A DNA stretch of 64,000 nucleotides from a candidate division CSSED10-310 bacterium (GTDB taxonomy: Bacteria > CSSED10-310 > JAFGJC01). The notes under the pieces were generated by a model. That model made no database searches. It had not been told where the DNA came from and saw only the letters and a program-made list of their open reading frames with translations. Below, piece by piece: positions 1 to 64,000 of the stretch. The position numbers and the translations under genes were made by a program. How positions within the stretch are numbered: position 1 is the first letter of the stretch; each line of letters starts with the position of its first letter. The stretch lies in NCBI GenBank assembly GCA_016927905.1, contig JAFGLW010000024.1:81950-145949 (forward strand), written 5' to 3'.

Positions 1-2
1 TC

Positions 3-389
3 CGGATGCGGAAAGACGCCCATGACGGGATATGCTCACTGTGCGACCTGGCGGTCATGAAGAAGGGACAGATTGAATCGGAAAAGCGGGAAAGCAGGTT
101 GAAAGGAATCAACAGACGAACCCGCAGAAAATCATTTACGGCGGTTACCCTTTCCATACTGTATCCCGGTGCCGGCGAACTTTATCTGGGGAAATTGAAT
201 CGGGGATGTTGTTTCACCGTTCTGTGGTCTTTCCTTCTTGCCGGCTGGTTCACGGCGGATCTTCGCTTGAACGCCTTCGGCCGGGTTCCCGCAGTCGGGG
301 ATACCGTTTTACTGGCTTTGCATCTGGGATTTATGGTTCTGATCTACATTTTATCGCTTTTTTCCATTGTCCGGGGATTGAAGGAATGA
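3..389 (+). CDS. Small membrane protein, 5' end outside window
   Basis: The frame is open from the first bases of the window, so this is probably the C-terminal part of a longer protein; the ATG at 6 need not be the start. A CxxC pair (GICSLCDL) near the visible N-terminus looks like half of a zinc ribbon. It is followed by a basic stretch and then the phrase LYPGAGELYLGKLNRG, which resembles the turn seen in TM2-type and related small membrane proteins. Two hydrophobic segments follow, around residues 68-86 and 100-122. The stop overlaps the ATG of the next gene (ATGA), so the two are probably translationally coupled. No function can be assigned; a zinc-ribbon membrane protein is the most that can be said. 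Confidence 0.6.
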   Translation, partial: RMRKDAHDGICSLCDLAVMKKGQIESEKRESRLKGINRRTRRKSFTAVTLSILYPGAGELYLGKLNRGCCFTVLWSFLLAGWFTADLRLNAFGRVPAVGDTVLLALHLGFMVLIYILSLFSIVRGLKE

Positions 390-1636
390 ACCTGAACAGC
401 ACCGGCAGATTGAGCGAAACATCTGTATATCGGGTATTTCAGTCGATAACGGTTAAGAAATTTACCGGAATACTGACCGTTCAGAGCGAAACCGATACGG
501 TGATGTTTACATTTGAACAGGGTTTATGTGTTCATGCCGAATCTCAATATCCCCGCGACGACCTGCGTCTCGGCAGGTTTCTCCTGATCAGGGGTTTGAT
601 AACGGAAAATCAATTGAACACGCTACTGGAAGAACACACCCGGAAATACATCAAACTGGGCAGCCTGGCCAGGGAAAAGGGTCATGTGGATCTCAATCAA
701 CTCATGGACACGCTGGAAGATCAAATTCTGTTGATTGTCTTTCAATGTATGACCTGGAAAACCGGAAGTTATTTCATGAAACCAAAGGAGTCCGTTCACT
801 ATGACCGGGATACAACCCGTCCCATCGATCTGGGTGAAGTCGTTGAAAAAGGTCCCGACATCGCCAGACAATGGCCCGAAATAATCCGGCGGATTCCCGA
901 TCAGTCGGCCGTTCCCAGACTGATTCCCGAAATCTTCGTCGTGCCGGAAAGCGTGGAAATCGATTCGGCGGGGAAAGGGCATCCGATTGTTCTGACACCT
1001 CAACAGGAAATCGTTTACAATCATATAAACGGCGTGTTTCCGGTCCAGGCAGTCATCCAGGCCTGTCACCAATTTGCCTGGGATTCATATAAGGCTGTTG
1101 TGGATCTGGAGGATCTGGGCGTTTTGGAAATACCGACCCCCGAAACCGGGTATTCAACGTTTAGGGGAAAGATGCGGGAAATTCAGGACACCATCAGTTT
1201 GAATGTAAAATTCATCTTGATACCGGTGATCGTCCTGATTCTTCTGGTCGTGCTTCGTTTCATGCCCGGGGAGTTGCTTCCGTTGTCTACTCCCGGAGAT
1301 AAAACATTGACCGCGGTTGTCCAGACCAAGGTCAAGATGCAGAATGTCCACCTCGCCCTGCAGGTTTTCAAACTGATTCACGGGAAACATCCTCAATTCC
1401 TGACAGAACTCATCGATGCACGGATGCTGTCGGAAAATGACGTCATTGATGCCTGGGGCAAAAAACTTTATTTCCACAGCTCACGAAACGAAATCGAGAT
1501 CGTGAGCCAGGGTCGGGATGGATCCTGGGCGACCCGGGACGATCTGAGGCTTAATGGTTCCAGAATCGCTGAAAATGATGTATGCTTTTTCCCAGGCAGT
1601 ATTGATATCGGTTCTGAGGAACCGGATGGAATGTAA
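386..1636 (+). CDS. DUF4388 (PATAN-like) protein with C-terminal GspG-like domain
   Basis: I start this gene at the ATG at 386, which overlaps the previous stop; the ORF-track start at 206 would run through the upstream gene. The 416-residue protein begins with a DUF4388-type domain (about residues 1-130: STGRLSETSVYRVFQSI, then FTGILTV and FEQGLCVHAESQ), a fold often linked to gliding and two-component signalling. A single transmembrane helix (FILIPVIVLILLVVL) lies near residue 280. The C-terminal 90 residues resemble the soluble part of a type II secretion major pseudopilin: helix, DAWGKKLYFH, then SQGRDGSWATRDDL, close to the family's DPWGxPY...S.GxDG...DD pattern. The N-terminal prepilin peptide is absent, so this is not a pilin. 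It probably links a cytoplasmic signalling domain to an external pseudopilin-like domain. Confidence 0.75.
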   Translation: MNLNSTGRLSETSVYRVFQSITVKKFTGILTVQSETDTVMFTFEQGLCVHAESQYPRDDLRLGRFLLIRGLITENQLNTLLEEHTRKYIKLGSLAREKGHVDLNQLMDTLEDQILLIVFQCMTWKTGSYFMKPKESVHYDRDTTRPIDLGEVVEKGPDIARQWPEIIRRIPDQSAVPRLIPEIFVVPESVEIDSAGKGHPIVLTPQQEIVYNHINGVFPVQAVIQACHQFAWDSYKAVVDLEDLGVLEIPTPETGYSTFRGKMREIQDTISLNVKFILIPVIVLILLVVLRFMPGELLPLSTPGDKTLTAVVQTKVKMQNVHLALQVFKLIHGKHPQFLTELIDARMLSENDVIDAWGKKLYFHSSRNEIEIVSQGRDGSWATRDDLRLNGSRIAENDVCFFPGSIDIGSEEPDGM

Positions 1637-1659
1637 ATTTTAAAGATGGAGGCGGAGAA

Positions 1660-2688
1660 ATGAACAGGAAAGTATTGATACCCGCCCTGTTGGTTGTTTT
1701 CATGTTAATGTCCGGTTGCGCTGAAGTTGGACCCCAGGAGGGGGGTGTCAGAACGACTTTCATTGGATTGTCGAAGGGTATTGGCGCTCGGGAGTGGTTC
1801 AAACAGGGGATTAAAAGCAATCCCCTGGAACCCGGCCTGTATTTGCACATCCCTCATTTGACCATCGTGGATAAATATCCGGTGATCGAGCAGCAGTATC
1901 AGATGTTCCGTGAAGCACCTGCCGGAAGGGATGATGTTTCGTTCAAGACCAAGGACGGCCAGATTGCGTGGATTGATGTGACCATACGATACCGGTTGCT
2001 GTTTGAAAACCTGCCGGTGTTTCACAGGAATTACGGCGGCACCTATATTGACAGTGTCCTGAGACCCACCTTACGATCTCTGGTGAACAACAAGCTTGGG
2101 GAATATTCCGCTGAGGAGATCTATGATGGAAAAACAAGACAGGCAGTTGCAGGGGAAATCAAGTATTTGATGAATAACGGGTATGAGGGTGAACGTGGGA
2201 TGCGGGCTCAGGGCCTGGAAATCGTCGATGTGCTGCTCCGGCGGTTCGAGTTTACGGAGGAATATCAGGCTGCCATTGAACAGAAACGCATTGCGGCGGA
2301 ACAATATCTGGCGGCGGTGGAACAGGCCCGGAAACTGGAAGCCGAAGCCAGGGGCCAGAAAATGGCAACCATCCAGAAAGCGGAGGGCGAAGCCGAGCAG
2401 ATCCGGCTGAAGGCTGAAGCCATGCTCTTTTCCAAATTGAATGAGGCCAAGGGTGTGGAAGCGCTCGGGAAAGCTCATGCGGTCAAGCAGGCCGCATTGG
2501 CTGATGCCCTGGGCGGGGGAGATCAGGTGGTCCGGCTCGAATTCGTCAGACACCTGGCCCCCAGTCTTCAGGTCTGGGGTATCCCGACAGGCGATGAAAG
2601 CAGCAGCATCATGGATCTGTCGGGATTGTTCGGATCCATGTTTCCCAGATCGAATCCAACAACCGGACAGTCACACGCTGCGAATTAA
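1660..2688 (+). CDS. SPFH/band 7 (prohibitin-like) lipoprotein
   Basis: This 342-residue protein has a signal peptide ending in MLMSGC, which looks like a lipobox, so it is probably lipid-anchored outside the cytoplasm. Residues about 25-200 form an SPFH/band 7 domain (FKTKDGQIAWIDVTIRYRL is a typical core strand pair). A long Ala/Glu/Lys-rich coiled coil follows at about 205-290 (QARKLEAEARGQKMATIQ, KAEGEAEQIRLKAEAM), as in prohibitins and HflK/C, which form ring assemblies and often modulate membrane proteases. A good Shine-Dalgarno (ggaggcggag) supports the ATG. YjbQ begins 2 nt after the stop. A lipobox in place of the usual N-terminal membrane helix is uncommon for the family. Confidence 0.85.
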   Translation: MNRKVLIPALLVVFMLMSGCAEVGPQEGGVRTTFIGLSKGIGAREWFKQGIKSNPLEPGLYLHIPHLTIVDKYPVIEQQYQMFREAPAGRDDVSFKTKDGQIAWIDVTIRYRLLFENLPVFHRNYGGTYIDSVLRPTLRSLVNNKLGEYSAEEIYDGKTRQAVAGEIKYLMNNGYEGERGMRAQGLEIVDVLLRRFEFTEEYQAAIEQKRIAAEQYLAAVEQARKLEAEARGQKMATIQKAEGEAEQIRLKAEAMLFSKLNEAKGVEALGKAHAVKQAALADALGGGDQVVRLEFVRHLAPSLQVWGIPTGDESSSIMDLSGLFGSMFPRSNPTTGQSHAAN

Positions 2689-2690
2689 GG

Positions 2691-3110
2691 ATGCCGGTCA
2701 ATACCAGGGAATTGAATATCCCGACCCGGGGAAATGGACAGGTTGTCGATATCACTCCGATGGTCGCCGCGTTGATCCGGGACAATCCGGCGGATTCAGG
2801 CATCGCCGCAGTTTTCGCTCCCGGAGCCACCGCCGGAATTACGACCATCGAGTATGAATCCGGGGCGGTTCAGGATCTCCAGGAGGCAATCGAACGGCTG
2901 GCGCCGGAAAAAATGAATTATCACCACAACAGCAGATGGCACGACGGAAACGGGCATTCCCACGTCCGGGCGGCGCTGGTTGGCCCCGGTCTGACCGTTC
3001 CATTTACCGATAAAAAACTGATGCTGGGAACCTGGCAGCAGATTGTCCTGATCGATTTTGATAACCACTCCAGAAATCGCAGGATCATCGTTCAAATTGT
3101 GGGGGATTAG
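2691..3110 (+). CDS. yjbQ: YjbQ/UPF0047 family protein
   Basis: The 139-residue protein matches the YjbQ (UPF0047) family along its whole length. Visible landmarks are GITTIEYESG, the His-rich segment YHHNSRWHDGNGHSH, and the C-terminal LGTWQQIVLIDFD. The family is a small trimeric beta-rich fold with a weak thiamine-phosphate-synthase activity reported in vitro; its physiological role remains uncertain. The gene lies 2 nt after the SPFH gene and is followed directly by the HspR-like regulator, so it is almost certainly co-transcribed. Its length is normal for the family. Confidence 0.9.
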   Translation: MPVNTRELNIPTRGNGQVVDITPMVAALIRDNPADSGIAAVFAPGATAGITTIEYESGAVQDLQEAIERLAPEKMNYHHNSRWHDGNGHSHVRAALVGPGLTVPFTDKKLMLGTWQQIVLIDFDNHSRNRRIIVQIVGD

Positions 3111-3126
3111 AAAGGAACGGTGTGCT

Positions 3127-3513
3127 GTGGATGCTGCGGAACCCAAATACCTGATCTCCGTCATCGCCAGAATGCTGGATGTACACCCCCAGACTCTCCG
3201 GAATTATGAAAGACTCGGATTGATCGAACCTTCCCGCAGCGTGGGCAACACGCGGTTATATTCGGAAAACGATCTGGCCAGGATCCGCCGGGTTCTGACT
3301 CTTTCCAGAGATATGGGTGTCAATATCGCGGGTATCGAAATTATTCTGAGATTGACGGACCGGATTGATGCCATGCAAACAGAATTCGGGGAATTGGTAG
3401 AAAACATAAAAAACGAATTGACCCGGCAGGATCCGTCATTGGAAGATCGACTGGCAAAAATCCTTGTCAAATCCCCTTCCGGAACTATAATCCGGAGTGG
3501 TGAGGAATCCTGA
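3127..3513 (+). CDS. hspR: MerR-family regulator, HspR-like
   Basis: I choose the GTG at 3127, eight bases after AGGAA, because the ORF-track start at 3058 would overlap yjbQ by 53 bases. The 128-residue product carries a MerR winged helix (LISVIARMLDVHPQTLRNYE, LGLIEPSRS, NTRLYSENDLARI) followed by RDMGVNIAGIEIILRL, closely matching HspR, the repressor of dnaK/clpB-type heat-shock operons in Actinobacteria and several other phyla. There is no C-terminal metal- or drug-sensing domain, as expected for HspR. It sits directly before a sigma factor, suggesting joint control of a stress regulon. I saw no HAIR-type operator (CTTGAGT-N7-ACTCAAG) in the window, so its targets are unknown. Confidence 0.85.
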   Translation: MDAAEPKYLISVIARMLDVHPQTLRNYERLGLIEPSRSVGNTRLYSENDLARIRRVLTLSRDMGVNIAGIEIILRLTDRIDAMQTEFGELVENIKNELTRQDPSLEDRLAKILVKSPSGTIIRSGEES

Positions 3514-3552
3514 TGGTGTCGGGAATCAGACATCGAACCGGGTGATTGACCG

Positions 3553-4362
3553 TTGACCACTTATTTGAGTGAAATTAACAAGTATCCGCTTCTCAGCCGG
3601 GACGAGGAAGTGGAGTTGTCCGAGCGGATTCAGCAGGGCGATGAGGATGCCCTGCAGCGAATGGTTCAGGGCAATCTGCGTTTCGTTGTTTCCATCGCCA
3701 AAAAATATCTGGGGTCGGGGCTGCAGCTGGACGAACTGGTAAACGAAGGTTCCATCGGATTGATCGAGGCTGCGAAGCGGTTTCAACCGGAGAGGGGCGT
3801 AAAGTTCATCACCTATGCCATATGGTGGGTCAGGCAGGCCATCCTCTACGCCATCGCGACCAAGACCGGGATCGTGAAATTGCCGGCGAACCAGATTCAA
3901 CTGCTGAATATGATCAATAAAAAAATGCAGAGCATGACCCAGACCCTCGGCAGGGAACCCCACCTTTCCGAGCTGGCCGCTGAAATTAATGTGCCGGAAA
4001 GTGAAGTGGAAAACCTGTTGAGAACCACACGGATTTCGCTGTCTATCGAAACGCATCTGGATGAAAACGAGGAGGAAGGGCCATCCATCACCCTGACCAA
4101 GGATAATATCCAGAAACCTGAGGAACAGGTTATCGAGGATGGTTTTGTGGATGATGTAGAGCTGCTCCTGACCTGTCTGGATGACCGGGAAAAGGAAATC
4201 CTGCAGCTTCACTACGGTTTCAAGGGAATCCCGCTGACGTTACAGGAGATCGGCAACCGGTATGGACTGACACGGGAGAGGATCCGCAAGATCGAGTTGC
4301 GGGCCATTGAAAAGCTGAAAAAGATTGCCAAGAAACGGCAGCTTGAGGATTATCTCAAATAA
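3553..4362 (+). CDS. RNA polymerase sigma-70 family factor (no region 1.1)
   Basis: The protein begins in region 1.2 (TTYLSEINKYPLLSRDEEVE) and lacks region 1.1. An in-frame stop only two codons upstream makes TTG at 3553 the first possible start. Region 2 is complete (NLRFVVSIAKKYLGSGLQLD, NEGSIGLIEAAKRF, RGVKFITYAIWWVRQAI), as are region 3 (KLPANQIQLLNMINK) and the region 4 helix-turn-helix (LTLQEIGNRYGLTRERIRKI). At 269 residues it fits a group 2/3 or RpoH-like sigma rather than a full-length housekeeping RpoD. The HspR-like gene just upstream makes a heat-shock or stress role plausible, but that is inference from position. Confidence 0.9.
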   Translation: MTTYLSEINKYPLLSRDEEVELSERIQQGDEDALQRMVQGNLRFVVSIAKKYLGSGLQLDELVNEGSIGLIEAAKRFQPERGVKFITYAIWWVRQAILYAIATKTGIVKLPANQIQLLNMINKKMQSMTQTLGREPHLSELAAEINVPESEVENLLRTTRISLSIETHLDENEEEGPSITLTKDNIQKPEEQVIEDGFVDDVELLLTCLDDREKEILQLHYGFKGIPLTLQEIGNRYGLTRERIRKIELRAIEKLKKIAKKRQLEDYLK

Positions 4363-4396
4363 ATGAATTGAATTCCATGAGTGGAGGAGAATCGGG

Positions 4397-5320
4397 ATGA
4401 CGGTATTGGTCGTGGGATCGGTCGCTCTGGACAGCGTTCAAACACCGGAAGGCACCTCACTTGAAACCCTGGGCGGGTCCGCTGTATATTTCTCCCTCGC
4501 TGCATCCCATTTCACCGATGTTCGAATGGTGGCGGTCGTCGGTTCCGATTTCCCGGAAGAACACACTCATCTGCTCAGTTCCCGGGGGATCGATACCCGG
4601 GGTCTGCAGCAACGGGAAGGCCGCACTTTCAGGTGGGAAGGCGTTTACGAGGGCGCAATGAACGAAGCAATCACCCTGGAAACCCAGTTGAATGTGTTCG
4701 AAAATTTTCAACCGGTGATTCCACCGGAGTACCGGGACAGCGATTGGGTGTTTCTCGGCAACATCAATCCCGGATTGCAGAAACAGGTCATGGAACAGAT
4801 CCCCGGAACCCGGCTTGTGGCTATGGACACCATGAACTTCTGGATTCAAAATTCCCGGGAACCGCTTCTCGATGTCATGAAATCCGTTGATCTGATCATC
4901 ATCAACGAAACAGAGCTGCGGATGCTGGCAGATACCGTCAATATCATCAAAGGAGCGAAGATTATTCGGAATATGGGGCCGACCGCAATCGTGGTCAAAC
5001 GCGGGGAGTATGGATCAGCGCTCTTTTACGACAATCAATGGTTTTTCACGCCGGGTTATCCCGAGGAACTGGTGACGGATCCAACCGGTGCCGGCGATTC
5101 CTTCGCGGGTGGTTTTATGGGAGCGGTTGCACGGGCGGGACGGATCGACATGGAAACATTCCAGGAAGCGATGATCTATGGCTCGGTAATGGCTTCCTTC
5201 AACATTCAGCGATTCGGGCCGGGAATGCTGACCGAATTGACCGGGGAACTGATCGAAACCCGGTTCCGGTCATTCCAGGACCTGGTCAATCTGCACCGTT
5301 CTCGGCTGACGCCGGGATAG
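4397..5320 (+). CDS. PfkB-family sugar or nucleoside kinase
   Basis: This 307-residue kinase has the ribokinase/PfkB fold. The N-terminal glycine-rich segment (LETLGGSAVYFSLAASH) and the signature DPTGAGDSFAGGF, which holds the catalytic Asp and the anion hole, are both intact. The substrate cannot be read from sequence; sugars, nucleosides and sugar phosphates are all used in this family. A strong Shine-Dalgarno (ggaggag) precedes the ATG. The gene follows the sigma factor by 34 bases. Its last 35 bases overlap the end of lon on the opposite strand. Confidence 0.88.
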   Translation: MTVLVVGSVALDSVQTPEGTSLETLGGSAVYFSLAASHFTDVRMVAVVGSDFPEEHTHLLSSRGIDTRGLQQREGRTFRWEGVYEGAMNEAITLETQLNVFENFQPVIPPEYRDSDWVFLGNINPGLQKQVMEQIPGTRLVAMDTMNFWIQNSREPLLDVMKSVDLIIINETELRMLADTVNIIKGAKIIRNMGPTAIVVKRGEYGSALFYDNQWFFTPGYPEELVTDPTGAGDSFAGGFMGAVARAGRIDMETFQEAMIYGSVMASFNIQRFGPGMLTELTGELIETRFRSFQDLVNLHRSRLTPG

Positions 5321-7691
5321 CCTGACGCAAGACTTCATCCACCTTCGATACGAACACGAATTGGACTTTCTGCCTGACGTAATCGGGGATCTCTTCCAGA
5401 TCCTTTTCGTTCTTCTTCGGCAGAATAACAGTATTGATTCCGGCCCGGTAAGCAGCCAGAGTTTTTTCCTTGATACCTCCAACCGGAAGAACATGACCTC
5501 GGAGCGTAATTTCACCCGTCATGGCCGTTTTTTCCGCCACGGTGCGGTTGGCCAGCAGTGAGACCAGGGCGGTTGCAATGGTTACTCCCGCTGACGGTCC
5601 ATCCTTGGGAACAGCGCCTTCGGGAACGTGGATATGCAGATCCGAAGATTCGAAGTAATCATCCGGAATATCGAATCGATGTGCGATCGATCTGACATAT
5701 GATATTGCGGCCTGAGCCGATTCTTTCATGACTTCACCCAACTGCCCGGTCAGCGTGATCGATTTCTTGCCCGGCATCCGGGTCGCTTCGATATACAGAA
5801 TATCCCCGCCCGAGGGGGTGTAGGCCAGCCCGATGGCCACGCCGGGATCGTTTGCCCGGGCACCCAACTCGGGGAAGACTTTGACCGGGCCCAGAAAGAA
5901 ACTCAATCTGTCGGCTGTGATCACGGCAACTTCCTTCCGTCCCTCAACAACCTCCCGGGCAACCGCACGGCAGATCGCCGCGATTTCCCTTTCCAGATTC
6001 CGTACGCCCGCTTCCCGGGTGTAGGATTGTATGATCCCCATCAATGCCGATTTCCTGAACTGAAGCTGCCGACTGGTCAAACCATGTTCGTTGAGCTGCC
6101 TTGGAATGAGATGCCTTCGGGCGATCTCAATTTTTTCTTCGTGGGTGTACCCCGTCAGATACATAACCTCCATCCGGTCCTTCAACGCTGGCGGGATTGT
6201 TTCAATAATATTGGCGGTGGTAATGAACATGACTTTGCTGAGATCGAAAGTCAGATCCAGATAATGGTCGGAAAAGGAAAAATTCTGTTCCGGATCCAGA
6301 ACCTCCAGCAGTGCCGAAGCCGGATCACCCCGGAAATCCATTCCGATCTTGTCGACTTCATCCAACATGAATACCGGGTTTCTGGCTCCCGCTTTACGCA
6401 GTCCCTGGATGATCCGTCCCGGCAGCGCACCGACATAGGTTCGTCGATGTCCCCGGATTTCAGCTTCATCCTTGACGCCGCCCACCGAAATACGGTGAAA
6501 CTTCCTGTCCATGGCACGGGCGATGGATTTTCCCAGAGACGTTTTGCCGGTTCCGGGGGGTCCCACGAAACACAGAATGGGTCCTTTCATGTCCTTCTTC
6601 AGATGGCGAACCGCAATATACTCCACAATCCGTTTCTTCACTTTTTCCAGACCGAAGTGGTCCTGGTCCAGAATGTTCTGCACCAGTCGCGTATCCAGAT
6701 TGTCTTCCGTGGAAATGCTCCATGGCAACTCCAGAATCCAGTCCAGATATGTCCGGGAAACGGTATACTCCGCTGCAGCAGGCGGCATCCGTTTCAATCG
6801 GTCCAGTTCCTTTACAGCTGCATCGTAAGCTTCCCCGGGCAGATTGGCCTGTTCAATCCGCTGACCCAATTCCTCGATCTCAACCGTTCGATCATCCGTT
6901 TCTCCCAGTTCCTTCTGCAATGCCCGCATCTGCTGCCGGAGATAGTATTCCCGCTGAGCTTTATCCATCTCATCCTTGATCTGAGACTGGATCTTGTTGC
7001 CCAGCTTCAGAATTTCCTGTTCACGGTTCAAAAGAACATGAACCCGCTCCAGACGTTTGGTGATGTCCGCAATGGTGAGTATTTCCTGGCGCTCCTCAAG
7101 CGTCAAATTCAAACTCGATGCAATAATATCCGCCAGTTTCCCAGGTTCACTGATGTTCTGAATGATCAAATTCAGTTCCTTGGGCAGATTCGGTGAATTC
7201 GATACGATATCCTTGAACAAACCACGAATGTTTCGGATCAAAGCATCCGATTTCAAACTCTGCGTAAATCGTTCCGTTATCTTCTCCACCCGGGCGATAA
7301 AATACGGCTCCTTACGGACAAACCGTTTGATCCGGATACGCCCCAGACCTTCGATCATGATCCTCACGGAGTTATCCGGCATCTTGATCAACTTGATAAT
7401 CTGTGCCGCGATACCGATGCTGTATATGTCATCCGCAGCGGGATCCTCTTCCTCCGGATTCTTCTGAGCGACCAGCCCGATGATCTGATCTCCATCCAGA
7501 ACCTCGTTGATCATCCGGATGGATTTTTCCCTGGCAACCAGAAGGGGAATCACCATCGTCGGGTAGATTACCGTTCCCCGCAGAGGGAGAATCGGCAGAG
7601 TTCCCGGGATCGGCGTTCGGTTGAAATCCATGTCGGAGTCGTTGCGCTCCAGAACCGGTTTCGATTCATCTTTTAAATCTTTTTTTGCCAT
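5286..7691 (-). CDS. lon: ATP-dependent Lon protease
   Basis: This is a complete 801-residue LonA protein. The N-terminal LON substrate-binding domain begins at [21 protein letters not shown] coiled linker follows, then an AAA+ module with Walker [16 protein letters not shown] and Walker [12 protein letters not shown]. The C-terminal protease domain has the Ser-Lys dyad (Ser in [11 protein letters not shown], Lys in [11 protein letters not shown]). It degrades misfolded and regulatory proteins in the cytoplasm. AGGAG precedes the ATG at a good distance. The gene stands alone on this strand and converges on the PfkB gene. With HspR, SPFH, ClpP and trigger factor, it makes the left third of the window rich in protein-quality-control genes. 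Confidence 0.98.
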
Positions 7692-7910
7692 ACACCGCTC
7701 CTGATTGATCTGGAATATATCCAGCTGTCACGATATCAATAACATGCGCCGTGACATTTAAGTTCCATCAAACCCGATAAAAAAAGGAAATATTCCAGGG
7801 TATGTAAACCCGACAAACAGAATATTTGAATTCGCCGGGATCATCAACATCCGGGTTGCCGGTGGCGCGTTCGACCGGGATAACAGACCGGCTGATCTCC
7901 CTTCGGATGG

Positions 7911-7939
7911 TTGACCCATAATGGCTGCTTTGGTACGCT
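7911..7939 (+). promoter_or_regulatory. Candidate sigma-70 promoter for tmk-ricT
   Basis: TTGACC and TACGCT are separated by 17 bases, about 40 bases before the tmk start. The -35 box is good but the -10 box is weak. The rest of the 289-base lon-tmk divergent gap shows no gene and no clear operator. Confidence 0.35.
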
Positions 7940-7980
7940 GAATTACCCCGGATTTCCCATTGTTCCGGGGGAAGGGAACG

Positions 7981-8658
7981 GTGTTGAGCGGATTTTTGAT
8001 TACATTTGAGGGGATTGAAGGGTGTGGTAAATCCACCCAAGTGCGCCTGCTCGAAACCCGGCTCCGGGGCGAAGGATACCGGATTGTCGCTACACGGGAA
8101 CCGGGTGACGGGAGTCTGGGGGAAGGGATCCGCGATATCCTGTTGCGCCGGTCCAGCAGCGCCATCGCAGCAATGACCGAGTTGTTTTTGTTGGTTGCGG
8201 ACAGAACGCAGCATGTCAGGGAAATCATCCGTCCCGCTCTGGATGAGAATTGCATCGTGATATCCGATCGCTTCGGAGATTCATCCATGGCATACCAGGG
8301 TTATGGGAGGGGCATCGATCTGGATTTTATTGAGCTTCTAAACAATCGGGCAACCGACAATCTTGTTCCGGACATCACATTTGTACTGGATATGGATGCC
8401 GTAACAAGCCTGAATCGATCCCAGTCGCGGCTGATGCAGCAAAATCTGTTTGAAAAAGAGGGCCGGTTTGAAGAGGAGAACATATTGTTTCATCAGAAAG
8501 TGCGCGCTGGATATCTCGATCTGGCCCGAAAACACACTGACCGGATCGTTCTGATGGATGGCACACTCGAAATAGCCGTCGCAGCACAGCGGATATGGAA
8601 CGAAGTTCACGAGCGGATATCGGGTCATCATGTGTTGAGTGGAGAAACGGAAATATGA
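7981..8658 (+). CDS. tmk: Thymidylate kinase (dTMP kinase)
   Basis: The product phosphorylates dTMP to dTDP. Visible motifs are the P-loop FEGIEGCGKST, the DR(F/Y) motif in ISDRFGDSSMAYQGYGRG, and the substrate-binding REPG. I prefer GTG at 7981, preceded by ggggaaggga, over the TTG at 7960 used in the ORF track; this gives 225 residues, slightly longer than the usual 205-215. Its stop overlaps the ATG of ricT (ATGA). A tmk followed by a PSP1-domain gene is a conserved arrangement in many bacteria, usually with the DNA polymerase III delta' gene (holB) between them; holB is absent here. Confidence 0.95.
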   Translation: MLSGFLITFEGIEGCGKSTQVRLLETRLRGEGYRIVATREPGDGSLGEGIRDILLRRSSSAIAAMTELFLLVADRTQHVREIIRPALDENCIVISDRFGDSSMAYQGYGRGIDLDFIELLNNRATDNLVPDITFVLDMDAVTSLNRSQSRLMQQNLFEKEGRFEEENILFHQKVRAGYLDLARKHTDRIVLMDGTLEIAVAAQRIWNEVHERISGHHVLSGETEI

Positions 8659-9518
8659 TCGAGATTGTGAATCTGCTTGTCAGGGGGGAAGGTTATGTCA
8701 GCCGGTACGAAACCCAGCGCATACCGCTTGTGCCGGGAGATTACTGCCTGGTCGAATCGGATATCGGCATCCAGTTGGCCCGGGTGATGTGTCCGCCCAG
8801 GATTATCAAGAAACGCTTCATTTCCGAAAATGAATTTCCTCGGAAGGTCATCCGGAAAGCTCTGGATGAAGACCTGGCGAAAATTGAAAGCATCGAAAAA
8901 CTGGAGAGGGAAGCATTTGAATTCTGCCTGGAGCGGATCGAGGAGCGTGGCATGACCATGAAACTCATCAAAGTGATCTCAGCGTTTGACCGCTCCAGGG
9001 CGATCTTCATGTTTACCGCTGAAGGCCGGGTTGATTTCCGGGATCTGGTCCGCGATCTGGCGCATCGGCTCAAAACGCGCATTGAGATGAGGCAGATCGG
9101 TGTCCGGGATGAAGCCCGGCTTATGGGGGGAATCGGCAACTGCGGGCTACCACTGTGCTGTCTGACATTTTTAAAGGATTTTCATCCTGTTTCCATCAAG
9201 ATGGCAAAAGATCAGGGATTGAGTCTGATACCCTCCAAAATATCGGGTCTGTGCGGACGGTTGATGTGCTGCCTGCAATATGAGCATGCGCATTATGCGG
9301 ATCAGATCAAAACGATGCCCAAAGTGAATAAACGGGTCACGACACCCCGGGGCGATGGGAAAGTCAAACAGCTGAATATCCTCAAATCGCTCGTGATGGT
9401 TGAACTTGCCGACGGGGAGATTGCCGAGTTCAAAGTGGATCAGATCAAAATGATTTCAGCTGCCGGCGAATCCGAAGCGGTCCCCCAAAAAAATAACTCC
9501 GCAGCATCCGAAGAATAA
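8655..9518 (+). CDS. ricT: PSP1-domain protein RicT (YaaT)
   Basis: I start at the ATG at 8655, which overlaps the tmk stop; the track's 8595 start would intrude into tmk. The 287-residue protein has the PSP1 core with its conserved cysteines (GNCGLPLCCLTFLKDF, then GLCGRLMCCLQYE), which in Bacillus bind iron-sulfur clusters in the RicA/RicF/RicT complex acting on RNase Y-dependent mRNA processing. The basic segment RDEARLMGGIG precedes the first Cys group. The C-terminal 25 residues are probably disordered. RicA and RicF homologues are not in this window. Confidence 0.92.
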   Translation: MIEIVNLLVRGEGYVSRYETQRIPLVPGDYCLVESDIGIQLARVMCPPRIIKKRFISENEFPRKVIRKALDEDLAKIESIEKLEREAFEFCLERIEERGMTMKLIKVISAFDRSRAIFMFTAEGRVDFRDLVRDLAHRLKTRIEMRQIGVRDEARLMGGIGNCGLPLCCLTFLKDFHPVSIKMAKDQGLSLIPSKISGLCGRLMCCLQYEHAHYADQIKTMPKVNKRVTTPRGDGKVKQLNILKSLVMVELADGEIAEFKVDQIKMISAAGESEAVPQKNNSAASEE

Positions 9519-9536
9519 ACAGGCCGGTTCCCGGGT

Positions 9537-10904
9537 TCATTCGGATTGAAACTTGTCCAGAACCGATGCGACGATCGCATGACTTTTCATTCCATGGGAG
9601 GATTTGATCAGGACCGTATCCGAAGATCGGAGAATGGCCAGGAGCGCATCGGTCACTTGTTCCGTTGAATCGCAGTAAAGCGCGCGGATACCGCTGGACA
9701 GAGCAGCGTCCGCCGCCTCTTTCATCAGGGGACCGTAACACAAAAAAAGATCGATCTGCAGTTCCGATACCAGATATCCGATATTCCGGTGGGCGCGCAC
9801 GGATTCATCACCCAGTTCCAGCATGTCGCCCAGAACCGCGATGCATCGGTTCGGTCCGGCAAGTTCCCTGAGCATCTCAAGACTTCTGATCATGGACAGC
9901 GGGGCCGCGTTGTAGCTGTCATCGATCAGTGTAATGCCGTTCACTCTGATGATCCGGCTGCGATGCGGGGAGATCACGGCCTCATCGAATCCCGCTTGAA
10001 TCAATTCAGGCGAAACGCCCGAATGCCGGGCCAGGGCGATCACTGCCAGCGCATTTGAGATGTTGTGTCTGCCGGTCAGCGGCAATCCATAACGGATTGA
10101 AGCGGTACTGGACGGATCGGACACCCGGAATTCCGATCGATCCGGGGTCATGTAATAATCCAGACAGCGGTAATCCCCCGATTCGAATCCATAGGTGACC
10201 GTAAATCCCTCCCGATATGATTGCATGATCAGGGCGTCATCTGCATTTAAAACACGAAGTTGGCTGCCGGTCAAATATTTGAAAAGCTTGGTTTTTTCGG
10301 TTCTGATTCCTTCGAGATCCTTTAAAAATTCCGTATGAGAATCGGCGATGCAGGTCAAACAAACGGCTGTGGGCGACAGAATCGGACCCAGAATATCCAT
10401 CTCGCCCGGTCTGGAAATTCCCGCTTCGATAATGGCGGTTCGATGGTGGGTGTTCATTCCCATGACCGTTAAAGGCACACCGATCAGGCCGTTCAGGTTC
10501 AGATGGGTGCCGTGGGTGGGGATGTGTTTTGAGAAAACGGCATAAGCAATGTCCTTGGTGGTTGTTTTTCCGTGACTGCCGGTAATGGCCACAACCGGAT
10601 AATCAAACCGTTTCCTGTAGGATGCAGCCAATGTCTGCAGTGCCGCCAGGGTATCGGGAACCCTCAGAAGATGCGGGTTCGTTCCAAGGAAATCAAATCT
10701 TACCACAGCCCCGCAAGCTTTCCTTTTCAAAGCTTCTGTCACGAAATCATGCCCGTCGTATTTCTCCCCCTGCAGGGCAAAATAGAGATCACCCGCTTGC
10801 ATTGTCCGGGTGTCGATGGAAATGCCCCGGCACATGAGACCGGGTCTCAGAGTGTGTCCGGCGGCAATTGATTCAGCGATTTGAGTCAGATCAAGCGGAT
10901 CCAT
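9537..10904 (-). CDS. murF: UDP-N-acetylmuramoyl-tripeptide--D-Ala-D-Ala ligase
   Basis: This Mur ligase adds the D-Ala-D-Ala dipeptide in cytoplasmic peptidoglycan precursor synthesis. The N-terminal domain has the MurF-type ISIDTRTMQAGDLYFALQG. The ATP-binding loop is ITGSHGKTTTKDI. The central and C-terminal domains show ALAVIALARHSG and IDDSYNAAPLSM, which are diagnostic for MurF over MurE or MurC. I choose ATG at 10904 because GGGGAG lies just upstream; the track's 10922 start lacks a good site. It overlaps the end of the membrane-bound SpeE-like gene by 14 bases and is probably co-transcribed with it. The rest of the dcw cluster is absent. Confidence 0.95.
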   Translation of the reverse strand: MDPLDLTQIAESIAAGHTLRPGLMCRGISIDTRTMQAGDLYFALQGEKYDGHDFVTEALKRKACGAVVRFDFLGTNPHLLRVPDTLAALQTLAASYRKRFDYPVVAITGSHGKTTTKDIAYAVFSKHIPTHGTHLNLNGLIGVPLTVMGMNTHHRTAIIEAGISRPGEMDILGPILSPTAVCLTCIADSHTEFLKDLEGIRTEKTKLFKYLTGSQLRVLNADDALIMQSYREGFTVTYGFESGDYRCLDYYMTPDRSEFRVSDPSSTASIRYGLPLTGRHNISNALAVIALARHSGVSPELIQAGFDEAVISPHRSRIIRVNGITLIDDSYNAAPLSMIRSLEMLRELAGPNRCIAVLGDMLELGDESVRAHRNIGYLVSELQIDLFLCYGPLMKEAADAALSSGIRALYCDSTEQVTDALLAILRSSDTVLIKSSHGMKSHAIVASVLDKFQSE

Positions 10905-13140
10905 GAACGCTCCCCGCATCACGCAGTATGATCAAAGACAGGGACGTCGCGCACAGCATGATACTGAGAAAGAAAACGACATAAATCAAGCCGAAAACGG
11001 GAATAAGGAAACCTGCGGTTGCGAAAGCTCCAGCCGCCGATCCGAGCAGATCAAATCCGTACAGATAACCGGTGCGGTCCGGGATAATCCTGGATGCGAA
11101 AGTAAAATGCATTCCGCCCAGAAATCCAAATCCGAATGCGAATCCGTCCAGAAAAATCTCGGGTATCTTCCCTCCGCTCCAGCCTGGATAAAAAGGACCC
11201 AGAATGAACAGGGCCAGGATGATCTGGATCAGCCCCACCATCCGGACACGGATTCTGGCCGCTGGTTTGAACCGGATGGCGGCAGTGCTGCCGGTCAGAA
11301 GGCCCGCCGTGAATATGGCCAGTAGAATTCCCGTGCGCAGGTAGGCAGCTCCTGTGGAGAGTTGAAGAAGTAGGACCAGGAGTATTTCGAACGATATCGA
11401 TGCAAATCCCACCGCCGAAACACTACCGTAAAGCCCCGCCAGCGGTTTCCGGCGGCCCCAGAAAAACAGGCCGGTCACCACGATCAACATGCCGGTGGCC
11501 AGATAACGACCATTCCGGAAAGATAAAAATCCTGAAACTCCGGAGAACTGAGATCGCCATAGATCAAAATATGCTGTAAACAGAACAGGATGCATGTCCC
11601 GATTCAAAACGAACGATGATCTCAACACCATTTTCTCGAGCCGGTCGAGCTTATGACGATTCATCCGGAACGGAAGATAGGCATCGCTGATATAAAATGA
11701 CTCGATATTTCTGAGTTGAAGACGCCGCAGAATGACATCCGGATCCCCGGCAGGACCGTCCGGATCACGCCGGGCCAGAATTCCGAGAGGTTCTCCCGGA
11801 ATGGCCAGGACAGACTTCTCGTCGAAAACAGCTGTCAGGGTGCCGATTGCGGTCCGAATGTACCTTTCCTGCTGAGGGCTGAAAACATTTTCCGATGACT
11901 GGATGCGAAAATAATAAAGCCCGCCGGATTTCAGAACCCGGCGGATTTCCCGGTAGTATTCCGCTGTGTAAAACCGGTTGTAGGCAATGGAACTCGGTTC
12001 TGGAGCGCAGGAGATAATCACATCGTACGAAAACGATTTCAATTTCTCCAGAAACCGCCGGGCATCGGCTTGAATAACCTCGACTTTCGGATGGTCGAAT
12101 CCAGCAATCAAATGCTCCAATTGATCGAATGCAGCCATTTCCAGCGGTGACCTGTCCAGCAGAACCAATGTTACGGATTCGACCGGATGTTTCAGAATTT
12201 CCGGTACGATCCCCGAATAACCTCCTTCCAGCACCAGAACCCTGCGGGGATCGGGGTGACTGCCCAGGGGCAGATGGGCAGTTTCTTCTGCGGTCAGAGG
12301 ATCGTAGCTGTGGCTGAGTATCGATCCGTTCAGCAGAAAGGAAATTTCGTTTTCCCGGCTGATCAGATGCAGTTTCCCGTATGGTGTTTCCCGTGAATCC
12401 AATATCGTGAATCCCGGCCAAAGAATTTCGTCCATCCACCGGTCCGCTTTTCCAGACAGGGGAGAAAGAAACACTGCCGGCACGACCAGAAACAGAAGAA
12501 AACGGTGCATTCTTCCGAAGATCGGCTGAAGAGCGGCATAGGCGGAAAGAAGAACTGCAGATGCGACACATGCGATGGCCAGGCTGTTGAAACGACCGGC
12601 AAAAACAATCCGATGGATCAAAGCGCCAATCAGAGCGCCGGCAGCCTCCCATGCATAAAACCATGCCGGACCTCTCGATCCCAGGGATGTTGACCGAATC
12701 CGATGAACGGCTGCGGAAAAGGCGGCTCCGGAACAGAAGCAGAAGGGAGCGAGAAACAAAAGAACAACTCCCGCAATCTGAACAAAACCGGCGATTTCAC
12801 CGGGTGCCAGCCGGAGAATCGTTCGGCAGAATCGAAAAGCCACAACCGTCAATGGCGCAAAATATGCCAGCACCGGCAACAGCCGCGCCAGATGACAATT
12901 CCTGGACTGCAACGGCTTCGTGTTGAACACGATGCTCCCGATTCCACCCCAGAACAGCCAGCTTCCGAAAAGAGCGCCCAGGGTCAATTCGTTGCCTTGG
13001 GACGATGCCAGAAGTTCCCTCACCGTCAGTATCTGAACGGTCAAAGTGGAGAATCCCAGCGCGAACGCAGCCGGCATCAGCGAGTTGATTGCGCGCCTTC
13101 CGCCCGGAGCGCTCATGTCGGTTATCCGGTCACTGTCCAT
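10891..13140 (-). CDS. Polytopic membrane protein with spermidine-synthase-like domain
   Basis: This 749-residue protein has about six hydrophobic segments at the N-terminus, a soluble spermidine-synthase-like Rossmann domain (about residues 240-480), and another group of about six membrane segments at the C-terminus. In the SAM-binding region, motif I is VLVLEGGYSGIVPEIL, close to but not the usual VLxIGGGxG. YYREIRRVLKSGGLYYF closes the fold. Such TM-SpeE-TM proteins are common in uncultivated lineages and have no defined substrate. Aminopropyl transfer is not assured, since key polyamine-site residues cannot be confirmed by eye. The start is uncertain; MSAPGG at 13116 or MPAAF at 13077 are alternatives. 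Confidence 0.8.
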   Translation of the reverse strand: MDSDRITDMSAPGGRRAINSLMPAAFALGFSTLTVQILTVRELLASSQGNELTLGALFGSWLFWGGIGSIVFNTKPLQSRNCHLARLLPVLAYFAPLTVVAFRFCRTILRLAPGEIAGFVQIAGVVLLFLAPFCFCSGAAFSAAVHRIRSTSLGSRGPAWFYAWEAAGALIGALIHRIVFAGRFNSLAIACVASAVLLSAYAALQPIFGRMHRFLLFLVVPAVFLSPLSGKADRWMDEILWPGFTILDSRETPYGKLHLISRENEISFLLNGSILSHSYDPLTAEETAHLPLGSHPDPRRVLVLEGGYSGIVPEILKHPVESVTLVLLDRSPLEMAAFDQLEHLIAGFDHPKVEVIQADARRFLEKLKSFSYDVIISCAPEPSSIAYNRFYTAEYYREIRRVLKSGGLYYFRIQSSENVFSPQQERYIRTAIGTLTAVFDEKSVLAIPGEPLGILARRDPDGPAGDPDVILRRLQLRNIESFYISDAYLPFRMNRHKLDRLEKMVLRSSFVLNRDMHPVLFTAYFDLWRSQFSGVSGFLSFRNGRYLATGMLIVVTGLFFWGRRKPLAGLYGSVSAVGFASISFEILLVLLLQLSTGAAYLRTGILLAIFTAGLLTGSTAAIRFKPAARIRVRMVGLIQIILALFILGPFYPGWSGGKIPEIFLDGFAFGFGFLGGMHFTFASRIIPDRTGYLYGFDLLGSAAGAFATAGFLIPVFGLIYVVFFLSIMLCATSLSLIILRDAGSVHGSA

Positions 13141-13214
13141 GCCGTATGACCCGGTGAAACAATGGTTGTTTCTCCGGCCGCTTTTGATAAGATGATTTCG
13201 GAAGGAGCCGATTC

Positions 13215-14318
13215 ATGAACGCTGCAGGATGTTTATCGCTGCGCAGGCAAATAACGGTCTTCGGACACCTTCTTGCCGTTTTGAATTTGGTTTCTCCGTC
13301 ATATTCAAATTCTATCACAATCACGGCGATCGCATCGAATGCTTCCCACGAAATTCCGGTCGTGAAGGAAAACGGTACCGATTATCTCATTCTCCCGGAT
13401 CTTCTCCAATACCTGGATATCGAATGGGAATGGGATTACCTGCACGGGATCATCCATATCCATCATCGGGACCACATGGTACGTGTTGCGGAAGGTGTTG
13501 CCGGCGGGCTGGTGGATGGGAACCTGGTGGATTTTTCCGCATCCAATATCCAGCGGGACAATCAATTTTTCGTTCCGGTTGATTTCATCCCTGAGATTCT
13601 GATGTCTGTTGGGGAGGGAAATTTTGCCTGGGAGTCCGATGGGTACCGGATTCTGGATCTTTCCGGTGAAGTATCCGGAATCGCCCCCGGGATCCACGAA
13701 CAGCTGGTCGTGGTCATCGATCCCGGTCACGGCGGGGAAGACAACGGGATGTGGCTGGCTTCGGGAATCTGGGAGAAACAGGTGACATTCCACCTGGCGG
13801 ATCGCCTGGCGTCCATTCTCAGGACAAGGCTGGGAGTGTCGGTGGAGATGACTCGGAGTGGAGATGAAACGGTATCGATCGAGCAGAGGAAGGTGGTCGC
13901 GAACGCTTCCAAAGCGGACCTGTTCATCGGTATTCATCTGGGTTCAGACCAGGATCTGGCCGGGAACGGATTCAATATCTATGTATCCGGCACGGCCGTC
14001 ACCCCCGATGATCCCGGATCCAGGCTGTTTTACTGGGAAGAAACTCCGGCAAGCGTTCAGGCTGAATCGCTTCAACATGCCAGGGGAATCGGAAATGCTC
14101 TTGCCGAGACGGCTCCCGGAACAAAGTGGAGTATCAAGCAATTGAACCTGAAAATTCTGAAGGGACTGGCGATCCCGGGATGCATCATCGAGTTGAACGA
14201 AAAGATGACATTTTATGGAGATCTTGATCTGAGTCGGGGCGCAGGTCTTCGCCGCACCTCGGAAGCCCTGTTCGATGCAATCAAGATATCCCTGATCGCG
14301 AAGCGTTCCGATGAATGA
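13215..14318 (+). CDS. N-acetylmuramoyl-L-alanine amidase (Amidase_3) with N-terminal copper-amine-oxidase-like domain
   Basis: A signal-like N-terminus is followed by a beta-rich domain resembling the copper-amine-oxidase N-terminal fold found on envelope enzymes (about residues 35-155). The zinc amidase domain begins at VVVIDPGHGGEDNG. The Glu ligand lies in GIWEKQVTFHLADRL, the His in LFIGIHLGS, and the catalytic Glu in CIIELNEKM. The His loop is usually ISIHAN, so GIHLGS is divergent, although the zinc His is kept. The enzyme would cleave peptide stems from muramic acid outside the cytoplasm. GGAAGGAG precedes the ATG. The stop overlaps the next gene by 8 bases. Confidence 0.9.
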   Translation: MNAAGCLSLRRQITVFGHLLAVLNLVSPSYSNSITITAIASNASHEIPVVKENGTDYLILPDLLQYLDIEWEWDYLHGIIHIHHRDHMVRVAEGVAGGLVDGNLVDFSASNIQRDNQFFVPVDFIPEILMSVGEGNFAWESDGYRILDLSGEVSGIAPGIHEQLVVVIDPGHGGEDNGMWLASGIWEKQVTFHLADRLASILRTRLGVSVEMTRSGDETVSIEQRKVVANASKADLFIGIHLGSDQDLAGNGFNIYVSGTAVTPDDPGSRLFYWEETPASVQAESLQHARGIGNALAETAPGTKWSIKQLNLKILKGLAIPGCIIELNEKMTFYGDLDLSRGAGLRRTSEALFDAIKISLIAKRSDE

Positions 14319-14943
14319 AAACTCGCTGGAACCAATCTCCGCGCCGGTAAAGGATCGATCGAGGTTTTGGTTTTATATCCCCTTTATTCTGGCAGCGGTG
14401 GTTGCCGGAATTCTTTGGATTGCCGTTCCCAGGGATTCCGTTTCGACGGTGCCGGCGACCGGATCCGGAAAGCCGGATTACCGGATATCGCTTCGGAAGC
14501 GGGAAGTTCACATCTATTTTCCGGATGAAGCCTTCGGCTGGACCACCGAAATGAGAGTACTCGAGGGATGCGTAAATGAGAGAGAGGAAATCGGGCAGTG
14601 CATCCATGAGTTGATTTCGGGTCCTGGGCGAAGGAGCGACAGGATTCTCCCGGAACGTCTTGTTCTGGATGATGTTTATCAGGATATGCGCGGTATTGTT
14701 TATCTGGATTTTCATTTCCCTCAGGAGTATTTCAATGTCGGCGGAATTCTATCGGAACAAAAAGCCGTCGATGCCATTTTGAAAACCATTGAATCGAATT
14801 TTCCCCGGGTTCAGGGCATCCGTATTCTGTTTAATGGTGAGACCGGAGATACTTTTGCAGGGCATATCGATATTTCCAGACCTTTTGAACTTCAGCAGGA
14901 ATCCGGCCGGATTCATGAGAATCTGGAATCGGAACGAGGATGA
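14311..14943 (+). CDS. GerMN-domain membrane-anchored protein
   Basis: The 210-residue product has one N-terminal membrane helix (FYIPFILAAVVAGILWIAV), then a GerMN domain at about residues 65-190: VHIYFPDEAFGW, a basic IHELISGPGRRSD, and VYLDFHFPQEYF. The domain was named from Bacillus GerM, a spore-envelope protein, but is widespread in non-sporulating bacteria next to amidases. Overlaps with the amidase (8 bases) and rdgB (4 bases) indicate tight coupling. In Bacillus, gerM is followed by rph and rdgB (ysnA); here the order is kept but rph is missing. Sporulation cannot be inferred from this gene alone. Confidence 0.87.
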   Translation: MNENSLEPISAPVKDRSRFWFYIPFILAAVVAGILWIAVPRDSVSTVPATGSGKPDYRISLRKREVHIYFPDEAFGWTTEMRVLEGCVNEREEIGQCIHELISGPGRRSDRILPERLVLDDVYQDMRGIVYLDFHFPQEYFNVGGILSEQKAVDAILKTIESNFPRVQGIRILFNGETGDTFAGHIDISRPFELQQESGRIHENLESERG

Positions 14944-15542
14944 AATCCATCGTCATTGCATCCCGTAATACAGGGAAAATCACCGAAATCACCGAAATCA
15001 TGCAGGGTTTGGCCGTCACATGGATTCCGGGAACCGCCATCAATCCGCCGCCGCAGGTGATTGAAAAAGGTTCAACCTATCGGGAAAATGCACTCAGAAA
15101 GGCCAGGGCTTTCACCCTGGCCACTCACCTGCCGTCCCTGGCGGATGATTCGGGCCTTGAAATAGACGCTCTGAACGGGATGCCGGGTGTCAGATCCAAC
15201 CGGTACTTCGGGGAAACACTGGCGGATCCGCACAAGGTCGAATGCCTGCTGGAAGCGTTGAAAGATGTGCCGGATAACCGGCGGACGGCACGGTTTCGAT
15301 GTGTTGCCCTCCTGGCAGACGAATCGACGGTTCTGGTGGAATCGAATTGTATCGTGGAAGGTTTTATTCTGCGTCAGCCGATCGGGAATTCCGGATTCGG
15401 TTATGATCCGGTGTTTTATTATCCCCGGTTGAACAGAACATTCGCCGAATTGACACCCGGTGAAAAAAGTGCGATTTCCCACCGGGGAAAAGCAATGAGA
15501 GAGATCCGTGGTTTTCTGTTGCGGACAGAATCTGACTCATGA
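14940..15542 (+). CDS. rdgB: Non-canonical purine NTP pyrophosphatase (RdgB/HAM1)
   Basis: This house-cleaning enzyme hydrolyses dITP, ITP and XTP to monophosphates. All family motifs are present: [12 protein letters not shown] at the N-terminus, [27 protein letters not shown] and ISHRGKAM. The length (200 residues) is normal. ATG overlaps the previous stop. A 9-bp DNA tandem repeat near the start only encodes ITEITEI and looks incidental. The tRNA array begins 46 bases downstream. Confidence 0.96.
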
Positions 15543-15588
15543 TATGAATGCGAGGTTGCGGATGGCATTCGACAGGATGCAATCGACG

Positions 15589-15662
15589 CGGGGCGTAGCG
15601 CAGCCTGGTAGCGCATCTGCTTTGGGAGCAGAGGGCCGGAGGTTCAAATCCTCTCGCCCCGA
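15589..15662 (+). tRNA. tRNA-Pro (anticodon TGG)
   Basis: A full cloverleaf can be drawn: acceptor CGGGGCG/CGCCCCG, D-stem GCGC/GCGC, anticodon stem TCTGC/GCAGA with loop TTTGGGA, and T-loop TTCAAAT. The 3' CCA is not encoded. Confidence 0.97.
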
Positions 15663-15690
15663 ACCGTCCGGTGGGGGAGACCTGCCGCTT

Positions 15691-15764
<74 letters not shown>

Positions 15765-15783
15765 AAGAACGGATCGTTTTTAC

Positions 15784-15858
15784 GGTGAGTGTAGCTCAGC
15801 CGGTTAGAGCGCCTGACTGTGGATCAGGAGGTCGAGGGTTCGAATCCCTTCACTCACC
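15784..15858 (+). tRNA. tRNA-His (anticodon GTG)
   Basis: Acceptor GTGAGTG pairs with CACTCAC, and an extra G at 15784 pairs with the discriminator C at 15858, the G-1:C73 hallmark of tRNA-His. The anticodon loop is CTGTGGA. CCA is not encoded. Confidence 0.97.
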
Positions 15859-15898
15859 CTGTGTTTTTGAGAAAGCCGGTCGGGAAATATGATTCATT

Positions 15899-15972
<74 letters not shown>

Positions 15973-16001
15973 TATTGCCAGGGAGTCAATGGGAACTTGC
16001 T

Positions 16002-16083
16002 GCGAGGATGGCGGAAATGGCAGACGCGCTGGACTTAGGATCCAGTGTCCACGGACGTGGGGGTTCAACTCCCCCTCCTCGCA
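16002..16083 (+). tRNA. tRNA-Leu (anticodon TAG)
   Basis: This is a class II tRNA with acceptor GCGAGGA/TCCTCGC, anticodon stem CTGGA/TCCAG around CTTAGGA, an extended variable arm and a GGGGG/CCCCC T-stem. CCA is not encoded. Confidence 0.96.
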
Positions 16084-16157
16084 GACAAACAAGCCGACCG
16101 CCGGCACATCGATATAACCAGCATGCGGCAGCGTTTTTCGAGTGAGAGGAACATTTC

Positions 16158-17474
16158 ATGATGAAACACCAGATTACTGAAATATCCGCATCTCAGCGGA
16201 AGATAACCATGGAAATCCCCGCTGAGAAAGTATCTGAAGAACTGACCAATGTGTTGAACGAACTGCGGCGCTCCATCAAAATCGACGGATTCCGCCCGGG
16301 CAAAATTCCCACTTCGGTTCTGTTCATGCGCTTCGGGAAGGAAATCAGAAATCAGGTCGCCGAAACCCTCATCGAGAATTCCCTGCACAAAGTGATTGCA
16401 GACAACGGACTCGAACTGGCCGGTCAGCCGGAATTCGGTGAGATCAAGATTGCCGAACACGAACCGTTCGTTTACGAAGTGACCTTTGAAGTTGTTCCCC
16501 AGATCGATGTGTCGGGATATCGGGGCGTCAAGGTCGAGCGGTCCAGGGTCGAAGTCGGGGACCGGGATATCGCGGAAAGCCTGGAACGGGTTCGACAAAG
16601 TCAGGCTACCTGGGAGGTCGTCTCGGATCGTGCCGCCGGGGAAAATGATCAGGTGTTCGGGAAGCTTACATTGTCGGAAAATGGTAAACCGGTTCCAGGA
16701 TGGATAAACCGGAACATGACCGTGACCATCGGTGAAAATACGGTTTTTCCGGACAGTGAATTCGAAAGAAAGCTGATCGGCGCCACTTCGGGAGCGGCCC
16801 ATGAATATGAAATACAGTTCCCTCCGGATTACGATTATTACCGCGATTTTGCCGGAAAACTGATCCGGGCGAATTGGCAGATTTCAGAAATAAAAATGAA
16901 AAGAATACCCGAGATCGATAATGACCTGGCCAAAGACCTGGGACTGGATACGTTGGAGGAGCTGAAGAAACAACTGAGCGACGACATGATCAAACAGCGC
17001 ACTCAACAGGCCCAGGAAGAAGTTCCGGTCAAGATCATCGACACCCTTTTAAATGACAATCCTTTCGATGTGACCGATTACATGGTCGACAAGGAGCTTT
17101 CCGGCATGCTTACAAACAGCCGGTTCGGAGATCAGTCCCAGAATGAGGAATTGAAAAAAATGCTCAGACCGATCGCCGAACGAAACGTCAAACAGCGGAT
17201 TCTCATGGACCGGATCGCGGTACTGGAACATATCGAAGTATCCACCGAGGAAATCGAGAAAGAATTCCAAAAAGCGAACTCCGAATCCGACATGCCGGAA
17301 TCCGAACTGAGGAAAAAGTGGTTTGAGGATGGCCTGTTCGATCTGGCCAGACGGGAGATCATGAGGTGGAAGGCCAACGATTTGGTCGTGGAAAATGCGG
17401 TGGTTACGGAAGTTGATTCATCCGGACCGATAACCGAATCAAAGCGTAAAAAGAAAGAAGAGAACGATGAGTAA
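16158..17474 (+). CDS. tig: Trigger factor, ribosome-associated chaperone
   Basis: This 438-residue protein has the N-terminal ribosome-binding domain with the signature GFRPGKIP. The middle PPIase-like domain is present but divergent, and there is a helical C-terminal chaperone domain from about residue 250. It binds nascent chains at the ribosome exit. The last 25 residues are very charged. Tandem ATGs at 16158 and 16161 are both possible starts behind gaggaac. clpP overlaps the 3' end by 8 bases, keeping the common tig-clpP order; clpX, which usually follows, is missing here. Confidence 0.96.
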
Positions 17475-18069
17475 AACACAAATGAATCTGGTTCCGATTG
17501 TCGTAGAACAGACGGGCCGGGGCGAACGCGCATACGATATTTTCTCCCGACTGCTGAAAGAGAATATCCTGTTTATCGGTACGCCGATCGACGACCAGAT
17601 CGCCAACCTGGTCATCGCACAGCTCCTGTATCTGGAAGCCGAGGATCCCGAAAAGGATATCCATCTCTACATCAACAGCCCGGGCGGCATGGTCACCTCG
17701 GCACTGGCCATTTATGACACGATGCAGTACATCAAACCCGATGTCTCGACCATCTGCGTCGGTCATGCGGACAGCGCTGCAGCGCTTCTTTTGGCCACCG
17801 GCGCCAAAGGAAAACGGTACGCTCTTCGAAATGCACGGATCATGCTGCACCAGCCTATCGGCGGAATTCAGGGGCAGGCATCCGATATCGATATCCAGGC
17901 CCGGGAAATCCTGCGCTTGAAACATCAGATCCAGACCATTCTGATGGAGCATACCGGTCAATCGATCAAGAAAATCGCCGTGGATACCGACAGGGATTTT
18001 TTTATGTCACCCGAAGAAGCCGTGAAATACGGCATCATCGACGATGTCCTGATCAAGAAAACGAAATAA
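17467..18069 (+). CDS. clpP: ATP-dependent Clp protease proteolytic subunit
   Basis: The product is a 200-residue ClpP serine peptidase that forms a tetradecameric chamber with an AAA+ unfoldase. The nucleophile Ser lies in [20 protein letters not shown], the catalytic His in [11 protein letters not shown] and the Asp in [14 protein letters not shown], so the triad is intact. The residues around the nucleophile (GHADSAAA) differ from the usual GQAASMGA: Gln to His and Ala to Asp precede the Ser, and Met-Gly after it are Ala-Ala. It is probably active but possibly specialised. The gene overlaps tig by 8 bases. No clpX follows; the next gene is engB. Confidence 0.95.
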
Positions 18070-18113
18070 TCCGGGAAAACCGGGTTGTTCCGGAACCGGA
18101 CAAGAGCGAACGA

Positions 18114-18728
18114 ATGAAGATCAAACAGGCCGGTTTTGTTCTGAGTGCAGCGGCACCCGAATCATGCCCGGTGGACCGGCGGCCCGAAATTGCTATTGCA
18201 GGGCGATCGAATGTGGGAAAATCCAGCCTGGTGAATTTTCTGCTCAACCGCAAAACTCTGGCAAAAACCAGTTCCGTTCCCGGTAAAACCCGGCTGATTA
18301 ATTTCTATCTGGTGAACGGCGATTTCTATCTCGTCGATCTGCCGGGATATGGTTATACCCGGGCACCGTCACAAATCAGTGCGAGCTGGCGGAGAACGGT
18401 CAGCAGATACTTCGAAACGCGGACCAATCTGCTGGGACTGATGCATCTGATCGATATCCGGCATGATCCGTCGGCAATGGATGTCCGGGTTTCAGACTGG
18501 CTGGCTGAATCGGGAATGCCGTTTTTGACTATTCTGGTCAAGTCGGACAAACTCAGCCGTTCGCGGCAGATTCAACAGAAAAAACGGATTCAGAAGGTTC
18601 TGTGTCTGCCTTCGGACCATTCCTTTGTGCTGACATCCACGGTCGAGAAAACCGGGCGCCGGGATGTGCTCGGGTGGATCGGTGAGCTGTTGGACACGGA
18701 ACAGCAGTTCAGTCACGGCGCCGGTTGA
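18114..18728 (+). CDS. engB: Ribosome biogenesis GTPase EngB (YsxC/YihA)
   Basis: The GTPase acts in late large-subunit assembly. G1 is AIAGRSNVGKSSLVN, the switch I Thr lies in VPGKTRLINFY, G3 is LVDLPGYGYTRA, and G4 is VKSDKLSRS, a slight variant of the usual (T/N)KxD. Length is normal at 204 residues. It lies 44 bases after clpP. The last 20 bases overlap the end of larB on the other strand. Confidence 0.95.
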   Translation: MKIKQAGFVLSAAAPESCPVDRRPEIAIAGRSNVGKSSLVNFLLNRKTLAKTSSVPGKTRLINFYLVNGDFYLVDLPGYGYTRAPSQISASWRRTVSRYFETRTNLLGLMHLIDIRHDPSAMDVRVSDWLAESGMPFLTILVKSDKLSRSRQIQQKKRIQKVLCLPSDHSFVLTSTVEKTGRRDVLGWIGELLDTEQQFSHGAG

Positions 18729-19461
18729 TCAGGGCTGCTGCATATCCGGCTCCGAATCCATTGTCGATGTTCACTGCAACCACACCGCTGGAACAGGTGT
18801 TCAGCATGGTTAGCAGTGCAGAGACGCCGGCGAAATTCGCGCCGTACCCCACCGACGTGGGTACGCCGATCACCGGCCGATCCACCAGCGCGCCAACCAC
18901 TCCGGGCAGAGCCCCTTCCATACCGGCGGCAACGATGATGACCTCCGCGTGCAGGAGATCCTTCCGGTAATGTAACAGCCGGTGCAGGCCGGCGATTCCC
19001 ACATCAAAAATACGTTTCACGGACTGTCCCATAACTTCGGCGGTGACGGCGGCTTCCTCGGCAACCGGGATGTCGGAAGTGCCCGCGCAGATCACCAGGA
19101 TATATCCATTTCCCCTGATCGCGGGATCCGGATTCCAGAAGGCGCAACGAGCTGCCGAATGATACTGCAACGGTTCGATTTTCCCATGAAGTATTGTGTA
19201 TGTAGACTCCGATATCCGGGTAATCAGCAGCGGCTGCCCGGCACGGAACAGATTGAGGGCGATATCCAGGATTTGCCGGTCCGTTTTGCCGTGACCGAAA
19301 ATAACTTCAGGAAATCCTTTTCGAAGCTGCCGGTGGGTGTCGACCTTTGCGAATTCGAGATCCAGAAACGGCTTCAGCTTGATTTGATCCACACACTCCG
19401 TTTCACTGATCCGTCCGGCTTTGAATTCCGCCAGCAAGCGCTTCAGATCGTCGCCGGTCAT
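18709..19461 (-). CDS. larB: LarB, nickel-pincer cofactor synthesis carboxylase/hydrolase
   Basis: The protein matches LarB, related to the PurE-type AIR carboxylase fold. It carboxylates and hydrolyses nicotinic acid adenine dinucleotide in the first step toward the nickel-pincer nucleotide of lactate racemase-type enzymes. Diagnostic stretches are AGTSDIPVAEEAA, the PurE-like GMEGALPGVVGALV, PTSVGYGANFAG and IDNGFGAG near the C-terminus. Length (250) is normal. It overlaps folD by 4 bases (ATGA), so the two are co-translated. LarC, LarE and a LarA racemase are not in the window. Confidence 0.92.
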   Translation of the reverse strand: MTGDDLKRLLAEFKAGRISETECVDQIKLKPFLDLEFAKVDTHRQLRKGFPEVIFGHGKTDRQILDIALNLFRAGQPLLITRISESTYTILHGKIEPLQYHSAARCAFWNPDPAIRGNGYILVICAGTSDIPVAEEAAVTAEVMGQSVKRIFDVGIAGLHRLLHYRKDLLHAEVIIVAAGMEGALPGVVGALVDRPVIGVPTSVGYGANFAGVSALLTMLNTCSSGVVAVNIDNGFGAGYAAALINRRRD

Positions 19462-20402
19462 ACCGGAGAATCTCCAGGGTCGATACCCAACCTAATCCCG
19501 GCCAGTGTGATCGTGTTGTGCATGAGCATGGCGACGGTCATCCGGCCCACGCCGCCGGGTACGGGCGTGAAATACGATGCCCTCTCTATCGCTGCACGGG
19601 GATGAACATCTCCGATCAGTGCATGTCCGTTTTCCCTCAGCTTGTCTGCGATGGGGGAATCCAGAGCCAGCCATTTCGGACCGGCGCTGTCCAGGTCGAT
19701 CCGGTTGATCCCCACATCGATCACCACTGCACCCGGCTTGATATGATCCGCTCCGAAAAAGCCCGGCCTGCCGACTGCGGTCACAAGCAGATCCGCCCTG
19801 CGGCAGATTTCATCCAGGCGGGTGGTTCTGGAGTGGGCCAGGGTGACGGTAGCGTGTCGCGCCAGCAGGAGAGCGGCTGTCGGTTTCCCGACAATGGCAC
19901 TTCTTCCGGCGATAACTGCCTCTCTCCCTTCTATTTGAATATTGTAGGCCTCCAGGATCTTGATGATTCCTGCGGGTGTACAGGGGGCGATCGGTGCGGT
20001 TCCCAGCCACAGTTTCCCCGTGTTGAGAGGATGGAATCCGTCGACGTCCTTGCCGGGATCGATTTGCTCCAGAAAATAATCCGCATCCATTCCTTCCGGA
20101 AGCGGAAGCTGGATGATCATCCCGTCGCAGTCATCATCCATGTTAAAACGGTGAATCTGTTCCATAATCCGGGACTCGTCTGCATCTCGCGGCAGGTGGA
20201 CCTCAAAAAAAGCGATGCCCACACGCCGGCATGCCTTTTTCTTGTTCCGGACATATACCGCCGATGCGGGATCGTCTCCAGCCATGATAACCGCCAAACC
20301 CGGCTGCCGGCCGGTGTGCTCCCAAAACCTCTCACTCAAGATCTTCACTCGCTCCAGAACGGATTGGGCGACCGTCTTGCCGTCCATCACCTGTGCATTC
20401 AT
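19458..20402 (-). CDS. folD: Methylenetetrahydrofolate dehydrogenase/cyclohydrolase
   Basis: This bifunctional enzyme interconverts 5,10-methylene-, methenyl- and 10-formyl-tetrahydrofolate. Landmarks are SAVYVRNKKKACRRVGI, with the catalytic Tyr and Lys, the family phrase IIQLPLPEGMD, DVDGFHPLNTGKL, and the dinucleotide-binding GRSAIVGKPTAALLL. PVPGGVGRMTVAMLMHNT is close to the family C-terminal signature. The ATG at 20402 gives 314 residues; MDGK at 20387 is an alternative. The divergent 168-base gap upstream holds the promoter of the glycan island. Confidence 0.96.
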   Translation of the reverse strand: MNAQVMDGKTVAQSVLERVKILSERFWEHTGRQPGLAVIMAGDDPASAVYVRNKKKACRRVGIAFFEVHLPRDADESRIMEQIHRFNMDDDCDGMIIQLPLPEGMDADYFLEQIDPGKDVDGFHPLNTGKLWLGTAPIAPCTPAGIIKILEAYNIQIEGREAVIAGRSAIVGKPTAALLLARHATVTLAHSRTTRLDEICRRADLLVTAVGRPGFFGADHIKPGAVVIDVGINRIDLDSAGPKWLALDSPIADKLRENGHALIGDVHPRAAIERASYFTPVPGGVGRMTVAMLMHNTITLAGIRLGIDPGDSPV

Positions 20403-20460
20403 CTTCCATTCCCTCTCAAAACGTTGGAAAAAACGAAGATTATCAGGGGGTTAGAGTCGG

Positions 20461-20473
20461 GTCAAGACTTGAC
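20461..20473. promoter_or_regulatory. Perfect 6-1-6 palindrome over a -35 box, candidate operator
   Basis: GTCAAG-A-CTTGAC is a perfect inverted repeat whose right arm contains the TTGAC of the -35 box below. A regulator bound here would block that promoter. No cognate regulator is identified. Confidence 0.45.
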
Positions 20474-20497
20474 ACCAAACCGGTCAGGTGATATGAA
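20469..20497 (+). promoter_or_regulatory. Sigma-70 promoter of the glycan island
   Basis: A perfect -35 TTGACA is followed after exactly 17 bases by TATGAA. Transcription would begin near 20504, leaving a leader of about 67 bases before the ATG at 20571. Confidence 0.6.
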
Positions 20498-20570
20498 ACA
20501 ACGTCGTTCGCGACAGACTTTGGGAAAACATGCTTTGCGGTCAAAATGCTGGAAAACGAGGAGCTGCCTT

Positions 20571-23531
20571 ATGAACAATAGCTACGCGGAATCAAAAGAC
20601 ATCGCTCGAATCTCCATCCGACTGGACTGGAAAATGGCGCTGTGGGCGTTCTTGTTCCTGTTCATCCTGTTGACCCGGTTTCACCATCTTGGGGATAAAC
20701 CCTTCCATCACGACGAAAGTCTTTATGCCAAGTACATCTGGAATTTTCACGTGGGAATGGGTTACGAATACGATCCCATGCAGCATGGACCTTTCATGTT
20801 CCACATGCAGCAGATTCCCCTGTTTCTTTTTGGCGTCAACAACTACACAATTCGCATCCTCCCGGCGGTCACCGGGATCGCCCTGACGCTCGCTTTTTTT
20901 CTCATGCGTCGAAGACTCGGGGAGGGCGTTGCCCTGATGGCGGGATGGTTGTACGCAATCAATCCCGTGTTCATGTACTTCCAGCGGTTTTTAAGGCACG
21001 ATCCGTTTTTCTCGCTCTTCACCATCTTGATCTTCTTTTTCCTGCTGCTTTGGTTTCAGGACAGGAAACCCTGGCAGGCATACTCCCTGGCCGCTTCCCT
21101 GTGCATCCTGTACTGCATAAAGGAAAACGCGTTTGTCCAATTCCTGATTATTTTTTCCTTCGTCGTGATGAAGGTGTTGACGGATTTCTTCGATAAAAGA
21201 AAGGGAATGCGCGACCGGTTCAAATCGATTCCTGAAAACGCTAATCGCTATCCATACGTGACCAAGTTGTGGATTTTCGTGGCTTTATGCGGCGTTTCAT
21301 TCGTTCTGTACGCTATCGGAAACCAATGGTTGAAAGCCAGCTTCGCGAACTGGGAGAAAACCGTCCAGTACTACTGGTATGCCTGTTTCCTGTTGTATTT
21401 TGTGTTCACCGCATTCATGGTGATGCGGGGTGAACGGGTTCGCAAGAACCAGGTAACCAAACCGATGCTGGGATTTCAGCCGGGATTTTTCACGGACAGC
21501 CATGTTTTCGCTCTGAGTCTTCTGATATTCGTGAGTATTTTCATTTTGCTGTATACGACGTTTTTCACCAACCTGAAGGGATTCTGGGGCGGTATTTACA
21601 AATGGTACACCTACTGGCTCCATCAGCATTCCATCGCCCGGATCCGTGGACCCTTCCACTATTATCACCACCAGATGTTGATCTATGCCTTCATCCCGTT
21701 CTCCATCGTCCTGATCGGACTGATCAGCCGGACCATGCAGAAAACCAGATACATCATTTCCAGCGCCTATATCATCCTGTTTATCCTGGCGCTGATCGTA
21801 GCCAAAAAATCGTCTTCCCCCTGGCCGTTCACAAACCAGGATCTTTTCACAAACGAGCATCTCGTTTTCGCGGCATTTATTTTCGTGGCGGGCGCATATT
21901 GCGTGATGACATACCTGAAGGAACGGGCTTATACCAAGGCGTTTCTGAGCTGGTGGACCCTGCTGGCATATCTGATTTATTCATATCTCCAGGAGAAAGT
22001 TCCATGGTTGACCATGCACATCATCACCCCCATGATTCTGCTCGCGGCCATTTTCTTAGTTGAAATCTTCACCGACAAGAGCCTTAAATGGCAGCGGCAG
22101 GCCATGATTGGTCTGTTTGCCTTAATGGTGATGTATTCCATGCACACCGCGTTCATGCTCTGCTGGTACCATGAAGCGGATCCAACCGAACAGATGGTCT
22201 ACGTGCAAACCACCTACGACGTGCCCAGAATACTGGATGAAATCGATGAAATGGCTTTCTGGACCAACGAGGGAACCGATCTTCCGCTGGCGATCGACGG
22301 GCATGCAACTTGGCCGTTCTACTGGTATTTGAGAGACTGGAAGAACATAATCTATAACAAACAGGTTGATCCCAACCGGCATGTCATGGTGATCTGCAAC
22401 TGGGAAGACCGGCATGCACTCGCCGAGAAACTCGGGGACAATTTCATTCCCAGACGATACGGACTGAGAGCCTGGTATCTGCCCAAACGCTCCGACCTGA
22501 CCTCGGGCGATGCCCTTCGGAACGCATGGCGCTGGGTTCTGCTGCGGGAACGATTCAAACCCAGCCTGTACGGGACACAGGACATCTGCATGTTAGTCCG
22601 AAAGGATCTGGCCAAATTTTCCAAAGGCATCGATATCGGGGAAGCTCCGGTAAAAGTCAAAAAGCAGGCGCCGCCCCCCAAAGCTGCCGCGATGGTGGAC
22701 AACATCCTGGAAATCGGGCGGTTTGGTTCCGGGAAAGGCCAGTTCAACGAACCCAAGGGAATCACTGTTGACAAGGAAGGTAACATCTACGTGGCCGACA
22801 GTAAAAATGCCCGGATCCAGAAGTTTTCTCCCGGCGGGGAGGTTCTGACCACATGGGGCGTGTATGGCGAGGGGGAAGGGCAGTTCAACAGCCCAACCGG
22901 TGTCACCGCAGATTCCAGGGGATTCATCTATGTCGCGGATACCTGGAATCACCGGATACAGAAATTCGATTCGGATGGGAAATTCATCTTCGCATTCGGC
23001 GACTCCTCCATTTTCTGGGCTCCCAAAGACCTGAAAGTCGATGATGAGGGGTTCATCTATGTGGTGAATACCGGATTCCACCGCATTCAGAAATTTACCC
23101 GGAACGGCCAGCAGATCTGGTCGGTCGGAACCAAAGGAATCGATTCCACCCAGTTCACCGAACCGGTCGGGATCGACGTCGATTCTGTGGGCCGCCTTTA
23201 CATCGCCGACACGGGTAATCAGCGGGTGTCCGTTTACGACAAGGACGGTCACCTGTTGAAATCATTCCCGGTCTATGGGTGGGAATACTTCTACACCGAA
23301 CCGTTTGTCACCGTCGATACTCAAAACGACCTGATCTATCTGACCGACTCCCGGAACAACAAAATACAGGTGTTCGATATGAACGGCGAATTCAAGAATT
23401 TCTGGGGCAAGGAGGGTCTCGCGGGCGGTCAGTTCAAATTGCCCATCGGGATCACTTGTCACAATGGAAAATTATATGTGTCGGAAGTGGGAAACCATCG
23501 GGTGCAGGTGTTCGAGAGCGGAATTCAATAA
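20571..23531 (+). CDS. Agl23-like membrane glycosyltransferase fused to C-terminal NHL propeller
   Basis: The start is ATG 20571 after GAGGAG; the track ORF extends 351 residues upstream only as an antisense shadow of folD/larB. The 986-residue protein has 11-13 membrane segments in residues 15-560 and matches the TIGR03663/Agl23-like GT-C family. The acidic catalytic-type motif is FHHDESLYAKY, followed by YEYDPMQHGPF. After a soluble stretch and a Pro/Lys linker near 690, residues about 705-985 form a six-bladed NHL propeller with blades such as GKGQFNEPKGITVD and IYVADTWNHRIQKF. Blade 3 (FWAPKDLKVD) and blade 5 (YGWEYFYTEPFVTVD) deviate in the way shared with three other proteins here. It probably transfers a sugar from a lipid carrier on the outer membrane face. 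The substrate is unknown. Confidence 0.88.
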   Translation: MNNSYAESKDIARISIRLDWKMALWAFLFLFILLTRFHHLGDKPFHHDESLYAKYIWNFHVGMGYEYDPMQHGPFMFHMQQIPLFLFGVNNYTIRILPAVTGIALTLAFFLMRRRLGEGVALMAGWLYAINPVFMYFQRFLRHDPFFSLFTILIFFFLLLWFQDRKPWQAYSLAASLCILYCIKENAFVQFLIIFSFVVMKVLTDFFDKRKGMRDRFKSIPENANRYPYVTKLWIFVALCGVSFVLYAIGNQWLKASFANWEKTVQYYWYACFLLYFVFTAFMVMRGERVRKNQVTKPMLGFQPGFFTDSHVFALSLLIFVSIFILLYTTFFTNLKGFWGGIYKWYTYWLHQHSIARIRGPFHYYHHQMLIYAFIPFSIVLIGLISRTMQKTRYIISSAYIILFILALIVAKKSSSPWPFTNQDLFTNEHLVFAAFIFVAGAYCVMTYLKERAYTKAFLSWWTLLAYLIYSYLQEKVPWLTMHIITPMILLAAIFLVEIFTDKSLKWQRQAMIGLFALMVMYSMHTAFMLCWYHEADPTEQMVYVQTTYDVPRILDEIDEMAFWTNEGTDLPLAIDGHATWPFYWYLRDWKNIIYNKQVDPNRHVMVICNWEDRHALAEKLGDNFIPRRYGLRAWYLPKRSDLTSGDALRNAWRWVLLRERFKPSLYGTQDICMLVRKDLAKFSKGIDIGEAPVKVKKQAPPPKAAAMVDNILEIGRFGSGKGQFNEPKGITVDKEGNIYVADSKNARIQKFSPGGEVLTTWGVYGEGEGQFNSPTGVTADSRGFIYVADTWNHRIQKFDSDGKFIFAFGDSSIFWAPKDLKVDDEGFIYVVNTGFHRIQKFTRNGQQIWSVGTKGIDSTQFTEPVGIDVDSVGRLYIADTGNQRVSVYDKDGHLLKSFPVYGWEYFYTEPFVTVDTQNDLIYLTDSRNNKIQVFDMNGEFKNFWGKEGLAGGQFKLPIGITCHNGKLYVSEVGNHRVQVFESGIQ

Positions 23532-23545
23532 TCGGTGTTTTTAGG

Positions 23546-23587
23546 GGATCGACAATCCGGTTGTCTGACACCGGGTTCCGGTGATCC
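23546..23587 (+). other. Possible three-way-junction RNA in the intergenic leader
   Basis: Outer stem GGAT/ATCC encloses two perfect hairpins: GACAA-TCCGG-TTGTC and CACCGG-GTT-CCGGTG. The structure ends just before the Shine-Dalgarno (aaggaagg) of the next gene. There is no U-tract, so it is not a standard terminator. It may modulate translation or mRNA processing. Confidence 0.4.
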
Positions 23588-23608
23588 TGAAGGAAGGAAA
23601 CAGGTTAC

Positions 23609-25960
23609 ATGATTGAAATCATGCTTTGGTGGATGGTCATCACCGTCACCGGCCTGATCGCGCTCCCACTGGCTCGAAGATTCTTCAGGAGTTATCCGGA
23701 CCAAGGCTACATCCTGTCAAAAGCTTTCGGATTATGTCTTCTGAGCTTCGTCAACTGGATCCTGTCCAGCCTGCATATCCTGAAGTTCAGCCCGCTGTCC
23801 GTCCTGGTATCCATGAGTCTGATTCTCCTTGGTTCCTGGTTTCTCAAGAAAGAATCTCTTGCCGATATCGGCCAATTCTTTACCGGGCAGAAACGGGTCG
23901 TTTGGGTCTCGGAAATCGTATTTCTGGCGGCATTTGCCCTGTTTGCCTTTATCCGCATGTGCAATCCGGATATCGCGTCGACGGAAAAAATGCCGGATTT
24001 CGCCTTTTTGACCGGCATCATCAACAGCGGCTATTTCCCGCCCAAGGATCCCTGGTTTCTGGGGGAAACAATCAACTACTTCTATTACGGGCATTATCAG
24101 ATCGCCCTGTTGACTAAATTGACCGGTATCGCTCCCCAGATCGGTTTCAACCTGGGAATCGCCTTCCTTTTCGCCATTACCCTGACTACCGCATTCGGCG
24201 TCACATACGGCTTGACCCGAAACTTGAAATACGGATTTCTGGGAGGTCTTTTTGTGGCATTCATCGGCAACCTGGACGGGATCAATCAGCTGCTGTCGAA
24301 AGTAGTGCTGGGACCCGAAAAATTTTACCCGTTCACCTGGTTCAACTGGTGGATGAGTTCCCGGGTGATTGTCCGGGAAGGAGTGGATATCACCATCAAC
24401 GAATTCCCTTTCTGGAGTTATATCCTGGGCGATCTTCACGCCCATGTAAACGTAGTGCCGTTTTCTCTTTTGGTACTGGGCATCATCCTGGAATTGATGC
24501 GGGGCGGCGGCGACGGTCTGGGAGTCATCGGGCGGGGAAAGGAGTTTTATTTCCGGATCATCATCGCGGCCGTTGCTCTGGGTGCGATTCCGGCGGCCAA
24601 CACCTGGGATATGCCAACATATTTCGGATTGATGGCCGCGGCTTTGATCTTTGAGCGTCAATTCACCCGAAAATTTCCGGTAACATCGTATTTGGGATTC
24701 CTGCTCACTCCGTTCCGGGAACTTATCGACCGATGGAACAACCCGCCGGAACTAACCAAAGATCGAAACGGTTCCTTGTTCTGGAGCCGTTGGGGACTGA
24801 CATTGACCGCCGTTTTTCTGCTTATCGGAATAGCGCTTCTTCTGTATTGTCCCTATTATCAAAATTTCCAGCCCAAGGGCACCCAGGGTATCAGACTGGT
24901 CGATCCCATCCAGCGGACCCTGTGGGACGATTTCCTCACCATCTACGGATTTTTCTTTTTCTGCGTACTGTCGCTGATCCTGTACCTGTTGAAAGAACGC
25001 ATAATGAAGGTTTCACCCCGCCTGATGCCGCTTTTGGTTGGATCCCTCATCACCGGGTACATCATAACCTTCCTTGTTTTTCAGACGTTCATGGTGGCTT
25101 TCTGCATAATCGTTCTGGGATTGCTTTTGGCACTCCCGTTTTCCCAGGACGATCCCGAAAAACTGGAAAAATTCTTCGCTCTCTCACTGTTTGCTACTGC
25201 TCTGCTGATTCTTCTGGGATGCGAATTCTTTTATATCAAGGATGCTTACGGGAAAACACTGGAACGGCAAAATACCATTTTCAAATTCTATTATCAGGCA
25301 TGGGTGTTCTGCGGAATTTCATCGGCCTATGCGGTTTACCGATTCAGCGAGATTGTTAAAGAACGCTGGAAATTGACCTGGGACATGGTGTACAGGGTCC
25401 TTTTCGTTGCCACGCTGGCGTTTCCGGTTTTCGGGACAACAGTCAAATGTAATCATTTCGCAGCTTTGAAGGATAATACACCCTACGCCAAGGCGACGCT
25501 TGACGGCATATGGTATATGTCCTGGCGTTATAAGGGAGATTACCAGACCATTCAATATCTTCGAAAACACGCTAAACCCGAGGAAACCGTCCTGGAAGCT
25601 ACCGGACCGGCGTTTTCGCATTATGGGCGGATATCCGCATCCACAGGCATGTACACGCTGATCGGATGGGCGAATCATGAGAATATCTGGCGGGACGGGT
25701 CCTGGCAAATGGTCAATAAGAGGGTCAACGATGTCCGAACAATCTATTCAACTTCCGATATCAACCTGGCCGGACAGCTCCTGAATGAATACGGCATCGA
25801 TTACGTTTACGTGGGGATGCTGGAACGAGAGCAGTATCCCAATGCCGATTTCGACAAGTTCGCCTCCTTCATGACGAAGCTTCTCGATGTGGAAGATTCC
25901 GATGGGAAAATGACATATCTGTACCGTGCAAACCCGCAATCATCCACGCGGGAGGATTAA
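23609..25960 (+). CDS. DUF2298 ('YYY') multi-pass membrane protein
   Basis: This 783-residue protein has about 16 hydrophobic segments and matches the DUF2298/TIGR03662 family, known as YYY proteins from the motif NYFYYGHY seen here near residue 157. Upstream of it, NPDIASTEKMPDFAFL and YFPPKDPWFLG are also family signatures. ILGDLHAHVNVVPFSLL lies about 120 residues later, and the conserved ERQNTIFKFYYQAW is near residue 550. Family members are predicted GT-C-like enzymes with unknown substrates. The gene lies between the Agl23-like protein and a protein that fuses a PMT domain to a second YYY domain, and starts 78 bases after the former. Only 3 bases separate its stop from the next start. 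Confidence 0.9.
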   Translation: MIEIMLWWMVITVTGLIALPLARRFFRSYPDQGYILSKAFGLCLLSFVNWILSSLHILKFSPLSVLVSMSLILLGSWFLKKESLADIGQFFTGQKRVVWVSEIVFLAAFALFAFIRMCNPDIASTEKMPDFAFLTGIINSGYFPPKDPWFLGETINYFYYGHYQIALLTKLTGIAPQIGFNLGIAFLFAITLTTAFGVTYGLTRNLKYGFLGGLFVAFIGNLDGINQLLSKVVLGPEKFYPFTWFNWWMSSRVIVREGVDITINEFPFWSYILGDLHAHVNVVPFSLLVLGIILELMRGGGDGLGVIGRGKEFYFRIIIAAVALGAIPAANTWDMPTYFGLMAAALIFERQFTRKFPVTSYLGFLLTPFRELIDRWNNPPELTKDRNGSLFWSRWGLTLTAVFLLIGIALLLYCPYYQNFQPKGTQGIRLVDPIQRTLWDDFLTIYGFFFFCVLSLILYLLKERIMKVSPRLMPLLVGSLITGYIITFLVFQTFMVAFCIIVLGLLLALPFSQDDPEKLEKFFALSLFATALLILLGCEFFYIKDAYGKTLERQNTIFKFYYQAWVFCGISSAYAVYRFSEIVKERWKLTWDMVYRVLFVATLAFPVFGTTVKCNHFAALKDNTPYAKATLDGIWYMSWRYKGDYQTIQYLRKHAKPEETVLEATGPAFSHYGRISASTGMYTLIGWANHENIWRDGSWQMVNKRVNDVRTIYSTSDINLAGQLLNEYGIDYVYVGMLEREQYPNADFDKFASFMTKLLDVEDSDGKMTYLYRANPQSSTRED

Positions 25961-25963
25961 TCC

Positions 25964-28900
25964 ATGGAGTCTGACGTGCTGCCGGAAATACCACGGAAAA
26001 AAACAAACCGGAACTGGCTTCTTTTTCTCATCCTGATCGCCGGAACAACCTTTCGATTTTACGGAATCCGGTGGGGCATGCCAAGTTTTTTCCATCCGGA
26101 CGAACGGCAGATCATGTTCAAAGTCAACGATATATCCTGGAACGATCTTAATCCCCATTTCTTTGCCTATGGATCATTACCCATCTATGTGCTGAAAGGA
26201 ACCGTCACCGGCCTGGACCGCGTCAACCGGTTTGTTGTGGACGCAGCCAGGAAAATGGAACTGGACGCGAAGAAGGTCTCCCGGGTGAGGGAATGGTTTC
26301 CGCCAATGAATCATTTTCGGGGGCAGACCCTGACCGGGCGGGCCTTGTCCGCAATCGTATCAATCTGGACGATCGTTGTTCTTTTTTATCTGGGCAGGCT
26401 GATGTACCAGAAAAAAATCGCGCTGATTGCCGCAGCCCTGTTTTCGTTCAGCGTGTTGTCGATTCAGCAGTCTCATTTCTATGTCGTGGACGGTCCGCAG
26501 ACATTTCTGGTGGTCTGTGCAATCTATTTCATGGTCCGTATGGCCGTCGGGGACCGGGCAAGGGATTATTATTATTCTGGATTATTTATCGGTCTGGCGA
26601 TGTCCACAAAATTCAGCAGCCTGCCCATTTACATCGCGTATGCTTTCGCACACTTTCTGGCTTTGGTTCACGGGAACCGGAAAGGATTCACCCATTGGCT
26701 TCATCTTATCGGCGGCGCTCTCCTGTCGGTCGCGGTCATGACAGCCGGGATGCCTTACTGGATTCTGGATCACGAGAAATGGTGGCGGGACATACAGGAA
26801 CAATCGCGAATGGTCCGGGGAACGGCCCGGCTACCGTATACCATCCAATATGAAAATACTGCACCGTTCTGGTATCTGATTAAGAACATGGCCATTTGGT
26901 CTCTGGGTTTACCGTTCGGGATGGCGGCTTTCGCCGGTTTCGCCGTGGCCATACGCAGGTTTTTCGTTCAGACAAAAGATCTTGGCAATCAGGTCCTGCT
27001 TGCCTATGTGGTACCCATATTCATCGTCAACAGCCTGTTTCAGGTCAAGTTCCTCCGATATACACTGCCTTTGCTGCCGTTTTTTGCCCTGTTCGCCGCC
27101 AAAATGCTGTTCGATCTTCAGAAACGACACCGGATGCGCACACCGGCGAAGATACTCACCATCGTCGTACTGACCGGGACACTCATCTGGGCAATCGCAT
27201 ATACCACGGTATACCGGTATCCAAATACCCGGATCGAAGCTTCGAGCTGGGTTTATCAAAACATACCCTCCGGCGCACACATTCTTCTGGAAAGCAACTG
27301 GGACGACGCGCTCCCCGTGGGAACCCCCGATGGTAATCCCAGCGTATACACAACCAAAAAACTGGAGATTTACAGGGAACCGGAAAACGAGCGCAAGGCC
27401 GGGGAGATGGCGGAAATGCTGGAATGGGGGGATGTAATCATTCTGCCGTCCAAACGGCACTATGGGTCGGTTCTGAGGATTCCCGAACGGTTCCCGGTTT
27501 CGGGGAATTTTTACCGATCCCTGTTTGCTGAACGGCTGGGTTACCGGTATGTCAGGTGTTTCACTTCGCCGCCCCGACTGGGAAGGCTGAAATTCGAGGA
27601 CGACCTGGCGGACGAGAGTTTCCGGGTGTACGACCATCCCAAAGTGGCGATATTCCAGAAGGAAACCGCTCTGACCCGGGACCAGATCCTGCCGTATCTT
27701 CTGAATCCGCCTCCTGAAATCGCGGAAATAACTTACGAGGATATTCTCAGGGCTGTTCCTCCGGATGCAGTCGGCTCCAGAATTTCCTTCCCGGTTATCC
27801 GATGGCTGATCATCCTGGAAATCCTGGGTATCATGGTGTTTCCGACCGCTTTCCTGATTTTCCACCGGTTCAATCACCGGGGATATCCACTGAACAAAAC
27901 AATCGGCCTGATCACGGCGGGATATATCTGCTGGCTGATCCCCAGTCTGAAATGGGTGCCGTTCACCCGGACATTTCTGTTTCTGGTGATCGTTCTTTTC
28001 CTGGCGGCGAATTGCATGCTCTATATGCGGCACCGGCAGGCGATTCATCATTTCGTCAAGCAATATTGGTGGTCGATTGCAGGTTATGAGCTGCTTTTTG
28101 CGGCGGTGTTCGGGCTGTTTGTTTTTTTGAAAAGTTACAATCCCGATATATTCTGGAGCGAAAGTTCGATGGATTTCGGTTTCGTCAATTCCATCCTCAG
28201 ATCAGATTATTTTCCTCCGCATGATCCCTGGATAGAAGGCGAACCGATCAATTACTACTATTACGGGCATTATCTGGCCGCTTTCATGACGCGTCTGGCG
28301 GGAATCGAATCCAGCTACGGATACAACCTGTTCTTCGCCACAATCCCCGCCCTGGTGGCGCTGGCGGTAGCCTCCATACTCATCAGCCTGACCCGGCGCT
28401 TGTGGGCGGGTGTCCTGGGCGTCCTGTTCACCATAGTAATCGGCAATCTGGACGGCGTGGCTCAGATGGCCCAGATATGGAGCCGGATTCCCAAAACATC
28501 GGGCCTGTTCCCGGCTGCCGGGATATTCCGGGATTTTGTGGGCAGTTTCCTGGTTCTGGGTCGCTCGGAAGTGCATTTCAGGTTCTTCAGATCCGCCCAC
28601 GAGTTGATCCGGCCGACAGTTCATGAATTTCCATATTGGAGTTACAATTTCATGGACCTTCACGCCCACACAATCGCCACATTAATATCGTCTCTCGTCC
28701 TGGTATTCCACCTGGTGCTGTTCCGCAACCGGAAGAAGGGATTCGGTATTTTCGGCACCGGCATCACCCGGTACCTGACTCTGGGTGTCCTGTCCATCGC
28801 CCTGGGCGCTCTGATCCCCACCAACAGCTGGGATTTTCCCACACATTGCCTGGTCATATTCCTGATATTGAATTTCATGCCGCTCGAAAAACCGGCCGGT

Positions 28901-31294
28901 TCGAAAAGGACGGCAGAACCCGGCGGCGTCAAAGCGTATTCTGCGCCGGAACCGCTCTTTATCCCCGATTCGGAACCGATATCGTTCCCAGAGGATATCC
29001 CGGATGAAACCGGGACAACGAAACCATCCGAAACAGAATCCGGATTCAAAACCGGGGAGTATCTGGCGGGAATAGCCGATCGTTCGGCGCGCTTCATCGT
29101 CGATTTGTTGCTGACAGTGCAACATAATCTGATGGCAATGATCGTTCCCCTGCTGACCCTGATCGGTATAAGTCTTTTCCTTTATCTGCCGTACCTGAGT
29201 CATTTTTCACGCAAGGGAATGGGTATCGGATTCGTTCATCAATACAGGCAGACCACCAATTTCGATGGATATTTCACCATGTTCGGGTTTTTCCTGTTCA
29301 TATTCGCCACCCTGCTGGTCAGATGGTGGTACCTGGTGCAGCGACGCAAAGGCCGGGGTGTCCTGTCGATCGGTTTGACCTTCATGATAGTCGTCCTGGG
29401 AAGCGTACTTTTATTCAACATCCTGAAAGCGACCTTTCTGATCGATTATTCGGTACTGATTTTCAATACCGTCATAATGGTGGTTGTCCTGTATCTTTTT
29501 TCCAGAAGCAGGTCGGATGCGGATCAGAAATTCGTTCTCCTGTTCGCATTCATGGCGCTGGCCATTACCGCCGGATGCGAAATTATATACATCAAGGATT
29601 TTTACCAGGGAGGCGATCATCGGCGCTTCAATACCATCTTCAAATTTTACATGCAGGCATGGTTTTTCTTCGCAATCGTGTCCGCCTATCTGGTGACCGA
29701 TCGATTCAAAATAAGGAAACCGGACCCGCTTTTTCGCGGATGGAAATCCATCTCCACTCTGGGAAAATGGGCATGGAATCTGATCTTCATCCTGCTCTTG
29801 TCCGGAGCTTTGATTTTTACATTCCAGGGTCCCCGGGCACGGAAGACCCACGATGAGTATCGGCGAGTGGAACTGCCGCTCACACTGGATGGCCTGGCCT
29901 ACATGAAAAAGGGCGGCTGGGACCAGGAATACCGGGCCATTCACTGGATCAACAAACACATCAGAGGCGCTCCGGTCATCCTGGAAGCATCAGGTCCGGA
30001 TTACGAATACCAATACGGGAGAATTTCCGCCAATACCGGGTTGCCGACGGTACTGGGTTGGTGGAGTCATGTGGATCAACGGGAATACGGCCGGAATACC
30101 GGCCGGATGAAACTGGACGTCGTCGAGATGTACGAGGGCATCGATATCCCCCGGCTGCTGGCGCTTCTTTTGAAATACCACGTGAAATATATCTATGTCG
30201 GGTCAACAGAGAAAAATAAATACACAAACATCGGCCTGGATAAATTCTCCCGGTTGACCGATTACATGACACCCGTATACGCCAATCCGGAAGTCACCAT
30301 TTTCCGGATCAATGATTACGGCCTGAACGTGGATTTCGCATCTGTCGCCAGAGACAGCAATGCATTGTCCGACCTGCAGCAGCGAGTCCTGGAGGAACAG
30401 GAAAAGAAACTCGAACAGGAGAAACGGGAGGAAGAAGCGCGAAGGGAAGCTCTCAAATCGGCAGCTCCGACAAGCATGTTCGTCGGGGGGGAAGGGGAAA
30501 TCCGGGGTCAATTTCGGGAGCCCAGATCGCTGGCGGTGGGTCCGGACGGCATGATCTATGTGGCGGATTTCAGAAATCACCGCATTCAGAAATTCAATCC
30601 CCAGGGTGACTGGCTGAACGCCTGGGGATCCAGCGGAGACGAAACCGGCCAGTTCAAAGATATCTGCGGCGTGGCTGTCGATGCGGATGGTGTCTATGTG
30701 GCGGATACTTTCAACAACCGCATCCAGAAATTCAGTCATGACGGGGAATTCATCAGCCAGTGGAGAGGTGATCAGACATCGTTCTTCTATCCCAGAGGCA
30801 TCGGGGCGGATCAGAAAGGATTCATTTACCTGGCTGATACCGGCAACAACCGGATCATTAAAATGAGCAATGAGGGCAAGCAGATCGCCATATGGGGGAA
30901 ACTGGGCCGCGGTGAAGGCGAATTCGAAAGCCCCATCGGGATTCATGCTTCCGGTGATAAAATATACATAGCCGACACGCGGAATCGGAGGATCCAGGTG
31001 CTGGATTCCAGCGGAGCGTTCATCCTGAGTTGGCCGATCGACGGATGGGAGGGTGAAGTGTTCGTGGAACCATACATTGCGGTTGATATCAACCAAAATG
31101 TCTGGGTTTCAGATCCGACTGCGAACCGCATTCTGATTTTCGACCCGACCGGGAAGAAGCTGGCATCCATATCCAGGGATCATCGGGGTCGCCCGTTCGC
31201 ACGACCCATGGGTCTGGCCCTGGATTCCGAAGGCGGTATTCTCGTGGTCGATACCCACCACCACAGACTGACCCAAACCCCTCCGCTGAAATGA
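25964..31294 (+). CDS. Giant PMT-type GT + DUF2298 + NHL propeller fusion
   Basis: At 1776 residues this is the largest protein in the window. Residues about 15-640 are a PMT_2-like GT-C module with acidic motif FFHPDERQIMFKV. Residues about 650-1440 are a complete YYY/DUF2298 module with NYYYYGHYLAAF near 762 and NFMDLHAHTIATL later. A highly charged coiled-coil linker (EEQEKKLEQEKREEEARRE) at about 1470-1500 leads to a six-bladed NHL propeller to the C-terminus. GGGAGGATTAATCC precedes the ATG. Since PMT and YYY functions are separate in other families, the fusion argues that they work in one pathway. Blade 3 (FFYPRGIGAD) and blade 5 (IDGWEGEVFVEPYIAVD) carry the shared cassette pattern. 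I see no frameshift or duplication scar. Confidence 0.9.
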   Translation: MESDVLPEIPRKKTNRNWLLFLILIAGTTFRFYGIRWGMPSFFHPDERQIMFKVNDISWNDLNPHFFAYGSLPIYVLKGTVTGLDRVNRFVVDAARKMELDAKKVSRVREWFPPMNHFRGQTLTGRALSAIVSIWTIVVLFYLGRLMYQKKIALIAAALFSFSVLSIQQSHFYVVDGPQTFLVVCAIYFMVRMAVGDRARDYYYSGLFIGLAMSTKFSSLPIYIAYAFAHFLALVHGNRKGFTHWLHLIGGALLSVAVMTAGMPYWILDHEKWWRDIQEQSRMVRGTARLPYTIQYENTAPFWYLIKNMAIWSLGLPFGMAAFAGFAVAIRRFFVQTKDLGNQVLLAYVVPIFIVNSLFQVKFLRYTLPLLPFFALFAAKMLFDLQKRHRMRTPAKILTIVVLTGTLIWAIAYTTVYRYPNTRIEASSWVYQNIPSGAHILLESNWDDALPVGTPDGNPSVYTTKKLEIYREPENERKAGEMAEMLEWGDVIILPSKRHYGSVLRIPERFPVSGNFYRSLFAERLGYRYVRCFTSPPRLGRLKFEDDLADESFRVYDHPKVAIFQKETALTRDQILPYLLNPPPEIAEITYEDILRAVPPDAVGSRISFPVIRWLIILEILGIMVFPTAFLIFHRFNHRGYPLNKTIGLITAGYICWLIPSLKWVPFTRTFLFLVIVLFLAANCMLYMRHRQAIHHFVKQYWWSIAGYELLFAAVFGLFVFLKSYNPDIFWSESSMDFGFVNSILRSDYFPPHDPWIEGEPINYYYYGHYLAAFMTRLAGIESSYGYNLFFATIPALVALAVASILISLTRRLWAGVLGVLFTIVIGNLDGVAQMAQIWSRIPKTSGLFPAAGIFRDFVGSFLVLGRSEVHFRFFRSAHELIRPTVHEFPYWSYNFMDLHAHTIATLISSLVLVFHLVLFRNRKKGFGIFGTGITRYLTLGVLSIALGALIPTNSWDFPTHCLVIFLILNFMPLEKPAGSKRTAEPGGVKAYSAPEPLFIPDSEPISFPEDIPDETGTTKPSETESGFKTGEYLAGIADRSARFIVDLLLTVQHNLMAMIVPLLTLIGISLFLYLPYLSHFSRKGMGIGFVHQYRQTTNFDGYFTMFGFFLFIFATLLVRWWYLVQRRKGRGVLSIGLTFMIVVLGSVLLFNILKATFLIDYSVLIFNTVIMVVVLYLFSRSRSDADQKFVLLFAFMALAITAGCEIIYIKDFYQGGDHRRFNTIFKFYMQAWFFFAIVSAYLVTDRFKIRKPDPLFRGWKSISTLGKWAWNLIFILLLSGALIFTFQGPRARKTHDEYRRVELPLTLDGLAYMKKGGWDQEYRAIHWINKHIRGAPVILEASGPDYEYQYGRISANTGLPTVLGWWSHVDQREYGRNTGRMKLDVVEMYEGIDIPRLLALLLKYHVKYIYVGSTEKNKYTNIGLDKFSRLTDYMTPVYANPEVTIFRINDYGLNVDFASVARDSNALSDLQQRVLEEQEKKLEQEKREEEARREALKSAAPTSMFVGGEGEIRGQFREPRSLAVGPDGMIYVADFRNHRIQKFNPQGDWLNAWGSSGDETGQFKDICGVAVDADGVYVADTFNNRIQKFSHDGEFISQWRGDQTSFFYPRGIGADQKGFIYLADTGNNRIIKMSNEGKQIAIWGKLGRGEGEFESPIGIHASGDKIYIADTRNRRIQVLDSSGAFILSWPIDGWEGEVFVEPYIAVDINQNVWVSDPTANRILIFDPTGKKLASISRDHRGRPFARPMGLALDSEGGILVVDTHHHRLTQTPPLK

Positions 31295-31348
31295 AATGGG
31301 ATCAGGTCCACTCGCGCTCTTTCTCCTGCAGGGAGATGTGAGGTAACC

Positions 31349-32011
31349 ATGGCGCCCCGGATCATTCCATTCGATGCATACGCTTCGGAATATGACGGAT
31401 GGTTCAAGGAAAACAAGCAAATCTTCAGATCCGAACTTCAAGCCGTTCGCATGCTGATGCCCAGGTTTGACAAGGCTCTGGAGGTGGGAGTGGGGACGGG
31501 CCGGTTCGCCGGCTCCCTGGGAATACAGACCGGTGTCGAACCGTCCGGAGCGATGGCTGATCTGGCTCGGAACCGCGGAATCACCGTGGTCAGGGCGGTC
31601 GCGGAGGCCCTGCCATTCGTTGATCAGGCCTTCGAACTGCTGCTCATGGTGACGACCATCTGTTTTCTCGATGACCTGGACCTGGCATTCCGTGAAACAC
31701 ATCGGGTATTGACAGGCGGAGGGCATTTTGTCCTCGGATTTCTGGATCGCGATACGGAATCCGGTCGGGTATACGAAGAACGCAGAAATCGCAGCAGGTT
31801 TTATCGCGACGCCCGGTTCAGATCGTCTGGGGAGGTTTTGGAGGTGTTGCGCCAATCCGGTTTCTGCGACACCACATCTGTCCAGACCATCTTCGGTTCA
31901 CCCGATACAATGCAGACGTTTGAACCGGTCAAGCCGGGACACGGAACGGGTCTGTTCGTGGTCATGCGCGGGCGGAAACCCACAGGTGTTTGCGTGTCAA
32001 GACAGATATAA
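31349..32011 (+). CDS. Class I SAM-dependent methyltransferase
   Basis: The 220-residue protein has motif I ALEVGVGTGRFAGSLG, the acidic EPSGAM in motif II, and FRETHRVLTGGGHFVLGFLD as the post-III strand region, giving a Methyltransf_11-type fold. The small size and lack of extra domains leave the substrate open; a sugar, lipid carrier or small metabolite are all possible. It follows the giant fusion gene by 54 bases on the same strand, so it may be the last gene of that operon. The short palindrome TCTCC-TGCAG-GGAGA sits over its Shine-Dalgarno. It converges on the GT-C gene ending at 32023. Confidence 0.8.
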   Translation: MAPRIIPFDAYASEYDGWFKENKQIFRSELQAVRMLMPRFDKALEVGVGTGRFAGSLGIQTGVEPSGAMADLARNRGITVVRAVAEALPFVDQAFELLLMVTTICFLDDLDLAFRETHRVLTGGGHFVLGFLDRDTESGRVYEERRNRSRFYRDARFRSSGEVLEVLRQSGFCDTTSVQTIFGSPDTMQTFEPVKPGHGTGLFVVMRGRKPTGVCVSRQI

Positions 32012-32022
32012 GAAGCAAATGA

Positions 32023-33750
32023 TCAATCCAGCCGCTGTAGCGGCCGGCAAATGCAGATCGTATTCAAGTTGAACCGCGTGTCCCATACGACGCAATCACC
32101 CAGCTTCAGAAGATCCTGGGGCATGGGAATATGGGAATCATGCGCAACCAGAAAACCACCGGGATCCCGGATTTCATCCGTTGAGTTGACCACGTGAACC
32201 GAGCTGTAATCATAAAGGAACCGGTATGCATTTTTTGATTCGAGGAATTTTCTGTCCGTCATCAAATACACCAGGATGCCGGTGTGTTCTTTCTGGATCT
32301 TGTCTATCTCCCGTGCCAGGAGAAGGTTCAGATCATAGAAATACCGCTGCACACCGGCATCACTCAGGGCAGTGTTGAAAAACCGGTCGGCATTTACCGG
32401 GACGATGACACCCATTAAACCGGTCAGCACGACCGCTTTCAGAAAACGGCGGAACCGGGTGTTTTCGGGAAGGCTGTCGGCAGGATAACCGATCAGGAGA
32501 AGAACCATCGGGATGGCCGGAATCAGCCGGTACCGTTGCGGATTCAGAACCAGTAATCCGGACAGGAGAACGATACCGGTTATCCCGGTTACCAGGAACA
32601 GTTTCATGAAATTCTTGCGCAGGGTGACCAGGCAGTAAATGAAAGCAATCCCACTCAGAATCCCCGTGATCGGATCGATGATTCCCAGGCTGCCGGGAAG
32701 AATCTCCCTGCAATCCATTCCGCTGATAAAGAAAAAACGAACGGTAATCCAGACCTTCCTCATCTGTAGGGTGATCAGGTCCGAGAAACCGTCGAACCGC
32801 AGCGCATTGTGATGCCTGAGAATTCCTTCGGTGAATGGAAGGATAGATATTCTTCCGGGCCAGACAAGTGTCGGGAGAACCACCGTAAAAGGCATTACCA
32901 GGGCCAGAAAGAAATGCGACAGACGGGTGAATCGTGCGGGCCGGGATTTCGGTGATCGGGTATCTTCCGGATTGGTCGATCTCATGCAAAGACAGGTTGC
33001 GGCCAGACAGACCATGATCAGACCGCCGGTTAACTTGTAGCTGAAATATTCGGTCAGCAGCAGACCGTCGGCCAGACCGGCTGAGATCAATGTCCCGGTA
33101 TCGGGGTACCGAAGAAATAGAGCGAAGGCTGCAATGGCGACCACCAGTGTTGTCACCGGGGACATGGTTTCCATGGCGATCCGGGATGATCCGGCAAGAT
33201 ATGCCTGGGTTGCGAACAGCATGGACACGAAAAAGACGGTGTAAACGGATCGGAATAGCTGGGTTGCCGCCATAAAGAAAAACAGCACACCGGTCAAGCT
33301 GTACAGCGTGAACGCCCATCGCATTCCGCGCAGATCCATGCCGAAAAGCCGGAAACCGGTTTCAGCCACCAGGTTGACCAGCGGGAAATATATATCCAGT
33401 GTTTCCGTCTCAATCGAGTTCAATGCGTAGGAGGCGGTCTGATATTCTTCCACCATCTGCCCGTCATCCGGCGGGAACACGCTGAATCGATAGGTTCTGA
33501 AGACTATTCCCGCCGCCAGCACCATACCGAATACCAACAGAAAAACAGTATTGATTTGGGGAATTCCCGTCCGGTTGTTCGCCAGGCACCTGAAAACCAG
33601 CAGCACCATTGCCAGTATTGATGCCGACAAAACCAAAAGAAACGCTTCCCGAAACGTGATCCGGTTGAAATATCTCAGAAGGCAGGCTGTCCCGGTCAGT
33701 CCCGTTAATCCGTAAAAAACGGTCCAGGGAATCAGTTGAGACTTTTCCAT
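32023..33750 (-). CDS. Multi-pass GT-C/PMT-like membrane glycosyltransferase
   Basis: This 575-residue protein has about 11 hydrophobic helices and a C-terminal soluble region of about 100 residues. The expected acidic motif of lipid-sugar-dependent GT-C enzymes is RFSVFPPDDGQMVEEYQTA, near residue 90. AGSSRIAMETMSP is a common PMT_2 segment (usually xxSRxxxxE). Donor and acceptor are unknown. It is the last gene of a three-gene minus-strand operon after the GT2 synthase and the NHL-PMT fusion; 17 bases separate it from the latter. It has no NHL domain, unlike its neighbour. Confidence 0.8.
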   Translation of the reverse strand: MEKSQLIPWTVFYGLTGLTGTACLLRYFNRITFREAFLLVLSASILAMVLLVFRCLANNRTGIPQINTVFLLVFGMVLAAGIVFRTYRFSVFPPDDGQMVEEYQTASYALNSIETETLDIYFPLVNLVAETGFRLFGMDLRGMRWAFTLYSLTGVLFFFMAATQLFRSVYTVFFVSMLFATQAYLAGSSRIAMETMSPVTTLVVAIAAFALFLRYPDTGTLISAGLADGLLLTEYFSYKLTGGLIMVCLAATCLCMRSTNPEDTRSPKSRPARFTRLSHFFLALVMPFTVVLPTLVWPGRISILPFTEGILRHHNALRFDGFSDLITLQMRKVWITVRFFFISGMDCREILPGSLGIIDPITGILSGIAFIYCLVTLRKNFMKLFLVTGITGIVLLSGLLVLNPQRYRLIPAIPMVLLLIGYPADSLPENTRFRRFLKAVVLTGLMGVIVPVNADRFFNTALSDAGVQRYFYDLNLLLAREIDKIQKEHTGILVYLMTDRKFLESKNAYRFLYDYSSVHVVNSTDEIRDPGGFLVAHDSHIPMPQDLLKLGDCVVWDTRFNLNTICICRPLQRLD

Positions 33751-33767
33751 TGCCTATCCGGATGCGA

Positions 33768-36701
33768 TCAACTCTCTGGTTCCGGCACGGTTGCGGCTGC
33801 CAGGAGTTCTTTTGGAACGATGTAGCTGTAAAAAATTACATCGTTGGCGTATGCCTTGTCCCGATACTCAGTGTAAATCCCGCCGGGATAAAATTCCTTG
33901 ACCCGCCCGAATAGCGGTTCATTCCGGATATCTTTTTCGAACAGGAAGGCCACCCCCTTGTCAGGCGGATGGCGGGCATTCAGAACGCGTTCCAGGTTGG
34001 CATGCAGCCGTTCCTTGGGTACGACATCGATCACTTCCCCGTCGGTTATGGTGAAAACATCCCCGGGTACCCGGTAACAGATGAACTTGGGAGTATCGAT
34101 GAAATGACCCTGCGATATATAAAGAGTATTTTTCGCAGCAAGCTCAAGACCCTGGTATCCCAGTAGGGTATGTTTTCTGGCATATCCGAACTGGGCGTAG
34201 TAGTCGGAGCCCAGTTTATAAAAATAATATTTGAATTCTGTTACACCGATCCAAGCGGTCAATGCGATGACAGCGGCCGCGGCACCCTTTTTCCCGACGG
34301 GGCCTTTCCAGTATCTGACAAGACTCAGAATGCCGGCTGCTGTAAACGCGCTGACCGGAATGGGAGTCATGATCGTCCGGGCTGCATCCGGTTCGGAAAG
34401 GATTCCGGGTAGAAGGCCGAAGGCGAACAGGGCCATGAGCAGAAACGGTCCGCGCTGCAATGCGTGCCGGACCATAATCAGCAGACCGATGAGCATCATC
34501 AGACCGAGCGGGTAAGTGACGATCGGCCATTCGTTGTTGAAGAAGTTACCGACATGGGCCTGATGGTGAAACATCAGCAGGTTTTCCCGGATATTCGTCC
34601 AGAGCGGGGTCAGCGATCCGGCCGTTCTGATTTTATTTCCGATGAACAGAAAATCGGATCGACCCATGAACGATGCTAAATTTCCCCGGTTTTCCAGGGC
34701 ATACCGGGCCAGAGGAGAAAAAGCGGCGGCACCTGCAGTCAGGTAAAAAATCAATCCCCACCAGTTCCGACGCATGAACCGTTTTTCCCTGATCCAGGTG
34801 TGAATGCCGACCAAAATCATCATAACGGGGATTCCCCGGAAAGCGAAATATGTATGCAAACCGAGTCCGATGAAAAATCCGGAAAGAATATAGTATGAAA
34901 GCCGTTTCCACCATCCGGAGGCATCCACTGCTTTGAAGAAAAGCCAGATCGTCAGTGCAAGGCACAAGGGGGCCAGGATGGCACGGTAGCCGGTCCTGGA
35001 AAACACGATATTCCAGGCCATGGCGGAGTAAATGAAAGCGGCCACGAACGCAAACCTGGTCCCGAACAGCTTCCGGAAAAGAAAGAACAATGCGATCACG
35101 GCGAGAATACCGGCGGTGATGCAGGGCAGGTACAATGACGCCTTGTCCACGCCGAACCATTTAAAGGACAGAGCGATGAGATAGAAATAGAAAGTGCATT
35201 TCCCCCAGGCCTCAGGCGTGAACGGCGTATAGGGTTCACCGTCCAGAATCCGCAGAGCGTACATTCCATTCCAGGCTGCATCGTTGTTGATGCCCCAGGG
35301 GATGTCATCCAGTCGGTAAATTCTGAGCAATACCGTCAGTACTGTCAGGATAAAAAGCAGTCCCCATGAATACGATCGACGCAGTTCCGGTCGATCCTGG
35401 AAAGTGGTCAGTCGGACGGATTTGGGTAATTCCTGGATCCAGGCGAAGGCCAGCCCGGCGGCGATCAGCCAGAATCCCTGTCTGATTCTGCCGTCGGAAA
35501 GCGCATTGACAGCGGTGATGACGCAGATCACGAAGCAGATATACAGGGTTGCCAAAAGCAGCCTTTGCCGCCTCAGAACCTGCAGCGCTCTGTCCCAGTT
35601 GCTTTCCGGCATGATCCGAACAACCGGTGTTACCGGAACCGGCCCTTTTTTCCGCAGGATGCGCTGAACAATCCAGACAACGACGATCAGGGCGGCTGTC
35701 AGGTCCAGAAGGATGCGCAGAATGGAGATCAACTCGGAATGGATATCCGGTTTGCCCGCAGTCGGGGATTGAAGTGACGAAGGTGGTGTGTATTTGACGA
35801 TCCGGTTGTTCTGGGAATCGCTTATATAGATCAGTCCGGCCCGGTCGACAGCGATACCGGTGGGATGGGACAGTTGTTCCGGACCGCTGCCGGATTCGCC
35901 GAACCGGCTGAAAAGTGTTCCGTCTTGATTGAACACGACGACGCAGTCATCATGCGGAACGGTACAGTAAATCCTGTGATCGGGTCCCACAGCCAGATAG
36001 GCTTCGTTGAATTTTCCATTGTCCCAGTCCGGAACGGGGATCACGGATAGAGTCTGTCCGGCGGGATTCAATATTCTGATTCGATGGTTTCCGGTATCCG
36101 CCACAACCAGGTTACCGTCCGGTGCCGTGGCAAGTCCCAGCGGATCACGCATCTGATCCAGGGCATCTCCCTTGCCACCCCAGGTGGCGAGATGTTTTCC
36201 ATCCCGTCTGAATACCTCGATCTTATGCAGGCTGGTATTGGCTACATACAACCGGTTCTGTCTGTCGACGGTCAAACCCCGGGGTGCATAGAAATCGGAT
36301 TGTTCCGTCCAGTTGGGATTCCAGTCTGAATCCGGTGGTTTGACCTGGATCCGATGATTCCATGTATCGGCCACATACAGAACACCGAGTGGATCCATGA
36401 CGGCTTGTGTCGGATCGTTGAACTGACCCGGTTCAGAACCTTGAGCGCCCCACTGCCGGATGAAGGCACCATTGGTCTCCAGCAGCTGGATCCGGTAGTT
36501 TCGGAAATCCGCTACCAGAAGGTGATCATCCGGAGTCAAGGTTAAGCCACGTGGTTCAATGAATTCTCCGGGCCCGGCACCCCGGCTGCCGATCTGCTGG
36601 AGCTGCCGGTTGGCGACTTTGGGAGCGGGGACTTCGCCGCACGATTCCAGGCTCAGGGCGGTCAGAATTATCGCGGCGGTTTTTAAACTCATTTGCAGCA
36701 T
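33768..36701 (-). CDS. N-terminal NHL propeller fused to PMT-type membrane glycosyltransferase
   Basis: I prefer ATG at 36701; the track start at 36725 is a TTG inside the GT2 gene. A short hydrophobic signal (TAAIILTALSLESCGE) could be a secretion signal or imperfect lipobox. Residues about 31-305 are a six-bladed NHL propeller, with EPRGLTLTPDDHLLVADFRN as blade 1, FYAPRGLTVD as blade 3 and VPDWDNGKFNEAYLAVG as blade 5. Membrane helices begin near residue 325, and a PMT_2 domain follows with motif DDIPWGINNDAAWNG near 470. The domain order is the reverse of the other three fusions, yet the propeller would again lie outside the cytoplasm. The C-terminal 200 residues are soluble. It is flanked by the GT2 and GT-C genes of the same operon. 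Confidence 0.87.
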   Translation of the reverse strand: MLQMSLKTAAIILTALSLESCGEVPAPKVANRQLQQIGSRGAGPGEFIEPRGLTLTPDDHLLVADFRNYRIQLLETNGAFIRQWGAQGSEPGQFNDPTQAVMDPLGVLYVADTWNHRIQVKPPDSDWNPNWTEQSDFYAPRGLTVDRQNRLYVANTSLHKIEVFRRDGKHLATWGGKGDALDQMRDPLGLATAPDGNLVVADTGNHRIRILNPAGQTLSVIPVPDWDNGKFNEAYLAVGPDHRIYCTVPHDDCVVVFNQDGTLFSRFGESGSGPEQLSHPTGIAVDRAGLIYISDSQNNRIVKYTPPSSLQSPTAGKPDIHSELISILRILLDLTAALIVVVWIVQRILRKKGPVPVTPVVRIMPESNWDRALQVLRRQRLLLATLYICFVICVITAVNALSDGRIRQGFWLIAAGLAFAWIQELPKSVRLTTFQDRPELRRSYSWGLLFILTVLTVLLRIYRLDDIPWGINNDAAWNGMYALRILDGEPYTPFTPEAWGKCTFYFYLIALSFKWFGVDKASLYLPCITAGILAVIALFFLFRKLFGTRFAFVAAFIYSAMAWNIVFSRTGYRAILAPLCLALTIWLFFKAVDASGWWKRLSYYILSGFFIGLGLHTYFAFRGIPVMMILVGIHTWIREKRFMRRNWWGLIFYLTAGAAAFSPLARYALENRGNLASFMGRSDFLFIGNKIRTAGSLTPLWTNIRENLLMFHHQAHVGNFFNNEWPIVTYPLGLMMLIGLLIMVRHALQRGPFLLMALFAFGLLPGILSEPDAARTIMTPIPVSAFTAAGILSLVRYWKGPVGKKGAAAAVIALTAWIGVTEFKYYFYKLGSDYYAQFGYARKHTLLGYQGLELAAKNTLYISQGHFIDTPKFICYRVPGDVFTITDGEVIDVVPKERLHANLERVLNARHPPDKGVAFLFEKDIRNEPLFGRVKEFYPGGIYTEYRDKAYANDVIFYSYIVPKELLAAATVPEPES

Positions 36702-36711
36702 GCCGATCTCA

Positions 36712-37656
36712 TCAATGATCTTCAAACCGGTCGATATTATCCAGGATTTCTTCGTTCAATCTGCGGTTGACTGCGATCAGATCGGCGATGACGCCGATCA
36801 GAACAAGGAAAAAACCGGTCAGAATGCACACCGCGGAAACAACCACCGATTGAACCTTGCCGGATGGATTCGGCCAGCTGCTCAGGTAATAGTAAATGAA
36901 TCTGAAGAACAAAACAGCTCCAAGACCCAGAAAGAAATATCCACTCCGGGCGAACAGCTTGACCGGGCTGTACAATGCCCAGATCCGGATCATGGTGGCG
37001 GTCTGCCGGCGGATGTAATACCAGTTGCTTCGAAATAACCGGCTTTTCCTGGCAGGCGGGTTGATCTGCACCGGAACCGATACGATCCGAAAACCACTCT
37101 GGCTTGCCTGAATCAGAGTTTCGACCGTGTAGGTGAATTCCGAAAACACCCGAAGCCGTCTGGCTGCATGATAGGAGTAGGCTCTGAAACCGGATGTAAC
37201 ATCCGGGATGTTCAATCCGGTCAGGAACCGGACCATGCGGCTGCCCGTTTTCTGGAGCAGCTTTTTTGTCGGGGAAAAGTGGGGAATGGCGTCGATCGGC
37301 CGGCTCCCGACAACAAGATCAGCCCTGTTGTGCAAAACAGGCCCGATAAGGTCGGCGATACAGGCGGCGTCATATTGATTGTCGGCGTCTGTATTCACCA
37401 CGATATCGGCATTTGAACGAACCGCGTATTTCAGGCCGGCTGAGAATGCTTTTGCCAGACCCTGGTGAACAGGCAGCTCAAGAACATGGTGCACATTCAA
37501 CGATCGGGCGATATCCGCAGTGCCGTCCGTGGATCCGTCATCGATGACCAGCAGTTCGATGGAATCAACGCCTTCGATGGAATCGGGAAGCGCTCGGATG
37601 GTTTCGGGAAGCGTTTCGGCTTCATTGAAACACGGGATTTGAATGATCAGCTTCAT
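36712..37656 (-). CDS. GT2 polyprenyl-phosphate sugar synthase-like enzyme with two TM helices
   Basis: The start is taken at MKLIIQIPCFNEAETL (37656); the extra N-terminal residues of the track ORF look spurious. The catalytic GT-A domain shows VIDDGSTDGTADIA and the metal-binding VVNTDADNQYDA. Acceptor-loop residues are in TSGFRAYSYHAAR. Two C-terminal hydrophobic helices (FFLGLGAVLFFRFIYYYL and the segment near ILTGFFLVLIGVIADLI) resemble GtrB and DPM-type synthases, which load a hexose onto undecaprenyl or dolichyl phosphate. It would supply the donor used by the adjacent GT-C enzymes. First gene of its operon. Confidence 0.88.
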   Translation of the reverse strand: MKLIIQIPCFNEAETLPETIRALPDSIEGVDSIELLVIDDGSTDGTADIARSLNVHHVLELPVHQGLAKAFSAGLKYAVRSNADIVVNTDADNQYDAACIADLIGPVLHNRADLVVGSRPIDAIPHFSPTKKLLQKTGSRMVRFLTGLNIPDVTSGFRAYSYHAARRLRVFSEFTYTVETLIQASQSGFRIVSVPVQINPPARKSRLFRSNWYYIRRQTATMIRIWALYSPVKLFARSGYFFLGLGAVLFFRFIYYYLSSWPNPSGKVQSVVVSAVCILTGFFLVLIGVIADLIAVNRRLNEEILDNIDRFEDH

Positions 37657-37732
37657 CAACAGCATATTAAAAATGAAACAATCCATTAAAGCAAGTTCCG
37701 ATAACCGGGATATCCCCCAGATCGAAAACCGT

Positions 37733-37761
37733 TTGAACAGGCAGTATATAGAAGTTAAAAT
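37733..37761 (+). promoter_or_regulatory. Sigma-70 promoter of the Thr-type sulfatase-fold gene
   Basis: TTGAAC and TAAAAT are separated by 17 bases. Predicted start is near 37768, about 50 bases before the ATG at 37819. The divergent GT2 gene begins on the other side of this gap. Confidence 0.55.
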
Positions 37762-37818
37762 AAAGGTTCGTATTTTCGCCCGGACCGGTCGTCCAGGCGG
37801 GAGATTGCTGGAAGGAAC

Positions 37819-39264
37819 ATGCCAAAGAAGCCGTCACGTCTGGCATTGCAACATATCATCCGACTCAGGATGTCGGCTTTGTATATCGCCATTCTGTTCA
37901 TTTTGGGATGTGGATTATCGCCTTCAAATGAAACCGGAACACTCCCGGCAAACCAATCCGCCCGGAACAGGTCGTCTGCAGGGCAGCCTGTGAATCTGGT
38001 GATTTTCACTCTGGATACCACCCGCGCCGATCATCTGGGATCGGGCGGTTACGAACGTATCCTGACACCGAATCTGGACCGGTTGGCCCGCGGGGGAATA
38101 CAATATATCAACGCTTATGCCCAGGCTCCCCGCACGGTGGAATCCCATGCTTCCATATTTACCGGAATTTATCCGTTCATTCATCAGGCAGCGAACGCCT
38201 CGGGAAGAGGTAAATTCCCGATGAGCGATCGGTTCGAGACCCTTGCTGAAATCATGCGGGAAAACGGGTACCAGACTGCGGCATTCACAACCAGTGTCAT
38301 GGTCCGGGCGCGGGACAGCGGCTTGGAGCAGGGATTTGAGACCTATTCGGATTATGATCAGGGGGAATTGAAGGCCGACCGGAACAACCAGCGGTTTTTC
38401 AGGTGGTTCGAGCAAAAAGCCGTGCAGCCGTTCTTTGTGTGGATCCATTATTATGATCCCCATATCCCGTATGCAGCTCCCGCGCCGTTCGACTCGTTGT
38501 ATGAGCCGGTTACCGGTCATCACACCTATAAAAAGATCGTTCGCAAACAGGGTTTGACGAATCTGGAAAATTACACGGTCGGTGAAGGTATCAGCCGGTA
38601 TGATGAAGAAATCACCTTCATGGATCATCATTTCGGGAAGATAATTGAGTTCCTGAACCGGAAAGGACTGCTTGATTCAACCGTTCTCGTTACCATTGCG
38701 GATCATGGTGAAAGCCTTTCCGAACACAACTCGTTCTTCAGCCACGGATACGATATTTTCGAACCCGCGGTTCGAATACCCTGCATGATTCTGGATCCCG
38801 GTTCGGATCGGGGGGGCATGATTGTCAATGCTCTGGTCGAAAGCGTGGATGTGTTTCCGACGATCATGAATCGGTTCGGATTGCGTCATTCTAATCCCAT
38901 TCAAGGAAGGAATCTCACCGGTTATTTCGATTCGGATACGGCGGTTTCCAGAGACAGGGTTTTCAGTCAGAGAAATGCGGATTCACCCAGGATTCTGCAG
39001 TTCGGAGTGCGGGATCGGCGATGGACCTATATAACCGGCAAGGATACACCCCGCATGGCTTATGTGTTTGACAGAGATATCGATCCGGGGGAGATCCGGA
39101 ACCGGGGGACCCATCCTCCCGCTGATTTCGATCGGGATCTATTTCATGAATTCCTTATGGATCAGCTGGGTGCGAAGGACGAATATCCGGCTGCAACTCC
39201 CATCAGCCTTCCTCTGGATTCCAGACTGGCGGAACAGCTGGAAGTACTGGGATACATGCACTGA
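37819..39264 (+). CDS. Sulfatase-fold lipoprotein, likely phospho/sulfo-transferase or hydrolase
   Basis: The 481-residue protein has a lipobox-like LFILGC near residue 31 and an alkaline-phosphatase-superfamily domain. Metal ligands are seen in FTLDTTRADHLGSGGY and ADHGESLSEHN, and the His in FFSHGYDIFEPAVRIP. Where sulfatases have CxPSR for formylglycine, this one reads TVESHASIFTG, so Thr replaces Cys. Thr nucleophiles occur in LtaS- and EptA-type phosphoglycol transferases of the same fold. Therefore it should not be called a sulfatase without testing. GGAAGGA precedes the ATG. It stands alone on the + strand between two minus-strand glycan operons. Confidence 0.8.
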   Translation: MPKKPSRLALQHIIRLRMSALYIAILFILGCGLSPSNETGTLPANQSARNRSSAGQPVNLVIFTLDTTRADHLGSGGYERILTPNLDRLARGGIQYINAYAQAPRTVESHASIFTGIYPFIHQAANASGRGKFPMSDRFETLAEIMRENGYQTAAFTTSVMVRARDSGLEQGFETYSDYDQGELKADRNNQRFFRWFEQKAVQPFFVWIHYYDPHIPYAAPAPFDSLYEPVTGHHTYKKIVRKQGLTNLENYTVGEGISRYDEEITFMDHHFGKIIEFLNRKGLLDSTVLVTIADHGESLSEHNSFFSHGYDIFEPAVRIPCMILDPGSDRGGMIVNALVESVDVFPTIMNRFGLRHSNPIQGRNLTGYFDSDTAVSRDRVFSQRNADSPRILQFGVRDRRWTYITGKDTPRMAYVFDRDIDPGEIRNRGTHPPADFDRDLFHEFLMDQLGAKDEYPAATPISLPLDSRLAEQLEVLGYMH

Positions 39265-39305
39265 AGGAAATATCTTGAACCGTGAATCTCCTCAAGCGGT
39301 GCAGA

Positions 39306-40079
39306 TCAGTACCTTGAAAATCGAATCCTGAACAGATCCCGAAGCATGCGCGGAACCTGACTTCGCAGGCGGATGGTGGAGGATCGAAGCTGGGGATGCA
39401 TCCGGACCGGAACTTCGACGAACTTCAGATGCAGACGGCGGGCGATATGAAGCACCTCCACATCGAAGGCGAATCCGGTGCAGGTCACTTTCGGAAATAT
39501 ACCATCCACGGCCTTGCGGTTGAAGAATTTCAATCCACACTGGGAATCGGAACCGGTTTTCAATCCGAGCATTGCCACAATCCACTGGAATACCCGTGAT
39601 GAATATTCCCGCGATCGTGGGTAAGCGCTCCGGGCAGAGGTGAGGCGTCGCGTTCCCAGTGCAATATCCGCATCACCGCGGAGCAGCGGGATTACCAGCG
39701 CATTGTACTGGTCGGGACTGTAGGCCAGGTCCGCATCGGTGAATCCGGTGATATCTCCACGGGCGTCACGCATTCCACGGCATACGCTGAATCCCTTTCC
39801 ATGGTTTCCATCGTTTTTCAAAAGCCTTATCCGCTCCTCTCGACGCGACCATTCGGAGACCACTCCGGCGGTTCCATCCGTGCTGCCGTCATCCACTACA
39901 ACAATCTCCAGCAAACCAGCACCGGGTGCTACATTCCAGGCAGTCAGCCTTTCGAGAGTTGCGGGAAGCGTCGATTCCTCGTTGTATGCGGGAATTACAA
40001 GGGTTATGCTCGAACCGGACCGGGTGAAATCGCCGGGGACGTTAAGCGATGCTGCAGTCATGTCCGGAATGTCTTTCAT
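39306..40079 (-). CDS. GT2 Alg5-like polyprenyl-phosphate sugar synthase
   Basis: The 257-residue protein resembles dolichyl-phosphate beta-glucosyltransferase (Alg5). It shows LVIPAYNEESTLPATLERL, EIVVVDDGSTDGT, GNHGKGFSVCRGMRDARGDI and the metal motif GFTDADLAYSPDQ. SDSQCGLKFFNRKAVDGIF is the conserved acceptor region. It has no C-terminal membrane helices, unlike the enzyme at 36712. It is the last gene of the operon that starts with the NHL-sulfatase protein, three bases after the GT-C gene, and may load the sugar those membrane enzymes use. Start could also be at 40061. Confidence 0.88.
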   Translation of the reverse strand: MKDIPDMTAASLNVPGDFTRSGSSITLVIPAYNEESTLPATLERLTAWNVAPGAGLLEIVVVDDGSTDGTAGVVSEWSRREERIRLLKNDGNHGKGFSVCRGMRDARGDITGFTDADLAYSPDQYNALVIPLLRGDADIALGTRRLTSARSAYPRSREYSSRVFQWIVAMLGLKTGSDSQCGLKFFNRKAVDGIFPKVTCTGFAFDVEVLHIARRLHLKFVEVPVRMHPQLRSSTIRLRSQVPRMLRDLFRIRFSRY

Positions 40080-40082
40080 AAA

Positions 40083-42284
40083 TCAAGCGCCGGATCCGCT
40101 GCCGGTTCGATATCCGGGAGGATATGGCTGGTTTTTGAGATCCAAGATCGGTTTTCCGTCCGGATCGTGGATTCCGACCGCCACGTACCAGTCACCCACC
40201 GTTTCGCAGCTCCTGAGAAACAGTTCGTTCCATCCGGTCCGGAACAGTACATTCAGAACTCTGGGGGATTCAAAAAGCGTCGTCATGTCCATTACCACAC
40301 GGCCGTTCAGCCACATCATGGCTTTGTCCCGGGACCCCGAAACCTCCAAAACCGCATGCGTATCCTCAGGAAAATAAAGATACGTCGCGCCCTCGGCACA
40401 GCATCTTTCCGGGTTCCTGGGGTATTTCGGATGATCGTGTTTGAAGATGGTCTGTAAATCCAGCGTGGCCGAATTGTTTTTTCTGGACGTCCATTTGAGG
40501 TTGGGTTTCAAACCGGGCCGCCGCGAGCTTTCCTCTGAAAAGGGTTCGATATATTCGGTGTCGAATTCCTGATTGCGATCGTAATCGAACAATCCCAATA
40601 AGGACCAGTTGTTCAGAAATGTCTTCCAGCTCCTGACATCCACGACCAGGAAATTTGTCTTGCCGCTGGGATCGATCACCTCATGCAGAATCTCGTATTC
40701 TGCAAAATAATGGATCTCATCGTCCCGCAAAGCATACAGAGTGGGCCGGCTGAGATTGAACCGTTGGTATCCCTCGGGTTTCCCGATCATGTACCCGTTA
40801 TTATGGGATTTTGACCAGACGGTGGGATCAAGACGGGTATAGAAATTGACGAAAATCTGGGGTTGATTTACGGATGTCGCCGTCAGAATCCGCTGTGGAT
40901 ATTGGTCTTTCCGGGATTCCATGAATTCGATCATCTCACGGTACCCATATTGAAATCCGTATATTCCCCGGGCGGACATGATGGGATAGCGGTTGAAATA
41001 GAGTGTGAAATAACGCATCGCTTCGTTCGCGAAAAAAAACGCGATCGTGACGCTCACAACCACCTGTACACCGGCGGATAACCATCGCACCCGGATCCGG
41101 CTCACAGCGTCCTGAATCCATGTTATGGTGAACGCGCTGAGAATCGGTGCAAGCGGGCTCCCGATGATCGATCGGGTGGCATAAAGCTGATTCGTAAACG
41201 CAGCTGCGACGGGAAATAAAAATATCCACGCCAGGATCAGAAAATGCAGCCGTCCCGGCACCATGCAGATCAGAAACACACCCGCCAGGGTCAGCGGGAG
41301 AAAGGTTTTGTATAATTCGCCGTGATTGGCGATGGAATGACGTGCGTTTCGATCACCATTTTCAAACAGGAAATCATACGAATAAAATCTCTGATAATTG
41401 GACCAGAATCGCTCCGCCTTGGCGGTCAGGGAAGTGTATTTCGATTCGTTCAGCCAGCTGTTCGATTTGAAATGCGATGTGGTTTTCAACTCCATCCTGA
41501 ATTTGACGGCCGGAGTGGCGATCAGTGCAAACAGGATCACACCGGGCAGGACATACACCCACTGGCGAATCAGATTGGGAAGGAAGATGATGAAGACGCA
41601 AATCAGAAATAACGGCATGAAAATGACCGCCATTACATAAGTATGAACGGTCAATCCGAACATCAGGCCCGCGCCCGCCCAGTTCCATCCGCCTTTCCTC
41701 AGGGCTCGGACCAGAAATGCAAAACCGAAGACGAACATGCACGGCCAGGAAATCAACTCGAATGCGATTCTGCTGAAATGGAAATTCCAGGGCGTAATGG
41801 ATAAGAACAACGCCGCCCAGAGACCGGCATATATTCCCCATAATTCATATACCAGCCAGAAGGTTCCCAATACCGTCAATGTTCCGAAAACAACACTGGT
41901 CAGGCGAACATTGGCCTCGGTCGGACCCAGCAGCCTGACCGGCAGGATTGCTGCATAGATATAGACGGGATTCTTGTGACCGCCGAACGAATTGATGTAA
42001 AGCGGGAAGGATTTCCCGTTTTCATCGATTCCCCAGCCTCCCAGAGCAAATGCATTGTACCCGATGGAAGCTTCGTCGCAAAAGAAACCGGCAGGGATAT
42101 CACCCACCCTGTAAACCCGGATGAAAAAAGCGAATGCGAGTATCAGGGCAAGCAATACCCGATCCTGCCAGATGAACTTTCGTCTTCCGCAAAATGACGC
42201 TGCGGTGTATCTGCCGTTTTCGGATCGCGTTGATTTCTCAGTCATCTTCAGGCTGTCTTTCACCGGATCAGATGCCCGGTTCAT
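40083..42284 (-). CDS. PMT-like membrane glycosyltransferase with C-terminal beta-sandwich domain
   Basis: The protein (733 residues from ATG 42284; other possible starts are 42356 and 42245) has about ten membrane helices and the acidic motif AGFFCDEASIGYNAF, typical of PMT_2/ArnT-like GT-C enzymes. SFGGHKNPVYIYAA resembles the family's HxP loop. The C-terminal 150 residues form a beta-rich domain (ATYLYFPEDTHAVLEVSG, then a Trp-rich WNELFLRSCETVGDWYVAVG), similar in pattern to galactose-binding-like sandwiches. It probably transfers a lipid-linked sugar outside the membrane. It lies 87 bases after the NHL-sulfatase gene and 3 bases before the Alg5-like gene. Confidence 0.82.
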   Translation of the reverse strand: MNRASDPVKDSLKMTEKSTRSENGRYTAASFCGRRKFIWQDRVLLALILAFAFFIRVYRVGDIPAGFFCDEASIGYNAFALGGWGIDENGKSFPLYINSFGGHKNPVYIYAAILPVRLLGPTEANVRLTSVVFGTLTVLGTFWLVYELWGIYAGLWAALFLSITPWNFHFSRIAFELISWPCMFVFGFAFLVRALRKGGWNWAGAGLMFGLTVHTYVMAVIFMPLFLICVFIIFLPNLIRQWVYVLPGVILFALIATPAVKFRMELKTTSHFKSNSWLNESKYTSLTAKAERFWSNYQRFYSYDFLFENGDRNARHSIANHGELYKTFLPLTLAGVFLICMVPGRLHFLILAWIFLFPVAAAFTNQLYATRSIIGSPLAPILSAFTITWIQDAVSRIRVRWLSAGVQVVVSVTIAFFFANEAMRYFTLYFNRYPIMSARGIYGFQYGYREMIEFMESRKDQYPQRILTATSVNQPQIFVNFYTRLDPTVWSKSHNNGYMIGKPEGYQRFNLSRPTLYALRDDEIHYFAEYEILHEVIDPSGKTNFLVVDVRSWKTFLNNWSLLGLFDYDRNQEFDTEYIEPFSEESSRRPGLKPNLKWTSRKNNSATLDLQTIFKHDHPKYPRNPERCCAEGATYLYFPEDTHAVLEVSGSRDKAMMWLNGRVVMDMTTLFESPRVLNVLFRTGWNELFLRSCETVGDWYVAVGIHDPDGKPILDLKNQPYPPGYRTGSGSGA

Positions 42285-42371
42285 TTTCCCGCATATTCTA
42301 GCTTCCGAAGACTTTTTTTCAATCTTCGAAATGAAATGGAATCGCGAATGAATCAAGGGTAAACGCAGTTT

Positions 42372-45371
42372 CTAATCGGGAGCGGATATCGTATCGATTT
42401 CAAACGATAGAATCCGGTCATTCCGGCAATCTACGACGGCCAGCTTCCGCGTTTCAGGGTCGTAATCGATGCCCATCGGGTATGAAAACGGCGATTCGGT
42501 CGTCGAACCGGGTGGCGGGAACTGGGATATCATGTCTCCCGTCTGCGGGTCGAACACCAGTATCCGGTGAGCCGGCGGATCCGTCACGTAAAGATTGTTG
42601 AATTCATCCAGACAGAGATACGGCAGATTGAAAGGATGATCCTCCCATCCCTCGATCGAGATCAATCGCTCAACTTTTCCGTCCGGATCCAATATTTGTA
42701 CCCGCCTGTTATCGCGGTCGGCAACAATCAGATTTCCCTTGGTATCGATTGTTATCCCGACCGGTTTTTTGAACTGACCGGGTGCCGATCCCCTGCTCCC
42801 CAGAACCGATAAGACCTTACCCTGCAGGTCGATTTTCACGATCTGGTCATGACCGTAATCGGAAACCCACAAACCTTCGGGTGCCGGGCAAAGATCACGT
42901 GGATAATCAAAAAGATATGGGGTCATCGGCATGAATTCCCCCAGACTGGTGAATTTCTGCACCCGGTGGTTGAATGTATCCGCAATAAATACAAATCCGT
43001 CATCCGTAAACAACACGCCGCAGGGATCGTTCAGTCTTCCCGGCAGGTTCCCCTTCGATCCGAACGCCCGGATGAAACGGTCATTCCGGTCGAAAATAAC
43101 GACCCGGTAATTCCTGAAATCGGCAACAGCATACATGCCTTCCGGGCCGAAATCTACGTCTCGGGGCTCGTTCAACGCAACCTGTGCCATTTCATACGCA
43201 CCGACCGCGGGCCCGGAAGTGGTATTTTGTGGTTCCGGCTCATCGTCTTCGGTTTGTGGTGCCGTTGTGGACCTGGCGGTACCACCACCCTTCACAGGGG
43301 GAATCTCAAAATATGTCCCGTAAGCTTCCGCCAGCATCTTGCGCATGTGTTCAGCCAGAGGAAGATACAGATCCACAATGTTGTTTTTTTCCAGAGGATC
43401 GGTATCGATATTGAACAACTCATAGGTGTTCACCTGCTGGGTGTAAATCAGTTTCCAGGGACCGTAGATCACCCCGTATTTCCGGTATTGACGATTGGGT
43501 ACAAGTGTGAATACCGGGCCCAGATCCTCCGTTCTCCCGTTGTAAATCAACGGCAGAAGATTGGTGCCATCCAGGCGCGATTGAGATTGAATATCCAGGA
43601 ACGCCAGAAGAGTGGGCACGATATCCACGGACCCGACAGGGACCTTCACACGCCGGCCTTTCAATTTCGGGAAATTGATTATCAGAGGTGTGTGGATCGA
43701 TTCGTTATACAGATGCTTACCGTGAAAACTGTCCCCGTGATCGGAGAATTCCTCCCCGTGATCCGCAGTGATCACAACCAAGGTCCTGCGGATCAGGCCG
43801 GATTCCTCCAAAAAGTCAAGCAGCGGTTTGAGGTGTTTGTCTGTGAATGCAATCTCCCCATCATAAAACGCCGTTTTCAAATCCTTGAACCGCTCCGTTT
43901 CAGCATGCGGTAGATAGGCTTCATGCGGATCGAGAAGATGGGAATAGAGAAAAAACTTCTCATCGCTAATTTCCCTGAGAATCCGGATGATGGCATCAAC
44001 GGTTTCCGGAGTTGTGGGAGTTCCCCAGATTTCCCCGTAATCCCTGTCGAACAGATGCATGATGTCATAATTTTTTCTGAATGGGTGTTCTCTGAACAAG
44101 GTGTCGTATCCGACGAAGGCCGTTCGATACCCATGTTCTTTCAATATGTCTTTCAACAGCATGGTGCGTTCGGGAATGAAATGCCGGGGATATATACCGG
44201 ACAGGAACGAATTGATGGAACGCGGTGAATCACCGCCCTGTATGAAATTGCGTTCGAATAACACTCCCTGTTCGGCGAAGGCATCCAGGTTCCGACTGGT
44301 CGGATGGGGATACCCGTATGTGGACAGGTGATCCGCACGTACGGCATCGATCGACAGAAACAGGATATTCCAGTCCGATGTGTCCCCGATGATTTCACGG
44401 ACCGGTCTGCCGTCGTAAGGGTAATCCTGGATCGAATCCGCCAGATAACGCCTAAAATCGAAGACGCCCCGCTGCAGAGGTATCTTGACCAGCGACGGCA
44501 GCCGGTTGACCGGCAGGATCCTTCCCGCGGATCTAAGTGTCGAAGCAGTGATATACGTGTGTTTGTGAATCTGGACCGGCAGATTGTAACTGTAATTCAC
44601 CGTCAGAAGGCTCACGGCGGCCAGGAAAACGGCTGTCCAGATCAACAGCCGCGCCGCCGGCTGCTTTCCCAGGAATCTGTTGACCCCCAGAAACGGTTTC
44701 CGGGTGAACAGATAGATTAAAAGGATGAAAATGACAAATTCGCCCAGTGCTTCCAGATTCAGGACCAGGCTCAACCAGCGGTAGTTTGCATGCACGAGAA
44801 TGAGAATGAAAATACCGGAAATCAAATAAGGATTCGTTATATAATCACTCAGCCGTTTTGCCGGGGATTGCAGGGTTCCGCTTTCCGGGCGCATCGCCGA
44901 AGCCCGGGAAACGTTCGCGGTAATCCAGGCCACCAGAAGAAACAGGCAGGCCAGAACAATGAACTGGATGGCGGCAATCGAGAAAGCGATCATGGCATGG
45001 TTGTGAAACCGGTCGATGAACAGCTTGATCAGGCGGTAATCGGCGAACGTAAACACCCATAACAACAGGAAGATCGGGAAATGGGGAATATGTCTCCAGC
45101 CGAGATCGGCGTCAGGAAACAGATGGTTTCGAATCCGCCTGTGGACCTGGGCGGATAAACGGAATACCAGGTAGGCTGAAATCGATAGCAGAGCCGCCAT
45201 GCCCCAGATTATCACATGGAACAGAACGCGTTCGGTACCGTTGTTCAAAGACGGATTGCCGGAGATCAGAACAGCGATGGTCTCGATGACGGCAACGGTA
45301 AATCCGGATAACACGAACAAACCCGCTACCGGAAGGCTGAAAGAATTTTGATTCTTGACCGGGACCGTCAT
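42372..45371 (-). CDS. Polytopic sulfatase-fold enzyme fused to C-terminal NHL propeller
   Basis: ATG 45371 follows AGGGAG at nine bases. The 999-residue protein has about six membrane helices (residues 10-280), then an alkaline-phosphatase-superfamily domain at about 330-690: LFLSIDAVRADHLSTYGY, ADHGEEFSDHGDSFHG and IHTPLIINFP. The nucleophile region is GGDSPRSINSFLSG, which has Ser rather than the CxPSR of sulfatases. A Thr/Pro-rich linker near 700 leads to a six-bladed NHL propeller (725-999) with blade 1 EPRDVDFGPEG, blade 3 LFDYPRDLCPA and blade 5 IEGWEDHPFNLPYLCLD. Overall layout resembles LtaS or OpgB phosphotransferases with an added propeller. It heads the operon with the PMT-like and Alg5-like genes. 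Confidence 0.87.
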   Translation of the reverse strand: MTVPVKNQNSFSLPVAGLFVLSGFTVAVIETIAVLISGNPSLNNGTERVLFHVIIWGMAALLSISAYLVFRLSAQVHRRIRNHLFPDADLGWRHIPHFPIFLLLWVFTFADYRLIKLFIDRFHNHAMIAFSIAAIQFIVLACLFLLVAWITANVSRASAMRPESGTLQSPAKRLSDYITNPYLISGIFILILVHANYRWLSLVLNLEALGEFVIFILLIYLFTRKPFLGVNRFLGKQPAARLLIWTAVFLAAVSLLTVNYSYNLPVQIHKHTYITASTLRSAGRILPVNRLPSLVKIPLQRGVFDFRRYLADSIQDYPYDGRPVREIIGDTSDWNILFLSIDAVRADHLSTYGYPHPTSRNLDAFAEQGVLFERNFIQGGDSPRSINSFLSGIYPRHFIPERTMLLKDILKEHGYRTAFVGYDTLFREHPFRKNYDIMHLFDRDYGEIWGTPTTPETVDAIIRILREISDEKFFLYSHLLDPHEAYLPHAETERFKDLKTAFYDGEIAFTDKHLKPLLDFLEESGLIRRTLVVITADHGEEFSDHGDSFHGKHLYNESIHTPLIINFPKLKGRRVKVPVGSVDIVPTLLAFLDIQSQSRLDGTNLLPLIYNGRTEDLGPVFTLVPNRQYRKYGVIYGPWKLIYTQQVNTYELFNIDTDPLEKNNIVDLYLPLAEHMRKMLAEAYGTYFEIPPVKGGGTARSTTAPQTEDDEPEPQNTTSGPAVGAYEMAQVALNEPRDVDFGPEGMYAVADFRNYRVVIFDRNDRFIRAFGSKGNLPGRLNDPCGVLFTDDGFVFIADTFNHRVQKFTSLGEFMPMTPYLFDYPRDLCPAPEGLWVSDYGHDQIVKIDLQGKVLSVLGSRGSAPGQFKKPVGITIDTKGNLIVADRDNRRVQILDPDGKVERLISIEGWEDHPFNLPYLCLDEFNNLYVTDPPAHRILVFDPQTGDMISQFPPPGSTTESPFSYPMGIDYDPETRKLAVVDCRNDRILSFEIDTISAPD

Positions 45372-45442
45372 ATGATCAGGACTCCCTGGGATCAAACTCG
45401 AATTAAAACACCGAGCATGCTGAAAATCAAATGGGGTTCAGG

Positions 45443-46912
45443 ATGGATAAGAGCGATCACCAGTTTCGAAAAATATTTCACGGTTTTCTGTCATTGTCAG
45501 TAGCCAAAATCGTTTTTATGATTGCAGGGTACGCGGTGTATTTCTCCCTGCCCAGGCTGTTCGGATCGGCCGGGGAGTTTGGGAATTACGGCGTGGTGAT
45601 CGGCCTTCTGAATGTATTCAACATGGTGCTGATTACCGGAACCATCCAGGCCGTTTCCAAATTCACATCCGAAAAAAACGAAATTGCCCGCTCAATCCGC
45701 CGTGCGGCCCTGCGGATCCAGTCGGTGATCGGCGGAATGATCTTTCTTTTCCTGCTGCTCGGCGCTCCCCGGATCGCACTCCTGTTCGGCGACCCGGATC
45801 TCACCGCACCGATCCGGGCGGGATCGTTCATCCCCTTGTTTTACTCGTTTTATGCCGTGTTTGTCGGATCCCTGAACGGGCGGAGAATGTTCACCCAACA
45901 GGCCGCCCTAGATATTTCCTTTGCCTTTTTGAAGACGGCGGGAATCCTGACCATGGCCGCATTGGGATTCGGTGTAACCGGTGCGCTTTCCGGGTTTTCG
46001 TCTGCAGCGCTGATCATTTTAATCGTTGCAGGACTGGTTGTGTCCGGGGAATCTCCGCGTTCCGATCGGGTTCGCTTTCCCGCCGATCGGATATTTGCGT
46101 TTGAAATATGGGTCATATTCATCACATTGACCACAAACCTGCTGATCAACGCCGACCTGTTTTTCGTAAAATCCCTTCTGGATCCCTCGGTTGCTTCAAC
46201 ATACACCGGTTATTACACTGCGGTGCAGACATTCGCCCGGATTCCGTACACTCTGGTCATTGCGATCAGCCTGATCGTATATCCTCTGATTTCCCGATCG
46301 ACATTCCAGAACGATTTGAAACAATCACAGTCCTATGTCCGGAATTCCATCAGACTGGCTCTGCTGATCGTTGTTCCGATCGCAGCCGTATTTTTTTGCT
46401 TCCCATCCGAATTTCTGGGATCAGTTTACCCCGACGAATATATCGCAGGCAGCTCGGTTCTCCGGATGCTCCCCATCGGCTCGATTCTTCTCTCAATCAT
46501 GTATGTCATGATTACCATGATAACCGGAAGCGGATTCCCGAGGATTTCACTGGCCATCACCTGCGTTGCATTGGCTGCGGACGCGGCTGCCTGCTGGTTT
46601 TTGGTACCCGTATATTCTATCCGCGGCGCTGCAGCAGGATCGATAACGGGATGGGGCACCGGAACACTCCTGGCGGGGATCTGGATCTGCCGTCATTTCA
46701 GGATGGTCACCCTGTCGAAAACGCCCGTCCGAATCATATCGGCGGGCATACTGGGTTCCGTGGCCGGGTGGTTTGTTCCGGGCGGCGGATGGATTCGACT
46801 TCTGACGGGATCTTCAACCGTGCTGGCCGTTTACGGTATCGTGTTGTGGGGTTTGGGAGAAATCAACCGGGTGGAGCTGATCGGGATGTATCGGAAATTC
46901 AGGACCTCCTGA
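45443..46912 (+). CDS. Wzx/MurJ-like polysaccharide flippase
   Basis: The 489-residue protein (ATG 45443 preceded by ggggttcagg) has about 13-14 membrane helices with the MOP/MATE exporter pattern: an N-terminal SLSVAKIVFMIAGYAVYF and charged loops between helices, such as SEKNEIARSIRRAALR. It probably flips a lipid-linked glycan to the outer face of the membrane. Functionally it links the cytoplasmic GT2/GT4 enzymes to the GT-C enzymes outside. It diverges from the NHL-sulfatase gene and overlaps the end of the methyltransferase gene by 14 bases. Confidence 0.85.
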   Translation: MDKSDHQFRKIFHGFLSLSVAKIVFMIAGYAVYFSLPRLFGSAGEFGNYGVVIGLLNVFNMVLITGTIQAVSKFTSEKNEIARSIRRAALRIQSVIGGMIFLFLLLGAPRIALLFGDPDLTAPIRAGSFIPLFYSFYAVFVGSLNGRRMFTQQAALDISFAFLKTAGILTMAALGFGVTGALSGFSSAALIILIVAGLVVSGESPRSDRVRFPADRIFAFEIWVIFITLTTNLLINADLFFVKSLLDPSVASTYTGYYTAVQTFARIPYTLVIAISLIVYPLISRSTFQNDLKQSQSYVRNSIRLALLIVVPIAAVFFCFPSEFLGSVYPDEYIAGSSVLRMLPIGSILLSIMYVMITMITGSGFPRISLAITCVALAADAAACWFLVPVYSIRGAAAGSITGWGTGTLLAGIWICRHFRMVTLSKTPVRIISAGILGSVAGWFVPGGGWIRLLTGSSTVLAVYGIVLWGLGEINRVELIGMYRKFRTS

Positions 46913-47636
46913 GCGTTGAATCAGATGCCGGGATTTTCCGAAGTATTACAACGACGAAACCGGCCCATCGAGATACGGGTGAATTCAGAGCTTTGTTTTC
47001 CAGATACCTGAAAACCGACCGGATAACGGGAATCCGGTGAATGCAGGCGAACGGAGTGAAAACACGGACACCTCGAAATGCAACCCATTCAACATTGTCG
47101 GGAAAATATGTCCGGATCCGGTCCAGAGAATCGTATCGGGTGGCGATATCGGCATCCCGGTATTCTGTGGAGGTCCGGGTGGGCATTTTCAACCGCTTGA
47201 TGATTCCCCGCAGCGACCGGGGATTGTAAAATTCGAGAGCCAGAAAACCACCCGGTCGGGTCACCCGGACCAACTCGGAGATCACCGGTTGAATGGGATG
47301 GATATGCGGCAGTACTTTGAACGATAAAGTCAGATCGAAACGATCTGCAGCAAAGGGCAGGCATACGAGGTCGGACTGGATCAGGTTTCGATGCCTCTGG
47401 GAAGCCCGTTTCAACATGCCCATGGACAGGTCCACCCCGACACTCATACGGGCCGGTTCGGCCAGTCGCTCCAGGATCAGACCACTGCCGCATCCCACTT
47501 CCAGAACGGTTGATCCCGGATATAAAGTTTCAATCGATTTAATTTCCAGATCGTCGATCAGGGCGTGATAACCACGCTTCCGGCTTCGATCGTAGGATTG
47601 GGCAAAGGCATCGTAATATTTACGGTTGTCGATCAT
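46899..47636 (-). CDS. SAM-dependent methyltransferase
   Basis: The 245-residue protein begins with YYDAFAQSYDRSR, typical of UbiE-like or glycan-modifying methyltransferases. Motif I is VLEVGCGSGLILERL, followed by VDLSMGMLKRA. Post-I ELVRVTRPGGFLALEFY is well formed. The start overlaps the stop of the GT4 gene (ATGA), so it is the fourth and last member of the GT2-GT4-GT4-MT operon. A role in methylating a sugar of the growing glycan or the carrier is plausible but inferred. Confidence 0.83.
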   Translation of the reverse strand: MIDNRKYYDAFAQSYDRSRKRGYHALIDDLEIKSIETLYPGSTVLEVGCGSGLILERLAEPARMSVGVDLSMGMLKRASQRHRNLIQSDLVCLPFAADRFDLTLSFKVLPHIHPIQPVISELVRVTRPGGFLALEFYNPRSLRGIIKRLKMPTRTSTEYRDADIATRYDSLDRIRTYFPDNVEWVAFRGVRVFTPFACIHRIPVIRSVFRYLENKALNSPVSRWAGFVVVILRKIPASDSTLRRS

Positions 47637-48796
47637 CGCGTCCGCTCCAGAATCCGGTCATACAGGATTTCATATTGCCGAGCCATTCTTTCGGCTCCAA
47701 ACCGCCGCCGGGCGGAAAGCGCGGCATTCAGGCCGATGGTCCTGCGCAGCTCCACTTTCTCGATCAACTCGCTCAGAATCCGGATACAGGCTTCAATGTC
47801 TCCCGGCGGGAAGATCAGACCCGCTTGATCCGTCACCAGCTCCCGCAACGGCGGCAGATCGCTCAATACAACAGGTATCCCGGCAGCCATGGATTCCAGT
47901 AACACCAGGGGCAGGTCCATTTTGCCGTACAGCGACAAAACAGGGAATACGACCAGGTCGACGGCACGGAGCAGCCGATTCATGTCTGTGACTTCGCCGA
48001 TGAAATTCACCCGGCTGTTCAATCCGGATACCGCCTTTTTGATCGCCGTCTCCGCCGCGGTATCGGCATCCGTTTTGATTCTGGACGCGATGATGAACGC
48101 GATGCGGGGATGATTTCCGTCCAGCCATTTTATGATCTCCATCAATAAACGGGTCGATCCGGAATAAGTCAAATCACCGGGATACAAAATAGCGAACCGA
48201 TCCCGGGTTCCAAATTCATCCCGGCACTCGCTCTGGTAGGTTTCATCTTCTTTACCGGGAATCCGGATACCGGGATGGATTGCCTTCACATCTCGCCCGG
48301 TCAGTTTTTCGATCTTGTGACGCGTGTGTTCCGATACCGTCACAACCGTATCGGTAAACAACAGGCTTCGCAGGTGCCGCTCATCGGTGGGTTCGCTGGT
48401 CACCGTTTGCATGGAATGCGAACGGTTTTTGAACGCCATAATCATCCGTCCCGTCATGGAGGATTTTCGATTCGGCGTGAAGAAAAAATGATACAGCGAC
48501 GATGGGGGATTTTTCCGGAAAAGAGCTCGAATCAGCCGGATCTGATTGCCCAGGCTGGGACTGAATCTTCCGGAATCGATATATACCGGTTCCGCTGAAG
48601 CATTGGGAAGTTGCCCGGCATATCCCCGAACGACGAATGTCCGATACCGGTACCGCTCGGAATTTTCAACTAGGTTGCGCGGAAGAATCTTGCCACTGTC
48701 ATTCCAGGGTGGATTCAGCGGTTTCGTTACCAGGCAGATCCTGTCTGAATCTGGCAGGAAATTCACCGGTCCGGTCTCATCATCGGTTCTCCTCAT
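47633..48796 (-). CDS. GT4-type glycosyltransferase
   Basis: Starting at ATG 48796 inside the end of the upstream gene gives 387 residues, a usual GT4 length; the track start at 48895 only adds sequence antisense to nothing recognisable. The C-terminal domain shows FAILYPGDLTYSGSTRL, the loop SLYGKMDLPLVLLESMAAGI with the catalytic Glu, and PVVLSDLPPLREL. It would use a nucleotide-sugar donor in the cytoplasm. Both neighbours overlap it: 17 bases with the GT4 upstream and 4 with the methyltransferase downstream. Confidence 0.86.
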   Translation of the reverse strand: MRRTDDETGPVNFLPDSDRICLVTKPLNPPWNDSGKILPRNLVENSERYRYRTFVVRGYAGQLPNASAEPVYIDSGRFSPSLGNQIRLIRALFRKNPPSSLYHFFFTPNRKSSMTGRMIMAFKNRSHSMQTVTSEPTDERHLRSLLFTDTVVTVSEHTRHKIEKLTGRDVKAIHPGIRIPGKEDETYQSECRDEFGTRDRFAILYPGDLTYSGSTRLLMEIIKWLDGNHPRIAFIIASRIKTDADTAAETAIKKAVSGLNSRVNFIGEVTDMNRLLRAVDLVVFPVLSLYGKMDLPLVLLESMAAGIPVVLSDLPPLRELVTDQAGLIFPPGDIEACIRILSELIEKVELRRTIGLNAALSARRRFGAERMARQYEILYDRILERTR

Positions 48797-49979
48797 ACAC
48801 CATGCGTACCAGTTCGCGATACTGCCTGCCCATTCGCGTCCAGGTATAATTTCCGGAACTTGCCAGGGCGTTTTGCGACAACCGCCTGCAATCACCCGGA
48901 TTGTCGCGCAGGTACCGGATAACCTGTCGAAGAGCGGTGATGTCGGCGGCAGGGAAAATCATACCATTTTGAAGGTTCCGAATCACATCGACCATGCCAC
49001 CGCTCGTGGACACGACCACCGGAATTCCCCATCCCAACGCTTCCAAAAGCGTGTTTGGAAGTCCTTCCTGCTTTCGAGATTCAGATATGATGGATGGGAA
49101 AACCGCGATATGACAGGTCGATAACAGGTCGTTTTTCTTTCGGTCGTTTATCCAGCCATGAAAAAACGTGCGGATTTTCAGCGTTTCAGCTTGCTTTTTC
49201 AGCCTGGATAACTCAGGCCCGTCCCCTGCCACATGAAGTTCCAGATTATCCAGCCCGGTCAACGCCTCGATCAGGCAGTGAACACCCTTCAATCGGATCA
49301 GTCTTCCCAGATACAGAACCCGGAAAACAGGCGAATCTGCGGGCTGATCCCAGACGGAATGCCGTCCGGGATCGGGATGAAACCCCATGGGAAGAACCGA
49401 TACGGGCGGGGCGATAATCCGGGTTTCATGACCATTCCACATTTTTTGCAGCACCTCTTTCTGATAACAGGCCACCGTGACGATCCGATCGGTTCCGGAA
49501 GCAATCGTCCGGGCAAGGTATCGACCGCCGGGCAGAACATTCAAAAGATGCACATCGCTGCCGTGAGCGATGCTGATGTGGGGGATTTTCGTATTCCGTC
49601 TGAATCTTTGACCAACCAGCCCGCAGGGGAGAAGCCAGTTGGTTAAAAGCACCGAATGGGAATCAATGCGGTGCCGGACCGATCGGATCATGGACATGAA
49701 AAAAGGTATGACGAGTCCAAGCAGCATGGGATTTCGAACGATATTATCCGGAATTCCGTTTCCATAAGCCAGATTCTGGAGCAAGGGGGGATAAAAATAT
49801 CGGAATCGGACATGCCCGTTCGGTAACGGGCGGTAGTGGGATTCACTGAATTGGGGGGAAATGACGCATACATCGTGTTCTTTTCTCAGTTCATCCACGA
49901 GACCGAGGAGAAACCTTCCGGCGTGATCGCCCTCCCATCGGGGATATGAGGAAGTCAGAAATAAAATGGAAATTTTCAT
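48780..49979 (-). CDS. GT4 glycosyltransferase
   Basis: The 399-residue protein opens with ILFLTSSYPRWEGDHAGRF, a frequent start of GT4 enzymes. The donor site includes VLYLGRLIRLKGVHCLIEAL and SESRKQEGLPNTLLEALGWG, with the Glu of the EX7E motif, followed by PVVVSTSGGMVDVI. It is probably a cytoplasmic nucleotide-sugar-dependent step. Its start abuts the upstream GT2 stop with no gap, and its 3' end overlaps the next GT4 gene. Confidence 0.88.
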   Translation of the reverse strand: MKISILFLTSSYPRWEGDHAGRFLLGLVDELRKEHDVCVISPQFSESHYRPLPNGHVRFRYFYPPLLQNLAYGNGIPDNIVRNPMLLGLVIPFFMSMIRSVRHRIDSHSVLLTNWLLPCGLVGQRFRRNTKIPHISIAHGSDVHLLNVLPGGRYLARTIASGTDRIVTVACYQKEVLQKMWNGHETRIIAPPVSVLPMGFHPDPGRHSVWDQPADSPVFRVLYLGRLIRLKGVHCLIEALTGLDNLELHVAGDGPELSRLKKQAETLKIRTFFHGWINDRKKNDLLSTCHIAVFPSIISESRKQEGLPNTLLEALGWGIPVVVSTSGGMVDVIRNLQNGMIFPAADITALRQVIRYLRDNPGDCRRLSQNALASSGNYTWTRMGRQYRELVRMVYEENR

Positions 49980-50774
49980 TCAGGAACTGTCTCCCGGCAT
50001 CCTGGGCAGGGTGTGACTCGTTAGGGCGAAATCGCGCCGGCTGTTTTTCAGGCGGTACCAGCCTCTTCGAACGATCAGAAATATAATTTCGGGAATGTTG
50101 ATGAACGGATTGATACCGGAAATCTCCAGCCCGTAAATGGCTCTCACCGGTATTTCCCTGATTCTCAAGCGGTGCCGGCATATCTGGAACAGCATGTCAT
50201 TCGGAAATCCGTACCGGGGATAAAGGCGGTCCAGATCGATACGGGCAATGGCAGCTGCGGATATGGCCGTAAATCCGCACTGGGTGTCCCCGATGGAATA
50301 ACACCCCAGTGCCCGGCGGGTCAAAATGGATAATGCACGATTCCCGATCCGCCGCCTCCAGGGCATCTGAAACCGGGTGTCCTGCCGCAGAAACCGGTTG
50401 CCCTTTACATAATCGGCGGTATCATTCAGGAGGGGTTCGACCAGAGATGTCAGATCGGATGGATCCATCTGGCCGTCACCGCCCATCACCACTGCGAATT
50501 GATCTCCCAATTCCAGGCAGCGACGGTAACCGGCTACGATTGCGGAACCCACTCCCTGGTTTGGTTCCTGATGCACGATTACGGTTCGGTCATCAGCGGC
50601 TGACCGGATAATTTCAAGGCTGTTGTCCGTACTGCCGTCATCCACGACCACGATGCGGTGTATCCAGTGAGGTATCGTTTCCAGAACATGCCGGATAAAC
50701 GGAGCTTCGTTATATACCGGGATGACCACCGCAATCCGGTTGGACTCCGGGCTGATTTTCTTTACAATATCCAT
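49980..50774 (-). CDS. GT2 DPM1-like glycosyltransferase
   Basis: ATG 50774 is preferred to the TTG at 50822, which would add 16 residues. The protein shows AVVIPVYNEAPFIRHVLETI, VVDDGSTDNSLEII, HQEPNQGVGSAIVAGYRR and the metal motif VVMGGDGQMDPSDL. DTQCGFTAISAAAIARID is the conserved acceptor segment. There are no C-terminal transmembrane helices. First gene of the GT2-GT4-GT4-MT operon. The gap to the divergent methyltransferase gene is 117 bases and probably holds both promoters. Confidence 0.88.
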   Translation of the reverse strand: MDIVKKISPESNRIAVVIPVYNEAPFIRHVLETIPHWIHRIVVVDDGSTDNSLEIIRSAADDRTVIVHQEPNQGVGSAIVAGYRRCLELGDQFAVVMGGDGQMDPSDLTSLVEPLLNDTADYVKGNRFLRQDTRFQMPWRRRIGNRALSILTRRALGCYSIGDTQCGFTAISAAAIARIDLDRLYPRYGFPNDMLFQICRHRLRIREIPVRAIYGLEISGINPFINIPEIIFLIVRRGWYRLKNSRRDFALTSHTLPRMPGDSS

Positions 50775-50891
50775 CCGTCCGTCCAGCCACTCTTTCAGAA
50801 AAATGTTATCTCCGGGCTTCAAATAATGTTAGAATGGAACGGCGAACCAGTCAATCCGGCCGCCTGGCCGGGAGAGGAGCCGGCACGGGGA

Positions 50892-51500
50892 ATGACCGTT
50901 CATTACGGGAACTATTTCGACAAGTATTCCTCCCGAAATCCCCTTGTCCAATACCTGGTCAAAGGATTTTTGAACACTCTTTACAGCGCAATCGATCTCA
51001 CGGGCGGCACGGGTGGTATTCTGGAAATCGGCGCTGGAGACGGATCTCTCTCCACCCGGATACTGGACCGGTATCCGGATTTCATTTCCCTGACCGCTTT
51101 GGATCCCGGATTCAATATACTGAAGCAGGGAAAATTCCGCGACCGGCGGATCAGATTCGCGAATGCGTCGATTTATGAGCTGCCCTTTCCCGACGCCTCC
51201 TTCGATCTGGTTCTGATACCCGAAGTCCTGGAACACCTGGAGAATCCCCTGGCGGGGCTGGCCGAATCCATCCGGGTGGGCCGGGATCATTTCATCATCA
51301 GCGTTCCGTGGGAACCGGCATGGCGGGTCGGCAATTTCCTGACCGGAAGATATGTCTCGTCATGGGGTGACACGCCGGGTCATATTCAACACTGGAGCCG
51401 GTCCGGTATCATCCGGTTGATCGGCAACCGTTTAAAAATCCTCCGGGTTTTGAAACCGTTCCCCTGGACGATGATCCTGGCCCGGAAATCCGGAATTTAA
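50892..51500 (+). CDS. SAM-dependent methyltransferase
   Basis: The methyltransferase core begins around VHYGNYFDKYSSRNPLVQYL; I take ATG 50892, but ATG 50826 (22 more residues) is possible. Motif I is ILEIGAGDGSLSTRIL and post-I DLVLIPEVLEHLENPLAGL is canonical. The C-terminal part, with HIQHWSRSGIIRLIG, is close to methyltransferases found with glycan operons. It lies on the + strand before the GT2 gene at 51572, which has its own promoter. Confidence 0.83.
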   Translation: MTVHYGNYFDKYSSRNPLVQYLVKGFLNTLYSAIDLTGGTGGILEIGAGDGSLSTRILDRYPDFISLTALDPGFNILKQGKFRDRRIRFANASIYELPFPDASFDLVLIPEVLEHLENPLAGLAESIRVGRDHFIISVPWEPAWRVGNFLTGRYVSSWGDTPGHIQHWSRSGIIRLIGNRLKILRVLKPFPWTMILARKSGI

Positions 51501-51510
51501 TCCGGATGGA

Positions 51511-51539
51511 TGTATACCGGCCCGGTTTTACGATATAAT
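51511..51539 (+). promoter_or_regulatory. Promoter of the GT2 gene at 51572
   Basis: A perfect TATAAT at 51534 is preceded after 17 bases by the weak -35 TGTATA. The predicted start is about 30 bases before the ATG. Confidence 0.5.
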
Positions 51540-51571
51540 ACGCCCGTTGTTCAGGTTTGAAAGGAGATTTC

Positions 51572-52291
51572 ATGGATGGTCAATACTCGCTGTCGATGGT
51601 ATTCCCGGCTTACAACGAACAGGATAATCTGGAGCGATTGATCGCCGACGCCGATCGCGCCTCCGGAAGCGTGAGCGATGATTATGAGATCATCATCGTG
51701 GATGACGGTTCAACCGACCGGACTCCCGAGATACTGGCACGGCTGAAAGAATCCTATCCGAACCTGGTCGTACACACACACAAACCCAACAGGGGATATA
51801 CCGCTGCCCTGAGAACCGGATTTGCCGGTGCGACCAAGGACCTCGTGTTTTATTCGGATGCAGATAATCAGTTTGACCTGCAGGAGATCGGATTGCTGAT
51901 GGAAAAAATCGAAGGCAATGATATCGTCGTGGGATATCGCAAAGACCGTCAGGATCCCTGGATCCGCATTTTTGTTTCCCGGTGTTTCAACATCCTTTCC
52001 CATGCTGTTTTCAAGTTCTCTGTGCGGGATGTCGATTGCGCCTTCAAATTGTTCCGGCGAAACGTTTTCGATGAAATCAAGATCAATTCGGAGCATTTCA
52101 TGGTGGATACGGAGATCATGTCCAAGGCGGTTCTGTATGGATACAGGGTGGCTGAAGTCGGAGTAACCCATCTGCCCAGAACGGCAGGGCAGACCACCGT
52201 GAAACCGACGGATGTCATCAAGACGTTGCGGGGAATGATCTGGCTGCACACGGAACTGCGCCGTCTGAAAAAACAGCGATCACCGGGTTGA
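51572..52291 (+). CDS. GT2 polyprenyl-phosphate sugar synthase-like enzyme
   Basis: ATG 51572 follows the near-ideal aaaggagatttc, so the track's TTG at 51557 is rejected. The 239-residue protein shows MVFPAYNEQDNLERLI, IIIVDDGSTDRTPEIL, NRGYTAALRTGFAGA, the metal motif YSDADNQFDLQEI and VRDVDCAFKLFRRNV. It has no C-terminal membrane helices. It is the fourth GT2 enzyme of the island and probably loads a sugar on a polyprenyl phosphate. Confidence 0.9.
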   Translation: MDGQYSLSMVFPAYNEQDNLERLIADADRASGSVSDDYEIIIVDDGSTDRTPEILARLKESYPNLVVHTHKPNRGYTAALRTGFAGATKDLVFYSDADNQFDLQEIGLLMEKIEGNDIVVGYRKDRQDPWIRIFVSRCFNILSHAVFKFSVRDVDCAFKLFRRNVFDEIKINSEHFMVDTEIMSKAVLYGYRVAEVGVTHLPRTAGQTTVKPTDVIKTLRGMIWLHTELRRLKKQRSPG

Positions 52292-52322
52292 ATTGTCAGG
52301 AAACCTTCGTCAGGGCGGGGAT

Positions 52323-52529
52323 TTAATCCGAATTTGAGTTTTCCTTGAGTGCGGGTTTTTCCGGCCCTTTGTCTACCGCGTCGGACTGGCTTTCCTCACG
52401 AAATGATTTCTTGAAATTCTTGATTCCCTGGCCCAGTCCTGTACCGATCTCCGGCAACTTCCCAACTCCGAAAATGATCATCACAATCAGCAGTATCAGC
52501 ACTATTTCCCAGATGCCCAATCCAAACAT
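52323..52529 (-). CDS. tatA: Twin-arginine translocase subunit TatA/E
   Basis: The 68-residue protein has a single N-terminal membrane helix (LGIWEIVLILLIVMIIF), the hinge GVGKLPEIG (usual FGxxKLPEIG), an amphipathic helix (IKNFKKSFREE) and a charged tail. It forms the translocation channel for folded proteins. It stands alone; tatC is not in the window. Confidence 0.95.
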   Translation of the reverse strand: MFGLGIWEIVLILLIVMIIFGVGKLPEIGTGLGQGIKNFKKSFREESQSDAVDKGPEKPALKENSNSD

Positions 52530-52535
52530 GATTTC

Positions 52536-52564
52536 AGTCTAGACGTATTTTATATGTTTGGCAA
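52536..52564 (-). promoter_or_regulatory. Candidate tatA promoter, possibly leaderless
   Basis: On the minus strand TTGCCA and TAGACT are separated by 17 bases, and the -10 lies only six bases before the ATG. No Shine-Dalgarno is visible, so the mRNA may begin at or next to the start codon. An A/T-rich TATAAA inside the spacer is an alternative -10. Confidence 0.35.
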
Positions 52565-52729
52565 GTGGTTTGCTCCGGTAAATCGAACCGAGTCCGGCGA
52601 CGATCGTGCCCGTCTCCAGCGAATTCCTGGATCAAGTCGCACGGAAAATCATCGCATTCGAAACACAGGGAAATCCTTCTTGCGGGATGAGTATTCAACC
52701 GCACCGTGCTCTTGATGTGCCGCTACCAT

Positions 52730-55243
52730 TTATACCGGCTTAAAACGCCGTGATAGTTCGTCGGCGAACTGCACGGCCTCACCCAGATCACCTCGACCGG
52801 TCCGTTTTTTTTCTCGAATTATGACACGGTGAGATTTTTTCAAAATCATGACGGCTTCCTTGCATCTGCCCAGGAAATGAAGTGCTTCGGATCGATACAG
52901 GTTTATCCATGCAGCATCCGCCCGGTACATTGTCATGTTTTCGTTTTTAACCGCGTGGTCCAGCATCTCCAGAGCCCGGTCATAGGTTGCGAGGGCCCCC
53001 GGCGCATCACCGGATTTGTGCTCCACAACGCCTTTTTCCCATAAAAACCGGATCAGTTCCGGATATTGATCTCTTCGATCATCACGGTAGATCATCTGCT
53101 CGATCATGGCTATTCCACGATCATACAGTTCAATGGATTTCGAATACTCCCCGGTCGCTCGATGCAGACCGGCTTCGATGACTAGGTTCCGGGCCAGTTC
53201 GGATCCCATGTCGCTCCGCCCCTCGCGATAAAACAGCCTGTTTAGAAGCTGCGCAGCCCGGTTCAGGGCGTCCGATGCAATGTCCACCTGTCCTGTGTCG
53301 ATCGCAGCCAGAGCGATATTGTTCCGGATGACCGCCAGGGATTCCATGATGTTCAGATTCGAATCGAATTGATCGATACTTTCCAGGACACCCGCCGCTT
53401 CCTGAAATGCGGCCAGGGCTTCCGTCGCGTGCCCGGTCTGATACAGGACCAGTGCCCGGTTGGATCGCGTTGAGGCCATGTGGAACCGGATCGAACTGCC
53501 GGGATCTTCACGATTCAAGTCCGACCAGATCTGGTGAGCTTTTTCGTGGAGTGCGAGTGCGGTGTCCGGATATCCTCTCATCCATGCCAAAAGAGCTTTG
53601 TTTTCAATAAGATACGCCAGTTCTTCCCGGCACGGTCGCTCGGATCGGCAACCAGGAGACTCAACCAGGGCAATCGCCCGGTCATAAACCTGATCCGACA
53701 CATCATACCTTTTCTGCTTCAGAAGGCAGTAAGCCAGGTTTCCCAGAGTCTGGATCTGCAGATGAAGCCGGGTGTTGCCTGGTTCCGCCATGTCGGTTTC
53801 GCCCAGAATGGTCAGGACGTTCCGGTAGGATTCCTCCGCGCCCGCATACTCGTTCAGGCGCATCGATATTCTGCCTTTCAATGCCAGCATTTCAGCCTTC
53901 CTGATCTGGCGGTTCAAATCATCATTCCGGTCGATGCCGAGGGCCAGCAGCTGTAAAGACCGGTTGCACAATCCCAGAGCACCGGGAAAATCGCCGATTC
54001 GTTCATGAACGATTACCTTGTCCGCCAGGAGATCCGCCAGTTCGGATTCCAGATCGGATCTGCCGGAGTTGATCAGAGACTGAAGTCCTTCGGCTGCCAG
54101 TTCGAAGATTTCCAGATCCAGCAGGCGACGTGAAAAACGCGTCATCGGTTCCGGGTTTTCATTTGTTGCCGGATCGAACCCGAAGGTTTCAGGTTGCTCA
54201 TCATGTACCCGTTCGAGCCATTCCCGGCTGGTCCGGATCGTCCCCGTCGGTCGGTTTTGAGTAAGCTCTTGTGGATCGTAATCAGGATCGGGATAGACGG
54301 GTGGACGTCTGTGATAGGGTTGTCCGGTCAGGTTTTCAATGACACCGATCAGCGCAGTTGCTGCCGATTCAAGTGAAGGCCAGCGGTGGCCGGGCTCTAT
54401 CTCAAAGCATTTTCTCAGAATGTCGGGCAAACCATCCGGAAGGGGGGGGATTTTTCCGGTCAGAATATGCTCCAGAATGTTCGGTGCAGCGGCACCCAGC
54501 TGCCAGGAGCGGTTTCCGGTCAACATGTGCAGCAGCGTGACACCCCAGCTCCATACATCAGTCCGCCGGCTGACCGGTTCCCCGGATATCTGCTCGGGAC
54601 TGCAATATGCCGGCGTATAACCTCCTCCCGTCACCAGAATGGTCTGAACTCCATCTCCCCGGGATGAGACTCGCCCACCGCCTTTCAGCCGGGAAAGCCC
54701 GAAATCGGTGATCTTGGCGGTACCATCCGCGCTCATCAGAATATTGGATGGTTTGACATCCTGGTGAATCACGTTCCGGGTATGGGAAGCATGCAGACCC
54801 CATGCGATCTGCACTGCGGTATCCAGGATCTTTTCCATTCCGGTCATCCGGTCTTTTTGGATCCAGTCTTCCAGTGATCCGCCGTCGATGTATTCCGAAA
54901 AAATGGCAAGCCGGTTCCCGATTGTCCGGAAAAACCGGCAGGCTGCAATATGGGGATGCTCCGGCAGATCCATCCAGGTACGGAGTTCACGGAGCAGTGC
55001 GATCTTGTTTGAGCTGTCCTGGGCGTGTCTGTCCGGCAGCGTTTTCACTGCGAACCGAAGAGTGCCGGATGTCAGCTGCCGTTCGGCGAGATACACTGTT
55101 CCCATACCGCCGCTGCCGAGTTTGCGGACCAGGACATAGCTGTCCAGGATGACCCTGCCGGCCTGCCAGGCGTCATCCGGTTTCACCTGACCGATCGGCC
55201 TGCCCCGCTTCCGGATGGTGCGTCCGGTATCCGATTCAGCCAT
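52730..55243 (-). CDS. Ser/Thr protein kinase with C-terminal TPR array
   Basis: The 837-residue protein has a Hanks-type kinase domain at about 33-300: KLGSGGMGTVYLAE, the ATP-binding Lys in RFAVKTLPD, the catalytic loop VIHQDVKPSNILM, ITDFGLSRL, and YCSPEQISG in the activation segment. Gln replaces the usual Arg in HRD, so regulation by activation-loop phosphorylation may differ. Residues about 370-830 form a long TPR-like helical array (LGNLAYCLLKQKRYDVSDQV, LWEKGVVEHKSGDAPGALAT). There is no transmembrane segment, so it is cytoplasmic. It sits between the two parts of the glycan island, but no link to it is shown. Confidence 0.9.
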   Translation of the reverse strand: MAESDTGRTIRKRGRPIGQVKPDDAWQAGRVILDSYVLVRKLGSGGMGTVYLAERQLTSGTLRFAVKTLPDRHAQDSSNKIALLRELRTWMDLPEHPHIAACRFFRTIGNRLAIFSEYIDGGSLEDWIQKDRMTGMEKILDTAVQIAWGLHASHTRNVIHQDVKPSNILMSADGTAKITDFGLSRLKGGGRVSSRGDGVQTILVTGGGYTPAYCSPEQISGEPVSRRTDVWSWGVTLLHMLTGNRSWQLGAAAPNILEHILTGKIPPLPDGLPDILRKCFEIEPGHRWPSLESAATALIGVIENLTGQPYHRRPPVYPDPDYDPQELTQNRPTGTIRTSREWLERVHDEQPETFGFDPATNENPEPMTRFSRRLLDLEIFELAAEGLQSLINSGRSDLESELADLLADKVIVHERIGDFPGALGLCNRSLQLLALGIDRNDDLNRQIRKAEMLALKGRISMRLNEYAGAEESYRNVLTILGETDMAEPGNTRLHLQIQTLGNLAYCLLKQKRYDVSDQVYDRAIALVESPGCRSERPCREELAYLIENKALLAWMRGYPDTALALHEKAHQIWSDLNREDPGSSIRFHMASTRSNRALVLYQTGHATEALAAFQEAAGVLESIDQFDSNLNIMESLAVIRNNIALAAIDTGQVDIASDALNRAAQLLNRLFYREGRSDMGSELARNLVIEAGLHRATGEYSKSIELYDRGIAMIEQMIYRDDRRDQYPELIRFLWEKGVVEHKSGDAPGALATYDRALEMLDHAVKNENMTMYRADAAWINLYRSEALHFLGRCKEAVMILKKSHRVIIREKKRTGRGDLGEAVQFADELSRRFKPV

Positions 55244-55391
55244 TCACGATCTCCACCCGGGCATCATCGATAATCCTGGGAAAAACACGGTTCGGTCATG
55301 ATGACGCCATATTCGCAATCTGTCTCAAACGATCATTGCTGCTTCGCACAATAGTAAATGCATCGACCGGCGGATGCAAAACCGGTCCGGC

Positions 55392-56462
55392 TCAAAGATT
55401 GAAGCCGGCTGGTTCCAGTTTCATGATTTTATCGGCTACACTTTCGGCGATTAGCCGGTATCCACGAGCGTTGGGATGATAAGGATCGTGAAAAAGCGAA
55501 TTTTCCCCTGATTCCCGCGACTCTTTGGGATAGCCGGCTTCACTGAAAATCGATCGCAGCCCGATGAATAAAATGGCGTTTTTTCTACAAAAATGCCGGA
55601 GATTCTGATGATGGGAAGACGTGGGAGCATATTGCGTCGGTTCATCCATCAGGATCAGCACCTTCCCTCCGGATGCTGCAATATCCCGCAGCTTAAGCAG
55701 ATGCATGCAATACTCTTGGAGTGAAACACGAAGGGTTTTTTCCGCCTGACGAGTACGATTATTCGACCCGCCGGTCGTCAATCCGGATAAGCGCTCGATC
55801 AGTTGAGCCGTTTTGAGATTCAGGATGCACGCTCTGGCGAATGGCAGGAAGCTGTATCCGGTTTGTATCTGGTCCAGATCGCAAATCTGACGGCGGTTGT
55901 TATCGTTGAATCCGAAAGCCGCTACCACCCAATCGTGCGGGATGTTCACAATTTCGTTTTCATACCATAACATTCCCTGCAGACTCGAATATCCGGGCAC
56001 TCCCGCACAGATCGTTAAATATCGATTCCCCGGTACCCTGCTGTTCAGAATCCTCTCGAGCTGGGCGGGATAAGTTTCCGCATAATCGACTCCCGTACCG
56101 AATGTGACGGAATCGCCCAGACATACGATCACTTTTTTACCGGACAGATCTCCCGGTTCCGGACCGCGAAAGCCCATGGAATTGATTTCCACCGTGTGAT
56201 TCCGGTACCAGCCTTGCCAGCCGGGACTCAGCTTCCAGATGTATCGCCTTGATGATTCCCAAAAAACCAATCCGGCGTCGGAGGATTCGAACCAGTTCGC
56301 TTGATTCGGATTCTGCTCCAGGCCGTCATTACACTGTTGAATGATCAATGGAAGATTGGTTGCCTCCCGTTTTGATTCGAATCCGGACAGCCGCAGCACT
56401 GCCTCCAATCCAACGAAAAACAATACGATGGCGATCAGGGAGAACGGGATATTTCTTCTCAT
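55392..56462 (-). CDS. Membrane-anchored SGNH/GDSL hydrolase
   Basis: The 356-residue protein has an N-terminal membrane anchor (SLIAIVLFFVGLEAVLRL) and an SGNH domain with the nucleophile in VCLGDSVTFGTGV, block II Gly in CAGVPGYSSLQG, the Asn in FGFNDNN, and DPYHPNARGY for the Asp-His pair. Such external esterases or O-acetyltransferase partners modify surface polysaccharides. Its ATG overlaps the stop of the GT-C gene at 56459 (ATGA), which ties it to glycan work. The substrate is unknown. Confidence 0.85.
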   Translation of the reverse strand: MRRNIPFSLIAIVLFFVGLEAVLRLSGFESKREATNLPLIIQQCNDGLEQNPNQANWFESSDAGLVFWESSRRYIWKLSPGWQGWYRNHTVEINSMGFRGPEPGDLSGKKVIVCLGDSVTFGTGVDYAETYPAQLERILNSRVPGNRYLTICAGVPGYSSLQGMLWYENEIVNIPHDWVVAAFGFNDNNRRQICDLDQIQTGYSFLPFARACILNLKTAQLIERLSGLTTGGSNNRTRQAEKTLRVSLQEYCMHLLKLRDIAASGGKVLILMDEPTQYAPTSSHHQNLRHFCRKNAILFIGLRSIFSEAGYPKESRESGENSLFHDPYHPNARGYRLIAESVADKIMKLEPAGFNL

Positions 56463-58078
56463 GAGACTCCGGGTAATGAGTTTGAAATCAGGATATTCGA
56501 CAGGATAACGATATCAAACAGGAAAATACCCGCCAGAATCACATAGACCGGTATTAATAGACTGCGCGAAACCGGATTGCCGATCAGCCAACCCAGGACG
56601 CTTACAACACTCACCAGAATCAGGATTGTGGTAAACCGTGCAGGCGAAAACGAGCCTTCCGCTGGGGTCCTGGCACGCAAGTATTCCTTGAATGTCAAGC
56701 TGTTTGTGAAAAGTTTGTGGATATGACAGGCCGAATCGTACAGACCGGCTGGAACCATTGCCTGACTGGATTGATTGACCGGAGGATATTTATGCCGGTT
56801 ATAGTGGCTGTTCAAAAGTAAAACAGCCAGAATTATCGAAACGGTCAAAAACGGAATGATGACCCGCTTCAGAATTCGGTCCGGCAACCGTGAGAAGAGA
56901 TATCCCATGCCGATGCAGAATGCCGGAAGACAGCAGGTAAATCGACGCGCGGCGAATCCGGCGCCGCCCCACCAGTCCAGAATGATGCTGTTCTGGAAGA
57001 GCTGGAAGAAAAATAATAAGAGCAGCCCCGCTGCAGCCCACCGGTCTTTGAAAAAATAAAAGCACAGACCAACAAATCCCAGAACGAGAAAAGGCGTCCA
57101 TACGAACAATCCCCGGTTGGTCGAAAACAGGATGTTGATCAGCTGCGGTCTGGTGAATTCCATCAACCGCATCCGGAACGGGTTGGCGTCCGTAAACAGG
57201 TAGAACCAGGACAGATACTGGGGACTGAAAACCAAAATCCCGGTGACGGCGCAAAGTATCCAATACAGAATATGACGCCATAACTGTTGGATTCTGAAGG
57301 AGCGGGAAATTATGAACCCCATCCACAGGCAGACGGGCAGAATGGTCAGCAGCGCGTTCTGCCACCTGACCAACGATGCCAGTCCGATGGCGAAACCAAG
57401 CTCCATGAACTCGGACATCCGCCAGCTCTGCCTGATTTTGAAGCTGACGTAAACCAGGTAGGAAGCGGCAAAAAATGCCGTCGCCTCGCTTTGGAGCGGA
57501 TCGCGGGTGTAATAGGCGATCAGGGGGGAAGCGAAGACGAGACTCCACAGGGCGATCCGGGCAGGCTTTTCTCCGGAGATTCTGGAAGCGGCCACATGAC
57601 ACAGTCGAAGACCCGCCAAGATGTAAAACAGAGATCCCAGGGCGGCTCCGAACCGGAATCTGGTTCCATACCCCAAGGGAACATCGCTGCCCAACAAAGT
57701 GCGCGGGAACAGAAAGGATACGGAGTAGAAGGGTGCCCACAGAATCGACGGCCCGATCGGAAACATATTGCCCCGTCTTTCCTGGGGAACACCGGGATAA
57801 AAATCTCCCCCCTTTAAGGTTCCGGTTTCCGTGCTTTTGAAGTCGTATAACATCACCTGGATCGATGGCGTCAGGATCTGGGTTTCGTTTGTGAAATTGA
57901 TATCCCGGTCGAAAACGATCGACCGGATGAAGGAAAGATAATGATAAGCGTCATGATACAGAGCTGGTTGCAGGGTGAGTACGGTGAAAATGATTATTGA
58001 AATTACGAAATAATGGTTCCAGGCCCGATACATCCTGTATTTACCTGCTTTTCCATCATGGTTTTTTTCATTCATCAT
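56459..58078 (-). CDS. Multi-pass GT-C/PMT-like membrane protein
   Basis: The 539-residue protein has about 11 helices. An acidic motif in the first external loop, LYHDAYHYLSFIRSI, followed by the soluble GGDFYPGVPQERRGNMFP, resembles bacterial GT-C enzymes. YYTRDPLQSEATAFFAASYL lies where PMT_2 proteins carry a conserved Glu. NRGLFVWTPFLVLG and DWWGGAGFAARRF are conserved-looking later loops. It probably transfers a sugar from a lipid carrier at the membrane outer face. It is translationally coupled to the SGNH hydrolase. ATG 58078 has a weak Shine-Dalgarno; 58075 is equally possible. Confidence 0.75.
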   Translation of the reverse strand: MMNEKNHDGKAGKYRMYRAWNHYFVISIIIFTVLTLQPALYHDAYHYLSFIRSIVFDRDINFTNETQILTPSIQVMLYDFKSTETGTLKGGDFYPGVPQERRGNMFPIGPSILWAPFYSVSFLFPRTLLGSDVPLGYGTRFRFGAALGSLFYILAGLRLCHVAASRISGEKPARIALWSLVFASPLIAYYTRDPLQSEATAFFAASYLVYVSFKIRQSWRMSEFMELGFAIGLASLVRWQNALLTILPVCLWMGFIISRSFRIQQLWRHILYWILCAVTGILVFSPQYLSWFYLFTDANPFRMRLMEFTRPQLINILFSTNRGLFVWTPFLVLGFVGLCFYFFKDRWAAAGLLLLFFFQLFQNSIILDWWGGAGFAARRFTCCLPAFCIGMGYLFSRLPDRILKRVIIPFLTVSIILAVLLLNSHYNRHKYPPVNQSSQAMVPAGLYDSACHIHKLFTNSLTFKEYLRARTPAEGSFSPARFTTILILVSVVSVLGWLIGNPVSRSLLIPVYVILAGIFLFDIVILSNILISNSLPGVS

Positions 58079-58353
58079 CCGATTGATTGATTGTCGGATC
58101 GAGAATACTTGGGTGTCAGGAGTGTGTCAATATCGCTGGAGTATCACTGTTTCGGATCCCGTCCGACAACAGCTGGGGGAACGGAATGTTCTTTTTTCAT
58201 TTTCCGGGTCTGCCGGTTGATATCCGGGATTCCGTAATCACCGATAATTCGAGTGATATCCGGATCGGGACATGCTCGTAGGTTTACCCGGTGATTGAAA
58301 AAGGAGGTGGGATAAGGTATTGAATGGATTCGTCTGTCGGGATGGGAGATTGA

Positions 58354-59859
58354 ATGGCGAACTGGGTCAATTACCGCTGGGTGTCCATCCTGGTATTTGT
58401 CGTCATTCTTCAGTGTATCGGCGCTGGCGGTGTCATGCTGCTGATCAACGATTACAATACGGGAATGTGGGTCACCATCGCAGATAATATTCTCAAGGGG
58501 AACAGCTGGACACCCAACTATTTCAACCATCCTCCCCTGGTGATTCTGGTCACCCTGTGCATCAAATGGCTCAGCTCCGGGACATTTGCCCTGCGAATTG
58601 TCCCGATCGGTTTTTCCCTGGCAGGCCTTGTCCTGCTGACCCGAGTTTACCGGCTTCTGGGAGAAGATCACCGGATCGCGACCGGTGCAGCTTCGATTTT
58701 CGCGGTTTCTCCGATGTATCTGCATTACGGGCGGATGTTGAATCATGAGGCGTTCATCATGCCGTTTATCTATCTGGCGCTGATCGGCGGGATCCGGTGG
58801 TGTGAAAACGGTCGATTCCGGTGGGTCGTGCTGACAATGGTCGGATTGGCCGGCATCGGTGTAACGGATTACTACGGCGCTCAGGTGTTGATTCCCCTTG
58901 CGGTTGCCTGCCACGGGAAAAGATCCTGGACACCTTTGATCGCCAGCACCGTTATCCTGCTCAGTATGTATGGATCCTGGGTGTTGTTCGCCCATTGGAT
59001 GGGCGGCAGTGAATTGCTTATATATTCGGCCCGTCACTGGTCAATAGACAACCTGAACAGGATCTGCGATCCTGGATTTCTCAAAATGCTGTTAACCAAG
59101 CATTTTCTGAGACTTTACACTCCGGTGACCGTGATTTTAGGGTTTCTGGGATGGTTTCATTTCAAACGAAACCGGGTCGTCATCGGATGGATGGCGGCCG
59201 CACTGGTGCACTTTTTGATTGTCCCGTTATGGTTTCAGCACAGATATGCCATGTATTACTGGGGCCCGCTGATTGCCCTGCTGGCGGCGCACGGCATTGA
59301 ATGGATCGGATATCAAGCGGCTGGACTCTTTCAAGGGAAAAGGCTGAAATCGGGAAGTTACGGCAAGGCGGTCACTGCGTCAATCTGGCTTATAATTGTC
59401 GCGAGTGGATCCACATATTATCTGAAACATCTTGCATTGCCGCCCTCCGATTCGGTGGCAATCTACGATTGCATGAAGGATCTGAAAACAACCCGGCCCG
59501 TCCTATGTTTCGGTGAGATGCCTCAATTCCCGGCTTTTGAGTATTTGACGGGTCTTGAATTCGAGTTTTCCGATTATCCCGGCGGTCCATCTCCGGAGAA
59601 ACTGGCTTGGGATATCGTTGTTTCGGATCAACCGCACCGGGTAACAGGTGAATGGATGACATTGTTGCGTGTGTGTGAATACCGGAAATGCGGTAAATAT
59701 GGGCTCTGGGTCTGTAAAACAGCCGGGACTGTTGCGACGGAAAGCGCTCATCAGCAACACCGTGAGAAACTTCAGGAAACCCAATCCGGTATATATTCTA
59801 AAGCAAAATTGCATGACCATGTCCCCGCAAAGGGAATCTCGATGTGGATCGGTCGATAG
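58354..59859 (+). CDS. GT39/PMT_2-like membrane glycosyltransferase
   Basis: The 501-residue protein has about 10 helices. The first loop carries INDYNTGMWVTIADNI, and the typical NYFNHPPLVIL follows; this HPP motif is a hallmark of PMT_2/ArnT-like enzymes. LHYGRMLNHEAFIMPF is the R...E segment. GGGAGATTGA precedes the ATG. The last 120 residues are soluble, with no NHL domain. It is divergent from the GT-C/SGNH operon and the last glycan gene on the right. Confidence 0.83.
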   Translation: MANWVNYRWVSILVFVVILQCIGAGGVMLLINDYNTGMWVTIADNILKGNSWTPNYFNHPPLVILVTLCIKWLSSGTFALRIVPIGFSLAGLVLLTRVYRLLGEDHRIATGAASIFAVSPMYLHYGRMLNHEAFIMPFIYLALIGGIRWCENGRFRWVVLTMVGLAGIGVTDYYGAQVLIPLAVACHGKRSWTPLIASTVILLSMYGSWVLFAHWMGGSELLIYSARHWSIDNLNRICDPGFLKMLLTKHFLRLYTPVTVILGFLGWFHFKRNRVVIGWMAAALVHFLIVPLWFQHRYAMYYWGPLIALLAAHGIEWIGYQAAGLFQGKRLKSGSYGKAVTASIWLIIVASGSTYYLKHLALPPSDSVAIYDCMKDLKTTRPVLCFGEMPQFPAFEYLTGLEFEFSDYPGGPSPEKLAWDIVVSDQPHRVTGEWMTLLRVCEYRKCGKYGLWVCKTAGTVATESAHQQHREKLQETQSGIYSKAKLHDHVPAKGISMWIGR

Positions 59860-59875
59860 CAGGTAATTCCTAAAA

Positions 59876-60613
59876 TCAGATAATCCAGCGCTTCTTGATA
59901 TTGTGAAGGCTTAACATAAATAATCCGATGCAGAAAATCCCAAGGAGAGAAAAACTCAGGGTGAACGGCATGGCGTAATGGCCATGCACGGCACCATGAA
60001 GAATATCTGCGCCATAGGTCAGAGGCAGGACATAGGAGAACGGCTTCAGAAATACCGGCAGATTTTCGATGGGGAAGAACAGCCCACAGAGGAAAATCAT
60101 CGGGAACCGGAAAAAGTTGGAAAAAGTCTGAGCTTCAAAGACTTCCTTGACTGCAACAGCGATGAAAAGCCCCAGGAAAGTCGAGGCAACGGCAATCAGG
60201 AAAACGGCGGGAACAAATGTTTCCCACGCTACCCCGGACAGATCGATCAGAAACGCTGCCATGGCCACTGGAACGAAAGCATTGGCTGAGCCGAACAGAA
60301 TCGCTCCACTGGTCTTGGCCAGCATCAGCAGTTCCAGCGGAACAGGCGCAAGCAGGAGCCTTTCGAAGGAGCGCTGCTTTTTTTCAAAAGTTACGGTTAC
60401 AGAAAGCATTGATGTTGTGCCGAAAAGTATGGAGACGGCCACCACACCCGGCAGCAATGTCGGTATGCTGCCCATCCCGCTGCCGGATTTGATGAAAAAC
60501 ATCCCGGTCCATGCCAGCGGGAAAACCAGACCCCAACTGATGTTCGGCGGTTTCAGGTAATAAGTCCGCATGTCCTTGAGCAGAATATTCCAGAATGCGA
60601 TCCAGCTTCTCAT
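59876..60613 (-). CDS. ABC-2 type exporter permease
   Basis: This 245-residue protein has six membrane helices and the ABC-2 pattern with FEKKQRSFERLLLAPVPLEL in the coupling-helix region and FFRFPMIFLCGLFFPIENLP, typical of DrrB/NodJ-like permeases. It overlaps the ATPase stop by 4 bases and forms a heterodimeric or 2+2 exporter with it. The substrate is unknown; position in an ArsR operon suggests a toxic metal, a metalloid adduct or a drug. Confidence 0.9.
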   Translation of the reverse strand: MRSWIAFWNILLKDMRTYYLKPPNISWGLVFPLAWTGMFFIKSGSGMGSIPTLLPGVVAVSILFGTTSMLSVTVTFEKKQRSFERLLLAPVPLELLMLAKTSGAILFGSANAFVPVAMAAFLIDLSGVAWETFVPAVFLIAVASTFLGLFIAVAVKEVFEAQTFSNFFRFPMIFLCGLFFPIENLPVFLKPFSYVLPLTYGADILHGAVHGHYAMPFTLSFSLLGIFCIGLFMLSLHNIKKRWII

Positions 60614-61593
60614 CTGCCACCACCCGGTTTTTCCTTTTCCCTGCGCATGGCATCCGCTTCTATGCCGGTGATTTGGACGAAAATGTCTTCGAGTGACGGC
60701 TGGATCCTGCGGGCTTCTTTCACCTCGGCTCCCTGATCTTCCAGGTAACGGACCAGGAGTCCGACACGAATGGATTCATCCGCCTCCGCGCGAATCATGC
60801 AGGGACCCGGGAGGCTGAAATCCAAGCCTGGAAATGTGTCGATAAGCCTATCCTTGATATCGTTGACCGCGTTTGCGAAAGAGAATAGGGCGACATGTTT
60901 CGCCTGGATCGGTTGAATGAGATTCGCGACCGTGTCGATTCTGACGATCCGGCCGGATACGATAAATGCGATGCGGTCGCAAAGCCGCTCCGCTTCTTCG
61001 ATGTAGTGAGTGGTCAAAAAAATGGTTGTGCCGGCATGATTCAGATCGGCAATGATTTGCCTGAGCTGCCGTGCGCTGGCTACATCGATGCCGGTTGTGG
61101 GTTCATCGAGAAACAGGATTTCCGGCTTATGGATGATTCCGGCGGCGATGGTGAGTTTGCGTTTCATTCCCCTGGAATAACCGCCGAATCGGCGATTGGC
61201 AGCTTTGGATAAATCGAAAGTGTCCAGCAGTTTCCCGGCTCGATCCCGGCGCTGTGGTTTACCGATACCGTACAGCGCGGCGCAGAAGCACAGATTCTCA
61301 AATCCGGTCAGCTCGGGATACAGATTGCTTTCGTCCGGAACGACACCGATCAGATGCTGGGCCGCTCTCGGTCTGTTCGTACAGTCGATGTCACAGATTT
61401 GAATCATACCGGAATCGGGACACGCAAGCCCCGTGAGCATGTTGATGGTCGTGGTCTTGCCTGCACCGTTGGGACCCAGAAATCCAAAAAGCTCCCCAGA
61501 TCGCACACGGAACGTGACATCGTCAACGGCTACTATATCGTCGAAACGCTTAACCAGGCTGGACACCGCGATTGCGGATTTATCCTTCAGCAT
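60610..61593 (-). CDS. ABC exporter ATP-binding protein
   Basis: The 327-residue ATPase has Walker A GFLGPNGAGKTTTINML, the signature YSRGMKRKLTIAAGI in place of LSGGQ (usual in DrrA-like exporters), Walker B ILFLDEPTTGID and the switch His TTHYIEEAERL. A C-terminal extension of about 100 residues is typical of DrrA/CcmA-like subunits. Its ATG overlaps the stop of the Cys-rich small gene, and its stop overlaps the permease start. Confidence 0.95.
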   Translation of the reverse strand: MLKDKSAIAVSSLVKRFDDIVAVDDVTFRVRSGELFGFLGPNGAGKTTTINMLTGLACPDSGMIQICDIDCTNRPRAAQHLIGVVPDESNLYPELTGFENLCFCAALYGIGKPQRRDRAGKLLDTFDLSKAANRRFGGYSRGMKRKLTIAAGIIHKPEILFLDEPTTGIDVASARQLRQIIADLNHAGTTIFLTTHYIEEAERLCDRIAFIVSGRIVRIDTVANLIQPIQAKHVALFSFANAVNDIKDRLIDTFPGLDFSLPGPCMIRAEADESIRVGLLVRYLEDQGAEVKEARRIQPSLEDIFVQITGIEADAMRREKEKPGGGR

Positions 61594-61760
61594 CGCGGAC
61601 TTTCATGATTGTCCTCTTTGCGGATGTCTGTTTTGACCGGTTGGGCACAGGGATGCCTTTTGATGGTTCCGTGACACATCCTGATCTGCTCCGGAGAGCA
61701 GTTCTGGGGCTTGCTCTTCAGTTGTCCCGGTTTTTGACAGCATTTGTCTTTATCACACAT
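61587..61760 (-). CDS. Cys-rich 57-residue small protein (not in ORF track)
   Basis: I read this ORF directly. ATG at 61760 follows a strong AAGGAG; 57 codons later its TGA overlaps the ATPase start codon region (CGATGCTGA). It begins MCDKDKCC, contains CSPEQIRMCHG and HPC, and ends in Cys, giving seven Cys and several His in 57 residues. That composition suggests metal or metalloid binding. The CSPEQIRxCHG....HPC pattern recalls unnamed small proteins I have seen beside ArsR regulators. Position between arsR and an exporter suggests a chaperone or sensor for the exported ligand, but this is inference. Confidence 0.8.
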   Translation of the reverse strand: MCDKDKCCQKPGQLKSKPQNCSPEQIRMCHGTIKRHPCAQPVKTDIRKEDNHESPRC

Positions 61761-61772
61761 GGTCGATCTCCT

Positions 61773-62060
61773 TCAGTTATCTTTTTCAAGCAGGTTCTGG
61801 GTCGTTTCACTCCAATCAGCCAGGGTTTTCTCATTGATCCTGTAATGGACGAAGTATCCTTTTTTATCCGCTATGACAATATCGGCATCGCGAAGAATGC
61901 GCAGATGCTGGGAAACGGCCGCCGCTGAAATTTCAAGCGCATGGGCCAGTGCGTTGACACAGAGCGGCCGGTTTTTCAGCAGCATGATCATCCGGATGCG
62001 CGTGCCGACTGAAAGAATCTTGAAGATGCGGGCTTGTTTCTCTGTGTCGTTCAAGGTCAT
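61773..62060 (-). CDS. ArsR/SmtB-family regulator
   Basis: The 95-residue winged-helix protein has the ArsR fold: SVGTRIRMIMLLKNRPLCVN, the recognition helix AAVSQHLRILRDADIVI and the wing KKGYFVHYRI. Only one Cys is present (PLCVN), so the classical ELCVCDL arsenic site is absent. It probably represses its own operon from the palindrome at 62085-62096. The Cys-rich small gene starts 12 bases downstream. Confidence 0.93.
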   Translation of the reverse strand: MTLNDTEKQARIFKILSVGTRIRMIMLLKNRPLCVNALAHALEISAAAVSQHLRILRDADIVIADKKGYFVHYRINEKTLADWSETTQNLLEKDN

Positions 62061-62084
62061 CGCTCTGATTAAGCAATTACGCAG

Positions 62085-62096
62085 ATACTTTAGTAT
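62085..62096. promoter_or_regulatory. Candidate ArsR operator
   Basis: ATACT-TT-AGTAT is a perfect 5-2-5 inverted repeat that covers the -10 box of the arsR promoter, the expected position for autorepression. Confidence 0.55.
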
Positions 62097-62115
62097 TAAG
62101 TGTCGACTCTGTCAA
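62087..62115 (-). promoter_or_regulatory. Sigma-70 promoter of the arsR operon
   Basis: On the minus strand a perfect TTGACA is followed after 17 bases by TAAAGT. The -35 overlaps the SulP stop codon, so arsR has its own promoter rather than depending on sulP. Confidence 0.6.
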
Positions 62116-63800
62116 TTAAATTGCCGTTTGGTCTGATCCGTTCTTTTAATCTGGGTTTCCCGGGATTCAATCCGTTTCAGCACCTGGGGTATCGTTCGAT
62201 ACCCGAAATCCTTCCCGGTGCTGTCCCGCCAACCGGCTCGTTTAAACAAGTCCCGCACCGATCCGCGCATTTCGGCAAAGGCGAAATCAATGCCCCGGGT
62301 GTCATAACTCAGCATCAATTCCCACAACACCTTGATGCCAACGGCATCCATATTGTTTACGCTGGACAGATCAAACAGAACATATTTGACATCGGGGTGA
62401 TCCGCTATCCTGTCCCGAACCCAATCTTCTACAAATCCGGCATTGGCAAAAAACAGGGGACCATCCACCCGCAGCATCAGAATTTTCGGGATCGTTTTCG
62501 CTGCCGGAAAACGCTGGATACTCATATAAGCGTCCACCTGCTCCAGATACCCCAACTCCGCGATTTTCGGATGCGCGCTCCGCCAGAGGAACAACAACAG
62601 CGAAAGAACAACCCCGCCCAGAATGCCCTTTTCCGCACTCAAGACCAATGTCATGGAAAATGTCACCAGCAGTATCAGGCAGTCCAGCCGGTCCACTTTC
62701 ATCAGATAAAGCAGTTCCCTGACGTCAATCATCTTCACCGCTGCAGTGATGATCATGGCCGCCAGCACCGCCACCGGCATATGGTAAAGCAGCGGTGCCA
62801 ACAAAACCAAAGTCAGCACAACAGCCATGGCGGTCACGACTGACGCGACTTGTGTCCGGGCCCCGGCCTGATGATTCACCATGGTTCTAGCCGGGCTGGC
62901 ACTCACCGGACAGGAAGACAAGAACGCCCCGATCACATTTGCCAGTCCAAGCCCCAGAAACTCCCGGTTCGCATTCACCTTGTATTTTCCCCGGGAGGCC
63001 AGCGTTTTCGACATTGCTATGGATACCATATAGCCCGTGATCACAATGGATGTCGCCGTCGGGATCAGCATGTTCAGTTTCTGGCATGTCACGATGGGTA
63101 TGGTGAACAGCGGCAGCCCCAAAGGCACTTCTCCAACCACCGCCAGCCCCTTCTGTTCCAGCTGAAAAAAATATGCGGCCAGCGTACCCGCCACTGCGCA
63201 GACCAGCGGCATCGGTATCTTCGGAAATAGTTTCTGCACGCCGATCAATGCAATGAGAGCTATCAGACCGAATGTCAGCGTCAGCCAATGAACATCCCCC
63301 ATCCGCTGTACGCTGCTCAGCGCCATTCCCGGCACATTTCTGCTGCCGTCACAGATTGTCTGCAGTCCCAGGACACAACCTGCCTGAGTGACAATAATGA
63401 TAACCGCCGCAGCGGAAATGAATCCACTGAGCACGGCCTGGGATACAAAATTGGTCAGAAATCCCATCCGCAGGATTCCAAGAATCACCTGCGCAGCACC
63501 TGTCATCAACGTCAAAAGAATCACCCAGTCCAGGTACTCCGGACTGCCAGGCGGTGCGAGCCGGGAACACCCGACGAAAATCAGAAGTGAAAGGATCGCC
63601 ACCGGCCCGATCGACAGTTGTCTCGAACTGCCGAAAAAAGCATATACCAGCAATGGAACCACCGACGAATACAACCCCACGACCGGGGGCAATCCAGCCA
63701 GCATGGCGTACGCCATGGACTGAGGCACAACCAGCACGGCCACCGTCAATCCGGCGGAAACATCGGATCGAAACCAATCCCGGTTGTATTCCTTAAACAT
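62112..63800 (-). CDS. SulP-family anion transporter with STAS domain
   Basis: The 562-residue protein is a SLC26/SulP transporter. The N-terminal RSDVSAGLTVAVLVVPQSMA and YAMLAGLPPVVGLYSS are family signatures. About 12-14 membrane segments follow, and residues about 440-545 form a STAS domain (KYVLFDLSSVNNMDAVGIKV). It could carry sulfate, bicarbonate or another anion. The start has a weak Shine-Dalgarno. It lies upstream of the ArsR operon on the same strand but that operon has its own promoter. Confidence 0.92.
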   Translation of the reverse strand: MFKEYNRDWFRSDVSAGLTVAVLVVPQSMAYAMLAGLPPVVGLYSSVVPLLVYAFFGSSRQLSIGPVAILSLLIFVGCSRLAPPGSPEYLDWVILLTLMTGAAQVILGILRMGFLTNFVSQAVLSGFISAAAVIIIVTQAGCVLGLQTICDGSRNVPGMALSSVQRMGDVHWLTLTFGLIALIALIGVQKLFPKIPMPLVCAVAGTLAAYFFQLEQKGLAVVGEVPLGLPLFTIPIVTCQKLNMLIPTATSIVITGYMVSIAMSKTLASRGKYKVNANREFLGLGLANVIGAFLSSCPVSASPARTMVNHQAGARTQVASVVTAMAVVLTLVLLAPLLYHMPVAVLAAMIITAAVKMIDVRELLYLMKVDRLDCLILLVTFSMTLVLSAEKGILGGVVLSLLLFLWRSAHPKIAELGYLEQVDAYMSIQRFPAAKTIPKILMLRVDGPLFFANAGFVEDWVRDRIADHPDVKYVLFDLSSVNNMDAVGIKVLWELMLSYDTRGIDFAFAEMRGSVRDLFKRAGWRDSTGKDFGYRTIPQVLKRIESRETQIKRTDQTKRQFN

Positions 63801-63896
63801 AAAACCACCCGAAGCGGAAAATTTCCCAGCCGGTCAGTTCTCCCATAATTGAAACCGGTTCACATACCATGTCCTTCCCCTTCGGAATGTGCAAAT

Positions 63897-64000
63897 TGGG
63901 GTCAAGTCTGCTCTTGCCTCTTGGAAACTTGAGCTGATTCTGTTGCATCAGCCGATCGAAGAATACTGGAAAACAAGAGTCAAGAACAGACTTGACCCCA
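63897..64000. repeat. 27-bp near-perfect inverted repeat at window end
   Basis: The arms at 63897-63923 and 63974-64000 match at 25 of 27 positions (TGGGGTCAAGTCTG...) with a 50-base spacer. The window ends exactly at the outer edge of the right arm. The GGGGTCAAG outer sequence resembles the palindromic repeats near REP-associated (Y1) transposases. No transposase is visible here, so the element may continue beyond the window. Confidence 0.6.

Follow-up and report, generated by a model that had tools for sequence, protein, structure and literature searches.

A conserved PMT-YYY-NHL fusion protein of candidate division CSSED10-310 and the predicted GT-C fold of its YYY (DUF2298) module

An open reading frame of a candidate division CSSED10-310 bacterium raises the question of whether a PMT-type glycosyltransferase and a YYY (DUF2298) protein are truly joined in one chain and, if so, what this fusion tells about the YYY family. 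The frame (25964-31294, plus strand) lies in the window, by which we mean the whole stretch of 64,000 nucleotides that was analysed; it starts with ATG and runs over 1776 codons with zero internal stops. An earlier note on this DNA had described a PMT-like module, a complete YYY module, a charged linker and an NHL propeller in this single 1776-residue frame, and all of them were found by Pfam and NCBIfam. The N-terminal part scored 55.7 bits against PMT_2 (Pfam cut-off 26.1) and 28.3 bits against PMT (cut-off 22.7), the match being confined to the first 260 residues. Residues 610-1449 matched the YYY family TIGR03662 of NCBIfam with 475.2 bits over model positions 4-726 of 727, and residues 652-1236 matched DUF2298 with 310.5 bits (Pfam cut-off 27.8). 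The YYYxG signature is present as YYYYG, the neighbouring stand-alone YYY protein having Y-F-Y-Y-G at this place. Between YYY and NHL, D, E, K and R make up 51% of a 35-residue stretch of the linker, and the C-terminus carries five NHL stretches, the best of them at residues 1517-1544 (Pfam). No MIR domain was found among the Pfam matches at E <= 1. The PMT module gave nothing at E <= 1 against TIGR03663 (Agl23; cut-off 126.25 bits), and the same model reached only 21-29 bits on two related fusions listed in the search of the bacterium's own phylum. The gene is laid out as follows:

25964..31294, plus strand: PMT-YYY-NHL fusion gene, an open frame of 1776 aa, with an architecture common to relatives
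25964..27718, plus strand: PMT-like module of predicted GT-C fold, about aa 1-585 (membrane core and outer domain); PMT_2 and PMT above cut-off; the model of a relative (L051) matches Pmt, STT3, AglB and ArnT at Z 26-31
27791..30310, plus strand: YYY (TIGR03662/DUF2298) module, aa 610-1449; 475 bits against a cut-off of 300.25; fold predicted via homology to the stand-alone YYY model
28253..28267, plus strand: YYYYG motif, aa 764-768, the family signature
30347..30463, plus strand: linker rich in charge, probably a helix, about aa 1462-1500; charged residues at 51% within 35 aa
30470..31291, plus strand: NHL beta-propeller, predicted on the outer face; five NHL stretches, 109 bits

The DNA was taken from a draft assembly of 31 contigs with an estimated completeness of 86.5%, so that two genes artificially joined by a missed stop or a frameshift had to be considered. 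YYY was present in all eight CSSED10-310 genomes examined, with long frames of 1777, 1918, 1954, 1983 and 2001 aa from five families and more fragments at contig ends. Alignment of these long frames gave a common PMT-YYY-NHL order, their PMT modules being 34-65% identical. A PMT-module scan over 84,980 species genomes yielded 80 loci; frames with both modules numbered 57, a count that includes later-fetched loci and duplicate fetches of the same gene. Fusions were seen in at least six phyla, namely Chloroflexota, Acidobacteriota, Myxococcota (records deposited as Deltaproteobacteria), KSB3/UASB270, Auribacterota and CSSED10-310. Among the matches listed for 101 Chloroflexota genomes drawn, both profiles hit one and the same frame of 1350-2800 aa in at least 45 of the 67 that bear YYY. 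NHL tails also occur among scanned Auribacterota and Acidobacteriota fusions, and PMT-YYY-YYY frames were found in three Chloroflexota; the one scanned (L115, 3666-11225, minus strand) also has TPRs and is a PMT-YYY-YYY-TPR protein of 2520 aa, the PMT module of which was missed by Pfam and scored 257 bits with the A1 profile. Searching a plasmid collection returned NHL matches only. Since the frame is conserved with an identical layout across independent genomes of CSSED10-310 and of other phyla, an assembly artefact is rejected as vanishingly improbable: the PMT-YYY fusion is real, conserved and old. Looking for other PMT-DUF2298 fusions, as the earlier note had proposed, uncovered a widespread architecture, and in place of the missed stop or frameshift that it had envisaged, a continuous PMT-YYY(-NHL) frame was found in phylum relatives and in dozens of genomes elsewhere.

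Directly upstream, the earlier note had placed a stand-alone YYY protein and, before it, an Agl23-like enzyme with an NHL domain, and both identities were borne out by their scores:

20571..23531, plus strand: Agl23 (TIGR03663)-NHL protein; 258.7 bits, cut-off 126.25; six NHL stretches
23609..25960, plus strand: stand-alone YYY protein, 783 aa; TIGR03662 546 bits; predicted GT-C fold in the AlphaFold model

The Agl23-NHL frame opens at 19518, its likely start being the ATG at 20571, and a gap of 3 bp separates the stop of the stand-alone YYY gene from the start of the fusion. Further upstream lie genes for trigger factor, ClpP and EngB. Downstream of the fusion are found a methyltransferase, an NHL-PMT_2 gene, several GT2 and GT4 enzymes, more PMT_2 genes and a Wzx-like flippase. 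This neighbourhood is of the surface-glycan type, which speaks for the reading proposed below. Two of its genes are:

33768..36725, minus strand: NHL-PMT_2 protein, convergent neighbour in the glycan locus; Pfam domains
36712..37686, minus strand: GT2 glycosyltransferase of polyprenyl-phosphate-sugar synthase type (possible donor maker); Glycos_transf_2

The best NCBIfam models for the GT2 enzyme were AglJ and PpgS, both under their own cut-offs. Other features of the window were recorded in passing. In the NHL-PMT_2 protein the N-terminal NHL precedes PMT_2, the reverse of the order in Agl23-NHL and PMT-YYY-NHL. A gene at 42372-45395 (minus strand) combines a sulfatase/phosphotransferase-type domain with a C-terminal NHL that shares 38% identity with the fusion NHL, and a second sulfatase-type gene lies at 37819-39264 (plus strand). 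The NHL domains of the fusion and of Agl23 in the same operon are 40% identical; a recent common origin of these two was considered and set aside as uninformative, their identity being only 40% and the sulfatase NHL nearly as close. The gene at 32023-33750 (minus strand) encodes a 575-aa multi-helix membrane protein without family match, in which the stretch RTYRFSVFPPDDGQ resembles a GT-C first outer loop. Five clustered tRNA genes (Pro, Arg, His, Arg, Leu; 15589-16084, plus strand) lie upstream of trigger factor, and the gene at 52730-55243 (minus strand) encodes a serine/threonine protein kinase that carries a long array of TPRs.

As TIGR03663 is silent on the fusion, the link to Agl23 comes from neighbourhood and co-occurrence and not from the fusion itself. 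Of 101 Chloroflexota genomes, 67 contain YYY, and exactly these 67 contain Agl23. Among 119 Acidobacteriota genomes, 17 have Agl23 and 7 have YYY; all seven YYY-bearing genomes have both, adjoining on one contig, and the dependence is one-sided in that Agl23 occurs without YYY. Fisher tests gave 1e-27 for Chloroflexota and 3e-7 for Acidobacteriota, with genomes treated as independent and kinship ignored. Two of 14 control genomes, those of Haloferax volcanii and Methanosarcina acetivorans, contain YYY, and Agl23 is also in both. Co-occurrence of the two families, raised in the earlier note, is almost perfect, and the genes are often adjacent; the exception is two YYY-bearing Patescibacteria genomes tested (L076 and L099), in which no Agl23 scored over the cut-off. 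The TIGRFAM notes for TIGR03663 are said to state this co-occurrence already. Membership of Agl23 and YYY in a common pathway, which rests on co-occurrence and neighbourhood, is plausible.

Whether the fusion informs on the stand-alone YYY protein depends on how the two YYY types are related. In a quickly built, unrooted tree of 94 YYY domains, without bootstraps, a branch of 99% SH-aLRT support separated the 48 fused domains, without exception, from the 46 stand-alone ones. Fused and stand-alone YYYs are distinct paralogous groups, and their complete split in the tree points to an old fusion with its own paralogue. For this reason the fusion alone does not reveal the role of stand-alone YYY: it ties the fused YYY type to the PMT family, and stand-alone YYY is tied only via the neighbourhood. 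In the tree of PMT modules, unfused genes of Ktedonobacteria are nested among the fused ones, which indicates that the YYY half was lost there, and Patescibacteria PMTs branch outside the fused group. Simple fission into split PMT and YYY genes was considered for Ktedonobacteria and rejected, as the YYY next to PMT there belongs to the stand-alone group. The retention of PMT without a fused YYY in Ktedonobacteria suggests that PMT can do without the YYY half in some lineages. These cases, together with the Patescibacteria that also keep a PMT module without fused YYY, could be taken to mean that each module has its own, unrelated substrate and that the joining serves only equal dosage or localisation. 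However, the old fusion has persisted in at least six phyla without loss of either active-site motif, and unfused PMT genes are often still found near YYY and Agl23 genes, which makes unrelated substrates very doubtful. At five Patescibacteria loci (L076, L088, L096, L108 and L114), two adjacent PMT genes of the fusion family are followed by a YYY gene.

The fold of the window fusion was read from the models of two relatives, the stand-alone YYY protein and a compact fusion of Myxococcota (L051, 1169 residues). The YYY sequence had no match among solved structures (PDB) at E <= 1. With 55 sequences as input, AlphaFold modelled the stand-alone YYY of the window at pLDDT 90.8 and pTM 0.93, and the best Foldseek matches of this model were DPY19, AglB and AftA (E 6e-7 to 2e-5). 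In a second look, the best 41 structural matches were all GT-C (Z 8.4-21.0), the next and unrelated one being at 4.5. Counting rows within 1 of Z as tied, STT3 came at 21.0 (7.1 A over 480), ALG12 at 18.8, AglB at 18.6, ArnT at 17.6 and Pmt at 16.4. The outer C-terminal domain of YYY matched the C-terminal globular domain of AglB with Z 10.4 (2.7 A, 115 residues), and three extra N-terminal helices were found beyond the GT-C core. By homology with this model, the YYY module of the fusion would comprise three leading helices, a GT-C core and an outer C-terminal domain. YYY itself is thus predicted to have a GT-C glycosyltransferase fold, nearest to STT3/AglB (Z about 19-21). This suggests a sugar transferase in the YYY half as well, with a fold related to that of the enzyme by which sugar chains are attached to proteins. 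The shared GT-C fold shows no chemistry, and this limits the transferase reading of YYY. In the L051 model (pLDDT 88, pTM 0.64), the PMT module is a second GT-C unit, with Z 30.7 to AglB and 27.9 to Pmt1-Pmt2 (3.5 A over 382), the scores against AglB, Pmt1-Pmt2, Pmt4 and ArnT spanning 26-31; how the two modules are oriented to each other is uncertain at this pTM. As YYY is predicted to be GT-C, the fusion would be a tandem of two glycosyltransferases. The two modules appear to be remotely related, as hhalign of their profiles gave a probability of 91% and E 1.3e-6 over 102 columns.

Candidate active-site residues were located in the outer loops of both modules:

26093..26104, plus strand: HPDE motif, aa 44-47, first outer loop of the PMT module, with the presumed catalytic D/E; kept in 47/47 fusions
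28160..28174, plus strand: E733-S-S-M-D737 in the YYY module, with the presumed acidic residues of EL1, equivalent to E126/D130 of stand-alone YYY
28655..28669, plus strand: D898-L-H-A-H902 in EL2 of the YYY module, presumed to bind metal or phosphate; both H in 94/94 domains

H44, P45, D46 and E47 are each kept in 47/47 fusions and are invariant in A1 and A3. In the numbering of stand-alone YYY, E126, E265, H277, H279, N555 and K559 are invariant across the 94 fused and stand-alone YYYs, and all are kept in the window fusion. Position 130 is D or E in 97-99%, and Y157 and Y159 are 95-100% conserved. The D of the D-x-H-x-H motif (D275) is found in 100% of fused and 78% of stand-alone YYYs, 21% of the latter having C. 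In AfAglB the metal is held by D47, D161 and H163 (PMC8342417). Matched by loop order, E126/D130 in the first and D275-L-H277 in the second outer loop of YYY presumably lie where these residues hold the metal. The resemblance of EL2 D-L-H-A-H to D161-H-H163 of AfAglB (PMC8342417), and the STT3 and AglB scores at the head of the second look (Z 18.6-21.0), C-terminal domain included, would suit an oligosaccharyltransferase-like YYY that moves a whole lipid-linked glycan to protein, the PMT module finishing or starting the glycan. We hold this to be rather improbable, since the translations lack the exact OST motif WWDYG, GW..H standing in its place, and since the scores of ArnT, ALG12, PMT and DPY19 are almost as high (Z 15-19, differences of up to 1 in Z counting as ties).

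Topology was assigned by counting model helices. PMT would start inside, with the HPDE loop and the soluble domain outside; YYY would start outside, the three leading helices returning the chain so that the first catalytic loop is also outside. In the hand-made helix list of stand-alone YYY, one helix in 331-393 was probably missed and the labels after residue 330 are probably shifted by one, and the earlier loops only were used. The content of K and R per residue was 0.23 in inside-assigned loops against 0.10 outside, with both EL1 loops outside. The catalytic cavities, which the earlier note had proposed to compare, are accordingly modelled with both active-site loops on the outer face. The stand-alone YYY should likewise have its N terminus outside, which would explain a direct joining to the outer end of a PMT-like enzyme.

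On this basis we propose, as a moderately probable reading, a two-site membrane glycosyltransferase of the GT-C type. The PMT-like and YYY modules, remotely related GT-C enzymes, would stand head to tail on one chain, and the two catalytic pockets would lie, like the C-terminal NHL propeller, on the outward side of the membrane. Each module would probably draw a sugar or a short glycan from a polyprenyl-phosphate carrier, the polyprenyl-phosphate sugars being products of GT2 enzymes such as those encoded close by, and both would probably load the same surface glycan or glycoprotein, with Agl23, stand-alone YYY and the nearby GT2 carrier-loading enzymes in the same pathway. Here we infer the donor, the acceptor and the action of the modules in turn; that they serve successive steps of one pathway is plausible and putative. 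The earlier note had argued from the fusion that YYY acts with a PMT/Agl23-type enzyme in one reaction series. Old and widespread fusions, co-occurrence and predicted same-side loops speak for this view, but the fused PMT is not Agl23 and fused and stand-alone YYYs are distinct paralogues, so that it stands only in part.

In Haloarcula hispanica, the PMT-like Agl23 was described as a putative hexose-P-Dol flippase, with translocation of M5GN2-PP-Dol in liposomes (PMC11182771). This report implies that GT-C-like pathway members need not all be transferases, and a transport role for YYY stays a fair rival to the two-site glycosyltransferase. The YYY module would then be a GT-C-derived translocase or carrier-lipid presenter that hands lipid-linked sugars to the PMT module at the outer face. 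Such a role fits with the flippase report on its usual partner, with the dependence of YYY distribution on Agl23 and with the three extra helices outside the GT-C core, but we judge it unlikely in view of the invariant acidic and His residues at places in the outer loops that in GT-C enzymes bind metal and the phosphate of the donor, and of the large AglB-like outer C-terminal domain.

YYY/DUF2298, a family without assigned function, occurs in two thirds of the sampled Chloroflexota. Both domain families are already in public libraries. In the open-access literature we found no report on DUF2298 function or YYY activity, and no paper naming TIGR03662, TIGR03663 or PF10060; DUF2298 is mentioned by two papers, by one of them in a gene table only, and neither appears to deal with its role. 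We put forward tentatively, as a possibility with the balance somewhat against it, that YYY is an unrecognised STT3/AglB-like GT-C transferase family and that Agl23, stand-alone YYY and the fusion form an undescribed system of surface-glycan assembly or glycoprotein transfer in at least six bacterial phyla, Agl23 and YYY being also present in archaea. With the predicted GT-C placement, the candidate residues and the tie to Agl23, for which there is genetics in Haloarcula, the role of YYY can be tested in an archaeon that is grown in the laboratory. Structural work would also gain a useful target in the tandem fusion, a single natural chain in which two GT-C sites are predicted to face outward.

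Compared with known families, the YYY module of the fusion is a full, high-scoring member of TIGR03662/PF10060 (DUF2298). A second class, in which two YYY copies and TPRs go together with an additional N-terminal region, is reportedly described in the TIGRFAM text for TIGR03662. The PMT-YYY-YYY-TPR protein of Chloroflexota (L115) fits this class, and by profile match its extra N-terminal region is identified as a putative PMT-type GT-C module; the window fusion differs in having one YYY copy and an NHL propeller. The gene upstream of stand-alone YYY is a member of Agl23/TIGR03663, which co-occurs with YYY, whereas the PMT module of the fusion belongs to another family, with the HPDE motif. That module scores above the Pfam cut-off for protein O-mannosyltransferases (PF02366/PMT_2) and is predicted to share their fold, but unlike the eukaryote-type enzyme the fusion has no Pfam-detected MIR and carries a second predicted GT-C unit. 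STT3, AglB and PglB would be the closest to YYY in fold, including the outer C-terminal domain, with a similar order of EL1 E/D and EL2 D-x-H; YYY differs from them by the lack of the exact WWDYG, by its three extra N-terminal helices and by having no PDB sequence match at E <= 1. ArnT and the mycobacterial AftA, AftD and Emb are, like the predicted fusion, outer-face bacterial GT-C enzymes of similar fold, each a single GT-C unit and not two GT-C modules per chain.

Follow-up and report, generated by a model that had tools for sequence, protein, structure and literature searches.

Genes of the locus

The window, by which we mean the whole 64,000-nucleotide stretch of DNA analysed here, carries a glycan locus in which a membrane enzyme of the alkaline-phosphatase (AP) superfamily is fused to an NHL propeller (Table 1). 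We call this protein the AP enzyme and number its residues with the TTG at 45395 as residue 1; a plausible ribosome-binding sequence, GGGAG, lies ten bases upstream of the ATG at 45371. Its gene and the GT-C gene that follows it probably form one operon. On the other side, the order and orientation of the GT1, methyltransferase, Wzx and AP genes are identical in G004, our label for the CSSED10-310 MAG Zod_Metabat.479, whose contig JAFGMN010000340.1 holds the sole clear ortholog of the AP enzyme. The G004 protein is missing its C terminus, and the NHL-bearing G004 contigs were checked for that end; a convergent NHL fragment was rejected as the missing part, since its best match (47%) is the GT-C–NHL protein of G002, a genome of the same order.

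Other membrane proteins of the locus include one of the Agl23 type, and in Haloarcula Agl23 has been reported to translocate lipid-linked glycans (PMC11182771). The Agl23–NHL open reading frame of the window overlaps, at 19518-20402, an opposite-strand folate dehydrogenase/cyclohydrolase gene (19458-20402), and its true start is probably near 20.6 kb, because homologs align from about residue 380-400. A SulP-type sulfate permease with a STAS domain is encoded at 62112-63800, some 17 kb away from the AP gene.

Table 1. Genes of the glycan locus and parts of the AP enzyme, in window positions
Feature	Positions	Strand	Remarks
TIGR03663 (Agl23) membrane protein, C-terminal NHL	19518..23531	+	start probably about 1.1 kb further in
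DUF2298/TIGR03662 membrane protein	23609..25960	+	profile match
PMT-DUF2298-NHL fusion	25964..31294	+	of the NHLs compared, the one nearest to that of the AP enzyme
NHL-GT-C fusion	33768..36725	-	profile match
Second sulfatase-fold protein, Thr-type (RTVESHASIFTG)	37819..39264	+	N-terminal lipobox-like signal
GT2, AglJ-like (polyprenyl-phosphate-sugar synthase type)	39306..40079	-	sub-threshold match
GT-C (PMT_2) glycosyltransferase	40083..42356	-	starts 15 bases past the AP-NHL stop; ortholog in G002
AP-superfamily/NHL membrane enzyme	42372..45371	-	999 aa counted from the ATG, 1007 aa with the TTG at 45395 as start
NHL six-bladed propeller	42387..43193	-	residues about 735-1003; Pfam, Foldseek, AlphaFold2
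AP-superfamily (sulfatase-fold) catalytic domain	43326..44369	-	residues about 343-690; PF00884, AlphaFold2, Foldseek
H558, active-site histidine	43722..43724	-	31/32 in alignment
D545-H546, predicted metal ligands	43758..43763	-	32/32 in alignment
S390, predicted catalytic nucleophile	44226..44228	-	codon TCA; alignment, profile, helix start in model
D350, predicted metal ligand after first strand	44346..44348	-	32/32 in alignment
Membrane domain, seven predicted helices	44589..45326	-	residues 24-269; N-in, C-out, positive-inside rule
Wzx-type polysaccharide flippase	45431..46912	+	divergent neighbour of the AP gene; adjoins it in G004 too
Methyltransferase	46899..47636	-	synteny kept in G004
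GT1-type glycosyltransferase	47633..48895	-	synteny kept in G004

Architecture and fold of the AP enzyme

The initial annotation had read the protein as membrane helices, an AP-superfamily domain and an NHL cassette, and each of these parts is borne out. The Pfam match to PF00884 (Sulfatase) covers residues 343-601 (5e-37, 128 bits against a curated cutoff of 25), and the domain-only AlphaFold2 model (pLDDT 85.6, pTM 0.89) is predicted to have the alkaline-phosphatase fold, with query-normalised Foldseek TM scores of 0.71-0.82 against S1 sulfatases. A linker separates this domain from the NHL repeats (1.8e-20 in Pfam), which form a predicted six-bladed propeller that Foldseek matches to NHL propellers. 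In the full-length model the block pLDDT of the propeller is mostly about 84-96, with brief dips to about 68, and the membrane part is poor (block pLDDT about 61 or less); the domain-only run was used for the enzyme domain. At the N-terminal end, six helices pass a fixed hydropathy cutoff and seven are counted with bounds set by hand. With seven helices, positive charge falls on alternating loops, and the predicted topology has the N terminus inside and the enzyme domain outside.

Active site and nucleophile

The active-site stretch, SPRSINSFLSG, spans residues 390-400, and the claim that a Ser occupies the nucleophile position stands. In a profile alignment S390 shares its column with the catalytic position (the formylglycine residue) of the solved sulfatases 7oz8 and 5g2v, and a helix begins at S390 in the domain-only model, as the superfamily expects. 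These comparisons, a profile alignment to solved sulfatases together with Foldseek, were used in place of superposition on LtaS and EptA, and, as far as alignment and predicted fold go, they do provide the protein with a residue able to act as nucleophile. The predicted active site around it is intact: D350, R353, H491, Y511, E514, D519, D545 and H546 are invariant across 32 aligned domains, and the AP enzyme keeps D350, R353, H491, D545, H546 and H558. One could imagine that the protein has no catalytic role and serves as a sensor or scaffold, its NHL and membrane parts doing the work, since about 20 relatives in the genome would allow one of them to have lost activity and the NHL region suggests docking; with those six residues in place and a hydroxyl nucleophile retained in both orthologs, we regard this as very unlikely. 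The AP/NHL protein is a genuine and well-formed enzyme in which the nucleophile has been exchanged conservatively.

How conservative becomes clear from the 32-row domain alignment, where the nucleophile column holds Ser in the AP enzyme and its G004 ortholog and Thr in the other 30 rows, among them the second sulfatase-fold protein of the window. From the alignment, the AP enzyme is best seen as a Thr-type PF00884 member in which Ser has replaced Thr, which is a modest surprise. The initial annotation had called the stretch unusual, correctly in that it holds no CxPSR-type motif, but a Thr-to-Ser exchange in a Thr-type family is less odd than was claimed. The Ser codon is TCA in the AP enzyme and AGT in the G004 ortholog, and one base change cannot interconvert these; the use of different Ser codon boxes in two orthologs fits selection to retain the hydroxyl and is no proof of it. 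The idea that Ser is unique to this pair was dropped, as two viral-contig homologs share it: distant AP-domain homologs on IMG/VR contigs (L047 2950-4125 and L053 2953-4098, with SDPNYLS) also have Ser at the nucleophile position.

The C/S-x-P/A-x-R motif is absent from the AP enzyme (SPRSI), from the G004 ortholog (SIFSL) and from the 18 own-genome paralogs outside the window. The AP enzyme should thus have no formylglycine, and a hidden formylglycine motif, which would have told against the original reading, was rejected. A true sulfatase, in which a formylglycine derived from Ser390 serves to hydrolyse sulfate esters, would fit the fold and the S1 sulfatases that are its best structural matches, and some anaerobes can mature Ser to formylglycine. 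With the motif missing in both orthologs and in every own-genome paralog examined, it is nevertheless an extremely improbable explanation. We therefore agree with the earlier judgement that classical sulfate hydrolysis is unlikely, on the grounds of the Ser nucleophile, the missing formylglycine motif, the membrane anchor and the glycan-assembly setting.

Relatives and rarity

The AP enzyme is 24-46% identical to Thr-type proteins described as 'sulfatase-like hydrolase/transferase', with which it shares the domain, the metal ligands, the histidines and a nucleophile at a helix start. It differs from them in having Ser for Thr, a C-terminal NHL region and a seven-helix membrane domain that occurs in two MAGs only among those searched. 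Indeed, the motif QGGDSxxSxNSxxSG was found in the window genome and G004 only (290 genomes), as were relatives of the membrane domain (193 genomes). G002, which is about 90% complete, has no match to either, yet holds the core of the glycan locus. A pattern scan of viral contigs for further homologs returned almost nothing, and none of the haloarchaeal plasmid relatives sits in an Agl-type glycosylation cluster. Within its own genome, the 18 sulfatase-fold paralogs (loci L023-L039) are without a formylglycine motif, though FGE-type (PF03781) domains exist.

What the AP enzyme may do

We think that the AP enzyme probably adds a charged group to a surface glycan, or removes one, and that it is not a classical sulfatase. 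Phospho-group transfer is the best single reading: it accords with an intact metal site, a hydroxyl nucleophile and a membrane-anchored domain predicted to lie outside, and a gene for phosphatidylethanolamine synthesis is present; the window genome encodes a phosphatidylserine decarboxylase, so phosphatidylethanolamine is likely to be available. Our leading proposal, to which we give slightly less than an even chance, is that the AP enzyme is a membrane-anchored, metal-dependent phospho-group transferase of the Thr-type PF00884 branch, with a Ser nucleophile, that acts on an extracytoplasmic polyprenol-linked glycan. The metal would be held by D350, D545 and H546, and Ser390 would attack the phosphorus of a membrane donor, be it phosphatidylethanolamine, phosphatidylglycerol or another lipid-linked phosphodiester. 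A phospho-X-serine intermediate would then form on Ser390, and the group would be passed from there to a hydroxyl of the polyprenol-linked or nascent glycan outside the membrane, while the NHL propeller may serve to dock the enzyme on the glycan or on the NHL-bearing Agl23/DUF2298/GT-C machinery nearby.

The setting of Wzx, GT-C, AglJ-like GT2, Agl23 and DUF2298 genes speaks for transfer. The initial annotation had preferred a phosphoglycol or phosphoethanolamine transferase-like role on the glycan, and the glycan-assembly setting and the membrane anchor are in keeping with it. The choice of phosphoethanolamine or phosphoglycol as the group is weakened in that, by sequence and by Foldseek, LtaS and EptA lie further from the AP domain than S1 sulfatases and phosphonate monoester hydrolases do, and Pfam gives no region of the EptA, LtaS or BcsG type. 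It also counts against transfer that no proven phospho-group transferase family covers the AP enzyme, and that its first metal ligand is Asp, as against Glu in EptA.

The known systems are instructive here. S1 formylglycine sulfatases and phosphonate monoester hydrolases provide the closest solved folds and the best sequence matches, but the AP enzyme is without their formylglycine motif. Its seven-helix anchor with an outside domain resembles the membrane-anchored transferases, which have five helices. EptA/MCR and LtaS share with it a membrane-anchored, extracytoplasmic AP-superfamily domain, a hydroxyl nucleophile and a D-H metal pair, and differ in their Thr nucleophile, their Glu first ligand and their five helices; sequence matches to them are weak. 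There is no Pfam or NCBIfam match to the EptA/MCR family, for which Ser390 and Asp350 stand where Thr and Glu are called for, and the LtaS profile gives 24 bits against a cutoff of 970. BcsG, the cellulose phosphoethanolamine transferase, is a membrane-anchored AP-superfamily protein with a Ser nucleophile (Ser278; PMC11379886, PMC10525099) that acts on an exopolysaccharide, and the first three of these features recur in the predicted AP enzyme. BcsG differs in having five helices, a Cys243/Glu442/His443 metal site and a family of its own, and neither Pfam nor NCBIfam gives a BcsG model that matches the AP enzyme at E 0.001. BcsG is thus the nearest working analogy; that the AP enzyme works like BcsG is possible by this comparison, and that it is BcsG is not supported. 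Ser variants also occur in YejM (PMC7576196).

The same active site would serve in a phosphodiesterase or phosphatase, in which the phospho group taken up by Ser390 is released by water, for instance to trim lipid-linked glycan intermediates or to recycle polyprenyl phosphate. Phosphonate monoester hydrolases are among the sequence matches of the AP domain, YejM has phosphatase activity, and the domains of EptA and LtaS in soluble form act as hydrolases (PMC7576196). However, the seven-helix anchor and the operon position ahead of GT-C and GT2 genes fit biosynthetic transfer equally or better, and such an anchor is missing in most Thr-type paralogs, so that we consider a hydrolase unlikely, if a serious contender.

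A third option, beside the transfer role named at the outset, is sulfo-transfer, in which an enzyme of sulfatase fold moves a sulfo group onto a glycan sugar. In Halobacterium, Agl30 and Agl31, AP-fold proteins of the N-glycosylation cluster, behave as sulfotransferases and are required for N-glycan sulfation (PMC11980604), and Agl30 of Halobacterium salinarum (VNG1056C) is, like the AP enzyme, a membrane protein in a glycosylation cluster. The locus has Agl23-type and DUF2298 genes, and the PAPS-synthesis genes of the genome, which make sulfate transfer possible and count against phospho-group transfer, are clustered with five AP-fold proteins, one of which (L026) is loosely near the AP enzyme in the tree. 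This analogy, with the PAPS/AP-fold cluster, means that the option deserves weight. Nonetheless, the likeness to Agl30 and Agl31 is one of fold and gene setting, and Agl31 (VNG1057C) is cytosolic; a domain predicted to lie outside would require an extracytoplasmic sulfo donor, which is a difficulty for a PAPS user, and no PAPS-synthesis gene was seen within the window, the cluster being on another contig. On balance, a sulfotransferase seems rather unlikely.

That cluster is of some interest in itself. The PAPS-linked run (L076 3236-15397, G000:C28:169235-181396), all on one strand, comprises four PF01663 phosphodiesterase-type proteins, a 1074 aa LPG_synthase_TM-Sulfatase fusion with a homolog in G002 (L040), a PHP protein and two enzymes, ATP sulfurylase and APS kinase, whose genes are scattered among those of the five AP-fold proteins. 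The run is a candidate for harbouring AP-fold proteins that handle PAPS or use it.

The NHL propellers and their meaning

The genome, 3.1 Mb in size, has 17 NHL matches, and all of them lie in four proteins of the glycan locus, at about 22.7-43.0 kb of the window; in these (Agl23-like, DUF2298, GT-C and the AP enzyme) the NHL is joined to a membrane or enzyme part that differs from one protein to the next. Identity between the NHL region of the AP enzyme and those of the proteins at 25964-31294 and 33768-36725 is 37.5% and 34%, respectively, and the region belongs to a locus-wide type. NHL-bearing Agl23 or DUF2298 proteins are also present in other genomes of the phylum. The G002 locus encodes an extra GT-C protein with a C-terminal NHL (L065 13286-16378) that was not seen in the window and whose ortholog is represented in G004 by its end.

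Local duplication could explain the clustering, which alone is no proof of docking. A more speculative idea, which we would hold rather doubtfully, is that the propellers are the common docking part of a membrane glycan-assembly complex of Agl23-type, DUF2298 and GT-C proteins, with the Ser-type AP enzyme as the subunit that decorates the polyprenol-linked glycan, outside the cell membrane, with a phospho or sulfo group. The Ser nucleophile by itself is a small change with precedents, and the architecture could matter more: one NHL type on four different proteins, in one locus of a little-known phylum, with three of the four bearers homologous to GT-C enzymes or to parts of archaeal-type glycosylation. 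Should the propellers indeed dock these proteins together, they would offer a handle on the organisation of the poorly understood DUF2298 and Agl23 proteins. The AP enzyme could also help to decide which reactions belong to the Thr/Ser branch of PF00884, a large one that is for the most part uncharacterised.
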